Part shown: positions 1 through 64,000 of the stretch, piece after piece
Layout of the letters: every line of letters starts with the position of its first letter
Position numbering within the stretch: the first letter of the stretch is position 1
NCBI GenBank assembly: GCA_946811185.2
Contig: OX328110.1
Span: 9,838,516 to 9,902,515 of the forward strand
From: Hippopus hippopus
Taxonomy: Eukaryota > Mollusca > Bivalvia > Cardiida > Cardiidae
Length of the DNA stretch: 64,000 nucleotides
Direction: 5' to 3'
The notes under the pieces: generated by a model
Database searches by the model: none
What the model saw: only the letters and a program-made list of their open reading frames with translations
Told to the model about the DNA's origin: nothing
Translations under genes and position numbers: made by a program

Positions 1-320
1 GAGAAAATGCAGGTTACGAGGACGTTCTCCTTTTCTCATATTGCATTCAAATGCCTTTTTGTTCAGGGTTTAAAAACACATACAGGTAGTGCTAGTTGGA
101 TTGGATCGCCTTGGTTATGGCACTGCATAAACCAGGAAAAACAGTGAAATTTGTTATATCACTCCGTGATATGATTAAAATACTGATTAAAACAGCTCGT
201 TAGAGTGTTTTTGGGCAAGACACCTCAGAGCCCTCGCCTAGCACTGGTAAAACTCAAAATATATATGAATAAGTAAGTTGTCGCCGTGAGATGACTGAAA
301 CTGAAAGTGACATGACTAAA

Positions 321-570
321 ATGAGCCATGGTCTGTGAAAAAGGGGCTTAATTCATCTGCGAAAAGTATCGTTCCAGGTCAGTCTGCGCAGGCTGAATGG
401 GGCCGAAACCTTTCGCTATTGGTCAATTTTCTGTATGTCAAAGTATACTTTATGATTAAGTCGGTTGTATAAAAAAGTGGCTATCATGGATCAATAACTA
501 TGTGATGGCTTGCTTGGTATAATACATCACGGAGACGCATTAAGCCCCCTTTTGCCAGAGCATGGCTCAT
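321..570 (+). mobile_element. MITE family A, full copy
   Basis: Ends ATGAGCCATG and CATGGCTCAT, with inner arms GGGGCTTAAT and ATTAAGCCCC. A GC-rich palindrome (CAGCCTGCGCAG...) sits near the left, and an AT-rich right half contains TTATG...CATCAC. About 20 copies in this window make it the commonest repeat. Confidence 0.85.
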
Positions 571-750
571 ATTTGTGTAATCAATCTCATGAAAGTAAAG
601 TAAACACGATTTTAAAAAATATACAAGCTACTTTAGCAAATGTATTCGTGCACGGAAATAGTTAGAAATGGCCAATTTTGTTATTGAATGTCATCTTACC
701 ACAATGGTGTTGTTGTAGTTATTTGTTGCAATGTTTATAAAGCGATTAGG

Positions 751-955
751 TAACCCTTAGGCTGGTAAATACGACTCAAGGACGTTTTGCGGATAGTGTA
801 GATCAAGATCAGACTGCACGTGCAGTCTGATCTTAGATCTACCCTATATAAGGAGATTTTTTTCTCACCCCCACCCCCTTAGAGATAACAAAAATTTACT
901 TTTTACTATCGGCTTGAAAGTTTTTATTTCACTTATACAGCAGGATAAGGGTTAA
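751..955. mobile_element. MITE family B, full copy
   Basis: Ends TAACCCTTAGGCTG and AGGATAAGGGTTA. The core is a long palindrome: GATCAAGATCAGACTGCACG facing its complement. About 15 copies here, many reduced to the core. Confidence 0.8.
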
Positions 956-1101
956 CACAGAAGACAATTTTTCAGGCGGTGGCAAAGACGTGAATACGGA
1001 AGGCAGCTATTTATCACGAGGCAGCGAGAAAACCCGGATAGGAGAAACTGTCAGGATTATAAGAAGGCTGATGAAGCTCAGATTGTAAGCCATACATGAA
1101 A

Positions 1102-1363
1102 ATGAGTCATGCTCTGTGAAAAATGGGTGTTATGCGTCTGCAAAAAGTATCAACCAGTATCAGCCCGTGTAGTTTGTGCAGGCTGACTTGGGTCGCAACC
1201 TTTTGCTGTCTGTAAATTTTCTGCATGGCAAAGGACGATACTACACCTCCAGATTCAGTTGATTTTCAGACAAAATGGATTGAATAGATCTACAATCATG
1301 TGATGAATTGCTATAATCCATCACACATTTGCATAAGCCCCCTTTTTGCCAGAGCATAGCTCA
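1102..1363 (+). mobile_element. MITE family A
   Basis: Full-length, starts ATGAGTCATGCTCTG and ends GAGCATAGCTCAG. Confidence 0.8.
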
Positions 1364-1469
1364 GTTAATGATTGTTAGCCATTTCCTAACTATTGATAAA
1401 GTAACTTTCCATCGCCGATGGTATAGATTATCATCATACTGCACAAAATGATATTTTAATTCTTCACTG

Positions 1470-2024
1470 TGTTACGGGAGATCACTCCTTCATGCATGGC
1501 TTCGTCCTGATTTAAATACAATACCTGACAACTGCGTTAGGGAGATATCTCTTTAGCTCAGTGGTTATGGTATTGGTCTTTTAAACCTCGAAAAACGAGG
1601 ATATTTGCCCGTCATGGGTTCGAATCCCGCCAGATGCGGTTTGTACTGCCATGCATTTGTTAATTTGCTTCTTTGTTACGGACTTTGTTCGTAAGATGGG
1701 GGCTCGTCCGGGATTGGCCATTGAGCGGACATTTGTTGTCTGAAAAATAGACTTACTGCCTAATAAGGCTTTGAGTCATCAATAAATGATGACTTTAAGA
1801 AGGGGTGTGTTACGGGAGACCACTCCTTCATGCATGGCTTCGTCCCGATTTAAATACAATACCTAACAACTGCGTTAGGGAGATATCTCTTTAGCTCAGT
1901 GGTTATGGTATTGGTCTTTTAAACCTCGAAAAACGAGGATATTTGCCCGTCATGGGTTCGAATCCCGCCAGAGGCAGTTTGTATTTCAGCTCTGCATTTG
2001 TTGCGGACTTTCATGTTCGTTAGA
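1470..2024 (+). mobile_element. TRIM-like miniature LTR element with tRNA-like LTRs
   Basis: LTRs at 1470-1696 and 1808-2024 begin TGTTACG and end CGTAAGA/CGTTAGA, so the ends are imperfect inverted repeats. Position 1697-1714 is TGGGGGCTCGTCCGGGAT, the primer site complementary to tRNA-Pro known from gammaretroviruses, directly abutting the 5' LTR. A purine-rich AAGAAGGGGTG (1797-1807) abuts the 3' LTR. ACTG flanks both sides (1466-1469, 2025-2028) as a target duplication. The interior is only 111 bp and has no ORF, so it must be mobilised in trans. Each LTR contains a tRNA-like segment with intact A and B boxes. Confidence 0.85.
1545..1634 (+). other. tRNA-like Pol III promoter inside 5' LTR
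   Basis: A box TAGCTCAGTGG (1554-1564) and B box GGTTCGAATCC (1617-1627). The loop CTTTTAA resembles a tRNA-Lys(UUU) anticodon loop, but its stem does not pair, and a CCTCG-AAAAA-CGAGG hairpin sits where a variable arm would be. Not a working tRNA. The same segment recurs unchanged in the 3' LTR (1883-1972) while the LTR tails differ. Confidence 0.75.
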
Positions 2025-2074
2025 ACTGTGATTGTCATCTAAACATGTTCGAAACAAAAAAAAAATTCATCTTT

Positions 2075-2180
2075 ACGACAATGTCCTAAATTTATGTATT
2101 AAAGCTGTACTAAGCCAGATTTTGACCCCAGTTTTTTTTTTTTCGGGGGGGGGGGGGTGAAATTGGTAGTTTTTAAGAAA
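2075..2180 (+). repeat. Poly(T)-poly(G) repeat module, copy 1
   Basis: Begins AATGTCCTAAATTTATGT, then AGCCAGATTTTGACCCCAG, a T run, a G run and GGTAGTTTTTAAGAAAAA. The same order recurs at 3790-3925 with a longer, broken T/G tract. Confidence 0.75.
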
Positions 2181-3711
2181 AAGTCATAAGTATTATACGT
2201 GAATGTTAAATCTTGGAGGGGGGTGCTGTAAACAAAGCGCCTCCATGTCGTTAAAACTAGAGGTTTTGTGGCAAAAGGTAAATGATACCGCTTTACATAT
2301 TCTCCAGGGGTACCTTTCTCTAAACTGCGTACGCATGAAATTTACGCACGCAGTTAAGGTAAGCATGCATCAAGTCTGAAAGCAAGTTTATCTGAACTGC
2401 ATAACGTTACAATTTGAGTAAAAGTATGCGTAACTTCACGCGAACTCATACCATTCGGTAAAGCAAGAATCGTATGTGTGTACATTCAATCCCAAAGAAT
2501 TTGCATAAATCTATGCAATTCAGAGAGAGAGATATGCCTACCCTAGTACGTTGAAATTAAAACACTAACAAGACCTATATTAAAAGACAAGTATTTCTTA
2601 TTTCATGTAAATAAGACTATATACTTTTTCTGTGGTTTCTATCAAAACCAGGTCAGAATTTTCGGCGTAGCTGTATGATCTCACTTTTGACCTACTTTCA
2701 GTACTAGGAGGAAATGAATGGTTACACATTTTGTGATTGGCCAAATATAGGTAAACTACGCAAAAAAATAAAGGTCACAGTAGAAATTTACCGACACTGG
2801 ATAAAAGTGTTCATGACTAGAAAATCACGTAACGATCACATTTATCTGTGTAAAGATGTACTTTTTGGCCATGCAGATGTTAAACTCTAGCTAAACATCC
2901 ATAATCTAAATAATATGGATAAACTAATAGCAATGAGTATTGGCGAGTTTTCTATTTTGGTTAGTGTAAGAGATTTGGTACCCGTTTTTCCTCGCGTAAA
3001 ACCGAATACGAATTGCGACGGCATGCTACCGCTCTATTGTCTTACACGAAAACGGGTTGTGAAAAAACTGATTTCGTTTCTTGTCACAATGAAAAAAGAT
3101 GTTATGTCTTGAATTTGGTGATTTAATTCGAAGCGTGAATAACTATGCCTACCTGGGGGAACAATCGATTTTATTGCGTTGTTAGCGAAGAAACTGGGTT
3201 TCTACTAAATTACTCTTAGTAAAAGTAGGCGGGTGTGGTCAAGCATTGAGAGTGGTGATAAAACCCCGCCTTCTGATAACGACAAATAGTTGATGTTTGA
3301 AAGGTGCTTCTTTTTTGTACAAAAACATGCAAATCTACTTTGCTTCCTTTTTAAAGATTTCATTGTATGGTTTAAACAGACCTTTATTTAAACATGATTC
3401 ATTAATAAAAAACAGAACAAAAGATATATTCTGAAACATGGTAGAATGTCGACTCTCATTTTACGTTAAACATGAGAACTAATGTATTGCTCAATAACGC
3501 TCATTACGAGAGCTTCCTCATTCTTAAATCTTATTGAACATTCTGCTTTCAACCATATGCAAAACAATTTAAAAGTGGCTACTTTCAGAACTGTTTTCAT
3601 CATTTCTCTTCATATCATTATACTACAAACGAATTTAAAATATTCATATCCCAGTGCCGCTTGCGCCGTCTGTCTTTTTTAAAAGATATTTCTTGTTTAT
3701 TCTGATACTGT
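2181..3711. other. No gene seen
   Basis: AT-rich; only short chance ORFs. A missing first peroxidase exon could lie here, but none was recognised. Confidence 0.5.
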
Positions 3712-4180
3712 CTAAACCTTAAGCTGCTAAGTACGACTCAGTGCTCTTTTATGGACAGTGTAGATCAAGGTCAGATAAAGGTCAGACTGCAGAAAATGTC
3801 CTTAATTTATGTATTAAAGCTGTACTAAGCCAGATTTTGACCCCAGGTTTTTTGGGGGGTTTTTTTTGGGGGGGGGGGTGGAGGGGGGGGTGAAAATTGG
3901 TAGTTTTTGAAGAAAAACCAAGTCAGATTTTTTATTCTGATACTGTCTAAATCCTAAGCTGCTAAGTACGACTCAGTGCTCTTTTATGGACAGTGTAGAT
4001 CAAGGTCAGACTGCACAAAAGGTGCACTCTGATCTTGTGCAGTCTGATCTTGAACCTACACTGTCCGATACGATAATTTTTTTTTTCCCGGCGATAAGCA
4101 CATTGTAAGATCAGTGCCACGAGATATACTATTGGTTGCAAAACTTTCATTCTATTTATTTAGCAGTTTAACGGTTGATT
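3712..4180. mobile_element. MITE family B interrupted by a T/G-run repeat
   Basis: An 80-bp piece (CTGCTAAGTACGACTCAGTG...) appears twice, at about 3710-3785 and 3945-4015, on either side of a poly(T)-poly(G) module. Best read as an insertion with duplication of the left half. Confidence 0.65.
3790..3925 (+). repeat. Poly(T)-poly(G) repeat module, copy 2
   Basis: Same flanks as copy 1 but the tract alternates T and G blocks; lies within a family B MITE. Confidence 0.75.
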
Positions 4181-4314
4181 TAAAAGTTATATGCCGTAAT
4201 AACAAGGTTCTAGGAGAAAGAATTTCAAATTACTGTAAGTTTAAAAAAAAAAAAGTTCCAGAGATACTCGTAATCAATCAGTTCATATGTTAGCATGTTA
4301 TGTTATATTCACAG

Positions 4315-4502
4315 CCATGAATTCGCCGAGTGTTTGAAAGGCGAGTATTCACGGTCACATCTGTGTAAGGAGGAAAAGGTGTATTGTGGACCAAGTGACA
4401 GCTATCAGACCTATGACGGTACCTGCAATAATATTGAACATCCAAAATGGGGCAGTGTGGGGACGGAACAAGTTCGTCTACTCGATCCCGTCTTTGATGA
4501 TG
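4315..4502 (+). CDS. Peroxidase exon 1 (first visible)
   Basis: Acceptor TTATATTCACAG, donor GTAATG. Enters in phase 2 and leaves in phase 1. Encodes a Cys-rich lead and the start of the catalytic domain ([17 protein letters not shown], then [10 protein letters not shown]). A MITE (family A) starts about 25 bp after the donor. Confidence 0.9.
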
Positions 4503-7500
4503 GTAATGTATTATATACCTATAATAGAGTCATGCTCTGTGAAAAGGGTGCTTAATGCATTTACGAAAAAGTATCGACCCAGGTCAGCCTGCGCAGTCCG
4601 CGCAGGCTGACCTGGACCGAAACTTTTCGCTGTTGGTCAATTTTCTGTATGTCCAAGGGCCAGTGTACCTCATAAATTAGTCTGTTGTTTAAAAAGGTAG
4701 CTATTATGGATCGATTATTATGCGATGGCTTGCTTGGTATTATGTTTCACAGAAATGCATTAAGCCCCCTTTTGCCAGAGAATGGCTTAAATATTTCGGC
4801 TCAAATGCATGAATCACACTGGATAAAATCCATATCTACACATTGTTAAATACGGTTCCAAATATGGTATCATGGTGTAAATCGCGAGTGGACTGCCTTT
4901 ATATTTGTATCTGACTTGAACGGTCAAAGTGTTACGATATAATATTCTTTCGCCATCTATCGTATATCGGCCGAAGTTATACAAGGTCGTAAGAGCAATT
5001 TCTCCCTTAACTACAATGTTTTCATACATGTAGGTGGGCTGCAACTGTTATCAACAGAATGTAATAACTTAAAGAATTTCGCTATTGTTGTTCTTTTCTT
5101 GTACATGTATTTAACCCCGTTTACAACATTATATCAGTTATATCGCCAGGACCAGACTAGTTTTAAACCCTGTGCGCTCGTTGTCGGCGCATATCATACT
5201 CTTAGAATATTCAACCTGTCTGCATCATCATCTCTTGTACAAGAGAAAATCAATACGCCGCTAATAAAGTAGCAATGGAAAAAATGGCTATAAACAATAC
5301 ATCTGTGGAAAAATGTAGCGTGCTTTTGGCTCTAAATATCTTGAAAATCTAATTATTTCAAAAGGGAAAATGTTTTTACAAATACGATTGTTTTACGGCA
5401 CATCTTCGAATACAGTTTCTAATATAGACTTTCGGAAAACCAGGGTTCGTGCAAGGTTTTTCCACAGAGATATCAACAAGAAGTCTCTGGGCTTATACAG
5501 AGGCTATTAACCAAGCCTGTAGGGGCTGTCTTAATAAATGGCCGGTGCATAGGTTACATGCTAGCTGATCATAGGTAAATGAATCGTAAAAGGTAGCGTT
5601 TTACTGAGTAAGCATTTAATTTATTTTGAAATTCAAAGTAACGGTTGTCGTTTTGAAAAGTAGTCCGGTTCTGTACCCAGAATGCCCAAATCAGATAGAT
5701 GTGTATTTGAAGAATGCCATCAAGCGGAAGATAATGCCTGTGCGTTACTGACTGAGCAACCAGGCGCGGATTGGCTTACATACTTACTTCCACGTTATAT
5801 ATAACAGGTTATAACAGTCCCCGGATGAAGGATAAGTATGGAATCTCTTTACCAAACGTCAGAAAAATCTCTAATGCCGTGTTTACCAAAGATGACGAGG
5901 ACGCAGATAAAGATGAAGACCCCGAGTTTACCTCACTGGTGATGACAATGTCTCAGCTTGCCGATCACGATATCACAATGACGCCGACTATCAAAGGTAA
6001 CATGTTTTTGAAACTTTAATATTTAGGCTGCCAAGCGCGATCTCAGCGCTTTTTCAGACAGTGTAGATCAAGATCAGACTACACAGAACGTGCAGTCTGA
6101 TCTTGGATCTACTCTCTCCAATACTATGAGTTTTTCTCGGCAAGAAAAGTCTTTGATAATGTTATATTTTATATTTTAATATAGGCCGAGAATTCGCACA
6201 CATTTTTTTTCAGCATGTTTAGAGTTAACCCATTTCTGTTTAGGCTTATTTTCAACAAGTCAAAAGTGAACATGAAGAACTTAAAAAGAGCAGTTTTTTT
6301 ATGGAACAGAATGTTACTTCATTGAATATGAACAATGAAATGATATGAATGCAAAAACATTAGAAATACTGTCTGAGAAGAGGAAGCGATGCATAGATAA
6401 AACATAATGTTGAGGAAATTTCATGGCTACATACCTCTTTGGAAGTCGTATAATTATAATTATGCAAGTCATTTTGAGTAGAAGACTTTGCAAGCAACTC
6501 TTTCAGAAAGAATTAATTTTATTCTTTGCTTTTCATGCATCTGGAACTACTTTTAATGGGGCATTTGTTTGAAGCTTTATGATGTTGATCGACTTTATAA
6601 TCTCTTTGAATACTCTAAACCTTGTGCATATTTGGTAAGAAAATGAACAAGTCTCTCGAGACAGTGCGATATTATCAGGACATGCACCGTAACTAGTAAA
6701 GTAAAAAAATAAACATCAACTAGAACTGATAACATAACAAGAGTAAAAAGTGAGAAACGAAAGCCTGAATATGCTTCTTCGACACTGCATCGCAATGATA
6801 TGTGCTCCTGTTAGTGGAGATGTTTGCATTTGATTGTATTTCTTACATGATGCTATTGATTTTTGTTTAAGACTCGTCCCGCTAGTAAGACTAAACGCGC
6901 CTTTAATTTGAAGACTTCCACCAACTGAAATAGGAAGTATTCATCCAGCCTACCGTTCTAATTCTAAATTCCTCCTCGGAAAATAAAATGCTTGTTGTTT
7001 GAAAATAAATTCAGAACTGAATTTGAAATAGATGGGGAATACGGCCAACAGCCCTCTCGTTTAAAATTGCGCATGCTAAGCATATGTACCACTGTTTTTG
7101 TCTTTAACTTTCTCAGGACATCTCTCTTCTGTCTCTGTTTCAGATAAAGATGGCAAGAATATTAACTGCTGCACCAATCCAAATCATGATTGGTAGGTTG
7201 AAATAGCGTTTTCATTTACTTACTGTTCTGAAATAAAATAAGACCATCTTTTTTATGAATAAAGTATCATTTACTACAACTGAATACGTTTACTATGTTG
7301 ACCCAAAGCTCTGACAGCTGCTTGTTGTCCGTCTGATTGGTGGACAAAAAGGAAGCATTGGAAGCCTACTAAAACCTTCATTATGTTTAAATAAACAACT
7401 GAATGAATATCTTTAGTTGAAACATATTTATTTTACATCGACTGAGAAACAAATTCTTGAAATTTATACCAAGCGCTCTCGATTCTGCTTCCTGGGACTA

Positions 7501-9898
7501 CACCAGTACTCGCGCCGAGTGTGTGGGCCAGTGAACAGTCCTAAAGCTGACACCCACTCCCTGGTAACGAACTCAGGACCTTATAACCACAAAGCCGACG
7601 ATCTATCTCACAACCACGGACACTTATTATTATATAATTATGATAGATTTAACCCATTATTATACAAATTCGACTAATCCTGCCACAACCTTAAACTAGC
7701 CTAAGGAAAAATCGTAGAAAAATGATAAGTTTGACAATGACAAACAATAAGGATAAGTAAGTATATTATCCTGTTTCCATTATATTTTCAGTGAGCCACA
7801 TTACAGTTATCGTATGTAAATACTTACATTTCAGGAAAGTCTGATATACTTTCTCCATATAAACAGTTGTTTTTTTTTTTGTCGGTAACCACTGTTTCTC
7901 AAGAATGCCCTCAACCCTTAACCTGCTAAATAAATAGAATGAAGATTTCTTGCGATCACAGACTGCGTGTTACTGGAAAAAAAAAACTTGCCGTATCGGA
8001 TAGTGTAGATCCAAGATCAGACTGCACGTTCTGTGCAGTCTGAACGTGCAGTCTGAACCTGATCTACACTGACCGCAAAAGAAGTTTGGGTCGCACGCAA
8101 CAACCGAGGGGTTAAGAATACTTTCTAAGTCATTGCTTCAAGTATGTTTAAACTATTTACCAAGTAATCCCATGTTTTACGATCCCTAAAAAGAACGCCT
8201 TTGAAAACATGTTAGAAAAGTAGAAAATGCTGGTAGCCATCATTTTCTCCTTTTCCAACTATGTTTTCTACCGTTTCAAAGACAATATCCACCATTTGAG
8301 CCGCATATTAATTGGACGTCTGCAACTGTTCTGGATTTGAACAAATCTTGATTTTTGTTGATTTGTAAAGAGTAAGTCAAGTGTTATATAATAGACATTG
8401 AGGTCCGTAGTCACCAACCATTCTTAACTCCATTCTGAGTCTAATTCTAGAATGAGAAAGTAACACAACTTCTGATTGGCTAAACCAGTTGGTATAGCCA
8501 ATCAATTGTTTCACTTTCAAACTTAGAAACTTGAGTATTCTACCGAGAACGTTCTGTAGAATGGTTGATGAATACAGACCCATACTATCATTTGGTTTCT
8601 TTCAATAAGCCACTCAGTGTGTCTGCCTATCAAGATAGCGAGGGATGATCCCTATCTAAGTAAAAGTGGACAAAGATGTATCAACTTAGTGCGCTCTGTA
8701 TCCAGTCCTTGTTGCTCGGAAGATTGTAAGTTCTGTTCTCACCTTTGATTTGATTTTGTGGTATTAAACGCCATTTTCAACATTATTTCGTTTATATCAC
8801 GGCGGCCAGTGCACCTATCCATACTTTCCTGGAGTTTCTTTTACCAGTATTTTTGCACAATATTCTTTCCAAGCTACTGGCTGCTTTCCCATATTACCAT
8901 CGTTGAAACAATGATCAGTGGTGCAAAAGGAATGAATCCTGTCGCAATGACTATCATCAAGCCTCGTAAAGAAATTGGCCGAGCCGGGGTACGAACCAGC
9001 GACCCCGTGTTCTTGAGTCCTGTACGCTACCGACTGCGCTACCGGGGCTCGGCTGTTCTCGCCTATAAACTAATTGATTGAATTTGGGTTTATTTATCGT
9101 CGCCACCGGTTACCCAAAAAGGCGACGCCCCCCCTGAAGACTGCTAGTTTTGTTAGGAGGTATAGTGCAAGATACAAGACGAAATTTATCCTAAGTTACG
9201 CCTGGTTCTAAAACGTGCTCGGTGTAGAGCACACGGAAGTTCTGTCTAACGTCGCATCCGAAAGACTTTTAGTAATTTAGATGGCCAGTCGTGGGGCTCG
9301 AATCCACGCCCTCAAGTGACCATAGACTTGATTAGGACGGATAGAAAATGGATTTCATGTTTTGGAGGCAAAGCAATTGCTGTTGTCTTTTCCAGTTTTA
9401 AATTAGGTCGATTTTTTTTAGTTGTTCTGTCCCTTACACCATATATATTAGTACATCGTAATTTATCTATGTTAACACTGCTGAGCCATTCTACACACTT
9501 TCAAGTTTTAATAGCGTTTTTTTCTCTCTTGCTGTATAAATATACCTTTAACTGTCAGTGTTTCCGTTTACTTCACACAGGCAAGCGTACACCGATAAAC
9601 GTGATATCAGCTTACCTGGACGGTAATCCTACATACGGTAACAGTAATGAACAGGCGGCTGAATTCAGAGAAAAAGGTTTGTTTAACCTTTTAACATACA
9701 GTCCCAAGTTCTAACGATCTTGAGGAAGAAGCCTTTTGAGGGAAAAGGAGAAAATGCTGGTTACCAGCCTTTCCTCCTTTTCCCACAGTGTTTTCTACTC
9801 TTTCAGAGAGGAATTCAACTATTTGAGCCGGATCTAATTTGTCTTTCATAAAAACTTTCAATTTCGACGAGTCTAAAATTTTGTCCTTAGGTAAAGAA

Positions 9899-9981
<83 letters not shown>

Positions 9982-12849
9982 TGTGTGTATGTGTGTGTGA
10001 ATCATGCTGGGTGAAAAGAAGGGTTTTATGCATCTGCGCAGTCCGGGTCAGCCTGCGCAGTCCGGGTTGTTTTTCGTCAATTTTCTGCATGTCAAAGGAC
10101 CAGTGTACCTCATGATTCAGTCATTTGTTAGACAAAAGAGAATTTACAGATCCATGATGACTTATTCGGTACAATACATCACAGAGATGTATTAAAACCC
10201 GTTTTGCCAGAGCGCGGCTCGTTTCTTATTTTTTTACTCTTTACTAGACGACAAAATCGCACAAACTTCAAACAGGTCCTTCTTGTATGATGTTTGAACA
10301 AGGGTATGTAAGTAACACAATAGTCCACTATCAACAAAAAGATAGTGAGAGAAGGGTAACACAACAGCAAATTTGAGTGGAAAGGAAGTAAAACTGACAG
10401 TAGCATGACTAGAATGAAGCATCCTATGAAAATGGTCCATTTCTATATAAAAAAGGAGAATACTTAGATATAATGTTGAATTTTTTACATATCAAAACGG
10501 GGATTGTTGTATCTTTTATACATAACATGGAGAATATCATCATTTTTGCATAGAAAAATGGATAGGGCTAGAACTTTAGATATAAAAGTGTAGAATGTTA
10601 CATGTTTTACATGTAAAAATTGAGACATACAATGTTTACCTATACAAGTTTAGAATATTACTACTTTCACAAGTAAGATTGAGACATTACAACTGTAACA
10701 TATCCAAATTGAGAATGTTACACATTTTTACATTTTAAAATAGAGAACGTTATAATTTATACATACAGACATAAAATGGGAAATGTTACAGCTTTTCATA
10801 TATAATCGGAGAATACAACGATTTTAACATATAAAAATGTAGAATGCTGCAACTTTTACATTAGAAAAAGAAGAATGTCACTTAAAACGCTTTGTCTCTT
10901 TAACTCACAAGTTATTTGTTAATGAACACCAATAAATGCAAGATCAGTTTATTTAGACGATAATTTTACAGATATGATAACATCAAGATGCAAAAGACAT
11001 AAAAAGTGAAAGCTGTGAATCTTGTTGCTCGGTTGTGGAAAGGGATTTGGATTACGTGATTCAGTGATTAAATGGTGCTTTATACCGCTTTAAACGGTAT
11101 TTCAGTTATATTACGAAAACAGTTTTTTAATGTATGTGTCCTTTTGGTTTAATCCACCCAAAAACAAACAGATACCTTAATGGATGCACCACGATTTTTT
11201 TTGTTGTTTATTTAATTAGCTTTTAACATTTGGGAATCTCCAACACAACCTTCTGTTTTACAATCACTAGATGTAAATATGACGGAATTAAAGGAAACAA
11301 TATCCGAGACGCCTTTATCATATCCTTATCAGATAAATATTTTGTAAATCCACGTTTTACAATCCAGGGTCCGTTTTCAGCAACCATTCTAAAGATCATT
11401 CTTAGGTCTTACTCTCAAGAATTTTCTAACTTTGACAGTAACACAAGTTCTGATTGGCTAACCCAAGTGGTTAAGCCATTCAGAACTTGTGTTACATTCT
11501 AAATCTAGAATAAGACAAAGGTTATTCTTAAGAATGGTTGTTGAATACGGGCTCCAGTTAAAAAAGTGTAAGTTTCGCGGTCCGACGAATCACCGAAATA
11601 CCGAAATACCACCGAAACACCGAAATACCCGTATTTTTTATTGCTGGGTTCAAATAACTGACAAAAGTATGCAGGATTCTTTTCTTTCTTTTCTTTTTCA
11701 GAAAACATGCTTAATCAAAGTATTAATCATTATTGAGCAGAGTGACACTGTTAGTATACACTGATCATAGATTTACGTTGAGAACAATCACCGAAACACT
11801 CGCGTGCCTGACCTGTTACACACCGAAATACCCGATCTCGATGACGACAATCTAGACCTAAGATTTATCAATTTGAAATTATCACTTATATTTCTTTTAA
11901 ATGATAAACACAAATAGTATGTTGAGAATTCTGGGCGCCTTATTTCCTGCGCCAGTATATCCTGCGCCACATTATGTGGGATTTAAAGCCCATTTTCACA
12001 AATGTTTCGGTGAAATGGCGGAGGCTAGTGCACCTAGTCATGATTTTCTACGCTACAGACTCAGGTCCGCGAAAACTATCGACTCTGATCAGCCTGCACG
12101 GCCCGGCAATGGCTGTTATTTTGATCGGCGACTTTTCTCCCACCCCAGCCGTACAAGGGGTTAGCGACCTGTATATCATGTTGACAGGTGAATTAAGGAG
12201 TCCCACAAAAGAGAAGCTATTTTTGGTATCTGTTTTTATTGGTTGATAAAAGAGTAGGGTAAGTATGTACCCGAGCAAAGTCTTCAGTAGCGAATATGAC
12301 TCAAAAACAAGTGGACGTTGCTAATTGTGAAACGGGAGAGTTTAGTTTCGTGCGATGGGACGATCACGAAGTGAGTTGTCAGCTTGACGAACGTTTCTCG
12401 CTCGTTGTGAAACGAGCCTACCGACTGACGTATGTGCTCCTTCGGAGCGGGAGTAAGTTTATCAAACTCCCATTTGAGGTTTTTAACGCCATATGTAATG
12501 CACAAATTAGTATAAAATTCTTAAAAGAAACTCTGGAAAATAGAGAAGAAGAGCAAGGATGGTTGTGTATGTATTGCGGCCGCCTATTTTCTACGGCAAC
12601 AAACGGCACCCGTCATGAGCAACAACAACATGAAGTGATTACTGACCTTTATAATTGAAACTGCAGACTGGATTACAGTTAGAATTTGACACACGACTGT
12701 AAGCGACATACGGATTCAGGCGTACACAATACAACTCATTGGTTCTGCAACGAAGGAAAAAAAGAATAAACATCAAGGAAGAAAGAAAGAAGGAAAGAAG
12801 GAAAGAAAGAAAGAAAGAAGGAAGGAAGGAAGGAAGGAAGGAAGGAGGA

Positions 12850-12885
<36 letters not shown>

Positions 12886-15800
12886 AAAATAATACAAGGC
12901 AAATAAAACTTTAATAGTAAACATAAACAACTACTTAAGATTTTTTTTGACATAAACAATATATAGGCAAGCCAATATATGAATAAATAGAAGGTAGATT
13001 TACCTGTTAATGCCGTCTTGAATGATACTTCGAGCCTCACATTGCCCATTTTCACCAATGATAGATATTCTCCGTGCTGAGGAAAGTTGGGTTCCAACTG
13101 AAAGGCGAATAATGTGGAAGCGCTTATATAGTGCCCTCTGTCCAGAAGATTGCCTCCGAAAACTAACGAAACGGTCATATTCTGATTAAGAGACAGCTCT
13201 AAGCTTCTCTGGGAACCTATTATTGTTTCTTTTTCCAGCATGTTTGATTGGCCTAGTCAGTAAACTGCAGAGCTTAAAACTCGCGAATATCATCCATGTA
13301 TCTTGTTTATTCAGTATCTTTTCGTGGGCTTTGTATTCGAATGTAAATCAAGTACATGAAGTAAGGGCCTTTGTTGGAAAGAAAAAAAAAGGATATTTCG
13401 CACGACATAGTTTAATGAACTTCAGGTTATCTCAAATCTATAATTAAAGTAAGTGTTACCGTCTTTCGGCAAATTGTTTTCATGGTATTTATCACTAGGG
13501 TAAAGAAACCGCAGTTAAAGTCTTGGGGTCACTGTCCTGTTCAATGTTTTTAAAAAAGTCTATATCTTTTCATAGTAATATTTTTTCATAAGTCTTTGAT
13601 CTCAATGGTAAAGAGGGAGGTGTAGGGGGATTCCAAACCATCAGGGAAAGTTCCTGCAGGTCGAAACTGGCATAACCAGCAAATACACCTGTTACAAAGT
13701 TTTGGTCTCGAGCAATTACATACGATTAATTTTCACCTTTTCCCACAATGTTTTCCCAAGATGTTTTCCAAAGCCGTCTCTATCCGTATTATAACCAGTG
13801 CTCATCGGGGAAAGAGTTGCCCTTCTACTGAACGATCTTGGTTTATTAAAGCTTAGAAATATTTTAAAGAATGGCAAAAATAAGTTTTAATCCGTTTACT
13901 TTGTGAATAAGGTAAAAAAAAAAGGGGAGCATTTTCTCATTGTTCCACAATACTTTTAAAGGCGTTTTACCTCAGAGTCACTAAAAAAAAAAACATCAAC
14001 AAGTTCCAATACAGAGATATTTTAACATACGCTTTTTCACGCATCTGAATAAAACTGAGTTTTGATTTTCTCCTTTTTCCCACAATTCATGCCTTCTGTA
14101 TGGCAAATAAAAACAGGCTACGTCAATTGGTACACCGACCTTAATTTTAACATAGTTTTATTTTTAGAAGGGTGAACTCAATCCATCATAACGCATTTCA
14201 ATCGAATCCATCTCCAATGCATGGCGCGATTCTTTTCGACGATGTGTCGCGGGGAAAAAGAAGCGCGCGAGTTCGGGTGGGCCGATATTCTGCTGCTGCT
14301 GTCCAAAAATGTCTCGAAAGACCTGAATTCACTTGTCAACATGATATACAGGTCGCTGACCACTTGTACGGCTGGGGTGGGAGAAAAGTCGCCGATCAAA
14401 ATAACAGCCATGGCCGGGCCGTGAAAATGGGCTTTAAATCCCACATAATGTGGCGCAGGATATACTGGCGCAGGGAATAAGGCACTCAGAATTCTCAACA
14501 TACTACTAACACACACAAAAGAGAGCGCTAATCCACTTCATTTGCGAAATAAGTAGACGGTGAGACCCAAATCAGACATTACATGATGTAAGTCTCTGAT
14601 CCGTCAAACACGCAAGTTTCGCAAGTTTCTCGGCACGTTCTGTTCTCTTCTGTTCTGTTAAGGTGAAGCGATCATATATGTTCGGTTAACATACTCAAAT
14701 TTGTTTGATATGTAGGTTTCGAACTTTTCAGATGGAAAAGGAGCCAAGCTGAAGGTTGCCAACTTCAATCTCGAAGGAACCTACTTGCCTCGAAATAAGG
14801 ATCAGGAAAGTGCCTGTCTGGACGGTTCTAAAACTGTACCATTTTGTATGGTCTCAGGTAAGGCGATGCCATAAATAGTAATGAGACATGCTCTGTGAAA
14901 ATAGGGTTTAATGTATTTGCGAAAATATCGACCTACGTCAGCCTGCGCAATCCGCGCAGGCTGACCTGTACCGAAACTTTTCGCTATTGATCAATTTTCT
15001 GTATGTCAAAGGACCAGTCTACCTTATGAAACAATCAGTTGTTAGACATACTGAATTCAATGGATCCCTAATTATGTGATGTCTTGCATGGTATGATGCA
15101 TCACGGAGAAACATTATGCCCCCTTTTGCCAGAACATGGCCCAGTTTTTAACTCCTCAACAAACGGTAAGTTTTATACCGGCTATGAGGAAGAAAGCTTT
15201 TTTACCCTAAATGAAATCGCCAAGTATACTCAATGTAAATGTATATTATAATATAAAGACTCAAAAAAAAAAAACAGTTTCAATATTGCTGTGGTTAAGA
15301 ATGTCTCAACAAAGCGGACAGTGGAGATCAAAGATCAGAATGCACGATGTGTGCTGTCTGATCTTGATCTGCATTAGACGCAAATGTAACTACAATAGTG
15401 AAAGGGTTTAACTCTATAACACACAATAAAAATTTAGACAGGTCCAAATTTGAAGCAGTTTCAAACTAGAAATTAAATGTGGCACAAATAATGGAATTCA
15501 TATCAGAAAAGCTAAAAAACACTGTTGGAAATGGAGAAAATGCTGTTTACAAGCATTTTCTCCTTTTTATATTATGAAACTACAGCTTTTGTTGCAATCT
15601 GGAGGATAGCTTTAGAAAAGATTGTGAAAAAAAGAGGTATAAGCTAAAAACCAGCATTTTCTTTTTTTTTTCCCCCATGATGTTTCAATAGAATTTGCTG
15701 TCTACGACGGCTTACAAATAGAAATATATGTACATGTAAGTCTTTTTTTTGAAACAGACTCAATATTTCTAGTTTCCTGTTTTAACGACAGGTGACAGCC

Positions 15801-18800
15801 GCCACCACGTGGTCGGAAGTCTAGTTTCAGTCATTACACTGTTTCACCGAGAACACAACCGTATTGTGGACAAGCTTCAAGCCTTGCACAACCCCGGCTG
15901 GGACGACGAAAGGCTCTATCAAGAAGCGAGGAAGATAGTTATAGCCGAGTATCAGAGTATCACGATACGAGGTACGAGAGAAGATACGTTGTACTCATAC
16001 ACTCGATAACTCTTTCAGCACCAAATATATAAGCCTTGCTTCTGCAAAAAGTATCGACCCACTTTTTGCCACAAGTCAATTTTCTGCATATCCAAGGACA
16101 AGTGTACTTAATGATTTTGTCGGTTGTTCAAGAAAATAGATATTATAGATCTATAATTACATGATGACATGCTTGGTATAATACATCACAGAGATACCTT
16201 AAACCCCCTTTAATGCTTCTACCACCTTATACTTTCTATTGACAGTAAATGAGACACGCAATGTCAAAAAGGGAGCGTTATACATCTTCAAAAAGTATCG
16301 ACCGATGTCAGCCTGCGCAGTCTGCATATGCTAACATCAGTCGAAAATTGTTTCTGTTTATAAATTTTCAGCATGTTCAAGGACCATCTACCTAATGATT
16401 CAGTCGGTTGTTGGCCAAAATGGATATTATGAGCCCATAATTATGTGTTGGTGTTGACTTGCTCGATATAATGTATCACAGAGATTCATTAAACCCCCAG
16501 TTTGTCATAGCGCGGCACAAATGTGTTAAGCCGCACGGCGACCGTAGCGTATATGACTGCGGCATCATGCTCTATATAGTGTAATTACCTGTCATTCATA
16601 ACAGATCTGATCGCCGGCGTTGTTCTCGATGATGAGATTGCCAAAGAATACCACCTGAAAGAGAAGCCTGGTTACGACAACGTCTATGACGAAGACTTAA
16701 ACGCCCAAACTTCTTTGGTGTTTTCGACCGCAGGCTTCCGGTTTGGACACACCCTTGTCAATTCGTATGTATATATGTAGAGTACTGAACCCTTTTCCGG
16801 TTGTTGGATAAGAAAATTAGGTTTAATACGAGCTGTAATGAAGACATACATGTATTTGATGATAGTTAAGTATAATTTGCGGGGATGGAGTTTAGGGTCT
16901 AAGAACAGTCAGTACATGTCCTGTTCAGTCTAGCCTCGATCTACACCTTTTGCAAAATTCAACTGTTCTAAGCACTCTAAGAGTTTATTCAGATCATTTG
17001 GCAAGAATTTTAGGTGTTCAGAATGTTAAAGACTTGAACAATCTTTTCAAATGTCCTCTATAATATGTCAACATCCAGTTACAAAATTGCTGCCATGTAT
17101 CTATCAGTAAGTTACATATACTTGTCTTACCATTATAATTAAATGCTTGTTTAGGTCGTTCACGGTAGCTACTCATTGTTCCGATAATGTTTATGTCGGA
17201 AAACCAGTAGCTTAAAAATAATGCTGTGCAAGCTACAGGTAAAAGAAACTCTACGGAATATAGATAGTGTAGGTACACTTGAAGCCGAAGTAAAATTGGA
17301 TTGGTGTTGAAAACGACAATAAACACCAAACTCACAAACATCTGTCATTTAAGGATAGGGCATCCTAATGGCATTCTTGTAAAATCGCCTTTCATCGCCG
17401 AAAAAACGTACGGATTCGGCTAAGACTCGAGTAATCCGTAATCGATCGGCCGATACACGCCGATTCCCGGCATCGATTATGGATTACCTGAGTCTTTGCA
17501 GAATCCGTACGTTTTTGGCGATGAAAGACGATGTTACACGAATCTCATTAGGGTGCCCTATCCTTAAAACAGTACATGTAAATGCTCTTTGAATTTTAAA
17601 GTAATAGGAAATAGGAACTGTCTAGATCTATATTCCTTTTTTCAGAAGACACCTTCTTTGAGGCAATATCTCGAAGTAGTCGACATATCCGAATGATCTG
17701 ACACTAGATTTTTTTAAAATTTTAAAGTCTAGAACATGTGGTTAAATGTATCAACGAAAAGTATCGATCCGTGTCAGCCTGCGCAATCCGCACAGGCTGG
17801 AATAGGGCGAACTCTTTTCTATTGTTAAATGTTCTGAATGCCGAAAAACAGTCCACCTCAAGATTCATCCGGTTTTAGACAAAATGGATCTATGTTATGC
17901 GTCAACTTGCATAGTATAATGCATAACGAAGATGTTTCCCATAGCGCAGCTCAACTGATATATTTATATTACAGATTATTAGGTCAGTGTGACAAGACCA
18001 ACAAGCATGACATTGTGAACGAACCTGTACACCTGAATTACAACCGAGTACATATGTGTTTTATGAAGTCAGGTATATCTGGTATCTTGAGATATATCAG
18101 TCAGAGAGGAATGGGAAAAGCTGATGGGTAAGTCTCTTTCACATAACAGAATTTAACAGTCTTTCTTTGGCACCTGTATATGGTCAAGAAATTGTTTCAC
18201 CCCCTGTCTTTTTTACAGGGTATGATATTTTGGCGCAATCAAAACATAATGGAATGAGAATAGGACACTTCTTGAAGCATAACTTAATATAACCAGTCTT
18301 GTGACTAGAACATGAGCTCATGGACCTCATTGTATGTAAAAGTCGCACGCTCATGTTTTGCGTTCAAATCCACTTAAATACGTATACGCGTATTACAAAT
18401 GTTCGTGCGCATCCTACTCCGCATGTTTTTGTCATGGATATTGAGTGTTACGGGAGACCACTCCTTCATGCATGGCTTCATCCCGATTTAAATACAATAG
18501 CTAACAACTGCGTTAGGGAGAATTCTCTTTAGCTCAGTGGTTATGGTGTTGGCCTTTTGTCAGGGCGTTCTAGGTTCAAATCCTGCCCGGTCCCTGTATT
18601 TCTGCTATGCATTTGTTCATTTGTTTCTTTGTTACGGACTTTGTTCGTAAGATCAGTCAAAAGTGCATCTATGTATTTTTCGCCCAGATGGTAATACTAC
18701 TGGTGCACTCAAACAAGTAGCACTTTCTTCGGGTAATATTAGTAAAGAGGAAAAAATGAATCTTTGAACTGTCACCATCAAACAATTAAAATACTGTTGA

Positions 18801-21800
18801 CACGGCGTTACACATCAAACAAGCAAACAAAAGCGGGAAATTTAAAGCTGTGATAGTATAGCTGTTTCCACTTGAAAAAATTATCGTGGGAAAAGGAGAA
18901 ATCGCTTCTAATGAGCAATATCTCCTTTTCCCACTGTGTCTGTTAAGTTTTTATCCTATTTTTTTCCTTGAAAAAATTAACCTCCACAGTGACCTTCATC
19001 ATTGTTTTCTGACGATATAAGCACGGATACTACAAGTGTGAAAATTTTAAGACAAATCTGTCCATTAGAAAGTATGTATTTATTAATGATTAACCCTTAA
19101 TTCGGTTAAATTATCTCCCTTTTAAACTCAATGGTCTATATATAACATGCATATTTGTACATTTACCATGCTCAAAACCAGGTTTTCATATATTTTTTGT
19201 GCAAAACTAAATGAATTTTCATTAAAATGTCGTACATTTTCATATTCTTTCAGTAATTTTTCTATTTAACTGACTATTAAGGAAAAGCGTGTTAAATTCA
19301 ATATAAGCTGAATCTTGGAACTTTATATACCTTTTTCAAAGGCAAATTTCTCAGAAACGAGCACGGTGACCTATATCTTTACTGTAATCTACTAGAGACA
19401 CGATGAGCTTTGTATGTGCAAAGTTTAAAAAAAAATCTGTCTGTTAGAAAAAATTGTGATATACGTCGTTAAAACGCGAATGTTTCAAATATCATAAAAT
19501 GAAAGAAAAGATTTTGAACTACAACACTAATAATGATATTAATTTGAATGTTTCTCAACCAGTATCTCTTACTTTTTGAAAAATATTGCTTGTTTTTTAT
19601 GGTACTTATTTCCACAAGCTTTTGCAACCAAGAAGTTAGCTGCTTTCGAAGTCGTTGTGAAATAAGGGGAAAATGCTTGTTACAAGCGTTGAAGTGTCTT
19701 TAACTTTCTGTTCTTGCCTTTAAATACCATATCATCTATTTAACGTTCAGATGATTTATTGGTGTGTCACACGCCGCCCAGGAGTAAAAAGAGGAAATTA
19801 TATCAGATTTGCAGGGATCTAATTTTCCCACTTTGAATAGTTATTTTATGAAGTCCAGTGGTGTAATTAACTTAATAAGTAAATAAGTAAGTAGCATTTT
19901 GTCATCTAAACATGTGTTATAGAAAATTCAACAATACAACGAAAAAAATGAACGTAATAGTCCTACACGTATACAGAAAACAGGCCCTATGAGACCAACG
20001 TGTCATCTTGATAGAACGAACAAAGAAACCAGCGAGTAAATGACTTTAAGTTTGATCAAATCTAAATGTTGATATGCATGATGAATTTTTTCTTTGTAGC
20101 CATATGCATGATACAGTAAGGAACTTGTTGTTCTTTGATTCCTCAAATAACAAGAGTCTTGACCTTGGTGCGCTAAACATCATGAGAGGCAGGGATCACG
20201 GCCTCCCGCCCTATAATAAATGGAGAAAGCTGTTTGGCCTGCCTCCATTTCCGGCAAGCCACACCTCAAGCATGGCCTCCAAGATACGAGAAGTTTATGG
20301 AGACAGGTACCGTACTCTGTTATTATTGTTGTTTTGTTATTTTGGCGTACAGTTTGTTACCAGACGTTTAACTTGTATACCAGTCCAGTTGAAAGTATTT
20401 ACAGACAACTAACTTAGATGTAGCTCAAAAGGTTGATTTGTCTAAAACTGGATGCAGAGAATGGCTGGGGAAAAATGCTGGTTACCTCTGTTGTCGTCTG
20501 TTCCCAAAGTAGTTTGCAAATCTTTCTTCCCAGAACATGGAAAACACGTGAGTTTTAGTAAATAGTAAATACCAGTTAAGTGGGGTGTAGTGGTATTACG
20601 GTGTTTAATTACATGCAGTCCTGGAGTTTCTTTAAAGGGTAACTCTAGAACAAAATTTTTGTTTCAAAATCGGATAAAACTATACTAGAGTATGTTAACA
20701 AAAAAAAAAAAAATCTTAGCGTTCTGTGATGCTTACTTCACGAGATATAGAGGTTTAAACTTCGGACTTTCACCTGTCTGAAAGTCGCTAATTGAACAAA
20801 TCGTGACTTCCGGTAGTCTGCCGTGACGTCACAAGTGTGAGAAGATATGGTCGCTATATATGAACTAACGCAGAAAACTGAGAAAACTGCATGAAATTTG
20901 TAAAGATATAAATCGCTTTATCACGTTTCAATCACTTGTCTACTGCAGAATTTCAATCTCTATCGCTCTTACATCTTACTACAATCATAGGAAAGAAATT
21001 TTAAATGAATTTGCCTAGTGGAGAAAGTACTTATGAAAAGGAAAAGTTATTCTTCTAGTGTGGAACAAAACTATTTTGAAATTCATTTCTTGAAGTTATT
21101 TCAATTATAGCACTGTCTCATCAACGAATTTTGACAGATAAATATTAAAAAAAAGAAATGATAACTCAAGATAGTTGAATTATACCAAAAGTCTCTTCTA
21201 CTAAGTGGTAGAAGGAACGTTGCAATGTGTAAACGAAATCATTCGAGAACGGTTCTAAGGCTGTTTCTACCAAATATATGACATCGTCGATCATTAAACG
21301 GTCTACACATCCTGTGCAGTCTGATCTTGATCTACACTGTCGATGTCAGCATTTCACATGTCTCCTTTAGCCTGGGAAGAATTAAAAACCTTGATCTACT
21401 GTAGAAATCATATCCTCTCTTTAACATTCACAAACAACATTAAATCCAGCACACATCCTAAATTTGCAGTTTAAGTTGAATCCATTTGTTTCACTTAATC
21501 TTCATTTATTTTCCTACGTGTTATTTTCACACTTTCAAATTTGTTTCTTTCATCAACAACAACGTTAAAAGATTGTCTGAATTGCCTCCTGCCTTCCTGC
21601 CCTCCATATCAAGCAGTAAACGTTTTTGATCGTCTGCAAAATACAGGGTCAGTCCATTTCCTAAATACTGAGACATGTTAGGCGTAAAATTTAAATGGAA
21701 ATACCAACGTGGACAAAAATTATTTAACTTTCTTTTTCCGTATTTCTCGCTGTAATCATGTACGAGATAACAGATGCTGACCATAAAAATTCAGCGTAAA

Positions 21801-22196
21801 TTAAAAAATTATTACAAACTTTACACAAAAGTTTAGTGCGCCAACCTTTTATTTTGAGAAAAGAATTGTGTGTTCCATCAATGTAAAGGGGCAGAGGGTA
21901 AATTCGGCGCCTCTTTGATGTTGGTACCGCACCGTCGTGGTCTCACATATTGTTTTTTGCAGCTGGAGGTGAACAAGCACGTGTCATAAACATGTCATGT
22001 ACAAATTTACTCTTTTGCTTTCACGACCATATTGAACCCTTTTTCTTATTAAATGTAAATGGAATTTGGAATTTTATACAGGTTAAATGGGTAAGTCGAA
22101 TGTCATAACTTTTGTATTTTCCTCATTCATACGATCTTAAATAAAAAAAAGTCCCATAATCTGCTTGTCGAATTTCTATTTTAACTACCCTCCAAT

Positions 22197-22243
<47 letters not shown>

Positions 22244-25200
22244 AATATGAAAGAGCTCGATAATCAACGGTGAATTTACCATTGATTTCTTACCCCATTT
22301 AAATTTCTGTGTGGCCCCAAGGCTGCTGATCGCCACTCAATGACCTTTTCGAACAATGTATATTAAGATCAGACTGCACAGAACGTGCAATCTGATCTTA
22401 TGTACAGTGTCCAATACGGAGATATCTATCTCCAAAAACTAGCAGTATTCGAATTTTTGCAATCGGCATAAAGGTTTATTTAACCTGTTGAGGATTAATG
22501 GTAAATCTGATATTAAGCACGTCATTTGGTTTAGACAGACAGACAGCAGACTGACGAATAAACAGTCATCTTCTGGCTCGAAATAGTGCTTAAACTCGGC
22601 ACCCAGCTTACGATAGGGATTTTTGTGACCAAGAAAAAAAATCGTCGCACGACATGAGGGAGGATAAGGTTATGAGAAAAAGTCAGTATCAGAGCAAATT
22701 AACAGTACACAGAAGCCGAAATAAATGTGTGGGTCAAACTTCCTACGTCACATCCGGTTTATCGACGATTTCACAAACTCGCACAGGTGTGCAAACCACA
22801 TTTTCGCTTATAACTCTCTTTTTACGAAAGAAATTGAAATATGGTTTTCAATTTTAAGATTGTTTTCATTTAAGGATTCTTGTATCCAAAAATAGCTTTG
22901 GACTGGAGTTACCCTTTAAATCTTTCAGCGCGAAAGGCGAAAATATTGGCTTTTCTGGACGACAAGGATCAATTTCAATTTTCTTTAATTATCATTGTCT
23001 GCATTAGTCTCATGGGTTAACGACATAAAAGAGGCCAAACTGAATGAGTGAAATTCAGCAAAAAATGGACAAAACACCGTAAAAAAGGAAGACCATCAAA
23101 ACACTGTAATAATTTCGCAAAAGAACTATGTACCATGTAACGAATTACACAGATTTTTAAATAAGATTTCTCTTCAAATAATTACATTTCATTTCTCCTA
23201 CGAAAGGCCTCCAAGAATCATAGTTAAAGGCTTACCTATTAATGTTGTAGCACACTACATTTTGTTGCTAGCGCTGATAGACTGTAGAATCTAGCTGAAG
23301 TTCCTATCATACATTTGAATGAATGCTTATTGTTATTGCAGAGATGACGAGATAGATGTGTTTGCCGGTGGTCTCACGGAGATAAAACGGAAAGGTGCAT
23401 TAGTTGGCGATCTATTTTCACACATTATTGGTGAACAGTTCTTGCGGCTGAAATATGGGGATAGATTTTATTATCAGAATAAGCCGGATGGTCAGACGAG
23501 CAAGGGTCGATTTAAAACGGAAGGTATGATAAAATGTTGAACAGCTTTATGGTAGTCTATCCCTGTCCAAAAAATGATAAAATGGAGTGCCTGTACGACC
23601 AAGATTTTAAACAAAAACTCGAAAACGAATGTATTTCATGTTCTTGCTCTGGGTCAATTTATAGAAGAAGTTAGCTAATTTCGCCACGGTTTACTGTACG
23701 TCTATTGGTACCAAATCACTGTAGTCTGTGTACCATTGTAATATCACTGAATATTAGTTTATACATGATCAACAAGAACAAACACGTGTACATAATTTCT
23801 CAAGATATTCATAAGATATCTACCGCAAAGCTCAATTTTGGTTATTGAAATAAAAAAAAAAAAAACCATAATAAAATACCAATGGACTGAAGTAAGGTAC
23901 GTCTTCAAACAAAGCTACATTAAGAGAAAAGTAAACTTCGAACCAGTATCAGTATTGTATAAATTATGTAGATTTTTACTGTAATGACCAATAATGTAAA
24001 GAAACAGCGGCTATTTCGCCATTTTTTCACGAATCTTGATGAAATAAAAATTGTCTAAAGCTTAACAGACATTGAAACTATAACAGCAAGCGTTTCTGTC
24101 GGTATTGAACTTGTAAGATACACACGCGCAGAATGATTTCAATGGTTGATCATAGGACACCGTTACTAAAGATAGCACACTGGCGACGCGTCACTATATC
24201 GTATATGATTAGACAAGGTGTACAACGAAATCGGAGAAAATTTGACCCCCTTTCCCCTTTGAAAGAGAACATTTCACCGACAAAACAACTTGGCAATCGG
24301 TAAAAACGGGTTCAGAAATGATTTTATATACAATATGCCCCTTGCAAAAGGTTGTAATGACCGAAAGTAGAAAACTTCTTGGAGTTCATCCATCTTACTC
24401 ATTGATTTGTCTTAACCCCTAACCTGCTCAGTTAAATGGAACTTTAAATACCATAGCAAAAACCAAAATGTTGTCACTTATTCTTATGTCCTTATCAAAT
24501 AATGTAGATCAAAAACAGACTGCAGTCGCGCTGAGCAGCCTAAGGGTTAATCATGGCTTATTTTTCCCTTTCTAACAGCACAGGTAAAATCCATACAAAA
24601 AATCAGTCTCGCCAGGATGTTATGTGAGAATACAGAGACAACTCAGATACAACCGAATGTCTTCAAGAGAGTTCGTGACGGGTACTGTATGAAAATTATT
24701 GTATTTTTTTCTTCTCTAGCCTTGTCACCATTTAGGTGGCCTAGCGACGCTCAAATGCAACTTACATGATGCATTTTGATCTGAAATTAGGCATTTTTAG
24801 GTATTACCATCCTAACGCTTCTAGTGCAAGATGGAATAAAACTTCTTATTAGTTGATAAATAAGGATTTGTACTGATATAATATTTTTTCACATTTCTAA
24901 CCGACCAGAAATTCCTTTGATGTCTATCTTGAAATCATTTGTAGATACTTTTGTTCGTTTCCTGAAAAGGGAGGTAGTTATTATCTCCCTTTGTAATGAG
25001 AATATAGTGGTTTTAGATTTATAAATGATAATTCTAAGAAGGAAAAAAAGGAAAAAGTGGCTCGGTTAAAGTAGTAATTATACTCATTTTCAATCATAGC
25101 AAATTTTATAGGATAATATTATAGTGGAAACAGCTGTTTTCCATTAGGATGGTACTACCTTAAGGCATATGAAATCATTGCAGGACCTGAAATGCTCAAT

Positions 25201-26480
25201 GTAGGCGTCAAAATGCTTTACATGTTCGGTAATTTCACGCCTTTGTAATTTAGGGTGTTTCAGGCCTCTGAAACATCTAAAAAAAGAATTGTATGCACCT
25301 CTGTACAGTTTAAATCCTTTGCAATGTAACATTTTCGAAGATGGAAGATAAATATATTGATGTCACGACTACATCGATATTTTGATGCAACTGCAATATT
25401 GGTATTTCGACACCACAAAAAGTTAGGTAATTGACACCATTATGTAATTTGATATTAGTAAAAGCTTATATACATGTATATTTTGATGCAAATTCGGTAT
25501 TTTGAAGTATATGGAATGTCGATATTTTGACGTCATTGTAATTAAAGTATTTTACTGAAATACAGGTTTTTAACGATACACACTGTCTTTTTCACACCAA
25601 TGCAAATGGAATATTTTACGACAACAGCTTTATTTTGACGCCACAGGAAGCTAAGTATTTTCTTGCCTCTGCAATTTTAGTATTTTATTTTGAAACCTTT
25701 GAAGTATAGGTTTTATGACTTCATTATAAGTGCTTTGAAATAAGTACAATTTACGTGATTTGGTCGGCACTGCAAAGTAGGTATTTTGAAACCTCTATAA
25801 TTTAAGTATTTTGCGCCATTGCAATGTTAGTATTCTGAAGCAATGTAGTTATTTTAAAAACACATTAAAATAGGCGTTTCGACGCTCGTCTGTAGTACAA
25901 GATATTTTGACATATCCATCAACTGGTGACCCATGATACCTTTGCGAGGACTACATAGACCAAAATTCAGCCTGCACGTAGGAAAAGTCTGATTTTTGGA
26001 ACACACAAGACAACTTCAAATTGTATTTTAAGTCTTTCTGTTGTAAAACACACAAGACAACTTCAAATTATACGTTTAAGTCTTCCTGTTGTAGATTTAT
26101 TCTTTGTTTCCCTTTCAAATCCGCCATGTTTATCATTTCAACCCTGAAATTGTTAAATAAATGAAAAATTTTTGACGTTATTGGAACACAAACATTGCTA
26201 TTGGAAAGCTACTTTCACCGGGAAAATATCACTGTTTGGGGTGTTGTAGATCAAACATCAGACTGCACATTCTGATCTTGACCTACACTGTCTGTAAAAG
26301 GGCACTGAATATCGACTAGCAACTTAAGGGGTAACACAGGAAGAGCAAGTTCGATTTGTTATATTTGTAGTGCAAGCCCTCATGCTTTCTTGTCCGTGTA
26401 TTTTCAGGAACAAGTTAGTAAGCTGCAGCGACTACCACACCATCCCAGATATCAACTTTAACCTTTGGAAAGAAAAATAA
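4315..26480 (+). CDS. Animal haem peroxidase gene (5' incomplete, 13 exons)
   Basis: Exons: 4315-4502, 5808-5996, 7144-7192, 8610-8725, 9581-9676, 14732-14857, 15792-15971, 16605-16764, 17975-18127, 20100-20306, 23342-23523, 24579-24681, 26408-26480. Every junction is AG/GT and every phase carries through, giving 606 residues and a TAA. The product is a member of the animal haem peroxidase superfamily (peroxidasin/chorion/salivary peroxidase-like), which oxidises halides or phenols with H2O2, usually in secretory compartments or outside the cell. Seen: CNN...WG entry motif, distal His in [17 protein letters not shown] with catalytic Arg, proximal His in [17 protein letters not shown], and the closing CSDY. 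All expected active-site residues are present, so an active enzyme is likely. The signal peptide and propeptide are not visible: exon 1 enters in phase 2, so at least one upstream exon is missing. Substrate and subfamily cannot be decided. Confidence 0.93.
4527..4789 (+). mobile_element. MITE family A beside peroxidase exon 1
   Basis: Full-length; its central palindrome CAGCCTGCGCAGTCCGCGCA is well kept. It starts 25 bp past the exon donor. Confidence 0.8.
5808..5996 (+). CDS. Peroxidase exon 2 (distal His)
   Basis: Joins exon 1 to make [14 protein letters not shown]. It ends with [13 protein letters not shown], where DHD holds the distal haem His flanked by the Asp used for haem linkage and Ca binding in mammalian relatives. 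Phase 1 in and out. Confidence 0.92.
6022..6232. mobile_element. MITE family B
   Basis: Core GATCAAGATCAGACTACACA present; directly follows peroxidase exon 2. Confidence 0.7.
7144..7192 (+). CDS. Peroxidase exon 3 (49-bp micro-exon)
   Basis: CTGTTTCAG acceptor, GTAGGT donor. Encodes [16 protein letters not shown] and two bases of a Cys codon. Short but placed by splice phase and by the double Cys expected here. Confidence 0.85.
7440..7640 (-). mobile_element. tRNA-derived SINE, family 2
   Basis: Reverse of the unit at 37955: shares CAGTACTCGCGCCGA and GTGTGTGGGCCAGTGAA. tRNA-like head degraded. Confidence 0.65.
7913..8117. mobile_element. MITE family B
   Basis: Core contains the GTGCAGTCTGAACGTG duplication; ends CCCTTAACCTGC and AGGGGTTAAG. 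Confidence 0.75.
8402..8580. mobile_element. MITE family D
   Basis: GGTCCGTAGTCACCAACCAT to the inverse at the right. The centre is CTTCTGATTGGCTAAACCA facing its complement. Nine copies in the window. Confidence 0.75.
8610..8725 (+). CDS. Peroxidase exon 4
   Basis: It has no Met and is easily missed. The acceptor is TTTCTTTCAATAAG and the donor GTAAGT. Reads [16 protein letters not shown] and then [10 protein letters not shown], the Cys-Pro-Ile and Cys..VRS stretch between the distal-His and REQIN-like blocks. Length 116 fits phase 2 in, phase 1 out exactly. It lies between a family D MITE and a SINE. Confidence 0.85.
8757..9056 (-). mobile_element. tRNA-derived SINE, family 1
   Basis: Minus-strand tRNA-like head at 8985-9056 with A box TAGCGCAGTCGG and B box GGTTCGTACCCC, then a body ending in TTAATACCAC. 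Body words shared with other copies: GCGGCCAGTGCACCTAT, TTTCTTTCCAAG. Confidence 0.75.
9581..9676 (+). CDS. Peroxidase exon 5
   Basis: Encodes [19 protein letters not shown] and [12 protein letters not shown], equivalent to the IN..TS.iD.s.vYG block. Donor is GTTTGT. Phase 1 in and out. A (GT)n tract and a MITE follow in the intron. Confidence 0.88.
9897..9999 (+). repeat. (GT)n microsatellite
   Basis: AT start, then about 45 GT units with a few GTAT breaks. Confidence 0.95.
9999..10220 (+). mobile_element. MITE family A abutting (GT)n
   Basis: Left end merges with the GT tract; right end AGAGCGCGGCTC. Confidence 0.7.
10440..10870 (+). repeat. Degenerate AT-rich motif array 1
   Basis: About eleven units of roughly 38 bp around AGAATGTTACA-ACTTTTACATAT-AAAAATT. 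Units are clearly related but none identical. Confidence 0.65.
11368..11555. mobile_element. MITE family D
   Basis: AGTTCTGATTGGCTAACCCA centre; outer ends GGTCCGTTTTCAGC and TTGAATACGGGCTCC. Confidence 0.75.
11916..12194 (+). repeat. Left terminal inverted repeat of mini-Polinton
   Basis: Pairs with 14325-14504 in reverse. About 99 bp (around 12001-12099) are extra here and bounded by CAC on both sides, so the right arm probably lost them through microhomology. The arm is richer in GC than its surroundings. Confidence 0.75.
12296..12658 (+). CDS. C2H2 zinc-finger protein of the mini-Polinton
   Basis: A 120-aa ORF. Residues near 92-113 form [26 protein letters not shown] spacing (C-x2-C-x12-H-x4-H), one C2H2 finger at the C terminus. 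The N-terminal 90 residues have no motif I can name ([24 protein letters not shown]). A GATAAAAG lies at 12244-12251, about 45 bp before the ATG, and AATAAA at 12765-12770. The frame is intact, unlike the capsid fragment opposite. Role unknown; it may be a structural or regulatory gene of the parental element. Confidence 0.5.
   Translation: MTQKQVDVANCETGEFSFVRWDDHEVSCQLDERFSLVVKRAYRLTYVLLRSGSKFIKLPFEVFNAICNAQISIKFLKETLENREEEQGWLCMYCGRLFSTATNGTRHEQQQHEVITDLYN
12772..12890 (+). repeat. (GAAA/GGAA)n microsatellite
   Basis: Tetranucleotide tract inside the mini-Polinton; it generates long spurious Ser/Phe ORFs on the minus strand. Confidence 0.95.
13005..13241 (-). pseudogene. Capsid-like protein fragment (Maverick F54H12.2-like)
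   Basis: About 79 residues in one frame, including [12 protein letters not shown] and [19 protein letters not shown]. This matches in pattern the tail of the capsid-like gene at 63854-64000 (RRGLCRLEIKFAKPLPES). It stops being recognisable where GTAAATCTACC begins on the minus strand, and the final strand of the domain is missing; the N-terminal body is also absent. It is a broken copy, not a gene. The family assignment (virion protein of Polinton/adintovirus elements) rests on pattern recognition. Confidence 0.55.
14325..14504 (-). repeat. Right terminal inverted repeat of mini-Polinton
   Basis: Reverse complement of the left arm from AGTATGTTGAG to GTGAATT, uninterrupted. Long ORFs over this arm in several frames are by-products of the repeat. 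Confidence 0.75.
14732..14857 (+). CDS. Peroxidase exon 6
   Basis: The acceptor was chosen at GAACTTTTCAG rather than the nearer upstream TAG because only it keeps phase ([12 protein letters not shown]). Encodes [12 protein letters not shown] and ends before GDSR. The donor is GTAAGG. Confidence 0.88.
14881..15143 (+). mobile_element. MITE family A beside peroxidase exon 6
   Basis: Full-length, 23 bp after the donor of exon 6, repeating the arrangement seen at exon 1. Confidence 0.8.
15792..15971 (+). CDS. Peroxidase exon 7 (catalytic Arg)
   Basis: Encodes [25 protein letters not shown] and [19 protein letters not shown], the most conserved block of the family. It contains the catalytic Arg and the Glu that binds haem in vertebrate enzymes. 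Confidence 0.95.
16013..16213 (+). mobile_element. MITE family A, left end lost
   Basis: Retains CTGCAAAAAGTATCGACCCA through the TTAAACCCCC arm. Confidence 0.6.
16249..16519 (+). mobile_element. MITE family A
   Basis: Decayed full copy ending GTCATAGCGCGGCAC. Confidence 0.7.
16605..16764 (+). CDS. Peroxidase exon 8 (proximal His)
   Basis: Encodes [32 protein letters not shown], and FRFGHTLV with the proximal haem His. The donor is GTATGT, leaving phase 2. Confidence 0.93.
17353..17563. mobile_element. TTAA-flanked MITE, 211 bp
   Basis: Begins GGATAGGGCATCCTAATG, ends with a close reverse complement, and is flanked by TTAA on both sides. Inner arms also pair (AACGTACGGATTC with its complement), so nearly the whole unit is a hairpin. 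Confidence 0.8.
17730..17953 (+). mobile_element. MITE family A before peroxidase exon 9
   Basis: Decayed; its right end CCCATAGCGCAGCTC is about 20 bp from the splice acceptor. Confidence 0.65.
17975..18127 (+). CDS. Peroxidase exon 9
   Basis: Acceptor TTATATTACAG, donor GTAAGT. Encodes [18 protein letters not shown] and ends at KADG. This is the variable stretch after the proximal His. Phase 2 in and out. Confidence 0.85.
18446..18652 (+). mobile_element. Solo LTR of the tRNA-carrying TRIM family
   Basis: Begins TGTTACGGGAGACC and ends TTTGTTCGTAAGA, matching the 1470-2024 LTRs. No primer site or second LTR follows. Its tRNA-like part keeps the A box (18530-18540) and B box (18573-18583) but differs in the anticodon region from the other copies. 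No clear target duplication was found. Confidence 0.75.
18653..20099. other. Peroxidase intron 9, no gene seen
   Basis: Holds a family C MITE and AT-rich sequence; nothing else recognised. Confidence 0.5.
20100..20306 (+). CDS. Peroxidase exon 10
   Basis: Encodes [20 protein letters not shown], the family's N..RGRDHG signature, then [10 protein letters not shown]. Donor is GTACCG. Confidence 0.94.
22198..22241 (+). repeat. (CT)n microsatellite
   Basis: About 20 CT units inside the 2.28-kb TTAA element. Confidence 0.95.
22318..22500. mobile_element. MITE family B inside the TTAA element
   Basis: Core GATCAGACTGCACAGAACGT. Additional core-only remnants of the family are at 15300-15375, 21300-21345, 28193-28250 and 31100-31160. 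Confidence 0.6.
23342..23523 (+). CDS. Peroxidase exon 11
   Basis: Encodes [20 protein letters not shown], then [20 protein letters not shown], both standard C-terminal blocks. A 2.28-kb TTAA-flanked element lies in the intron just upstream. Confidence 0.93.
24414..24550. mobile_element. MITE family B, shortened, before peroxidase exon 12
   Basis: Both ends kept (TTAACCCCTAACCTGC, CAGCCTAAGGGTTAA), half the core lost. Confidence 0.7.
24579..24681 (+). CDS. Peroxidase exon 12
   Basis: Encodes [18 protein letters not shown] and IQPNVFKR, the usual SLar.iCdnt block. Phase 1 in, phase 2 out. Confidence 0.9.
25360..25920 (+). repeat. Degenerate AT-rich motif array 2
   Basis: Units around GTATTTTGACGCCA-TTGCAATTTA. 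It shares the TATTTTGA word with arrays 3 and 4. In peroxidase intron 12. Confidence 0.6.
26138..26336. mobile_element. MITE family B before peroxidase exon 13
   Basis: CAACCCTGAAATTG at the left, CTTAAGGGGTAAC at the right, core AACATCAGACTGCACA. Confidence 0.65.
26408..26480 (+). CDS. Peroxidase exon 13 (terminal)
   Basis: TGTATTTTCAG acceptor. Encodes [20 protein letters not shown], then WKEK and TAA at 26478-26480. The final Cys and Trp match the family's end. No upstream exon of another gene interrupts. Confidence 0.92.
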
Positions 26481-26707
26481 TAAACTATTAACCCTTTTCC
26501 CCGACCGCTGATGTGTTTTTGAGAGAGTGCAGACGAAGGTCGGCATGTACATACTTGATGTCTGACCTTGGTATTTACTCTCTGTAAAGACTAAACAATT
26601 CTTCATCGTGAATAAAAAAATACGTGCAATTTCCCGGTACGAATTCGGCAGGTTTTGAAATATTGTTCTTGAATATGCATGTATTACGAGTATCCATCCT
26701 TGCCCTA

Positions 26708-26732
26708 GCGTCTGTCTGTCTGTCTGTCTGTC

Positions 26733-26783
<51 letters not shown>
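26708..26783 (+). repeat. (TCTG)n-(TC)n microsatellite
   Basis: Compound tract just downstream of the peroxidase stop. Confidence 0.95.
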
Positions 26784-26786
<3 letters not shown>

Positions 26787-27463
26787 GTCGACCAATAAAA
26801 TGAAACCAAGATTCACTTGCTTTGTTATTATCATAGTTTTAATTGAAATCTTAAACTGAACAATAAAACCAATACAAGTATATAACGCAACAGGTGCTCC
26901 TTATCCGTATTCAGGGGCGCGGATTAACGGGTACTCTTCATAAAGAGGTTTGAGGCTTTAAACCCTTAGTATTTGGAACTTATTATAATTGTCTTTCAGA
27001 TAAAATTTCCGTGAGTATACACAATACAGGATTTTAACCAATTACCGAATAACAATTTTAGCGTCAAAAATATATAGAGGATATTTGTTTTTTCGGTGAA
27101 AGATCGAAATTTATTTCATCGAGTGAACATCATAGGTAATATTTTCACCAAAAAAACAAAAATTCTATTTATTTCATGCTTCTAACCCCATTTTAATGGG
27201 GGGACTTACATCAAAATCCAGTAAAATCGATTTCTGTAATATCCCGTGGCATACCCCCTCAGCGCATCAACGCATTACAATATTACGTAAAGCGCGAGAA
27301 ATGTAGGGTAAATTACGTCATATATGTATTTCTATCTGGTTGAATGGCACGCACTGTTTACCTCACTCTCTTGCACTACGAATCATTCCCATTCACCTCT
27401 GTAGTTGGCTCAGAATGTAGTCCGTCATCACGTGATATTTTCTTCACATGACCATAACTCAAA

Positions 27464-27703
27464 ATGGCGACACAAACGCCGGTGGAAGAAAGACCAATCG
27501 ATTGTTTTGTGTGCTGTTCAAACAGCATACGGTCAATCAGACTTAGTGGTAGGAAATGTGAAAAAGAGGTATTTTCTGAAAAGCTTAAATGTCTTTTAAA
27601 GGACGATAACTTGTTTTTTAATCTTACAAACTTAGATCCATCGGTGTGTCGAAACTGTTGTCATCATTCATGGGCGCAGCCATCTTTTTTACAATTGGCG
27701 TAA
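27464..27703 (+). CDS. Possible first exon with ZAD-like Cys pairs
   Basis: A 79-aa ORF starting MATQTPVEERPIDCFVCC. It has two Cys pairs, CFVC near residue 14 and CRNC near residue 62, spaced as in ZAD-type zinc-binding N termini of transposon-derived or zinc-finger proteins. The upstream region 27240-27460 is unusually rich in CG dinucleotides for this window and could be a promoter. No downstream exon was found before the opposing transporter gene. It may be an orphan exon, a transposon fragment or a chance ORF. Confidence 0.3.
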   Translation: MATQTPVEERPIDCFVCCSNSIRSIRLSGRKCEKEVFSEKLKCLLKDDNLFFNLTNLDPSVCRNCCHHSWAQPSFLQLA

Positions 27704-28579
27704 GATTCTGATCAGTAAAGAAGCTTAAAAAAATAGTTCCATTGTATACAGGTAAATTCATCAGTTTGAATGCACCTATAATGTATCCGGAATCATATTT
27801 CCTTTGTCTACTTCATTATGTTACACATGAAACAGTTAAACAGTAACAAAACATGTTTTCCTCGGTTTGACAAGATTCTTGTCATTTAGCCCGTTGCAGA
27901 GATGTATGGTGAGAGTAACGAACGACAACTCTGCTCGGAGATTGTGTTTACCTAGGTAACTAGTGCGCGGGAACTACTGTTTCCGCCTTCAATTGAAGAG
28001 TTAGAAAATAAAATCGGTCTTTTTCACTGGTCGTAACCATGAAATATCAAACAATAATTTACCGTTATTTCCCCATAAACCACTGACAAGCATGAAATAA
28101 AAACTCGTTCTCCATCGATAGCTGTATAATACAATTCACAATCATTCAGAAAGGTATCAATCTCATAGGCCTGACGGAACAAGCGGCCGGTATAGATCCA
28201 TGATCAGACTCCATGTTCTGTGCAGTCTGATCTTAATCTCTGCCGTTGGCAAAAGTTCTGGTTTTCGTCTGTAGAGCTGAAATAATTAACACCTTTCCGA
28301 GTTTAAACGACCCTGGGAAAAAAACCTTTTGAAAACATTGTGGGAAAAAGAGAAAATACTGATAACCAGCATTTTCCCCTGTTCCCACCATGATTCCTGT
28401 CCTATCGAAAACAAACTCCATCATTTGAGCCACATTTGATTTGTCGTCTGCAAATGCTTTGAATTTGGACGAGTCTTGTTTTACTTTTACGTGTACTTCC
28501 CGACTCCTATCAGATCGTAGAACAGAGTATGTGATAGTGTGCATCAGGTAGAAAAGGGCAAGTATTCTTTTAAATCCAC

Positions 28580-28731
28580 TCAATTTTCTTCCTCATCCGT
28601 TTGTTTCTTTTTGGACGATGTCCATTTTTGTACAAGAGGTATAGTCAGGACGCAAAAACCCGCCACGTACGCAAGCCCACCCGTCAAGTGTAAGGCGTTG
28701 ATGTAGGATTTGGTAGTATCCCTTATCAGAC
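28580..28731 (-). CDS. Transporter A exon 6 (terminal)
   Basis: Encodes GLIRDTTKSYINALHLTGGL, TM12 and the Lys/Glu-rich tail ending DEEEN, stop 28580-28582. Ends tail to tail with the peroxidase gene 2.1 kb away. Confidence 0.9.
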
Positions 28732-31700
28732 CTGTAAACATAACAGAAAACAGGTCCAACCATTTGTAACCCTAAGGCAGCTACGCGCGACTCAAGGACC
28801 TTTTGCGGACAATGTAGATCAAGATCAGGTTGCACAGAACGTGCAGCCTGATCTTGGATCTACACTGTCCAATAAGGTGATAGCTTTGAAATATCAAGAT
28901 GGGTGTTTCATTATCGGCTTTAAAAGTTTCATTTAACTTATTTAGCAAGTTACGGGTTAAGAACATTTTTAGTCTTACTCTCAAAAAATTTCTATATTTG
29001 AAAGTAACGCAACTTCTGATTGCCTTAACCAAATGGTGTAGCCAATCAGAAGTTGCGTTACTTTCAAATTTGGAAAAAATGACTCAATCAGGGTGGAATG
29101 AACTCGGGATTTTGTTAAAGGTTTAACCAAGGAACTTGTATCAAGCTAATTTCTGGTTTATTCTCAGATAAAGAAATACATGTATGGTGAAAAATGTCTA
29201 CACTTAGCAACCAACAGCGTTTTCTCCTCTTTCCACAATATTTACAAAAACCTTCACCAGGATCTCTGTCAGAGTTGTTTATAAATGAGCAGCGATTTGG
29301 TAAAAGGAGGTTAGCGCGACTCCATGATGCACTGTACCATGCAAGTTATCACATAATTATGTCTAACAACCGACTGAATTATGAGGTAGACTGGTCCTTT
29401 GACATGCAGAAAATTGACCAATAGCGGAAAGTATCTGCCCATGTCACCCTGCACAGAGTGCGTTGGCTGACATGGATCGATACTTTTTGTAAATGCATTG
29501 AGCCTCCTTTTCTCAAAAGTGGTCCATTGCATCTAGGATAAAAATGAAATATGAGTGACGCTCTAGAAAAAGGAGTTTAAATTTAGAGTGGTCCTCTGGC
29601 TTCTAAAAAATTATTGCAAAATCAAAAAAGTTTGGACCCGGGTCTGACTGCGCGGAATGACAGACATGAGTCGATATTTTTTTACATTAAAAACTGTATT
29701 TCTGCAGAGCATGATTCATATTTGAGCCACGCTGTGTGAAAAGGGGGCTTAATGCGTTTACAAAAAGCCTGAAATTTTTGGTTTTGATCAATTTTCTGCA
29801 TATCCAAGGACCAGTGTACCTTATTGTTCAGTTGGTTGTGGGACATAATGGATTTTATGGAACTATAATACTGAGATGACTTGCTTGACATCAGGCATCA
29901 CAGAGATACATTAAGCCCCCTTTTGCCATATCATGACTCATAAGTATTTTAAGTTTCAAAACAGTTACTACCTGTTAATGGGAAGAAAATGGCTATTGAT
30001 ATACCATGTGTAAGTGTACTAAATCCAAGGGACTGTTTGAATCTCTCTTGACCGATAATATCTGAGAGTATCACAGCATAGGAGGAGAGGTATTGTCCGC
30101 AGCATAAACCTGCAACAAAATGATAATAAAGTATCCGAAACTCGACAATTTTCAAGTAATTAAACTTTACCCACCGGAGTTCACACTCGCAATACTCCGT
30201 TCAATAGTCGTCAGTTTTGACGATCATGTTCGGGAAAGTTCGAGAGCAGTCGGCAGTGTGTATTAAATACTGAAAAGGGACAAGTGATGTCGACGAATTT
30301 TATCGATCTATATATATCTTCGACAAAAGGACTCAAAGTCCTGGGTACGTATTTACCAACCATTCTTTGTCTTATCCTCAAAAATTTTCCAAATTTGAAA
30401 AAAACACAACTTCTGATTGGCTAAACCAATGGGAGGGTGCGTAAACCTAGGATAAAAATAAGAATGAAATCATCGATAATTAGTGAATACGGACCATGAA
30501 AAGCAGAATTGTTGAGCAGTATTTAGCAGTGCTATATGTCATAAGGGAATGAACAATAAGTTTTTTGTCCATTTTATATATATATTTGACTGAAATTTCC
30601 TCCTGAAATAAGCAGGGGAAAGGGAAAAAATATTGCTTAGGTCGTTGCCTTTATGAGCAGTTGCAACATGTAATTGATTCGGGTGAATAATTTAAAGCCA
30701 GTCAATCAATCGCGAATTCTGTTTGTATCAGATATAGTGTATATACGGTAACGCTTATAGTGATGCTCTGGAGTATTTATAACCTAAACAATACATTGGA
30801 ATGCATGTAGCGAATGCGTATATTACAGTTTTTGGTACCAGTCAGAATAATCACAGTAATCTCTTCGATTTATTGTATTATTCGAACAAATTGACATGAA
30901 ATAAATGACCTCCATACCATATATTACACGCTTGAATTACTGTCCAAACTTAACTTCGGCTAATGTCGTCTGAATGCGGAAAGATGAACGATTTTCAACT
31001 GTTAATTTGGCTAACAGATTTATCGTGTCTTTAAAGGGTACTAAAACTACCTGAAATAAACATGCTATTGTTGGTTTAAATTGGTAATACGTGGCAGATG
31101 ACATTCATCTAAGATGCACTTTCTGTGCAGTCTGATCTTGACCTATATCATCGGGAAAAGCTTTTTTTTTTTACTATGGCACTGAAAAGGTCAAACCCGA
31201 AATTTATCGTTAATAGAATTTCCGTACCGTCCGAGTATACGCGATGATAAAAATATTCACTCTCTAATTATTATTTGCATTCAGGTCAATTTCAGGTCAA
31301 TTTGTTCGAGTAATACTTAATTTAATATTTTGGGTTTATTTATACCATGTTTATATATACCATGAAATTGTATGACGTACTATTCGCACAGTTTTGGTAA
31401 CATAATTCCATCACCTGAGGCCTCAAAACTTATAAACCCCGTTCTACTCTTATACGTATGGATCAAAATTTTGCAAACAAAAATTTCAGTTCGTAACAAT
31501 AGGGAATGGTATAGTCTTACCACAGAAAAGCATACAGAGGAAGATGACTAAACATACAGACAGCGAGGCAGATAAAAAGACTAGGTATTCCTCGTTCTCC
31601 ACCCAGCTGTCAATGTACGGTCGAAATTGCTGTATTTTACCCAGCGTTTCATATTTCAGGTTATATTTACTGTATACGAAGGGAATGAAATATCCTTGTC

Positions 31701-33600
31701 GCCACTGTATTAGGGTCCGGACAACATGAGTAACTAGACTGGTACAAATGTCAAATTTCTAACTTTATTATTTACAGCCGATCTCTACTTTCGGTTTTTA
31801 TCCCGGAATGCGTACGAAACTACAATTAATCAAAGTACATTAAGTACTTCGACCTAAAGCGAATCAAAGACCTAAAATACTCAAATTGATAGCATTAATT
31901 CATGGCCTTCTGTAAAATCGTGTATCCAAGCGTTTTGTATGCAATTTTAGATGTTAGAAAAGTTGTTTTAGGCGTAATGACAGTAGTTTTTGGTAGTTTT
32001 CGAGTGGATTTTGGGTGCTTTGGGGTGTTTCTTTTACTGATTCATCTGAGGCGTACTATATGAACTAGGTCATGTCAAAGCTGCGGAACGAGACAAAATT
32101 TCAAATTTAGAGCGAGTTCTTCGATATTAACTCTGAAATTTATTGTTTATGTAAATGGCATACACTGATATTTAATCCGCATTTCATTTGTACATACCAA
32201 ATGACACAGACGCGTCTGTTTATTGATCTATGAGGACCTATTTTTCTTGAAACTGAGGTGTAATGCGTCATCTTGGGGAAAAGGTCTGTCGGTTGGCATA
32301 AGAAGGTGATGATGACGTCATCACCTTCTAAAAATCAGACAGGTAGACAGGTAAGTAAATAGTCAGAAAACTGAGGCTTCATGTGGCATGCAGGTGAAAC
32401 TCCAGTCTAAGTAAAAGACTTACTCACCTACGATAACAACGAATATAATCATCGTCTGAAACGATTTTATGAAACGCACGAAGTGACATGCCGTTCCTAC
32501 GGTGAGGAAAGCCACGCCCACAATGTTGTTTCTCTTGATCCATTGCCGGTCTGCGACCACTCCCATTGAAATTCTGGAGACAAAGTCCACAGCTGCCAAA
32601 ATCGACACCAGTAGACCAATCCGCTCATTTGGAATCCCTATTTCGTTTGCATATGTTGGTATGAAAATTGGTATCAAGCCAACGGAAGAGACGGCACAAA
32701 AAGCCAGAATGAGAAAATACAAGAATGAGACATCTTTCAGTAAGTTTAAATCAAATACTGTTTGTAATACGGATATAAAGCCACTATAAAACCATTGACA
32801 AAACGTTCCCTTACTGTCTGTGACGGTTTTACTGGGTTCCTCGACAGTCAATGGTGAGGCACCATTGACATCGACAAAGGAACCACATACAGCGTCTCCA
32901 TTAACATAGATACCCATCTGTGACCTGGATAATGACAATATAATACTACTAAGTTTAGCTAAACTTCCGCCATGTTTTGTATCCGATAACTCTCCTTTAC
33001 TACCCGTTTCTACTCGTCTTGCTCCTACAGAGTTAGCCCTGATCCTCTCCACTACCGGTGATTCATTTCCTCGAAATTTCATCATGCTTGGATCATGTGA
33101 CACCATTCTTCGCAACTCAAAATTTGTTCTTGTATATACTGGAAAATGCCTTGAATCTTTCATTTCTAAATTATCTATAGACTTCTCAGATGGCTCTGAG
33201 CTTATACTGTTCTTATCTGGGATTTTGTTGGTTGCAACTTGTTCATTAATGATTTTCTCTTTCTCCTTACTCATGCTGTTTTCTCTTGCAATTGATCTAC
33301 GTTTAGTATAGAATTCTGGAGGTCTCATCAATGCTGCCGCGACAAAAATATTAGACAGAAGTCCTGCCACAATAAGCATAGTTCCTGTGAACCCATATTC
33401 CTCAAATAACTTTATTACGATCGGGGCGAAAACCAAGCCGCCAACAGACGCTCCGGATGTAAATATACTGTTTGCCAAACCTTTGTGTTTCACGAAATAT
33501 GTTCCTAACATGACAAGCATGGGTGGGTGTGTACACGATAGGCCTATCCCTGAAAAAGAAATAAGTATATTTGGGTTGAATGATACTTTTACTTTTTATG

Positions 33601-33664
<64 letters not shown>

Positions 33665-33903
33665 ACGGACTGGGAGAATATGCACAATAACACTTATAAC
33701 CAAAACTTTGATAACGTCTTGGCTTTAAAATTTGAAATAGATATATAGATCAATTTCATCACAAATATTCTTTACGTTAGGACTCTGAACAGGGAAGGAC
33801 AAGTCAGTGTTTAAAAAACGATAGAAACACAAATTTGTAGACATTAGGTGAGATATTTAGGTTGATGAAAAATGCCTATTGCCTATGAAGCAACTGACAA
33901 AGT

Positions 33904-33945
<42 letters not shown>

Positions 33946-36733
33946 GGCATAAATGACCGCAAGAAGATGCAGGGAAGACAAAATACCTCCAATGACACCC
34001 TGGACGAAGTAGAAGACATTAATGTTGGTAGTAAAGGCCGTTAAAATGTATGACGACACTGTACATATACCGCCAAAAACAACCGTTGCTCGACAGGAAA
34101 ATTTCTTTAATCCTATGGTCATAATGAATAAGGCTGAAATAGAAAATAATTTCAAAATATTTCCTGTGCAAAAATTTATAATGAAGAAAGCTTAAAGGCC
34201 CAGGAGTGGCCAAAAGTAAACAATGCAGGTGTTGAAATGCATCTAAATTTAAATCACACCATTTCAAAGTATGGGCTTTATTGTGAAGATGACAATCTGT
34301 TATTGTACGGTCGGTCCAAGTGTTAGTTGCTGGCAGATAAAATAAATATTTAGTGCAAACAGTAAACAAGAGATAGAGCGACTTGGCATCTTTTAACATG
34401 GCTTTAAAATTCTTTTTTCTGCCAGCGACTAACACTTGGACCGATCTTGCAGAAATAGATTGTCATCGTTACAATAATTTCCATACTTTTGAATGTTATG
34501 AATTAAATTTAAATGCATTTAAACCCCAAAAACATTTTACTTTTGGCCGCAACTGTACCTTTAACAGCATGCTTAAGCAACAACAGACCAGTTTGCCCAG
34601 TTAAACGTTCAGTGACAATGAAAAACTCCTTTACCACGGGATACTTTTTTCAGTTCTATAATTGTTTTCAACTGGAACAAGCCTAAAATTTTATTGTCTG
34701 GTAAAGGCTAAATATTCCATAGGTAAATTAAACCTTTAACACATAATCACGAGTTTTAAAGACCCTTACGAAGGAGGCTTTTGAAAACATTATGGTAAAA
34801 GGAGAAAATGCTGGTAACCAGCATTTTCTCCTTCCCAACAATGTTTTCTACCCTTTTAGAGAAAACCCCATTATTTCAGACACATTTAATTATTCGTCTG
34901 CAAATGCTTTGAGTTTGGACAAGTCTAAAATATTGTCGTTTGGTAAAGGGTGAAACAAATGATATTCTTGTATTACGGAGATGCATGAAAACAGTCCACT
35001 GCAACTTAAACGGATAACACGTCTATATTTTCAAGACAGAATCAAGTGAGTTTGGTTGTATTGGAGTTTAACGCCGTTTTAACAGCTCAGGTCATATCAC
35101 GGCAGTCAGTGCACCTATGCATGTCTTTTCTGGCTTTCTCACACCAGTACTGACACAACTTTCTTTCCAAGCCACTGGCTAATTTTCGCGCAGCATGCAT
35201 CAGAGGTAACAGGCGAAAAATCGCCTGAAAGAAAGTGAGCCTAAATCTGGAATCGAACTCGCAAACACCATGTCAGGAGTCAGATACGCTAACCACTGAG
35301 CTATCCGGACGGGCTAGAATCAGGTGAGATAAGTTAAACATAAACCATCATGTACATAGAGGCTACTTATGTTGCCCGTGTCTCTGAAATGTTTATATAT
35401 TTGAAACCAACGTTTACTTACCCGAGACACTGACGACTATATTTTGGACAAGACTCATTGTGGCTGTCTCAGTTGCACTTGAATTGAACCGTTTTTGATA
35501 CTCCAAGAAAAATACGCCAAACGATCTCATTGCACCTCCAAATATGAATATGTCAAATACACAGCCTGAAAACGTTAGAGAAAATTCTTAGTTACAGTTA
35601 AACTCCTACGAGGTTTAAGGCAATATGTAGTTCGTAGACATTATAGATCAGAGACCGTATTTATCAAATATTCTTTATAACATTCTTTGTCTAATTAAGA
35701 ATATTAAAAATTCCAAAGTAACATTGTGTTACTTTCTTACTGTAGAAAATGACTTAATTGCAATTTAGAATGGTCGCTGGATGCAAACCGTCCGCTATTT
35801 ATATACGATCTCCTAAAACCAAAAGAAGCCTCCGTACAGGGATATTTCGACCTCTCTTTTCCGAAATATACAGTCAAGCTGCTCGGTTCGACATATTTTG
35901 TAACAGGGCACGATCAGTCGTTCACTTAAACCGTTGTCTAAAAGAACGATTATACCGCCGACAAATACTCAGCTACGTATGTATTTATTATGTGTTTAAT
36001 GGAAGGAAATTTTGTGCCAAAAAGGTAAACATTTTTAAAGATGAGATTGGTGCATGCTACCATTTTCCGGAAAAGGCAAGTTAAAATAAGGTTTTTAACG
36101 TCATGTTAGGCCTTACGACATACTACTTGAAATATACTTTTTATAAATCAATACCATGAAAGCATTTTCATAATAGATAAAAGATATTTCTAGTCTAAAT
36201 TAAGTAACAAAATACCAAATCTGACATCATTGGTAAATTATATATTGAAGAATTTTTGAATTGAATTTTATTTGAATCATGATCTTTCAGAAGGAGGCGG
36301 AACTGACATGAATCGATACTTTTTGCTAATTGTAAATTTTCTGCTAGGCAAAAGACCATATTGTCTCCAGATCCGGTTGAATTTTAGACTAAATGTATTT
36401 TATTAGTCCATTGTTAATGTGATGACTTCTTTGGTATCATGCATCACGGTGACGTATTAAGCCCCTTCTGGCCAGAGCACGGCCTATACGTTGAATATAT
36501 GCTGTTTTAGCCACGAACATTGATGAAGACGAGATTTTTGTCGTAAGGTATAATATCTTACCCGCTAGAATAACCCATGCCCATCCTCTGTCGGTCGGTA
36601 ACGTACGTGTGTTGTTTTCCTGTGTAGCCCTCGATTCACCGTCAGGGTTTAGAGGCTCTCTTTCTGCACCATTGTCTTGATCTCCGTCCATTCCTTCTGT
36701 ACTGTTTTCATCTTCCTGTCTGTGTTCCTTCAT
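28580..36733 (-). CDS. Monocarboxylate-transporter-like protein A (SLC16/MFS)
   Basis: Exons on the minus strand: 36562-36733, 35422-35565, 33987-34133, 32428-33549, 29972-30109, 28580-28731. Phases close to give 624 aa. The product belongs to the MCT (SLC16) group of the major facilitator superfamily, 12-TM plasma-membrane carriers for lactate, pyruvate or other small acids, aromatic amino acids or hormones. Seen: DRGWAWVILAG at the start of TM1 (MCT signature), FGVFFLEY, GLANSIFTSGASVGGL in TM5, a long polar central loop rich in Ser/Lys, then DFVSR in TM8 with the Asp and Arg that matter for transport in MCT1, and a charged tail. The start Met is the first in frame before a 48-residue acidic leader. 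It is the tandem paralogue of gene B. The substrate cannot be told. Confidence 0.9.
28766..28962. mobile_element. MITE family B
   Basis: Well kept; runs straight into a family D MITE. Confidence 0.75.
28968..29108. mobile_element. MITE family D
   Basis: Outer ends lost, centre intact; adjoins a family B copy. Confidence 0.6.
29285..29525 (-). mobile_element. MITE family A, reverse
   Basis: AT-rich half lies left and the GC palindrome right, so orientation is reversed. Confidence 0.65.
29551..29942 (+). mobile_element. Two MITE family A copies side by side
   Basis: A shortened copy (29551-29712) and a fuller one (29713-29942) adjoin next to transporter A exon 5. The second lacks the GC palindrome. 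Confidence 0.6.
29972..30109 (-). CDS. Transporter A exon 5
   Basis: GTTGCAG acceptor, GTAGTA donor. Encodes GLCCGQYLSSYAVILSD and FKQSLGFSTLTHGISI (TM10-TM11). In gene B the first half of this segment is part of exon 4. Confidence 0.9.
30343..30495. mobile_element. MITE family D, right arm short
   Basis: GGGTACGTATTTACCAACCA to TAGTGAATACGGACC; the inverted centre is lost. Confidence 0.6.
30496..31520. other. Transporter A intron 4, no gene seen
   Basis: AT-rich; one core remnant of MITE family B near 31100. Nothing coding recognised outside the candidate cassette exon. Confidence 0.5.
31521..31733 (-). other. Candidate cassette exon in transporter A intron 4
   Basis: A 213-bp open stretch on the minus strand between exons 4 and 5, with a GTAAGA donor in phase 1 and a weak phase-1 acceptor (CAGTCTAG). 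It reads WRQGYFIPFVYSKYNL, then SWVENEEYLVFLSASLSVCL, ending in a hydrophobic segment. Skipping it joins exons 4 and 5 in frame and matches gene B, so it is not needed for the basic protein. It could be an alternative exon, a decayed exon or chance. Confidence 0.3.
32428..33549 (-). CDS. Transporter A exon 4 (large)
   Basis: Carries TM4-TM10 with the central loop: YFVKHKGLANSIF, GGLVFAPIVIKLFEEYG, a loop of roughly 170 residues, then TM7-TM10 including DFVSRISMGVVADR. Donor GTGAGT, phase 1, placed 25 residues earlier in the protein than the corresponding gene B boundary. Confidence 0.93.
33602..33660 (+). repeat. (GA)n microsatellite
   Basis: Close to 28 GA units about 50 bp from the transporter A exon 4 acceptor; on the transcribed strand it is a long CT tract. 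Confidence 0.95.
33903..33945 (+). repeat. (ACAG)n microsatellite
   Basis: About 10 units near the transporter A exon 3 donor. Confidence 0.95.
33987..34133 (-). CDS. Transporter A exon 3
   Basis: TM3-TM4 hairpin, FIMTIGLKKFSCRATVVFGG through VFYFVQGVIGG. Donor GTATTT. A (ACAG)n tract follows in the intron. Confidence 0.88.
34196..34560. mobile_element. TTAA-flanked MITE, 365 bp
   Basis: TTAA at 34192-34195 and 34561-34564. Ends AGGCCCAGGAGTGGCCAAAA and its imperfect inverse. A second inverted pair (AGTGTTAGT...CTGGCAG) lies near the centre. Different in sequence from the other two TTAA elements. Confidence 0.75.
34760..34950. mobile_element. MITE family C, best copy
   Basis: A short perfect palindrome GGAGAAAATGCTGGTAACCA facing its complement, then CCCAACAATGTTTTCTACCC and GTCTGCAAATGCTTTGA. 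Other copies: 8200-8370, 9718-9895, 15480-15575, 18840-18960, 28305-28490, 42440-42560, 43738-43870; smaller scraps occur near 13730, 14060, 20460 and 49045. Confidence 0.7.
35055..35316 (-). mobile_element. tRNA-derived SINE, family 1
   Basis: Head on the minus strand reads TAGCTCAGTGGTTAGC and GAGTTCGATTCC; body and tail as in the copy at 8757. Confidence 0.75.
35422..35565 (-). CDS. Transporter A exon 2
   Basis: TTTTCAG acceptor, GTAAGT donor; phase 1 both sides. Encodes CVFDIFIFGGAMRSFGVFF and NSSATETATMSLVQ (TM1-TM2). Exactly 144 bp, as in gene B exon 2. Confidence 0.9.
35652..35788. mobile_element. MITE family D, centre deleted
   Basis: GACCGTATTTATCAAATATT at left, AGAATGGTCGCTGG at right. 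Confidence 0.5.
36290..36485 (+). mobile_element. MITE family A, left end lost
   Basis: Retains the AT-rich half and the right arm TTAAGCCCCTTCTGGCCAG. Confidence 0.6.
36562..36733 (-). CDS. Transporter A exon 1
   Basis: Start codon 36731-36733. Acidic cytosolic leader, then DRGWAWVILAG. Donor GTAAGA, phase 1. A 5'-truncated family A MITE lies just inside the intron. Confidence 0.9.
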
Positions 36734-37357
36734 ACTTTTAATATGAGCAACTTTCGTTCATTAATATGGTTTCTTGTCTGATCTGACGTAAAGTTGAAAG
36801 ATATTTAAGGTATCGCAATTTTGATCGTATACATCATTTTCAGCATTCGCGCATTACTATTATATAACATATTTGTTGTAACAAGTAAATGTATTGTTAT
36901 TGGTCTTTAATGTTTCTCAGTTTACCCATAGTTTGAGGTAATAATTGTACTAAATTTTCGACGGCAGACTGCTTGCTTGAATGTTAGATACATCGTTCCA
37001 AACACTTATAGAAGGAATATAAATGTATCATTATGCTTTTCGGGCGCTGTGATCAAATCATGGTGACGTTTTTACTAAGCATCCTTATTTAAATACAAGC
37101 CCTCTACACCTGAAATAATGGTAAGAACGATTGGTAAATAATGTCCTTAGAGTCGTATTCAATTCCAAACATTGTTCTAAATCTGAATTAATTTCCCAGC
37201 CATTTGGTTGACATGTTCTGGAAAAGATGGCTGCTTACAAACAGTTGCTACTTCATTTTCTTTACAGTTTAAAACTTAAAAAAGATAGTTCAATTACCTT
37301 ATATCCGAATATTTCTCCTGCGTCTTACGTACATCTATAAAAACTAAGTGGCATCTT
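36734..37357. other. Region upstream of transporter A
   Basis: Would hold the promoter and any 5' UTR exon of transporter A. No TATA box in a convincing place, no MITE. Confidence 0.4.
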
Positions 37358-37567
37358 TAACCCTTATCCTGCTAAATAAGTGAAATGAAATTTTGAGCCG
37401 ATAGTAAAAACCCAAATGTTGCTATTTCAGAGATATATCTTGGGGGACAATATGGGCTTATCGGACAGTGTGGATCACAGATCAGACTGCACGGTCTGAG
37501 CAGTCTGATCTTGATCTATACTGTCCGCAAAAGGTCAGTGAGTCCCGCTTAGCAGCATAAAGGTTAA
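37358..37567. mobile_element. MITE family B
   Basis: Ends TAACCCTTATCCTGC and GCAGCATAAAGGTTA; core palindrome nearly perfect. Confidence 0.8.
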
Positions 37568-37954
37568 AAACAGTATTGTATTGTTACTTGTTAAATGTAT
37601 TACCGGTTTTATAATCCACTTGTTTTGCGAAAACGTGGCTCAATGTATTATGATATCATAATTGGTGCAAGATCATTAGTCCTTAATCTTGACCGACATT
37701 GCTAGATAAATAGTTTAGTTATCAAGTAACCGGTACGCTATAATCCGCACGTTATCATTTTCTCTTTGCCAACACTGGACTGTGAGAAACCCAAGCTGTC
37801 TCATTGTAAATATCCACTAAAACTAAAGTTATTTCTGTGGAATACAGGGACATTAAAGCAAACTGTTCAGAAAGCATATTCAATTGCGTTATTATTTTCA
37901 AGAACTGTGTAAATGTCAAAGTAACGTAATTTATGATTTACAAAACCAAAGTCG

Positions 37955-38130
37955 TGTCCGAGGTTGTGTGTGGTGTCCGTGGTTGTGGGGTAGAGAGCGT
38001 CCGCCTCGTTACCATAAGGTCCCGAGTTCGATACCCGGGAGCGGGTGTCAACTTTGGGATTTTTCATTGGCCCACACATTCGGCGCGAGTACTGGTAAAG
38101 TTCCCAGCAAGCAGAATCGAGAAAGATTAG
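37955..38130 (+). mobile_element. tRNA-derived SINE, family 2
   Basis: Head GTGGGGTAGAGAGCGTCCGC and B box GAGTTCGATACCC, then TTTTTCATTGGCCCACACAT and TCGGCGCGAGTACTGGTAAA. Confidence 0.7.
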
Positions 38131-38197
38131 TATAAGTTGTAAGAACTTGTTTCTCAATCGATGTAAAATAAATATGTTTAAACTAAAATAAAACCAA

Positions 38198-38423
38198 ATG
38201 AGCCATGCTCTCTGAAAAGAGGGATTAATGCATCTGCAAAAAGTATCGTACCATATCAGCCCTCGCAGTCCGCGCAGTTTTGTGCATAAAAATACTACTA
38301 TACCTCAGACTTTAGCCGGTTGTTAGACAAAACTGATTTGTGGATCCATAATTATGTGATGTGTTGTTGGTACAATGTTTTACGGAGATGTATCAAAATC
38401 CCTTTTTGCCAGAGCATGGTTCA
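38198..38423 (+). mobile_element. MITE family A
   Basis: Full ends, central palindrome partly deleted. Confidence 0.7.
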
Positions 38424-38565
38424 AATGGATTAGTCAATCACGAGATTGTGTAGCTTTTTTAAATTCAAAAACAAACGGAGAACGCTAGGTAGAATGCTTT
38501 CTTTTTTAATTGACCATCATAGCTTTAAGATATTGAAAACGAAATTAAACTTTCTCAAAGTACTT

Positions 38566-38771
38566 TACCCTTGAGCTACTCAGCCCGACTTAGGCGCCTT
38601 TTCAGACAGTGTAGATTAAGCTCCGACTGTAAGGAATGCACAGTCTAATCATTATGCTTGAAACTACACCGTCCGATGTGGTGATATGTTTTCCGTCGCG
38701 AAAAAAAGCTTTTGAATTTAGATTTCAGTTCTGGACAAAAGATCATCTACTAAGTTCAGCATTTAAGGGTT
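38566..38771. mobile_element. MITE family B
   Basis: Core mutated (TTAAGCTCCGACTG), ends recognisable. Confidence 0.65.
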
Positions 38772-38815
38772 ATGAGAGCATGAGAGAAATGTAGATAACT
38801 GAATGAGCCTGAACT

Positions 38816-39002
38816 GGGTCGGTATTTACCAATCGTTCTTAGGAACATTTTTTATCTAATTATGGATTTTAAAGGTAACACAACTTCTGATTGGCTTAAC
38901 CACTTCGTTTAGCCAATCATCAGGTGTGTTACTTTCAACTTTAGAAAATTATTGAGAATAAGACAAAGAGTGTTCTTATGAATGATTGATAAGTACGGAC
39001 CC
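38816..39002. mobile_element. MITE family D
   Basis: Full copy, GGGTCGGTATTTACC to GATAAGTACGGACC. Confidence 0.75.
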
Positions 39003-39360
39003 GCGGTTGTTATTGTCACTCAAACTAAACGATTGACCTAATACTTCATGATGAAAAAGTAAACATGCATCGTATTGTCAAAAACCCGAAGGCACTCTTT
39101 ATCACTGATATGCATAGGAAAGCGTTGTTAGAACCACTTTTGTAATAAAACGGATAAATGTAATAAAAATTTCAACTTCTCTATATTCTTTTAATATTCA
39201 CCCATCAAACAAAGCGTCGTCTGTTCTATGTTTAGATGGTTATAGCGATTCACGTTACATCCGCACAAGAATGTACGAACAAGAATTTGCATTCAACCGT
39301 CTCAGAACCTTTTCCGCTTTACATTGTGCGAGGGTCATGGTAGTTGGCCCAGAATATACT

Positions 39361-39573
39361 TAGCCCTTAGGCTGCCACGCGCGACTCAAAGACCTTTGCG
39401 AGCAGTGTAGATCAAGATCAGACGGCACAAAATGTCCCGTCTGATCTTAGATCTACACTATCCATTAAGGACATAATTTTCCCAAGAAAATACCTTGTAA
39501 ATAGCAACCCTTGGGTTTTTAGTATTGCTTGAAAGTTTTAATTCACTTACTAGTATTTAGCAGCTAAAGGTTT
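39361..39573. mobile_element. MITE family B
   Basis: TAGCCCTTAGGCTGCC to CAGCTAAAGGTTT; core GATCAAGATCAGACGGCACA. Confidence 0.75.
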
Positions 39574-39764
39574 GATACCTGACGTTTTTATGAAAGGAGC
39601 CCAGTCACTGCCTACACTACAACGAAGGAATTGCAAAGGTATGGCAAAGACCAGGGGGAGATTCGATACAGCAAATAGTGAAGTAAATGAGCGGTATGAA
39701 GACGGCTCGATTATTGTCTGGGGAAAAATCAGCTGGGATAGGTGTACCATCGTCGATGACCTTA

Positions 39765-39952
39765 ACCAAACATTTTTAAGAATATTATTTGTCTCATTCT
39801 AGATTTCAAAAGTAAACCGAGTTCTGACTGGCTTAGCCAAATGGTTAAGCCAATCAGAACTTGTGTTACTTTCAAATTTATAAATCTCTTGAGAATAAGA
39901 CTAAGAATGTTCTTAAGGACGGTAGGTAAATATAAATACTGACCCTGGATAC
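39765..39952. mobile_element. MITE family D
   Basis: Centre GACTGGCTTAGCCAAATGG and its complement; ends moderately decayed. Confidence 0.65.
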
Positions 39953-40689
39953 CGATGTGAGATTGTATACTGATCTAGTAGTGAGTGGCGGGTTTATTCT
40001 AATTGACGATAATGCCTGTCTCTGTCCTGTCCCTGTTGTGAAAGAAAACCTGCAAACATAGGCTAATGCCCGTCTGCACTTCCTGATCCCGTCGAACACA
40101 CTTAGCTTGAGTCACAGGTTTGAATTTACGGTCATCAGTTTCAACCAAGAAGTTTTCAGGATCTTTGTGCTATGATCGTCCAGGAGTGGGACAACAATCC
40201 CTAAAGAATAATTGATAAACTGATGGGGTATAGGGAGCATGGGGTGACAATGTCTAGAGCTGCATCATTAAAAGCAACGGGTTCGATTCTTGGAGTTCAT
40301 CTCTAGCTTTATTGGCAAATTCAGAAAAAGTACACTTTTTATCAAAGAAGTCGATTTCAAATGGTCACCCTTCTCCAATTGTTCAGTTACATTCTACCAT
40401 TTTATTATCTTATGTCAACTGGTCGGAGATCGAACCAACAACCTCCCGCTTTGGATATGGAAATTCCGAGCATTGCCTGTGATTGTAAATGTTTAAGAGT
40501 CAACAACCTGGCTGATGATACTAACAATGGAGAATAACCAACATTTTATCCAAAACATGATCACTTTTAACAAACATCAAACTTTAATTTCTTTATTTAA
40601 AACAGAATCATTCAACATGCTAGTAGAACAAAACAACGATGACAGCAATCCAAAAAACCCACGGTTTGAGGTTCCAGCCTCATTCAGTG

Positions 40690-40829
40690 TCACGTGACTG
40701 CGGTCTTTTTTTTATTAAAACGTTTGGTAAAGGCTGGCAGAAACCATATCATGACCGCACCAATCAGTAACAGTACACCAATGAAACTGTAGGAAGCACA
40801 CCATCGGCCGGTTACGTCTCTTAAAACGC
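40690..40829 (-). CDS. Transporter B exon 6 (terminal)
   Basis: TTTTTTAG acceptor. Encodes GVLRDVTGRWCASYSFIGVL, TM12 and FNKKKTAVT, stop 40690-40692. Confidence 0.88.
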
Positions 40830-43800
40830 CTAAAAAAGATCAGATACTGACATACAAATACAGCAAGCATTGAATGAGTCTTCAGATACCCTTTCAACTC
40901 TAAATTTCAAAGTAACACAGATCTTGATTGGCTAAAGCAAAATATGATGATTTAGCCAATCAGAAATTGCGTTACTGTCTAAATTCAGATTAAGGCTGAG
41001 GAATCAGTGTAGAACGATTGTTGAGAACAGACCGTAGCATCCTTGTGAGTGAATATCAAATTCAGTAAGCAGACTCGTGTAGTCTGAGCTCGGGGTTCTC
41101 TGTTCAATACTCAATTATTCGGCGTAGCTGGCTTTTGACCTACTTTTTGGCGCTGATAACAAAATTAATGAATAAATAAACATTTGTTATTGGTAAAAAA
41201 TGTAGACATCTTTATTCTAAGGGCCACTGTGGTAAAAAAAAATAGACATATTTATTCAAAGGGCCCCTTCCTATCATTTTGCTGGCAAATTTACGCCGTC
41301 TTTTTAAAAATATTTCTTATCATTGTATCATTTCTTATTTTAATACTGATGTAAAACTGACAGATAGCTGCTCCCCTTTTTTTACGTTGTCTCAGAGACA
41401 TAAATGTAAAATTGAACGACCAGGTCAGCCTGCCCAGTCCGCGCAGGCTGACCTAGGTCGAAACCTTTTAGCTATTGGTAAATTCCTACCCTGTCCAAGG
41501 ACCATTCTACCTTATAATTTAGTCGGTTGTTGGACAAAATGGATTTAGTGGATCACAAATAACATGATGAATTACTTGTATAACACATGACGGAGATGAT
41601 GCCAACTGTTTCTGTCAACACGGAGATTTGGGGTCACGATGTTTTCATTTCCTTCAAATCTATAGCCTTCAGACTGCCCCCCCCCCCCCCCCCCCCCCGC
41701 CTTCGAAACGTGATCCCCGATTATCACCCGTGTTTTGAGTTGATTCTTTTTATGCAAGACGCTACAGAGCCTTGGCATAATACTAGCGAAACCCATACAC
41801 AAACGAATGAGTAGGCTGTCGCCGTAATATGACTGCAGTAATATACTTTTTCGTTATAAGAGATTTGTCATATATTAATAAGATGACTAAAGTACTTAGA
41901 TCAGAAAAGACGGAACAATAAACGATGGTTACCTGTTATTGGCACTATTATTCCGATAGAACCACCTTGTACTAAGCAGGTAAATCCAAGGGCAGCCTGA
42001 AAGAACACACATTTTCAATTTATAACTTAAGTGTTGACCAGATGACAAAAATTTCAGATGCAATAGAAAGCATAGCAGACGACAAATTAAAAGTGATTCA
42101 TATTGTGTAGTTTGTCTTGAAATCGAGGGCAGCCTGAAAGAATACACCTTTTCAATTATTTTTCGCCTCTCACCTCTGATGCATGTGAGAAAAGTAATCA
42201 GTGGCTGTGGAAAGAAAGTTGTGTCAGTACTGGTGTGAAAAAGCCAGGAAACACATGGGTGCGTCACTGACCGCCATGATATGACCTAAGCTGTTAAATT
42301 GACGTTAAACTCCAATACAAACCAAACCAAACCTTTTCAATTTATACATGGACGTTTACTAGATCTCAGAATTTCAGACGCATCAAAACTGAAAGCGTTT
42401 ACACATCCGACAAATTAAAATTAATTCAAATTATATTGTTTGTCTTGAAACCGGGGAAAAACATTCTTGGAATAAAGGAGAAATCTTATAACCAGCTGTT
42501 TTCCTTTTCACAGTGTTTTAAAAGCTTTCTTCCACAGGTTAGCAAAAACACGGGACTGTTTGGTAAAGAATTGATTATAAGCCTAATTTAGATATTAGAA
42601 TGTAACTTTTAGGCCATTCAAACATCTTAAGAATGTTCTATTTGGCAGATTGTTTCACAAAACTGTGCATTGTATCCTAGAAGTAGTAGCGACATCTGTC
42701 AAAAACTATGAGCCATGCTCTGTAAAAGGGGGCTAATGTATCTGCTAAAAGTATAGATTATGTCAGCCTGCCAAGCTCGCGCAGGCTGACATGGGTCGAA
42801 ACTTTTTGCTATTGGTAAATTTCCTGGTCTACCTCAGGACTGGTCTACCTTATGATTCTCTCGGTTTTTCGATAAAATGGATATTACTGATGCATAATTA
42901 TATAATGACTTACTGACATCATGCCTCACGGAGATGCATTAAGTCCCCTTTTGCCAGAGCATGGCTCATATGGCTTGCAACACGTGAAAAGGGGCATTCG
43001 GACATTTGCGTAATGTGTCGTCTCGGATCAGCCTGCGCAGTCCGCGCAGGCTAATCCGAGACGGCACTTTACGACTACATTAGATTTTGTGCTACAGTAG
43101 ACTTGTGCAAAACAGAAAAATTACATAAAAATGGAAAGTGTCGTTTCGGATTAGCCTGCGCGGAGTGCGCAGGCTTATCCGAGAAGACACTTTACGCAAA
43201 TGTCCGAATGCCCCTTTTTGCGTGTTGCAAGCCAATTATAGATGTAGAGGAGGAAACCAGATGAATATTTTCTTTTTAACGCTGTAAATGGTAAACAGTA
43301 AGCTATTGAACAAAGTCTAAGAAAACTAGAAAAAAAGGTTTGTGTTCGTGAAGTCAAAGAATCTTTCACTTATATACATCCACGGCAACGGTGCTTTAAC
43401 CTTTAATAACGGTTCTACACAATTCTGTTATTGGGTCATGCTCTGTGAAAAACAGTTGTTTTAATGTATCAGCAAAATGTATTGACTCATATTAGGCTGC
43501 GCAGGCCGCAGGCTTACCTTGCTATTGGTAGTTTTTCTGAATGTCAAAGACCATTTTACCTAATGACTTAAAGCTCTGGGTTCTAGATAAAATGGGTCGT
43601 CATAATGCGACAAAGTGCCTGGTATACCCACTTTTCCTAGGGCGCCACAAAAGTTTTGTTGGTAAACCTTCCTAATTTGAAATATCTGCAGACAGCAAGT
43701 GCAAAATTGGTTTACATGTATATGAGCTTAAATTATATGACAGGGTAGAAAACATTGTGGGAAAAGGAAAAATGCTGGTTGGCAGCATTTTCTCCTTTCT

Positions 43801-46800
43801 TCGCAGAATTTCAAAAGCCTTCCTGGTCAGGAGTCACAAAATCTAGGAATTGTGAAGGAAAAGGTTTTTCCCCCACAAACACTTGTCAAGTAAAAACAGT
43901 TGATAAATGTAATTACGTGAAATTTTTATGAACTTTAGTCACTTATTGTACTTGAGGTTTAAGTACATTTCATTTTTTCAGTGCCATCTCCACTCAGACT
44001 ACAAAAGTAGAACAAAGAAAGTTTTTTTTTAAACACTTAATCAAAAAGGATTCAAATACTGAAATTTCATGGCCATTGTAGTCCGGATTTTTCAGATTTT
44101 TCTTTTTTTTGACAGTGTAAATTGTAGATTAAACTAAATGATTTGGATGTACTTTTCTGGAGCTACACTTTTCTCAACAACAACTTATACAGGGTAACCA
44201 ACGAGTCAGTAATACTGATCTTACCTTAAACTTTTCAAACTCTAAAAACTCCAAAATGAGGACAGCAAATAAGCTGAAGTAAACTCCCTGTAAAAAGCCA
44301 GTGAAAATGGAAAATCCCATCAGTATCCAGAATGAATTCATGAAATATAAGAACTGGCTGGCAATACCCATAACTAGTGCACACATAGCAATTAACGAAG
44401 AATGTTTTATCCATTTCTTATCAGCAATGAAACCAAATACAAACTTGGACAAAATATCTGCTAATGCATTTGCACTCACAAGCATTGCAACTCTGTCATC
44501 GTCCACACGTACGTCAAAAGCATGAGGTGCGATGTTTGCCCCAATCAGAGCGTGTCCGGGACAAAGAAACAAGGTAAGAATTAGATAGTATTGAAACACA
44601 GGCATCTTTATCACCTCCATATCAAACACACGGTGTATCAGTCGCCAAACGAAGTCACAACGTGTTTTGAGAGTTTCGGTGGTTTCTAACGAATCAGTCT
44701 TTTGCCTATGGTCGTCAACATGTTTAGATTCTGTGATATCGAGTAAAGAGCTGCAGATACTATAGCTGCTCCCATACATAGCTATGTCTGTTTTACGGAA
44801 TAAGTCGGGTGATAGTGGAACATGTGTGGACTTCTGAGGTTTAACACTTGCAGAGTCAAGTGATCGCACAGATCGTATTTGAACATCCATATTGTTATTC
44901 AGCATTCTGTCTGACTCCCGTGCATCCTCTGATTGGACCATTGGCAATTCAATACTCTTCTTGACATTATCAAACGATTCAACGGGTCGCATCAGTGCAC
45001 CAATAACCGCTATCTGCGCGTGTACACCAGCACATATTATATATGTTCCTGTGTAGCCATAAAACTCGAAAAGTTTTGTGTAAACTGGAGCAAGAACTAG
45101 GCCCCCTACACTTACACCTCCGTTACACAAACTATTTGCCAGACCCCGGTATTTGACAAAATAGCTAGTAAGGATGACTAATGTGTGCGGCTGTATGAGA
45201 GCATTGGCAGCACCTGGAGAAAGAAATATTAAGTCAGAGACGAACGGAGTACCATATAACTTTCTACAGAACAAACCAATACTAGAAAAGCATTTCTGCA
45301 AAATCTTGGAAATGAGAAAGAAAGAAAGAAAGAAAGAAAGAAAAAATGTACCTTCAAATTTCTTCTTCTTCTTGTAGGCAGACAGTATGTACCTTGATTT
45401 CCCTTGTTTGGTTTTATGGTTCTCCAAATCATTTTTTAAACAAAACGGGTCATTGATATTAAAGATGGACTTGGTAAAATGAACATAAACTCATTGTTTG
45501 ATGTAGAACAAGAATATCAGTAAAACCGGAGGATAATTCCAAATGTGTGATTAATCAATCCAAGTCATCAGTAAAATACCTAGGGGCAACGTTAGATCAA
45601 AGCTTTACAGTTGAATCCATGGCTCACTCTGTTATCAAAAAAGCAAACAGTAGGTTAAAGTTACTGTAGAAGGTTTGAGCAGATTGTTCTATGCTATGGT
45701 TTTAAAATCGAAAATGGATTAGCCCCAGAGTACATGTCTCAAAATTTTACTATGTCAGGCAATTTACATGAGTACAACACACGATCTAGTGAGACTGGTG
45801 CTTTTGTACTGCCAAAGGTGAAGAGCTTTGGCATGAAGTCCTTTTCATTTGCAGGCTCCAGCTACTGGAAAAAAAATATCTCCTGAAATTAGAGCTATCC
45901 CTAATCTTTATGCATTCAAGAGAGCAGCAAAAGAACATTTTTTTTTTTGTTGTAGTTAATGTAGATATTATGTCAGAGAGTGTGTGCAACCTGTTTTTGA
46001 ATCTAAACTGTCTGCTTTATTTCAAACATTAATAATTTGAGGTTTTTAAGTCCTAGAATGTGATACTCAAGTCTTAACTATGATATGTACAAGCATCTCT
46101 GTGATTTGTCATTTTCCTAAAATAGTATTCGGCCTTCCTGTTATTTACTTCAGCATTTTGCATAGATCAAAATGTTTGTCTTTTAAAATGTTTCATTCCC
46201 ATGTCTCTCCATGTCGGACCGTCAACACTTAAGGACCATAATGGAAATAAGGGATCCTTTCCCTTTTTTTTTTTGATATCCTTGGTGCTGATGTGCCTAA
46301 TATGGTTCTATGCATTTCAGTCACATTTGATTTTTTATTTGAATATGTTGTGTGCTACTGTTAAAACCATATTATGTACCTTCAGTGCTAAATAAATAAA
46401 TCAATCGATAGATAATGATATTGTGGACGCACGGACGGGCAGACAGCCCAGCGGTTTTACGTTCCGCCGAAATCTGGTCGGGCAGTACAGAACCGAGTCA
46501 TTGATTATGTGAAAAGGGAAAACAATATTTTATGACACCAAAATACCACTTTAAAGCTACACACCTATACCAATTCCTAGTACAATACAAAGTACAACGA
46601 TGTCCTCAGTCAGAGCTGTTATAAGATACATTGTAACGGACATACCAGCTCCGATCATAATCATCAGTCGACCACTGACTGTTTGCCCTATGTTCATTAC
46701 CAGCAAAGCTGAAATAAAATAACAAAATATATGTAATGTATAAGGCAGTGCATTTCAAGAAACATGAAAGTTAGCCTCGATTTTCGGAATAGATTAAGTG

Positions 46801-49800
46801 GTTTCGGTTTTTCATTAATTGCATTCTTTGAAACATCAGAATGGAAATAGTTCAATGATTTTGTTTCATCAATATTAACTCTTGGCATGAGAAGTGCTAC
46901 TCGATGCATGTTTGCAGACAGTGTATACCAAGATCAGGCTACACAGACTGTGCAGTCTGATCTTGGAACTACATTGTCCGATACGTTCAAATTTCCCGGC
47001 AAAAAGAACATTGAACTCGTCATACATATTTATGTTCATGCATCTGTCTGGAAAGTTGCATTGTTGAGCAATTCAAGGTTTCATAGATCATTTTTCAGTC
47101 AAATCTTGAAAACTACCACAGATTTAGGGCAAAGATACTTAGAGTATATGAGAGTGTTTTCTCACCTCCGACACTAAACACCACATGTTGTAGAGTAAAT
47201 ACCAAGGATGTCACTGAAGAACTCGACTGGAAGCGTTTTTGAATCTGTACAAAGAATATACCGTAACACTTCATTTGTCCGACGACGATACATGCTTCGA
47301 GCGTTGAAACTAGAACGAGAGAAAATACCGACGATTGACTTAGAGTAAATGAACAGCGCTCCGGTAAAAGGCGGTTTAATGCATCTTCAGTATATATCAT
47401 ACCAAGCAAGTTATCACATAAGTTTGGATCCATAAAATTCATTTTGTACGGCAACCGACTAAATCATAGGGCAGAATCGTCTTTTTAACATGCAGAAAAT
47501 TTACCAGTTGTAAAAAGTTTCGATCTAGATCAGCCTGCGCGGACTGCGAACGCTGACCTGGTCGATATTTATTTGCAGATGCATTGAACTACCTTTTCAC
47601 AGAGCATGGTTAAAACGTAAGTTTTTCAATGACATCAACATACCGTCAATTTAAATCAATGCATTCAAATATAATAAGGAGAAGAAAATCAAAAAGATTA
47701 GAAGCGTAAATCTATGTCGTCTTATTACTTTTAATTATAAGATATATATTATAATTATAATCAATAAACAATAAACAACAGCATTCCAAAATACTAGATA
47801 CTAAAGGACATCAAAATACTATATAACATCAAAATATTACAATAAATGATATACAGAGATGACAGCAAATACTGTCCACTTTAGAACACAAAGGTGGTAC
47901 ACACAATCAGACCTAAAAATACTTTATACAATGAGACATCGAAATAATATAGATTTTTAGAATATCAAAATACTACATACTAAAGAACATCAAAAACTGT
48001 ATGCAACTGGACACGAAAATACTGCAGACAACAGGACATCAAAATACTGTAGGACCTTTAAATACTATAAACAATTCCTATGGTGTAAAAATACATGAGA
48101 ACACAATTTACGACGGGACATCAAAACACTGTCTACAATAGGACAATGAAAAAACATCAGTGTAAATCAATGACCCCAAAATATTGTATTGTATATTGAT
48201 AGGATTTAAAATGCTGTTTACGATATGGAATCAAACTTTGGTATACAATACGCAATCAATATACTTTATACAATGGTATATATATGATAACTGACTGAAT
48301 CAAAAGGCCTGCAAACTGGTCCTTTGACACGTAGAACGTTGAAAAATAGATCTAGCAAAGAGTTTTGACCCAGGTTAGCTTGCGCGGACTGCACAGGCCG
48401 ACCTGGGTCGATAGTGGGTCGATAGTTTTTGCAAATGCATTAAGCCCCCTTTTTACAGTTCATAAATCCGGCTTTCTCTGTAAATGGTATTTTGAAACAG
48501 CCAAAAAACTAGTTTAGTCATGATTTCTTCGACACAATGTTTTCCGCGAAAAACGGCTCGTGCATGACGTAAGAATAGTATGATTAATGACGTCATTATT
48601 TGCTAGCATAGATCGTTGCGTATGTTTATACACAAATAGACGCTTAATACGCTGAAAGTAAGTAAGAAATTAGATAATCTGTACTCTAACTGATAATGAT
48701 TTTTAAGTAATCATACGATCGGTAGATAATTTTTGTCATTTTTGACCAATCAGGTACTTGTGCGAAAGATTGTCATACGTGTGACGCTGTGCGACTAACC
48801 GGAAGACACTCAATTTTTAGTCATCCCTATTTAGATTTAGACTAAAACCCAGAACGAAGTCGGAATTTCATTTTTGAAAATCTAGAACGGTGTTACCGCA
48901 AAACGAGCTTCGCTCGTTACGGGCTTTGCCCGTAACTCGCTATCGCTCGTTATAAACGATACAGTGATCTCTACTAACAGCAGTCAGATAATCTGTATTT
49001 ACCCTTTAACCCTGTTTAATGACCATTAGAAAGTGATAATAAAATTATGGTAACCACAATGTTTTCTACCCTTTCTAAGACAATCGACAATTTATATGTC
49101 CACATTTTAATCATCGGTAGTTTAAACCGGACAATGGATCTCATCTTATCAGTTCTAAAATCAACAATTTACATTTTTATTATATTGATGTCCTGTATGC
49201 CTATATGTAGTATCTAAATGTCATATTGTATACAGTATTTCAGTGTCCTATGGTTTGCATTATGTTGATATTCTTAAGTAAAGTCTTTTGATATTCGGAA
49301 GTAAACAGTCTTTTGATGTCTAATTGAAACTATTTTTTCGACGCACTATTGTAAACAATGTTTTATTGTCCTATTGTACAGAGTATCTAAATGTCCTATG
49401 GCAAACAAAATTTTAAAGTCCTATTGTATATAGTATTTTGATGATCTAACTTATACAGTATTTTGATGTTCTAACTTATACAGTATTTTGGTGTCTCATT
49501 GTACATAGTTATTTTTTATGTTCTAAAGTAAACATTATTTTGATGTCCTACACAGTATGCAGATATTCAGAAGTATATAATTTTCATGATGACCATTCAT
49601 ATACAGTATTTTGATTTCCTATTGTAGAACAGTACTTTTATGTCCTATTGTAAATAGGATTTTCATATCCTGTTGACATTCTATTGTATGTAGCATTTTC
49701 ATGTTCTAGTCTATACAGAATTTTACTCTCGTATTGTGAACAGGATGTTGATATCCCTTTGTTTACAGTTTTTTGATGTTCTACTGCATGCAGCCTTTTG

Positions 49801-51810
49801 ATGTCCTAAAATATACAGAATTTTGATCTCCTATCATACATCATGTATAAATGTTCTGATTTATATAGTATTTTGATGTTCTACTGTAAACAGAACTTTG
49901 CAGTCCCTTTGTTAAATAGTATTTTAATGTCCTATCGTGTATAGTGTTTAAATGTCCAGTTGCATACAAATGTTTATGTTTATTGTTAAATAGTATTTTA
50001 ATGTCCTATCGTGTATAGTGTTTAAATGTCCAGTTGCATACAAATGTTTATGTTCTAAAGTTTACAGTGCTTTGACGTCCTATTGTATACAGTATTTTGA
50101 TATTCTAAAGTTTAAAATGTTGATGCCCAACTGTCATTTTGTTCTTCTATTGTATAAAGTATTTCTATGTCCCACTCTCTAAAGTAATTTTAGGTCCTAG
50201 TGTTTACAGTATTTTGATGTTAAATTGCAAATAATCTATTGATGTCCTATTCTATACAGTATTTTAATGTATATAAGCAGATGGGATGAAAAAGGAAAGC
50301 CACATAGTGTATAATCTGATTTTAGCGATCTAAGCACTCTGATTTTAGAGAAACTCCAGGTAAAACGTGGGTAGACCTGTGCACTAACGAAGAAATGAAA
50401 GAAAGATTTTGTTTGTTTGTTTGTTTTTTTCCTTTTGTGTGTATATTCATTGCGGCGGCAAGTGCACCTACCATGCGTTCCTGAAGTTCCTTTTACCAGT
50501 ATTCTGCTCAATACTAGTATTCTTCCCAACCTACTGACCGATTCCTCGTAAAAATCAAAGCCTCTCTTATATAGATCTAGATCTACATGCAGTGAGGAAA
50601 TGTTCCCGTAAAATGGTCTTTACAAGTATGTGAACCAATAATCATTCCAAGATATTTTTCTGGACATAAATTAACGAAATTGTCAAGGAACTGTTTTTAT
50701 TTTGTTCAGGAAATCAGGGACGGTTCGCTCTATTTCACATGTATAAATCTACGAAAGAAAAATGCTTTCTACTTTTGACAACGCTCAAAATTAGTTTTGG
50801 CAAAGACGGAATTCGAACTCAAAACCCTTTGATTTTAAGATGTAGAATCTAAGTCGTCATTCGAATTAATAGATATTTGTTCCACAAACCATTCACGTCG
50901 CTCGTATTGAGGCTTTGCCTTTTTCATATTAGTTTAGTCGTGCTTGGTGAAAAGGGGCTTTAATTCACCTGCAAAAAGTATCGACCAAGGTCAGCCTTCG
51001 CAGTTTGCTATTGGTCAATTTTCTACATATCAAATGACCAGTCTACCTCACGATTTAATTGTTTGTTGGACAAAATGGGTCTTATGGGTCCACAGTTATG
51101 TAATGATTTGCTTTGGTATAATGGATCACGACCATTCAGTAAACCCTCTTTTCTCAGAATGCTGCTCACTTGTAAGCGAGCCGTGATCTTTGAACCTTAG
51201 AACAACAATTTGCACAAAAAGACTACTTCTGTTTTGTAGAACCTTCAAAAGCTTTAGTTTATTTGTTTCATGCATGACATGGTCTATCGAAATTTATACA
51301 TGAAATGTGTTACTAAATGAGCCATGCTCTGTGAAAAGGGCGCATAATGCACTTATCGACCCATGTGCAGTCCGCGCAGGCTGACATGGACCGAAACTTT
51401 TCGCTATCTTCAAATTTTTTGCATGTCAAAGGATAAATCTACCTCATGATTCAGTCGGTTGTTTGTCAAAATGGATTTTATGGATCCGTAATTAGGTGAT
51501 GCATCGTTTGGTATCATGCATCACGGAGACGCATTAAGGCGCCTTTTTGCCAGAGCATGGCTCAAATATTTTCCAATCAACTTAAACTTATGAATTCCTA
51601 CCTGATCTGATAGTTACATTGGTACAAACCTGCCAGAATGACCCATGCCCAACCTCTGTCTATTGGCTTATGGCTTTTACCCTCGTCGCTGTCATTTATT
51701 GATAGTCCGTGTTCAGCCATACCTTCTCTGGCTTTTTGTACTCCATTTGTATACAGTTCGTCCTTTGCACGCTGACTTTTGCAATTTACTTTGTGTTCTA
51801 AATCCTCCAT
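40690..51810 (-). CDS. Monocarboxylate-transporter-like protein B (SLC16/MFS)
   Basis: Exons on the minus strand: 51630-51810, 47166-47309, 46565-46708, 44225-45213, 41933-41996, 40690-40829; phases close to give 553 aa. Same family and order of motifs as gene A: DRGWAWVILAG, YFVKYRGLANSLCNGG, VSVGGLVLAPVYTKLFE, a central loop of about 130 residues, TM7-TM12 and a basic tail (KRFNKKK). TM8 reads ADILSKFVFGFIADKK: the Asp is kept but the Arg of gene A is Lys. An intact reading frame argues for function. It stands upstream of gene A in the same direction, 4 kb apart, so it is a tandem duplicate. Confidence 0.9.
40896..41035. mobile_element. MITE family D
   Basis: Centre GATTGGCTAAAGC and its inverse; only inner arms kept. 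Lies just upstream of transporter B exon 6 acceptor. Confidence 0.6.
41395..41600 (+). mobile_element. MITE family A, ends decayed
   Basis: Central palindrome is strong (CCAGGTCAGCCTGCCCAGTC); arms are weak. Confidence 0.55.
41677..41699 (+). repeat. Poly(C) run
   Basis: About 22 C in a row; length may be unreliable in assembly. Confidence 0.9.
41933..41996 (-). CDS. Transporter B exon 5 (64 bp)
   Basis: TTCTTTCAG acceptor, GTAACC donor. Encodes AALGFTCLVQGGSIGIIV and PITG (TM11). Phase 0 in, phase 1 out. Confidence 0.87.
42166..42335 (+). mobile_element. SINE family 1, head lost, opposite strand
   Basis: Body only: GGAAAGAAAGTTGTGTCAGT to GTTAAACTCCAATACAAACC. Confidence 0.65.
42708..42970 (+). 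mobile_element. MITE family A
   Basis: Full-length ATGAGCCATG...CATGGCTCAT, followed at once by the 42973 MITE. Confidence 0.8.
42973..43238. mobile_element. MITE with three nested palindromes
   Basis: Outer arms GGCTTGCAACACG, then GGGGCATTCGGACATTTGCG, recur inverted at the right end. Two GC-rich inner palindromes (about 43023-43070 and 43140-43195) share the core AGCCTGCGC with family A. It begins just after a family A copy ends. Confidence 0.75.
43434..43648 (+). mobile_element. MITE family A, decayed
   Basis: GGTCATGCTCTGTGAAAAAC at the left; the right arm is short and changed. Confidence 0.5.
44225..45213 (-). CDS. Transporter B exon 4 (large)
   Basis: TTTCTCCAG acceptor, GTAAGA donor, phase 0. 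Runs from ALIQPHTLVILTSYFVKYRG to FLQGVYFSLFAVLILEFL and EFEKFK, so it includes the region split off as exon 5 start in gene A. Upstream, a (GAAA)n tract lies about 100 bp into the intron. Confidence 0.92.
45313..45342 (+). repeat. (GAAA)n microsatellite
   Basis: Seven units in transporter B intron 3, near the exon 4 acceptor. Confidence 0.95.
45505..46415 (+). pseudogene. Dead LINE (non-LTR retrotransposon) 3' end
   Basis: One frame reads KYLGATLDQSFTVESMAHS and ends in a stop. A shifted frame then reads ENGLAPEYMSQNFTM, EYNTRSSETGAFVLP and FGMKSFSFAGSSYW, the usual end of a LINE reverse-transcriptase ORF. Stops and frameshifts make it inactive. The AAATAAATAAATCAATCGAT run near 46390 may be its tail. 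It sits in transporter B intron 3. Confidence 0.7.
46565..46708 (-). CDS. Transporter B exon 3
   Basis: TTATTTCAG acceptor, GTGTGT donor. Encodes LLVMNIGQTVSGRLMIMIGA and the TM4 start. One codon shorter than gene A exon 3. Confidence 0.87.
46895..47075. mobile_element. MITE family B, ends decayed
   Basis: Core ACCAAGATCAGGCTACACAG is clear. Confidence 0.6.
47166..47309 (-). CDS. Transporter B exon 2
   Basis: TCGTTCTAG acceptor, GTGAGA donor. Encodes VVGQMKCYGIFFVQIQKRF and SSSSVTSLVF. 144 bp, phase 1 in and out. Confidence 0.88.
47352..47612 (-). mobile_element. MITE family A, reverse
   Basis: Right end AGAGCATGGTTAAAA; overlaps the region just upstream of transporter B exon 2. Confidence 0.65.
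47750..48290 (-). repeat. Degenerate AT-rich motif array 3
   Basis: ACATCAAAATACTATA-type units; the reverse complement of array 4's word. Confidence 0.65.
48290..48462 (-). mobile_element. MITE family A, reverse, truncated
   Basis: Central palindrome plus the TTAAGCCCCCTTTTT arm, set between the two AT-motif arrays. Confidence 0.55.
48904..48935 (+). other. Two abutting perfect triloop hairpins
   Basis: ACGAGC-TTC-GCTCGT followed directly by TACGGGC-TTT-GCCCGTA, then a CGCTATCGCTCG echo. GC-rich in an AT-rich context. Confidence 0.7.
49150..50275 (+). repeat. Degenerate AT-rich motif array 4
   Basis: About 30 units around TACAGTATTTTGATGTCCTA-TTG. A 77-bp block is directly repeated at about 49914 and 49985 (AAATAGTATTTTAATGTCCT). 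Confidence 0.7.
50440..50545 (-). mobile_element. SINE family 1 fragment
   Basis: Contains GCGGCGGCAAGTGCACCTAC and TTCTTCCCAACCTACTGAC only. Confidence 0.55.
50935..51170 (+). mobile_element. MITE family A
   Basis: Left arm GTGAAAAGGGGCTTTAATTC; right arm TAAACCCTCTTTTCTCAG. Confidence 0.65.
51317..51566 (+). mobile_element. MITE family A beside transporter B exon 1
   Basis: Full-length and well kept, ending CAGAGCATGGCTCA. Confidence 0.8.
51630..51810 (-). CDS. Transporter B exon 1
   Basis: Start at 51808-51810. Hydrophilic leader, then DRGWAWVILAG. Donor GTTTGT, phase 1. A full family A MITE (51317-51566) lies 60 bp into the intron, echoing gene A. Confidence 0.9.
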
Positions 51811-52087
51811 GGTAACTCTACAAACGAATTATAGTTTCATGCGAAAAATTAGACAATGTCTAGCAATATTTACATCAGACTTTATTTATAACACAAACAA
51901 TGTTTAAATCTGACCAAATAGTTGTGTAATACTGATAAGAGTACTGTCATCGAGGTAATGTAGGTCATGAAAACCAAGTTTTTGCAAAGCCCTCTCTGTG
52001 TTCATATCTAAATTTTATACTATAGATAATAGCTGTGTTGATTTTTTAATGGTTATTTCCTAGTTTGCATTAAACTTAGCATTTCAC

Positions 52088-52283
52088 GGTCCGTATTCAC
52101 CAACTATTCTTAAGAATATTCTTAGTCTGATGCTGAAGAATGTTCTATATTGGAAAGTTACACAACTTCTGATTGGCTAAACCATTCAGTTTGGCCAATC
52201 AGAAGTTGTGTTACTTTCAACTTTAGAAAATGTTGAAGAGTAAGACTAAGAATATTCTTGAGAATGGTAAGTGAATACGGACC
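52088..52283. mobile_element. MITE family D, best copy
   Basis: GGTCCGTATTCACCAACTAT to GTGAATACGGACC with an almost perfect hairpin throughout; likely the youngest copy. Confidence 0.85.
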
Positions 52284-53134
52284 CTGGTTACATTGTACTT
52301 GGGCTTAATCATTGTAAAAACCAGTATGTTATTTGCAGTTTTCTCTAGTCTCTTTCAGTATTTTTTTTTCCAACAGCGTTTGAATTGTGGATTTCCAGGA
52401 TCTTAATTTTCTCTGGTGATGAAAGATCATTATACCTTCAAGTAAAGACAGGGATCAACGCTCACTGTAACTGTTCGTAGGTAACCTGATTCCATGTGGT
52501 AAAGGCTTAATTTGCATCGGCGTAAGAAGTACTGAAATATGAATATAGAAAAGTAGGTTTAATACATCTGTATTGGCGCCCGCATGTGGTGCTCTTGTAT
52601 TTTGTTGTCATAACTTTGACGGCAGTTAGGCGTACATAATTTACCAATCACAAAGTACTATGTATTCATTACGGATATATCAAACTAAGAAGTGGGTACA
52701 AAGTCAGCGTAGTCATGTATGCCGAAAAATATATTAGTAGTAATTATGGCACTATGCAGGTCAAATTGCCTGCGGCCCTATAGGGGCCAGGCCTTTGTCT
52801 TTGACAGTTCAGACTATTGTTAGAGGCCTTTGTCTGTTGGAGGTCAGACTGTCTGTGGCAATATGACGTAATCTTGCATACCTTTTGTCTGGCTTTCGTT
52901 GCCTCCCACCTGCCGAGGCTAGATGACAATTCCAAGCGTGTTTTGGCGCGTTTTGACCGATCAGGCCGGCGCCCGATTGTATAGAACCGAAAATTCAGCC
53001 AAAGCATTCGCCATTGAAAATGCATGAGAACTTTCTCTCAAAGAGGTTGCTCTACTAAAAATGCTTTTGTCTGTGAACGCTTTTACCCCCCTTACCATTC
53101 AAAGTCTAGGTTTTGTATTGACTTTAATGAATAA

Positions 53135-53405
53135 AATCGTATGGTGTTTAACGCCGTTTTCAACATTTTTGTTGCACTTAAGTCGCTGCGGCCAGTGCAC
53201 CTATACATGCTTTCCAGCAGTATCTTTTACCAGGGCATCATTTTCTTTCCAAGTCACTGACTGCTGTCTCACATAACCATTATTACGGTCAGCTGTGGTA
53301 GAGAAATAAATGGTTTCACAATTTTCAGTCCTCGACCTAGCCAGGGATCGAAGCCACGACCCATCTCAAGTCCTGCACGCTAGCTATTTAAGAGCTCAGC
53401 TTTTA
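53135..53405 (-). mobile_element. SINE family 1
   Basis: Body GTTTAACGCCGTTTTCAAC at the left; degraded tRNA-like head GGGATCGAAGCCACGACC near 53345. It splits the 128-bp repeat region. Confidence 0.65.
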
Positions 53406-53619
53406 GGTCCTCGCTTCTACATGGAAAAGTTTGCGAAAAACTTACTACGATCCCCAAATAGCGGTGGCATAATATAAAATTCCCTGTTGGTTTGATCATT
53501 AGCTTTCTTAGAAATTCTGATTTTTTTTTTTTTATAATTCATGAGACCTTTCGATACTCTCCTGACAGAGTCGCATATCAAAATGATTTAATGTTTGAGA
53601 AATGTCGACACTCTTCCAC

Positions 53620-53951
53620 GTGATGTCTGGCGCGATTGTATAATATCGTCTGCAAAAATTCAGACAAAGCATTCGCCTCTCATTAAAAATGCATGAGAAA
53701 ATGTCGATATTCTTACAAAATAGGTCGCTTTCCGCTGATTAAAATGCGTGATGTCTGGCGCGATTGTATAATATCGTCTGCAAAAATTCAGACAAAGCAT
53801 TCGCCTCTCATTAAAAATGCATGAGAAAATGTCGATATTCTTACAAAATAGGTCGCTTTCCGCTGATTAAAATGCGTGATGTCTGGCGCGATTGTATAGA
53901 ATCGTCTGCAGAAATTCAGACAAAGCATTCGCCTCTCATTAAAAATGCATG
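53620..53951 (+). repeat. 128-bp tandem repeat, 2.6 copies
   Basis: Units beginning GTGATGTCTGGCGCGATTGT start at 53620, 53748 and 53876; the first two are virtually identical. A divergent relative lies at about 52965-53065, so the array was longer or was split by the SINE between them. It ends 40 bp before the TATA-like box. Confidence 0.9.
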
Positions 53952-53992
53952 GAATTTATAAACACTTTATCAAACGCTTTTGTCTGTTAACT

Positions 53993-54003
53993 ATATAAAA
54001 GGC
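53993..54003 (+). promoter_or_regulatory. TATA-like box before the 54.0-kb ORF
   Basis: TATATAAAAGG, a strong TATA match. It is so close to the first ATG (54017) that transcription would probably start after it, favouring the in-frame ATG at 54074 as the true start. Confidence 0.4.
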
Positions 54004-54016
54004 AAACGTTTTGTAG

Positions 54017-54361
54017 ATGAATGTACATTTTCGGAGGAATGTGAGAGTCTGTTATGTGATAGTTATTTTCAAAATGAACATTTTAATATCAGATCATACT
54101 TATGAAAAGCATTTGTATAACATATCCTATACAGGAGTTTCTTTTTTTTTCAGTAAAACTGTCTTGCTTAATGCAGTTCAGCTGTGTTTGGATTCTCCTG
54201 ACAGGCAATATACTGTTGGAAGAAGAGTATATTTTCTAAAGCAATTTAGTTTTTACATAGGGGTTCTAGGTATCAATAAACAATTAAGTAATAAAGTAAA
54301 AGTTGTGTGCGTTAGAAATGGCACAAAGTTTATTGTTGTAACAGCGTTTCCAGATCATTGA
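54017..54361 (+). CDS. Small ORF, possible RNase-toxin-like fold
   Basis: A 114-aa ORF, or 95 aa if it starts at 54074. The order of features (SDHTYEKHLY, a helix TVLLNAVQLCL, FSFYIGVLG, then strands KVKVVCVRNG and KFIVVTAFPDH) resembles the BECR/CdiA-CT RNase-type toxin domains, which often end in iTayP/iTsyP. This is a pattern match only; no catalytic residues can be asserted. A TTCTTTTTTTTTCAG at about 54152 could also be a splice acceptor. It converges with the metalloprotease-like ORF and probably belongs to the virus-like element. An unrelated host exon is the main alternative. Confidence 0.35.
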   Translation: MNVHFRRNVRVCYVIVIFKMNILISDHTYEKHLYNISYTGVSFFFSKTVLLNAVQLCLDSPDRQYTVGRRVYFLKQFSFYIGVLGINKQLSNKVKVVCVRNGTKFIVVTAFPDH

Positions 54362-54760
54362 TGTTGGAACCTCGATTATAGAAAGGTAAGTCCGTTTTAC
54401 TTCACTTGTTTGTAAACGCTTATAACTCGTTACCATACAAACCCTGGTTTTTACGGTAGTGAGGTAAAAGACTGAAAATTTAACCGGAACGGGGAGAAAA
54501 TGAAAGCGTACAGGGGGAAAAGAAGAAAGGTTCTCAATGTGCACAATGAAAATCTGCAGTAAATATGATAGTAAAATATGAATCGACCTACCTTTAAAGC
54601 GTTGTAATCTATTCCTTTTTACAATATAAAAACATATACACAGTTTTCCCGACACACACCCACACAAACACACATAAACACTATTTTAGCGAATTACAGG
54701 ATTTTCTTTTTACATACATACATGTATTAACACAATTTCACATTTTGACCTACACTTGAA

Positions 54761-55399
54761 TTATTGTATATTTGATCCCGTGATTGAAACCACGGGCATT
54801 TCTTTTGATCTATTTGTGACAAATAAGTTTGCAGCAGCCATGAGACATGCGGTTGTTGTGAACCAAAAATTGTTATGTCCATTCCCAATTGGCAATATTG
54901 CATGTCCCATCTCGTGTATAATTGTTCCGGCACACTGTCTTTTTGAGTTCATATTGCCACAAAAAATGTGTATTTCATTAAATTCAGGACCAGCATACTT
55001 TGTGAAGCCATTATCATTCGAATCTTTTTCAGGGTGTAAATAAATGTGTAATTGTTTTTTATCTGTACTTCTTGTATGTAGACAGAACATTAATTGAGCT
55101 ATAAGTTCTTTGCTATATTTTACAAACGCATCATAGGAGTTCTGTTCAATTAAAGCATCGAAAAAAGAATTAACCCTACAGATCATTACTTGGCATCGTT
55201 TATCAGTGAACTTGGGTGGTTGGTAGGTGATGTCTTCTTTCACCCATTGTGACCCTGAAAAGTGAAATAAAGAGACTCGCATCTCTTTGCACTTGAATGG
55301 TCCTATCCCTGTTGTTAAAAGAAAACGTAAAGCTTCTATAAGGTTAATGTCTATCGCATGAAACATAACTATAATTTCCAGTAAATTTAGAATATCCAT
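54761..55399 (-). CDS. Metalloprotease-like protein (HExxH)
   Basis: A 212-aa ORF with TIIHEMGHAILPIGNGHNNF near residues 164-183: an HExxH zinc-site motif with another His nine residues after the second, wider spaced than the metzincin HExxHxxGxxH. Upstream is a strand-like NEIHIFCG. No signal peptide or membrane segment is obvious. I do not recognise the family; zincin-like fold is an inference. It lies between the 226-bp array and the 54.0-kb ORF, facing the latter, and may be an accessory gene of the virus-like element. Confidence 0.5.
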   Translation of the reverse strand: MDILNLLEIIVMFHAIDINLIEALRFLLTTGIGPFKCKEMRVSLFHFSGSQWVKEDITYQPPKFTDKRCQVMICRVNSFFDALIEQNSYDAFVKYSKELIAQLMFCLHTRSTDKKQLHIYLHPEKDSNDNGFTKYAGPEFNEIHIFCGNMNSKRQCAGTIIHEMGHAILPIGNGHNNFWFTTTACLMAAANLFVTNRSKEMPVVSITGSNIQ

Positions 55400-55746
55400 C
55401 CTTCAGTTTCAGTAAAAAGAAGAGGTGCCCAAAATTGAAATAAATATGCTGAAACAAACTTCGTCAATTTTTCTTTTCGAAATCCTCGATTTAACAATGT
55501 GCTACTTTTGTGCAACCAGACACTGTTTGATATTAAATCTAAAGTGACTTTTCCGTTTTGAAAAATTTAAAACATCTGCAGAAAAACACCTGGCTTTTAA
55601 TTTTTGCATATATATGAACGTGTAAGTCTAATTTGTAACAATTGTTTACCTAATGTTACAAATTGCAATCAAGTTTTGAGTGATAAAATCTTTTTGAATT
55701 TACGCCGAACGTCGATTTTCAAATTTTATCTCTATATGAGATAATT
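55400..55746. other. Spacer between metalloprotease-like ORF and 226-bp array
   Basis: Should hold the promoter of the minus-strand ORF; a GCATATTTATTTC on that strand near 55440 is the only TATA-like stretch. Confidence 0.35.
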
Positions 55747-57013
55747 TGTCAGATAAAATGTCATTGAGCATGTTCTTATCATCTATGATCAAATTCTAAC
55801 ATGAATTTCGTTTAAAAAGCGAGAAAAACATCCATTTTTTGACCAAAGAAATGACTTTAGCGGATGCCTTTTACCCCGATTTCATATATTGCATTCCATA
55901 CAAGTGTTGCTGTATGTCATTTTAAATTAAGAAAAAAAAAATTAGGTATAAAGGTATTAGAGATCACTTGTCAGATAAAATGTCATTGAGCCTGTTCTTA
56001 TCATCTATGATCAAATTCGAAAGTGAATTTCGTTTAAAACACGACAAAATCCATTTTCTGACTACAGAAATGACTTCAGCGGGTGTCTTTTACCCCGATT
56101 TCATATATTACATTACATACTGCTGTCGCTATATTTCATTTTAAATCAAGAAATAAAAAAATTCAAATTAGGTATAAAGGTATTGGAGATCACTTGTCAG
56201 ATAAAATGTCATTGAGCCTGTTCTTATCATCTATGATCAAATTCGAAAGTAAATTTCGTTTAAAACACGACAAAATCCATTTTCTGACTACAGAAATGAC
56301 TTCAGCTGATTTCTTTTACCCCGATTCCATATATTACATTACATACTGCTGTCGCTATATTTCATTTTAAATCAAGAAATAAAAATTTTCAAATTAAGTA
56401 TAAAGGTATTGGAGATCACTTGTCAGATAAAATGTCATTGAGCCTGTTCTTATCATCTATGATCAAATTCGAAAGTGAATTTCGTTTAAAACACGACAAA
56501 ATCCATTTTCTGACTACAGAAATGACTTCAGCGGGTGCCTTTTACCCCGATTCCATATATTACATTACATACTGCTGTCGCTATATTTCATTTTAAATCA
56601 AGAAATAAAAATTTTCAAATTAGGTATAAAGGTATTGGAGATCACTTGTTAGATAAAATGTCATTGAGCCTGTTCTTATCATCTATGATCAAATTCGAAA
56701 GTAAATTTCGTTTAAAACACGACAAAATCCATTTTCTGACTACAGAAATGACTTCAGCGGATGTCTTTTACCCCGATTTCATATATTACATTACATACTA
56801 CTGTCGCTATATTTCATTTTAAATCAAGAAATAAAAATTTTCAAATTAGGTATGAAGGTATTGGAGATAACTTGTTAGATAAAATGTCATTGAGGCTGTT
56901 CTTATCATCTATGATCAAATTCGAAAGTAAATTTCACTTAAAACACGATAAAATCCATTTTCTGACTACAGAAATGACTTCAGCGGGTGCCTTTTACCCC
57001 GATTTCATATATT
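55747..57013 (+). repeat. 226-bp tandem array upstream of polymerase
   Basis: Units start with TGT(C/T)AGATAAAATGTCATTG at 55747, 55969, 56195, 56421, 56647 and 56873: spacing 222, then 226 four times. The inner units are near identical and the first is the most divergent, as in arrays kept alike by unequal exchange. Each contains TTTTACCCCGATT and a polyA-rich end. ORFs of 90-95 aa cross unit borders but shift frame with each unit. Confidence 0.92.
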
Positions 57014-57077
57014 GTATGCCTGTATTAAATTAGTATATCTAAAAATAGCTCTTTCTCAAAACGAGGCTAATGGAGAG

Positions 57078-57085
57078 TATATAAG
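57078..57085 (+). promoter_or_regulatory. TATA box of DNA polymerase gene
   Basis: TATATAAG lies 53 bp before the polymerase ATG, so a start site near 57110 would give a short leader. Confidence 0.55.
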
Positions 57086-57137
57086 AAGACACACTCGGTA
57101 ACATACCTATTCTGTTTTCAGATTTCAATCGAGCAAC

Positions 57138-60100
57138 ATGGACGCTGTGGCTGAAATAATGGACGTTATGATAAACTCTTATACGGATCCGGATGAGCTT
57201 ATGGACTTTGCAACGACCATGGGGATCCAGGATTCCGTGTCTGTAAGACTTAGACTTTTCCAGCTGAAACAACAGGAATATGATAATGAGTTTATCGAAG
57301 AACAAATGGACTTGGTGCTGCAAACCCTAGGTGGACGTATCCAGACTCCGGTTACTTTTAACGAGGAGGACATGGTCGTATCGCTAGAGTATGTACAAAT
57401 ACAGGAGGAAATTGATGGAGCTGTCAAAGCCCTTCTTTTTGATGACGATATGAACGAGACAGCAAGGTTGTGTTTGGAAGATGGTGATTGGGACGATCCA
57501 TTTGTTCAGACAGGGGGAGGGGAAGAGCCACGGGCGGGACCCTCCGGTCTACAGAACGATCTTTTTGATGACGATATGAACGAGACAGCAAGGTTGTGTT
57601 TGGAAGATGGTGATTGGGACGATCCATTTGTTCAGACAGGGGAAGGGGAAGAGCCACGGGCGGGACCCTCCGGTCTACAGAACGACAACAAACTGAAATA
57701 CACAATGAGAAAGAAGGACACCCGCACATATGCCAAAAATGCAGCAATAGATACAACATATCAAGTAAAATTGGATGAGCGGTACAATGGTCAGCGGTTA
57801 ATAGACGTGAGGCAGGGACTTCATGACATGATCCAGGCAGCCCTTAACGAGGCCCGAGGACACCTACAGGGGAATGATCTAGGTCGTGTCGTGATATATC
57901 ACGATGCTTTGCACAACCCTGTTGTCGTCCCTTTACAGAAGTGGGATACCCTTGACGCTAATAGAGTTATGGAGATCCTCGAAAAGGTACTCAATAGTAA
58001 CCAGGAACTTTCGATCGATGAGACCTTTGATATAATAATAGGGACCATTGACCTACCTAAAGGAGGCAAGCGAAAACATATCATACGTATTAAAGGTGAA
58101 AACACTTCATTGGATTTAAAACGCTCGGTAGTGACTATTGAGAATGAAGATAAAATGTGTATGGCAAGGGCCATTGGAGTCAGCTGGGCAAAATTAAAGA
58201 GGTGTACCAAGGAAGAATGGGAGGAGGTAACGAAAAACAGACAGGGAAAAAGTAGCTTGGAGTTGGTTTTAGAATATCAAAAAGTCCCCTTGTCTTACTA
58301 TAACGACCTTGTCAAAAAGAAGAAGAAACACCAAGGACAGCTGGCAAGGGCTCTGTGTAAGATGGCAGGCGTACCCATAGACCGAACAGCTAGTCTCAAC
58401 GATGTGGAGGCATTTGAGGAAATCCTAGGAGTACGCGTGATGGTCATCAGCGCTCGCCTAGGCAATAAATTTATTACTGGTCCTAGCAGTGACGGGCGTC
58501 CCTGTATCTACGTGTACTTGGTGGACGACGACCACTTTCATGCCATAACAAACATCACTGGGTTTTTTAGCGACTCCTATTTTTGTGAAAAATGTCTCAA
58601 ACACTATAGTAATAGGGAATATCACCAGTGTGCAGAAAAATGTATAGTGTGCAAGAGGGACCACTGCCCTAAAACGAACAAGAGTCTGAGGTGCACAGAT
58701 TGTAACATGGACTGTAGGTCAGATGATTGTTACAAACAACACAAGAAAGTACCCTTACACAAAAATGGAAGGAGAAAAGGTCAACCCAGTGGGCCTTCCC
58801 AGTGTGAAAAGTGGTGGAGGTGTTTCAGGTGTTACAAGGTACTAAGGACGGACATAAGGAAGAAGGAGGACCATGTGTGTGGGGAATACTTTTGTAAGAC
58901 TTGTAAAAAGTATGTGTTGGACGATCATCAGTTCTATTTAAGAGCGAAAGAATGTAAGGACAAGTTTATACCTAAATATATATTTTTTTATTTTGAGTGT
59001 AGTCAGGATGATATGAGTGAGTGCGAGAATGGATACATACCGCAAAAGAAAATAGAATGCGCAGATTGTCAACCATCACAGGTATGTAAGTCTTGTTCTA
59101 AGTGTAAAAACTGCAACACGTCATGGTGCGGTAGAACTACGCATCGTCCCAACTTTGTCTTAGCTCATTCGGTATGCCCAAAATGTATTGACAATGAATT
59201 GACTGCCAAATCAGTATGTAAGAGATGCGGTAGCCGTTGTAAAAAATGTCAAAAAAATCTGGATGAGAAAGATTTGGGACCTTGTCCAGGGACATGTGGC
59301 TTTAGAGAAGTCACTTTCCAGGGACATGATACTGCTGAACAGTTTGGGCAATGGTTATTTACGGAACAACACGAGTACTGCAAGGTGGTTGCTCATAACA
59401 TGAAAGGTTATGACGGTTACTTTCTGCTAGAGTACCTCGTTGATCAGTCATTACGGCCAGACAAAATTATTTACAACGGGTCCAAGATAATGTACATGAC
59501 AGTAGAGCGAGACTTACATATCAAGGTAATAGACAGTCTTAACTTCTTACCCATGAAACTGTCAGCATTACCCAAAGCATTTGGTTTACATGAATTGAAA
59601 AAAGGGTGGTTCCCACATTATTTTAATACCCGAGAGAATCAAAATTATGTTGGGCCCTACCCTGATGCTAAAGATTATGGTTACGATTTCATGGGTGAGA
59701 AAGAAAGAAGCGAGTTAGTAGAGTGGTTGAAACAGAGACAGTGTGAAGTTTTTGATTTTAGAAAAGAGATGTTAGAATATTGTAGAAGTGATGTTGATAT
59801 ATTGAGACAAGCATGTTTGAAATTTAGATATTTGTTAATGAATGCAACGGGAGAAGAAAAAGAGGTCATAAATGGAAAGGGAAAGACTGAAAAAAGGTGG
59901 TTTGGGGCCGTAGATCCTTTCGACAGTGTTACGATTGCATCAGTATGCATGAATGTGTTTAGAAGTAAATTTCTAGAAGAAAAGTGGAAGGTACAATTGT
60001 ATGACACTGATGAATGGATCCCAGCCAAACTATGTGAGGGAGTATTGTATGTACTGGTGAAAGATGAATGGGTGAGTGCAGCAAAATTGAAAGTCAAGGG

Positions 60101-61913
60101 TAAAGAATTTGTAAGCACCCCGATAGCAAAGATTCCTCCCAGTGGATACAAAGAACAATACAGTAAGGTGTCAATTCAGTGGTTAGAGTGGCGAGCGCTT
60201 ACAGACCATGTACACATTCAGCATGCACTGAATGAAGGTGAAAAAAAGATACCAGGAACACGATACAAATTAGATGGATATTGTGAAGAAACACACACAG
60301 CATACGAGTACCACGGATGTGTGTTTCACGGATGCCCTGTGTGTTTCCCAGACAAACGAGAGGACACGTATCACCCCCTCACCAATCAATCACTGAATGA
60401 ATTGTATGCTCTGACTCTAAAAAAGAAAGCATACCTCGAGCAATTAGGCATGAAGTATGTGTGTATTTGGGACCATGACTTCAAAAAATTAAAGGACGAA
60501 AATGAAGAACTCAAAGAATGCATTGCACAATTAGATGTAGCTGACCGATTAGATCCAAGAGAGAGTTTCTTCGGAGGGCGCACTAATGCCAGTCAACTCT
60601 ATTACAAAACCAAAGAACATGAACAGGTCAAATACGTAGACTTTACAAGTTTGTACCCTTGGGTGAACAAGTATTGTCGGTATCCCGTAGGTCACCCCAA
60701 AATCTTGACCAAAGACTTCGGGAAGCTTGAGGAGTATTTTGGTATTGCCAAAATAAAGACATTACCCCCGAGAGGGCTGTATCATCCAGTCCTCCCCTAT
60801 AGATCAAATGGCAAACTGAAATTTCCTCTATGTCGTACCTGTGCGGATACCGAGAATCAAGATTCATGTACATGTTCTTCTGAAGACAGGGTTTTAATTG
60901 GCACGTGGTGCATCCCCGAGATAAAAACGGCTCTAAGACTGGGTTACACACTAGAAAAAATATATGAAGTATACCACTGGGAGGAAACAACACAGTATAA
61001 TCCTGAGACGGGTGATGGGGGGTTATTCGCCAAGTATATCAACACGTTTTTGAAATTTAAGCAAGAGGCGAGTGGCCCTCCTGATTGGGTCAAAACGAAA
61101 CAAGACATGACAAAATACATGGAAGATTATCATAAAAAAGAGGGTGTATTGCTGGATCAAAACAGCATTGTAAAAAACCCTGGCAAAAGAGCTCTGGCCA
61201 AACTTTGTCTCAATAGCTTTTGGGGTAAGTTTGGACAGAGACTCAATATGCGTCAAACCAAAATATATCACGAGAGTCAAGCAAACTTATTTTTTCAAGT
61301 ATTTTCTGATCCTACAAAAGAGCCTCTGAACTTTCATATACTCTCAAATGATATGATACAAATAGAGTGGATTTATAAACATGACTTTCACCCCGAAGAC
61401 AACGAAACAAACATTTACTTGGCGACCTTTACAACATGTTGGGCCCGATTAAAATTGTACAGTGTGCTCGAAAAGTTGAATAAAAGAGTGTTGTACTACG
61501 ACACGGACTCTGTCATTTACGTGAGTAGACCCGGAGAGTTTGATCCTCCCTTAGGGGACTACTTGGGTGAGTTGACGGATGAACTGGAGCAAGGAGAGCA
61601 TATTGTAGAATTTGTGTCAGGAGGTCCAAAGAATTACGCATATAAGACCAGTACCAACGAGGAAACATGTAAGGTCAGAGGGTTTACTTTGAACTACACT
61701 AATAGCAAACTAATCAATTTTGAAGCCGTGAAAGCTATAGTAACAGATTCAAAAAGTAGTTCAAATATTGTTGTAACCAACCCATGTAAAATATGTAGAG
61801 ACAAAAGAAAGAGGAAATTGTATAATAGAGAAGAAAAGAAAAGTTATCAAATGGTGTATACAAAGCGAAGGAAACTAGACAATTATGACACTGTACCATA
61901 TGGATATGACTGA
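57138..61913 (+). CDS. polB: Protein-primed family B DNA polymerase (Polinton/adintovirus type)
   Basis: 1591 aa, one exon, while host genes around it are split. Residues 1-600: acidic N terminus with a 42-aa duplication, then a region with CxxC pairs (about 480-610). Exo region: FFYFEC at 616-621, where the first Exo I residue is Tyr618 instead of Asp while Glu620 is kept; Exo II NMKGYDGYF (Asp759); Exo III YCRSD (Tyr881, Asp885). Further CxxC clusters lie at about 640-730. Palm: DFTSLYP (Asp1168), KLCLNSFWGKFG (Lys1355, Asn1359), YYDTDS (Asp1455, Asp1457). All polymerase catalytic residues are present. It copies linear DNA from a terminal protein, either a free protein or part of its own N terminus. 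Loss of the Exo I Asp predicts weak or absent proofreading. The C terminus ends in a basic stretch. Confidence 0.93.
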   Translation: MDAVAEIMDVMINSYTDPDELMDFATTMGIQDSVSVRLRLFQLKQQEYDNEFIEEQMDLVLQTLGGRIQTPVTFNEEDMVVSLEYVQIQEEIDGAVKALLFDDDMNETARLCLEDGDWDDPFVQTGGGEEPRAGPSGLQNDLFDDDMNETARLCLEDGDWDDPFVQTGEGEEPRAGPSGLQNDNKLKYTMRKKDTRTYAKNAAIDTTYQVKLDERYNGQRLIDVRQGLHDMIQAALNEARGHLQGNDLGRVVIYHDALHNPVVVPLQKWDTLDANRVMEILEKVLNSNQELSIDETFDIIIGTIDLPKGGKRKHIIRIKGENTSLDLKRSVVTIENEDKMCMARAIGVSWAKLKRCTKEEWEEVTKNRQGKSSLELVLEYQKVPLSYYNDLVKKKKKHQGQLARALCKMAGVPIDRTASLNDVEAFEEILGVRVMVISARLGNKFITGPSSDGRPCIYVYLVDDDHFHAITNITGFFSDSYFCEKCLKHYSNREYHQCAEKCIVCKRDHCPKTNKSLRCTDCNMDCRSDDCYKQHKKVPLHKNGRRKGQPSGPSQCEKWWRCFRCYKVLRTDIRKKEDHVCGEYFCKTCKKYVLDDHQFYLRAKECKDKFIPKYIFFYFECSQDDMSECENGYIPQKKIECADCQPSQVCKSCSKCKNCNTSWCGRTTHRPNFVLAHSVCPKCIDNELTAKSVCKRCGSRCKKCQKNLDEKDLGPCPGTCGFREVTFQGHDTAEQFGQWLFTEQHEYCKVVAHNMKGYDGYFLLEYLVDQSLRPDKIIYNGSKIMYMTVERDLHIKVIDSLNFLPMKLSALPKAFGLHELKKGWFPHYFNTRENQNYVGPYPDAKDYGYDFMGEKERSELVEWLKQRQCEVFDFRKEMLEYCRSDVDILRQACLKFRYLLMNATGEEKEVINGKGKTEKRWFGAVDPFDSVTIASVCMNVFRSKFLEEKWKVQLYDTDEWIPAKLCEGVLYVLVKDEWVSAAKLKVKGKEFVSTPIAKIPPSGYKEQYSKVSIQWLEWRALTDHVHIQHALNEGEKKIPGTRYKLDGYCEETHTAYEYHGCVFHGCPVCFPDKREDTYHPLTNQSLNELYALTLKKKAYLEQLGMKYVCIWDHDFKKLKDENEELKECIAQLDVADRLDPRESFFGGRTNASQLYYKTKEHEQVKYVDFTSLYPWVNKYCRYPVGHPKILTKDFGKLEEYFGIAKIKTLPPRGLYHPVLPYRSNGKLKFPLCRTCADTENQDSCTCSSEDRVLIGTWCIPEIKTALRLGYTLEKIYEVYHWEETTQYNPETGDGGLFAKYINTFLKFKQEASGPPDWVKTKQDMTKYMEDYHKKEGVLLDQNSIVKNPGKRALAKLCLNSFWGKFGQRLNMRQTKIYHESQANLFFQVFSDPTKEPLNFHILSNDMIQIEWIYKHDFHPEDNETNIYLATFTTCWARLKLYSVLEKLNKRVLYYDTDSVIYVSRPGEFDPPLGDYLGELTDELEQGEHIVEFVSGGPKNYAYKTSTNEETCKVRGFTLNYTNSKLINFEAVKAIVTDSKSSSNIVVTNPCKICRDKRKRKLYNREEKKSYQMVYTKRRKLDNYDTVPYGYD
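57435..57686 (+). repeat. 126-bp in-frame tandem duplication in polB
   Basis: Residues 100-141 and 142-183 are copies differing at one residue (TGGGEE versus TGEGEE). The unit starts LFDDDMNETARLC. It is acidic, lies outside the catalytic domains, and keeps the frame. Near identity points to a recent event. Confidence 0.95.
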
Positions 61914-61935
61914 TGTAATTTTTTTTTTTTGTTCG

Positions 61936-62157
61936 TGGGTTGTTCAATGTCAATCATTTTTCAAAAAAAGGTGTTAGTCATTTTTCAAAAAGTGTCACTC
62001 ATTTTTCAAAAAGTGTCACTCGTTTTTACGTTTTTATACTTTTACAGGTAAATTCCCATAGGGTCTGTTTCAAAAAGTGTCACTCATTTTCCTAAAAGTG
62101 TCACTCATTTTCAAAAAAGTGTCACTCATTTTCTTAAAAGTGTCGCTTATTTTTCTA
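61936..62157 (+). repeat. About 21-bp minisatellite between polB and next gene
   Basis: Roughly eight units of GTGTCACTCATTTTTCAAAA in two groups separated by about 60 bp. The GTCACTCATTTT core is the constant part. It fills nearly all of the space before the next promoter-like motif, so it may be regulatory or a spacer. Confidence 0.85.
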
Positions 62158-62203
62158 GATACCAACTGTTGTTTATTTTATTTGTTAACGTGATAATTGT
62201 ATT

Positions 62204-62211
62204 GCTTATAA
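62204..62211 (+). promoter_or_regulatory. GCTTATAA promoter-like motif, unit 1
   Basis: GCTTATAA followed by AT, 59 bp before the membrane-protein ATG. The identical octamer precedes the next unit (63199). An AATAAA (62211-62216) overlapping its 3' side may end the polymerase mRNA. Confidence 0.45.
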
Positions 62212-62269
62212 ATAAAAAATTGTAAGAATGAGTTTCTTTTTGTGTTTTGAGTTAATCTAACGTAAGAAT

Positions 62270-62530
62270 ATGACAGAAACTCCCGAAAAAGAAACGTTTT
62301 TACGTTTCCCTAAACCTGACGAAGAAAGCCATAGTGACAAGTGGCATTTACTGGGCACCCGTGTCCCCCAAGCAGAGATTGTCTACTTTTGTCAGATGAT
62401 CATAGTGTACATCATTATTATTACGTCCATCATTAACCTATCAGTGCAAAACGGGTCGACCGAGCTTTGGGTATCACTCTTGAGTAGCAGTATCGGGTAC
62501 GCTTTGCCTAACCCTAGACTTAAAAAATAA
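62270..62530 (+). CDS. Small membrane protein of the virus-like element
   Basis: 86 aa. A polar N terminus (TETPEKETFLRFPKPDEESH) is followed by two hydrophobic segments (about 38-57, IVYFCQMIIVYIIIITSI, and 66-78) and a short basic tail. Probably a virion or host-membrane component; the family is not named here. Its stop TAA shares the A with the ATG of the ATPase (TAATG at 62528-62532). Confidence 0.75.
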   Translation: MTETPEKETFLRFPKPDEESHSDKWHLLGTRVPQAEIVYFCQMIIVYIIIITSIINLSVQNGSTELWVSLLSSSIGYALPNPRLKK

Positions 62531-63183
62531 TGGCCGTCCCTCTTCCATTCGAACCATGTTCTAGTATGTGTATTAGCGGACAAACTGGTAGTGGTAAAAC
62601 CCAATGGGTGTACCGCTTTTTGAAACAAGTAAACCTCATGTACGGACGGGACCCCCCTTCTCATATTCTCTATTGCTACGGTATCCACCAAGACTTGTTT
62701 GATGTCATGGAGAGTTCCATTCCAAACTTTGACAGTAAGCAAGGACTACCTACTGCAGAAGAATTGGATGACTTCACAAGAGACAAAAAACACAAGTTAA
62801 TCATTTTAGACGACCTAATGCACGAGGTCATGCGGAGTAAAGAAATGGAGTTACTGTTCACCCAAGGCTGCCATCACAGAAAAGTATCGGTGATTATGAT
62901 CACACAAAACTTATACCCTGGGGGTAAACATGCCAGAACTATAGCTTTGAATACATGGTATCTGGTGCTTATGAAAAATATTCGTGACATATCTCAAGTA
63001 GGAGTGCTAGGACGGCAGCTTTATCCCGGTAAATCCGGAGTGTTTATGAAGGCTTACGAAGATGCCCTTAATACGAGACACGGTTATTTCATAGTGGACA
63101 TGTCCCCTTACTCCGACGACAAGTACCGTTTAAGGACTCGTATATTTCCCAACGAAGATCCTATTGTGTACCGTTTGACGTAA
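62530..63183 (+). CDS. FtsK/HerA-like genome-packaging ATPase
   Basis: 217 aa. Walker A GQTGSGKT at residues 17-24 and Walker B IILDD at 91-95, then a polar MITQN at about 131-135 that fits the sensor strand. Size and layout match the A32-like packaging ATPases of Polintons and related viruses, which pump DNA into capsids. Translationally linked to the preceding ORF by TAATG. Followed by AATAAA (63191-63196), only 8 bp after its stop. Confidence 0.88.
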   Translation: MAVPLPFEPCSSMCISGQTGSGKTQWVYRFLKQVNLMYGRDPPSHILYCYGIHQDLFDVMESSIPNFDSKQGLPTAEELDDFTRDKKHKLIILDDLMHEVMRSKEMELLFTQGCHHRKVSVIMITQNLYPGGKHARTIALNTWYLVLMKNIRDISQVGVLGRQLYPGKSGVFMKAYEDALNTRHGYFIVDMSPYSDDKYRLRTRIFPNEDPIVYRLT

Positions 63184-63190
63184 GAATGGA

Positions 63191-63196
63191 AATAAA
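63191..63196 (+). terminator. Poly(A) signal after ATPase
   Basis: AATAAA 8 bp downstream of the ATPase stop and just before the next GCTTATAA, so the two units are packed end to end. Confidence 0.45.
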
Positions 63197-63198
63197 TA

Positions 63199-63206
63199 GC
63201 TTATAA
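63199..63206 (+). promoter_or_regulatory. GCTTATAA promoter-like motif, unit 2
   Basis: Same octamer as at 62204, here 10 bp before the ATG at 63216. If it sets the start site like a TATA box, the true start could be inside the annotated ORF; if it acts as an initiator, the leader is very short. Confidence 0.4.
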
Positions 63207-63215
63207 GAATACAAT

Positions 63216-63539
63216 ATGGTAGAACTAATTAAACAGCAACGTCACTTTTTATATTTAGTGGCCAACACTACAGCCGACCAGAGAAAAGCGCTTTTAAAAA
63301 CTATTACCCGTCAACAGCTAAGGGCGCTTAGTCAAATTGCGTACAACATTATCCGGTTCAAAGGTAGATTGACACTTACGGAAAAAGCCACCTTAAAGAG
63401 GCAGAGACGCTTTATTTACTTGCTTGGAGATCGTAACACGGGGTTTGTTAAAAAGAAGGAAGCTATCCAACATAAACAACGTATTATCCATACATTGGTG
63501 AAGATTGCTTCAGCCTACTTACAACCCGTATTACAGTAA
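63216..63539 (+). CDS. Basic 107-aa protein of the virus-like element
   Basis: Strongly basic and helical in pattern (RKALLKTITRQQLRALSQIA, then TLKRQRRFIYLLGDR). The charge and gene position suggest a DNA-binding or core protein, but I cannot name a family with confidence. It ends in TAATG shared with the next ORF. Confidence 0.7.
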   Translation: MVELIKQQRHFLYLVANTTADQRKALLKTITRQQLRALSQIAYNIIRFKGRLTLTEKATLKRQRRFIYLLGDRNTGFVKKKEAIQHKQRIIHTLVKIASAYLQPVLQ

Positions 63540-63727
63540 TGGAGAAATATGTATTAGTGCCTTTCGAAAAGTTTGAGCGATTGAAAAAACTATCTGGGAG
63601 ACAAGATGATCAGCAGAGAGAGGAAAGGGAAGATACCTCGAAAAAGAAGAATAAGAAATTAACACTATTTCCTCCGGGACTTAGAGAGAAGAAACGAAAG
63701 AAAGATATAGACTGGATTTCTTATTGA
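63539..63727 (+). CDS. Small charged protein of the virus-like element
   Basis: 62 aa, starting MEKYVLVPFEKFERLKKL, then a stretch of mixed Glu/Arg/Lys. It overlaps the previous stop by one base (63537-63541). Function unknown. AATAAA follows at 63779-63784. Confidence 0.6.
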   Translation: MEKYVLVPFEKFERLKKLSGRQDDQQREEREDTSKKKNKKLTLFPPGLREKKRKKDIDWISY

Positions 63728-63778
63728 ATAACGACTCGACAATTTCATGATTTTATATTTTTATTAACAGAATAATAC

Positions 63779-63784
63779 AATAAA
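63779..63784 (+). terminator. Poly(A) signal of unit 2
   Basis: AATAAA 52 bp after the stop at 63727, in the short gap before the convergent capsid-like gene. Confidence 0.5.
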
Positions 63785-63853
63785 AGTATAAAAGAAGGCA
63801 TGAGTCATTGTGTGTGTGTGGTTTTTTTTTTTTTTTATTATTTCCCTCCGTAT

Positions 63854-64000
63854 TTATTGTATATACACATTTCTCGCTTTATCGATTGTAAGTATTTCTG
63901 GAAAGGTAGCGTACAGCAACAATGTCACACTCTCTGGTAAAGGTTTAGCAAATTTGATTTCCAAACGGCAAAGACCTCTTCTTTTTGTGTTGAAAGAATA
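63854..64000 (-). CDS. Capsid-like protein, C-terminal end (cut by window)
   Basis: The minus strand reads 48 residues ending in a TAA at 63854-63856: RRGLCRLEIKFAKPLPESVT, then LLLYATFPEILTIDKARNVY. This looks like the last beta-strands of the F54H12.2-like virion protein of Maverick/adintovirus elements (penton or minor capsid). An AATAAA on the minus strand (63853-63858) overlaps the stop. It converges with the small-protein unit. The body lies beyond the window, so the exact capsid role is open. Confidence 0.6.
   Translation of the reverse strand, partial: YSFNTKRRGLCRLEIKFAKPLPESVTLLLYATFPEILTIDKARNVYIQ

Follow-up and report, generated by a model that had tools for sequence, protein, structure and literature searches.

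TRIMs with tRNA-derived sequence in their LTRs were named Helenus by Kojima in 2024 (PMC10886601). As described in the main sections of that report, animal Helenus elements have 4-bp target-site duplications (TSDs) and Gypsy elements as their likely helper, and the hallmark boxes read TRGCY..YGG for A and GGTTC for B. The same sections report 51 bivalve families with tRNA-Pro among the bivalve primers, list molluscan families from Pteriomorphia only and use tRNA-Lys-TTT for molluscan Helenus in a figure legend. They state that Pol III-promoter transcripts have been reported for Cassandra, and do not demonstrate active Pol III transcription of Helenus itself. In the accessible parts of the literature, Helenus or TRIMp3 was named beyond PMC10886601 by a meeting report and an unrelated genome report, and a search for newer mollusc work returned none, its terms being narrow enough to miss PMC10886601 too.

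The window, by which we mean the whole 64-kb stretch of DNA analysed, contains an element that spans 1466-2028 together with its two ACTG duplications (1466-1469, flanking the 5′ LTR, and 2025-2028, flanking the 3′ LTR). We consider it very probable that this element is a TRIM (a non-autonomous LTR retrotransposon) belonging to the Helenus kind, for which we infer a Pol III RNA, a Gypsy helper and an exchange of modules. The 5′ LTR (LTR5, 1470-1696, plus strand, 227 bp) has an L-type tail and a long (63-nt) A-to-B spacing; the 3′ LTR (LTR3, 1808-2024, plus strand, 217 bp) has an S-type tail, and 111 bp of internal region (1697-1807) lie between them. A direct-repeat scan recovered a 178-nt repeat (1468-1645 and 1806-1983) with 97% identity. 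The 18-mer primer-binding site TGGGGGCTCGTCCGGGAT (1697-1714, plus strand), whose isotype we take to be tRNA-Pro, starts at the first base after LTR5. In six frames the 555-bp element contained no gene, the longest stop-to-stop frame being 64 codons. The paired LTRs, the 18-nt primer site touching the 5′ LTR, the ACTG duplication and the lack of an ORF, all claimed in an earlier note on this DNA, were thus found as claimed. The polypurine stretch claimed to touch the 3′ LTR was present as the purine run AAGAAGGGG (1797-1805, plus strand; the other copies shown usually have AAGAGGGGG), but the dinucleotide TG separates it from LTR3, so that it does not quite touch. The internal region also contains an AATAAA about 25 bp upstream of the 3′ LTR, and a TATA-like TTAAATA (1512-1518, plus strand) begins 35 nt upstream of the tRNA-like part of LTR5. 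A second copy in the window is a single LTR (18446-18652, plus strand) with an L tail and a short (43-nt) A-to-B spacing, its A box starting at 18530; its flanks, TGAG and TCAG, agree at three of four positions.

The tRNA-like segment of LTR5 (1547-1636, plus strand) is degenerate, scoring 15.2 bits against the Rfam tRNA model RF00005, below the cut-off of 29. It contains the A box TAGCTCAGTGG (1554-1564) and the B box GGTTCGAATCC (1617-1627), both on the plus strand, and the only T4 run of the 5′ LTR (1579-1582, plus strand) lies at the anticodon-loop position CTTTTAA. By analogy with LTR5, the segment of LTR3 was placed at 1885-1974 (plus strand), with the A box at 1892-1902 and the B box at 1955-1965. 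The two boxes are 63 nt apart in each LTR of the element and about 43 nt apart in the single LTR. When the combined A+B pattern was searched on both strands of the window, it matched three places, all at the same position within LTRs of the family, against an expectation of 0.025 (one match in 40 first-order Markov sequences), which bears out the claim that each LTR has both boxes. ARAGORN called no tRNA in the 64-kb window, and the single LTR gave no Rfam tRNA match, as was the case for most of the loci scanned. The sole ARAGORN call among 10 loci scanned was tRNA-Lys(ttt) in the 3′ LTR of L018, where the Rfam score was 23.5 bits, again below 29. Among 55 LTRs compared, CTTTTAA was present in 50, the strict A pattern in 42 and the strict B pattern in 44, and the long insert between the boxes bears a Lys-TTT-like anticodon loop.

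Comparison with the described systems places the family of the window element in the Helenus kind, known since 2024, an assignment made through described features. The family consists of short, gene-less, two-LTR TRIMs with box A and box B in the LTRs, a primer site and a polypurine tract, 4-bp TSDs, repetition in the genome and a primer site like that of a Gypsy element. It resembles Helenus, as set out in the main sections of PMC10886601, in TRIM size, the Lys-TTT-like tRNA segment, the tRNA-Pro primer, the 4-bp TSDs and the Gypsy helper. It differs in exchanging two inserts and two tails as modules and in having a helper candidate that resembles the TRIM in its LTR end besides the primer site; circulating modules with unlike LTR pairs, and a likeness to Gypsy-like LTR ends, are absent from those main sections. 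The earlier note had proposed an animal parallel of the plant TRIM Cassandra, moved by another LTR element, and this proved apt as anatomy: Cassandra is also gene-less, with a Pol III-type promoter in its LTRs and LTR-internal-LTR arrays (PMC7215508, in the parts available). The novelty of such a parallel was not upheld, since Helenus is of the same kind (PMC10886601, main sections).

Membership in the other groups could be dismissed. The promoter of Cassandra derives from 5S rRNA and the group is one of plants, whereas Rfam found no 5S rRNA match in the window or in 1440-2060, which rules out Cassandra membership. Ajax is likewise a Pol III-promoter TRIM in animals, but according to the main sections of PMC10886601 it is 5S rRNA-derived, has 5-bp TSDs and comes from two nemerteans. 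The biv-TRIM elements of bivalves are TRIMs of similar size that form arrays, but no clear primer site is reported for them, and the term 'polymerase III' is missing from the main text (PMC6934838). Their conserved inner segment TGATCCCAAAGGAC was not found in the window at up to two mismatches, ruling out biv-TRIM membership.

We then searched the genome (1.07 Gb in 34 contigs) for relatives. The whole element as query gave at least 50 places from the best 40 scored of 3367 first-look candidates, 48 of those listed being at least 449 bp long and some overlapping as arrays. Exact 4-bp TSDs flanked 36 of 45 delimited distinct elements and were absent from the other nine, in a set of loci (L001-L074) selected for resemblance to the window copy or for an S-tail junction and leaving out elements whose ends the patterns did not recognise. 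The length of 39 of these 45 copies was 541-583 bp. Among 20 further places sampled by L-tail junctions, nine could be delimited and eight of the nine had an exact 4-bp TSD. Genome-wide, exact L tails numbered 2218 and exact S tails 1115; exact junctions of tail and primer site numbered 827 for L and 318 for S (1145 together), and the full primer site TGGGGGCTCGTCCGGGAT occurred exactly at 1201 sites, some of them in another element. The patterns for tails, junctions and primer site differ slightly in length, and reversed-pattern controls gave no match except one for the S tail. The exact 18-mer was present in 37 of 71 distinct internal regions, the remainder being within four edits by design of the search. 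Behind the sampled junctions, a second LTR tail could be recognised for 16 of 20 of the L type and for 26 of 30 of the S type. Taking tails as twice the junctions plus single LTRs, a crude count sets the 1145 junctions against about 1040 single-LTR equivalents, so about half of the counted insertions still have two LTRs. Tandem LTR-internal-LTR arrays were found at L003, L010, L016, L017 and L027. The family thus amounts to roughly a thousand LTR-plus-primer-site copies in the Hippopus hippopus genome; pattern scans of viral contigs (two patterns) and of a set of genome contigs (one pattern) gave no matches.

These copies bear on whether a tRNA-derived SINE merely chanced into one LTR of the window copy. 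Helenus itself is proposed to have arisen when a SINE inserted into an LTR (Kojima 2024, PMC10886601, main sections), which lends the idea some appeal. However, the tRNA-like part is present in both LTRs, and boxes with measurable spacing were found in 19 of 20 5′ LTRs sampled by L tail and in all 21 S-tail 5′ LTRs with a recognised start (9 of the 30 S-tail places had none), in copies with independent TSDs. For the window copy such a landing is refuted by the genome-wide copies, and we regard its probability as negligible. The earlier note had associated a SINE landing with most copies lacking the primer site or second LTR, or with randomly placed tRNA-like segments; the sampled copies instead keep the primer site, the second LTR and a constant position of the tRNA-like part.

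To compare constraint along the LTR, 55 LTRs picked by similarity to the window copy were aligned. The rarer letter had a frequency of 0.030 in the A box and 0.033 in the B box; its frequency elsewhere was 0.044 (U3 positions 1-76), 0.043 (77-84), 0.057 (between the boxes), 0.094 (acceptor-like part) and 0.123 (tail). When 13 old S-type LTRs were compared with 42 of the L type, identity was highest in the B box (0.929) and the A box (0.904), followed by positions 1-19 (0.888), 53-76 and 171-192 (0.866 each), 96-106 (0.862), 107-146 (0.826), the acceptor-like part (0.779), 77-84 (0.706), U3 positions 20-52 (0.58) and the tail (0.42). Between the subfamilies, the two boxes are therefore the best-kept segments, although their lead over some other stretches is modest.

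The sequence between the boxes behaved differently. In the L-tail sample (20 places, 19 LTRs measured) the A-to-B spacing was 38-44 in 13 LTRs and 61-64 in six, and in the S-tail sample (30 places, 21 LTRs measured) it was 61-64 in 20 and 51 in one. Two alternative inserts, long and short, thus alternate between boxes that persist, and L095 combines a short insert in one LTR with a long insert in the other. In this family, two types of LTR tail and two types of insert between the boxes are in circulation as modules, and the LTRs of a single insertion can be unlike.

Within the LTR, TFIIIC and Pol III would use the A and B boxes of the 5′ copy, with transcription predicted to start just upstream of the tRNA-like part, possibly aided by the TATA-like box at 1512-1518, and the short RNA would extend into the 3′ LTR. 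In the long type the B box usually follows the sole T4 run, which a Pol III transcript therefore has to pass without terminating. Terminators of Pol III have 4-5 T on average in vertebrates and more in yeasts (PMC8531034, in the parts available). A T3 replaces the T4 at this position in 11 of 13 LTRs of the short type; the family thus shows no common terminator, and the T4 run was rejected as a family-wide RNA end. The TATA-like box, about 35 nt upstream of the tRNA-like part, would suit Pol II also, and Pol II might transcribe the LTR from there, the tRNA-like part being a SINE relic without a promoter role. In keeping with this, a TATA-like TTTAAATA-type motif is present in 41 of 42 L-tail LTRs, and TATAAAA in 10 of 13 old S-type LTRs despite differing surroundings; the internal AATAAA and the T4 run within the long-type tRNA-like part point the same way. 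A relic, however, would be expected to lose its boxes, whereas these are best kept between subfamilies and stay while the sequence between them is exchanged, and polyadenylation at the AATAAA would presumably remove the repeat needed for strand transfer. We therefore consider transcription by Pol II alone with a relic tRNA-like part improbable, and favour use of the boxes by Pol III.

Once made, the RNA would be primed by tRNA-Pro at 1697-1714, and the purine tract would serve the second strand, as their sequences suggest. Precise LTR ends with 4-bp target duplications are a hallmark of the integrase of an LTR element; as the TRIM has no genes, this enzyme must be acting in trans. Twenty exact primer sites on contig C1, outside the listed exact L and S junctions, were picked by eye in order. 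Fifteen belonged to the TRIM with changed tails, and five (L100, L101, L110, L114 and L116) to another LTR element, whose LTR end CGTAACA is followed by GAAAT and then by the same primer site TGGGGGCTCGTCCGGGAT. Stretches 1-5 kb downstream of three of these five sites were read, and the three have protein sequence in common. Pfam identified zf-CCHC, Integrase_H2C2 and Integrase_p58_C in L120 and the latter two in L121, which makes this element Ty3/Gypsy-like; L118 had one open frame of 195 codons without a Pfam match. A reverse-transcriptase-like stretch was recognised by eye downstream of the integrase parts, with no Pfam reverse transcriptase match at 0.01, and the order of integrase before reverse transcriptase is, we presume, reminiscent of Gmr1-type elements. 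The scanned frames gave no match to the integrase core; with a zinc finger and C-terminal integrase parts, L120 and L121 possibly represent an amplified core-less derivative.

The last 30 LTR bases of this element resembled the L tail of the TRIM more than 1000 of 1000 letter shuffles in all nine comparisons (three TRIM copies by three of the five Gypsy-like copies, L tails only). The likeness of the 24 bases past the primer site was inconsistent (0-382 of 1000 shuffles), and the A+B pair was absent from the two Gypsy-like LTR end regions examined. We consider this Ty3/Gypsy-like element, with its shared primer site and similar LTR end, to be the likely helper lineage, whose proteins would copy and integrate the TRIM in trans. 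The autonomous partner with the same LTR ends anticipated by the earlier note thus has a candidate with a similar last 30 bp, but the copies examined were broken and no intact helper was found. Nine places where ACA precedes the primer site had also been considered as helpers; both that were read (L095 and L096) were the TRIM itself.

The two LTRs of the window copy (L001) are themselves unlike, LTR5 ending in an L tail and LTR3 in an S tail. Since both tails are common circulating types, the difference did not arise by decay within this copy. The same L-internal-S arrangement with matching TSDs was found in L009, L019 (read by eye) and L079, and the converse S-internal-L arrangement with a matching TSD in L074, which rules out one-way directionality. 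When sampling was blind to the 3′ tail, two of 16 elements with an L 5′ LTR ended in S, and one of 26 S-5′ places was followed by an L tail, within the three-LTR array L045. Arrays with mixed LTRs were found at L010, L017 and L027. In L001, L009 and L019 the part of the LTR upstream of the tail has its nearest relative in its own partner, with none of the other 53 LTRs equally near, whereas the tails had 52, 48 and 51 of the 53 others, respectively, as close or closer. L030 also has unlike tails, but 47 of the 53 others are as close as the partner, so that its LTRs are not each other's nearest relatives, and in L012 and L013, whose tails match, the pre-tail parts are not mutually closest (25 and 28 of 53 others as close).

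In canonical LTR replication a single template supplies both U5 parts, so mosaic pairs need either template switching before integration or gene conversion after insertion. Conversion from other copies, with no part played by reverse transcription, would account for mosaics in both directions (L001, L009, L019 and L079 against L074), for the mixed-LTR arrays and for the same-tail LTRs of L012 and L013 that are not each other's closest relatives. Yet only the tail is foreign in L001, L009 and L019, the rest being nearest to its own partner, and a foreign tail alone, together with matching TSDs, suits an origin before integration equally well. We judge the case for conversion to be evenly balanced. 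More tentatively, the two LTRs of one new insertion may sometimes be copied from different templates, with a second co-packaged RNA or strong-stop DNA supplying the insert between the boxes or the tail (U5). Exchange of LTR modules between lineages, by whichever route, would explain how one insertion, the window copy included, can have two different tails.

The earlier note had found the tRNA-like part identical between the two LTRs while their tails differ, and had taken this to hint at selection or conversion. A run of 107 nt (LTR positions 59-165) is indeed identical and the tails are L and S, but the 3′ acceptor-like part has differences at positions 166 and 169. With five substitutions in 176 columns, such a run has a marginal P of 0.05, so that selection on the tRNA-like part within the window copy is weakly supported. 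Conversion or template switching comes nearer the mark, since the window copy is an L/S mosaic of common tails.

Other features of the window and loci were recorded. Two copies of a dispersed family of about 270 bp (316-567, 1099-1363, 4519-4787, 14880-15143, 42708-42971, 51315-51580 and others) lie left of the TRIM, and a short palindrome-like dispersed element of about 80-110 bp occurs at 750-857, 3955-4037, 6024-6123, 28766-28881, 37459-37568 and 39367-39467. Palindromic dispersed repeats at L018:1075-1144, L047:2473-2564 and L059:2416-2539 mimic miRNA precursors in Rfam, below the cut-offs; the miRNA-family matches inspected (L018 and L047 aligned) lie on such repeats outside the LTRs. An exon-like frame at 20056-20412 matches animal haem peroxidase (PF03098), and major-facilitator transporter frames (PF07690) occupy 32420-33595 and 44174-45490 on the minus strand, genes that by themselves mark the host as an animal. 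A protein search with a transporter from the window gave six matches, and the transporter at 44174-45490 has a 78% identical relative (P0001) on another long contig. A large open frame at 57102-63539 contains a DNA polymerase B domain (PF03175, matched in 60000-61499), with a Pox_A32 frame (PF04665) downstream near the window end; we take this region to be possibly a Polinton/adintovirus-like element.

With TSDs, ends and copy number as structural proof, the family independently confirms the Helenus kind at genome scale, and it offers a candidate Gypsy helper lineage for such TRIMs. Its promoter boxes persist while the intervening sequence gets replaced. If two templates do contribute to the LTRs of one insertion, LTR modules, the promoter included, would be reshuffled during replication, which would explain how the tRNA-like insert is swapped with the boxes retained. 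The mosaic LTR pairs open the route of reverse transcription in Pol III-type TRIMs to testing, and this mosaicism is the part most worth following.
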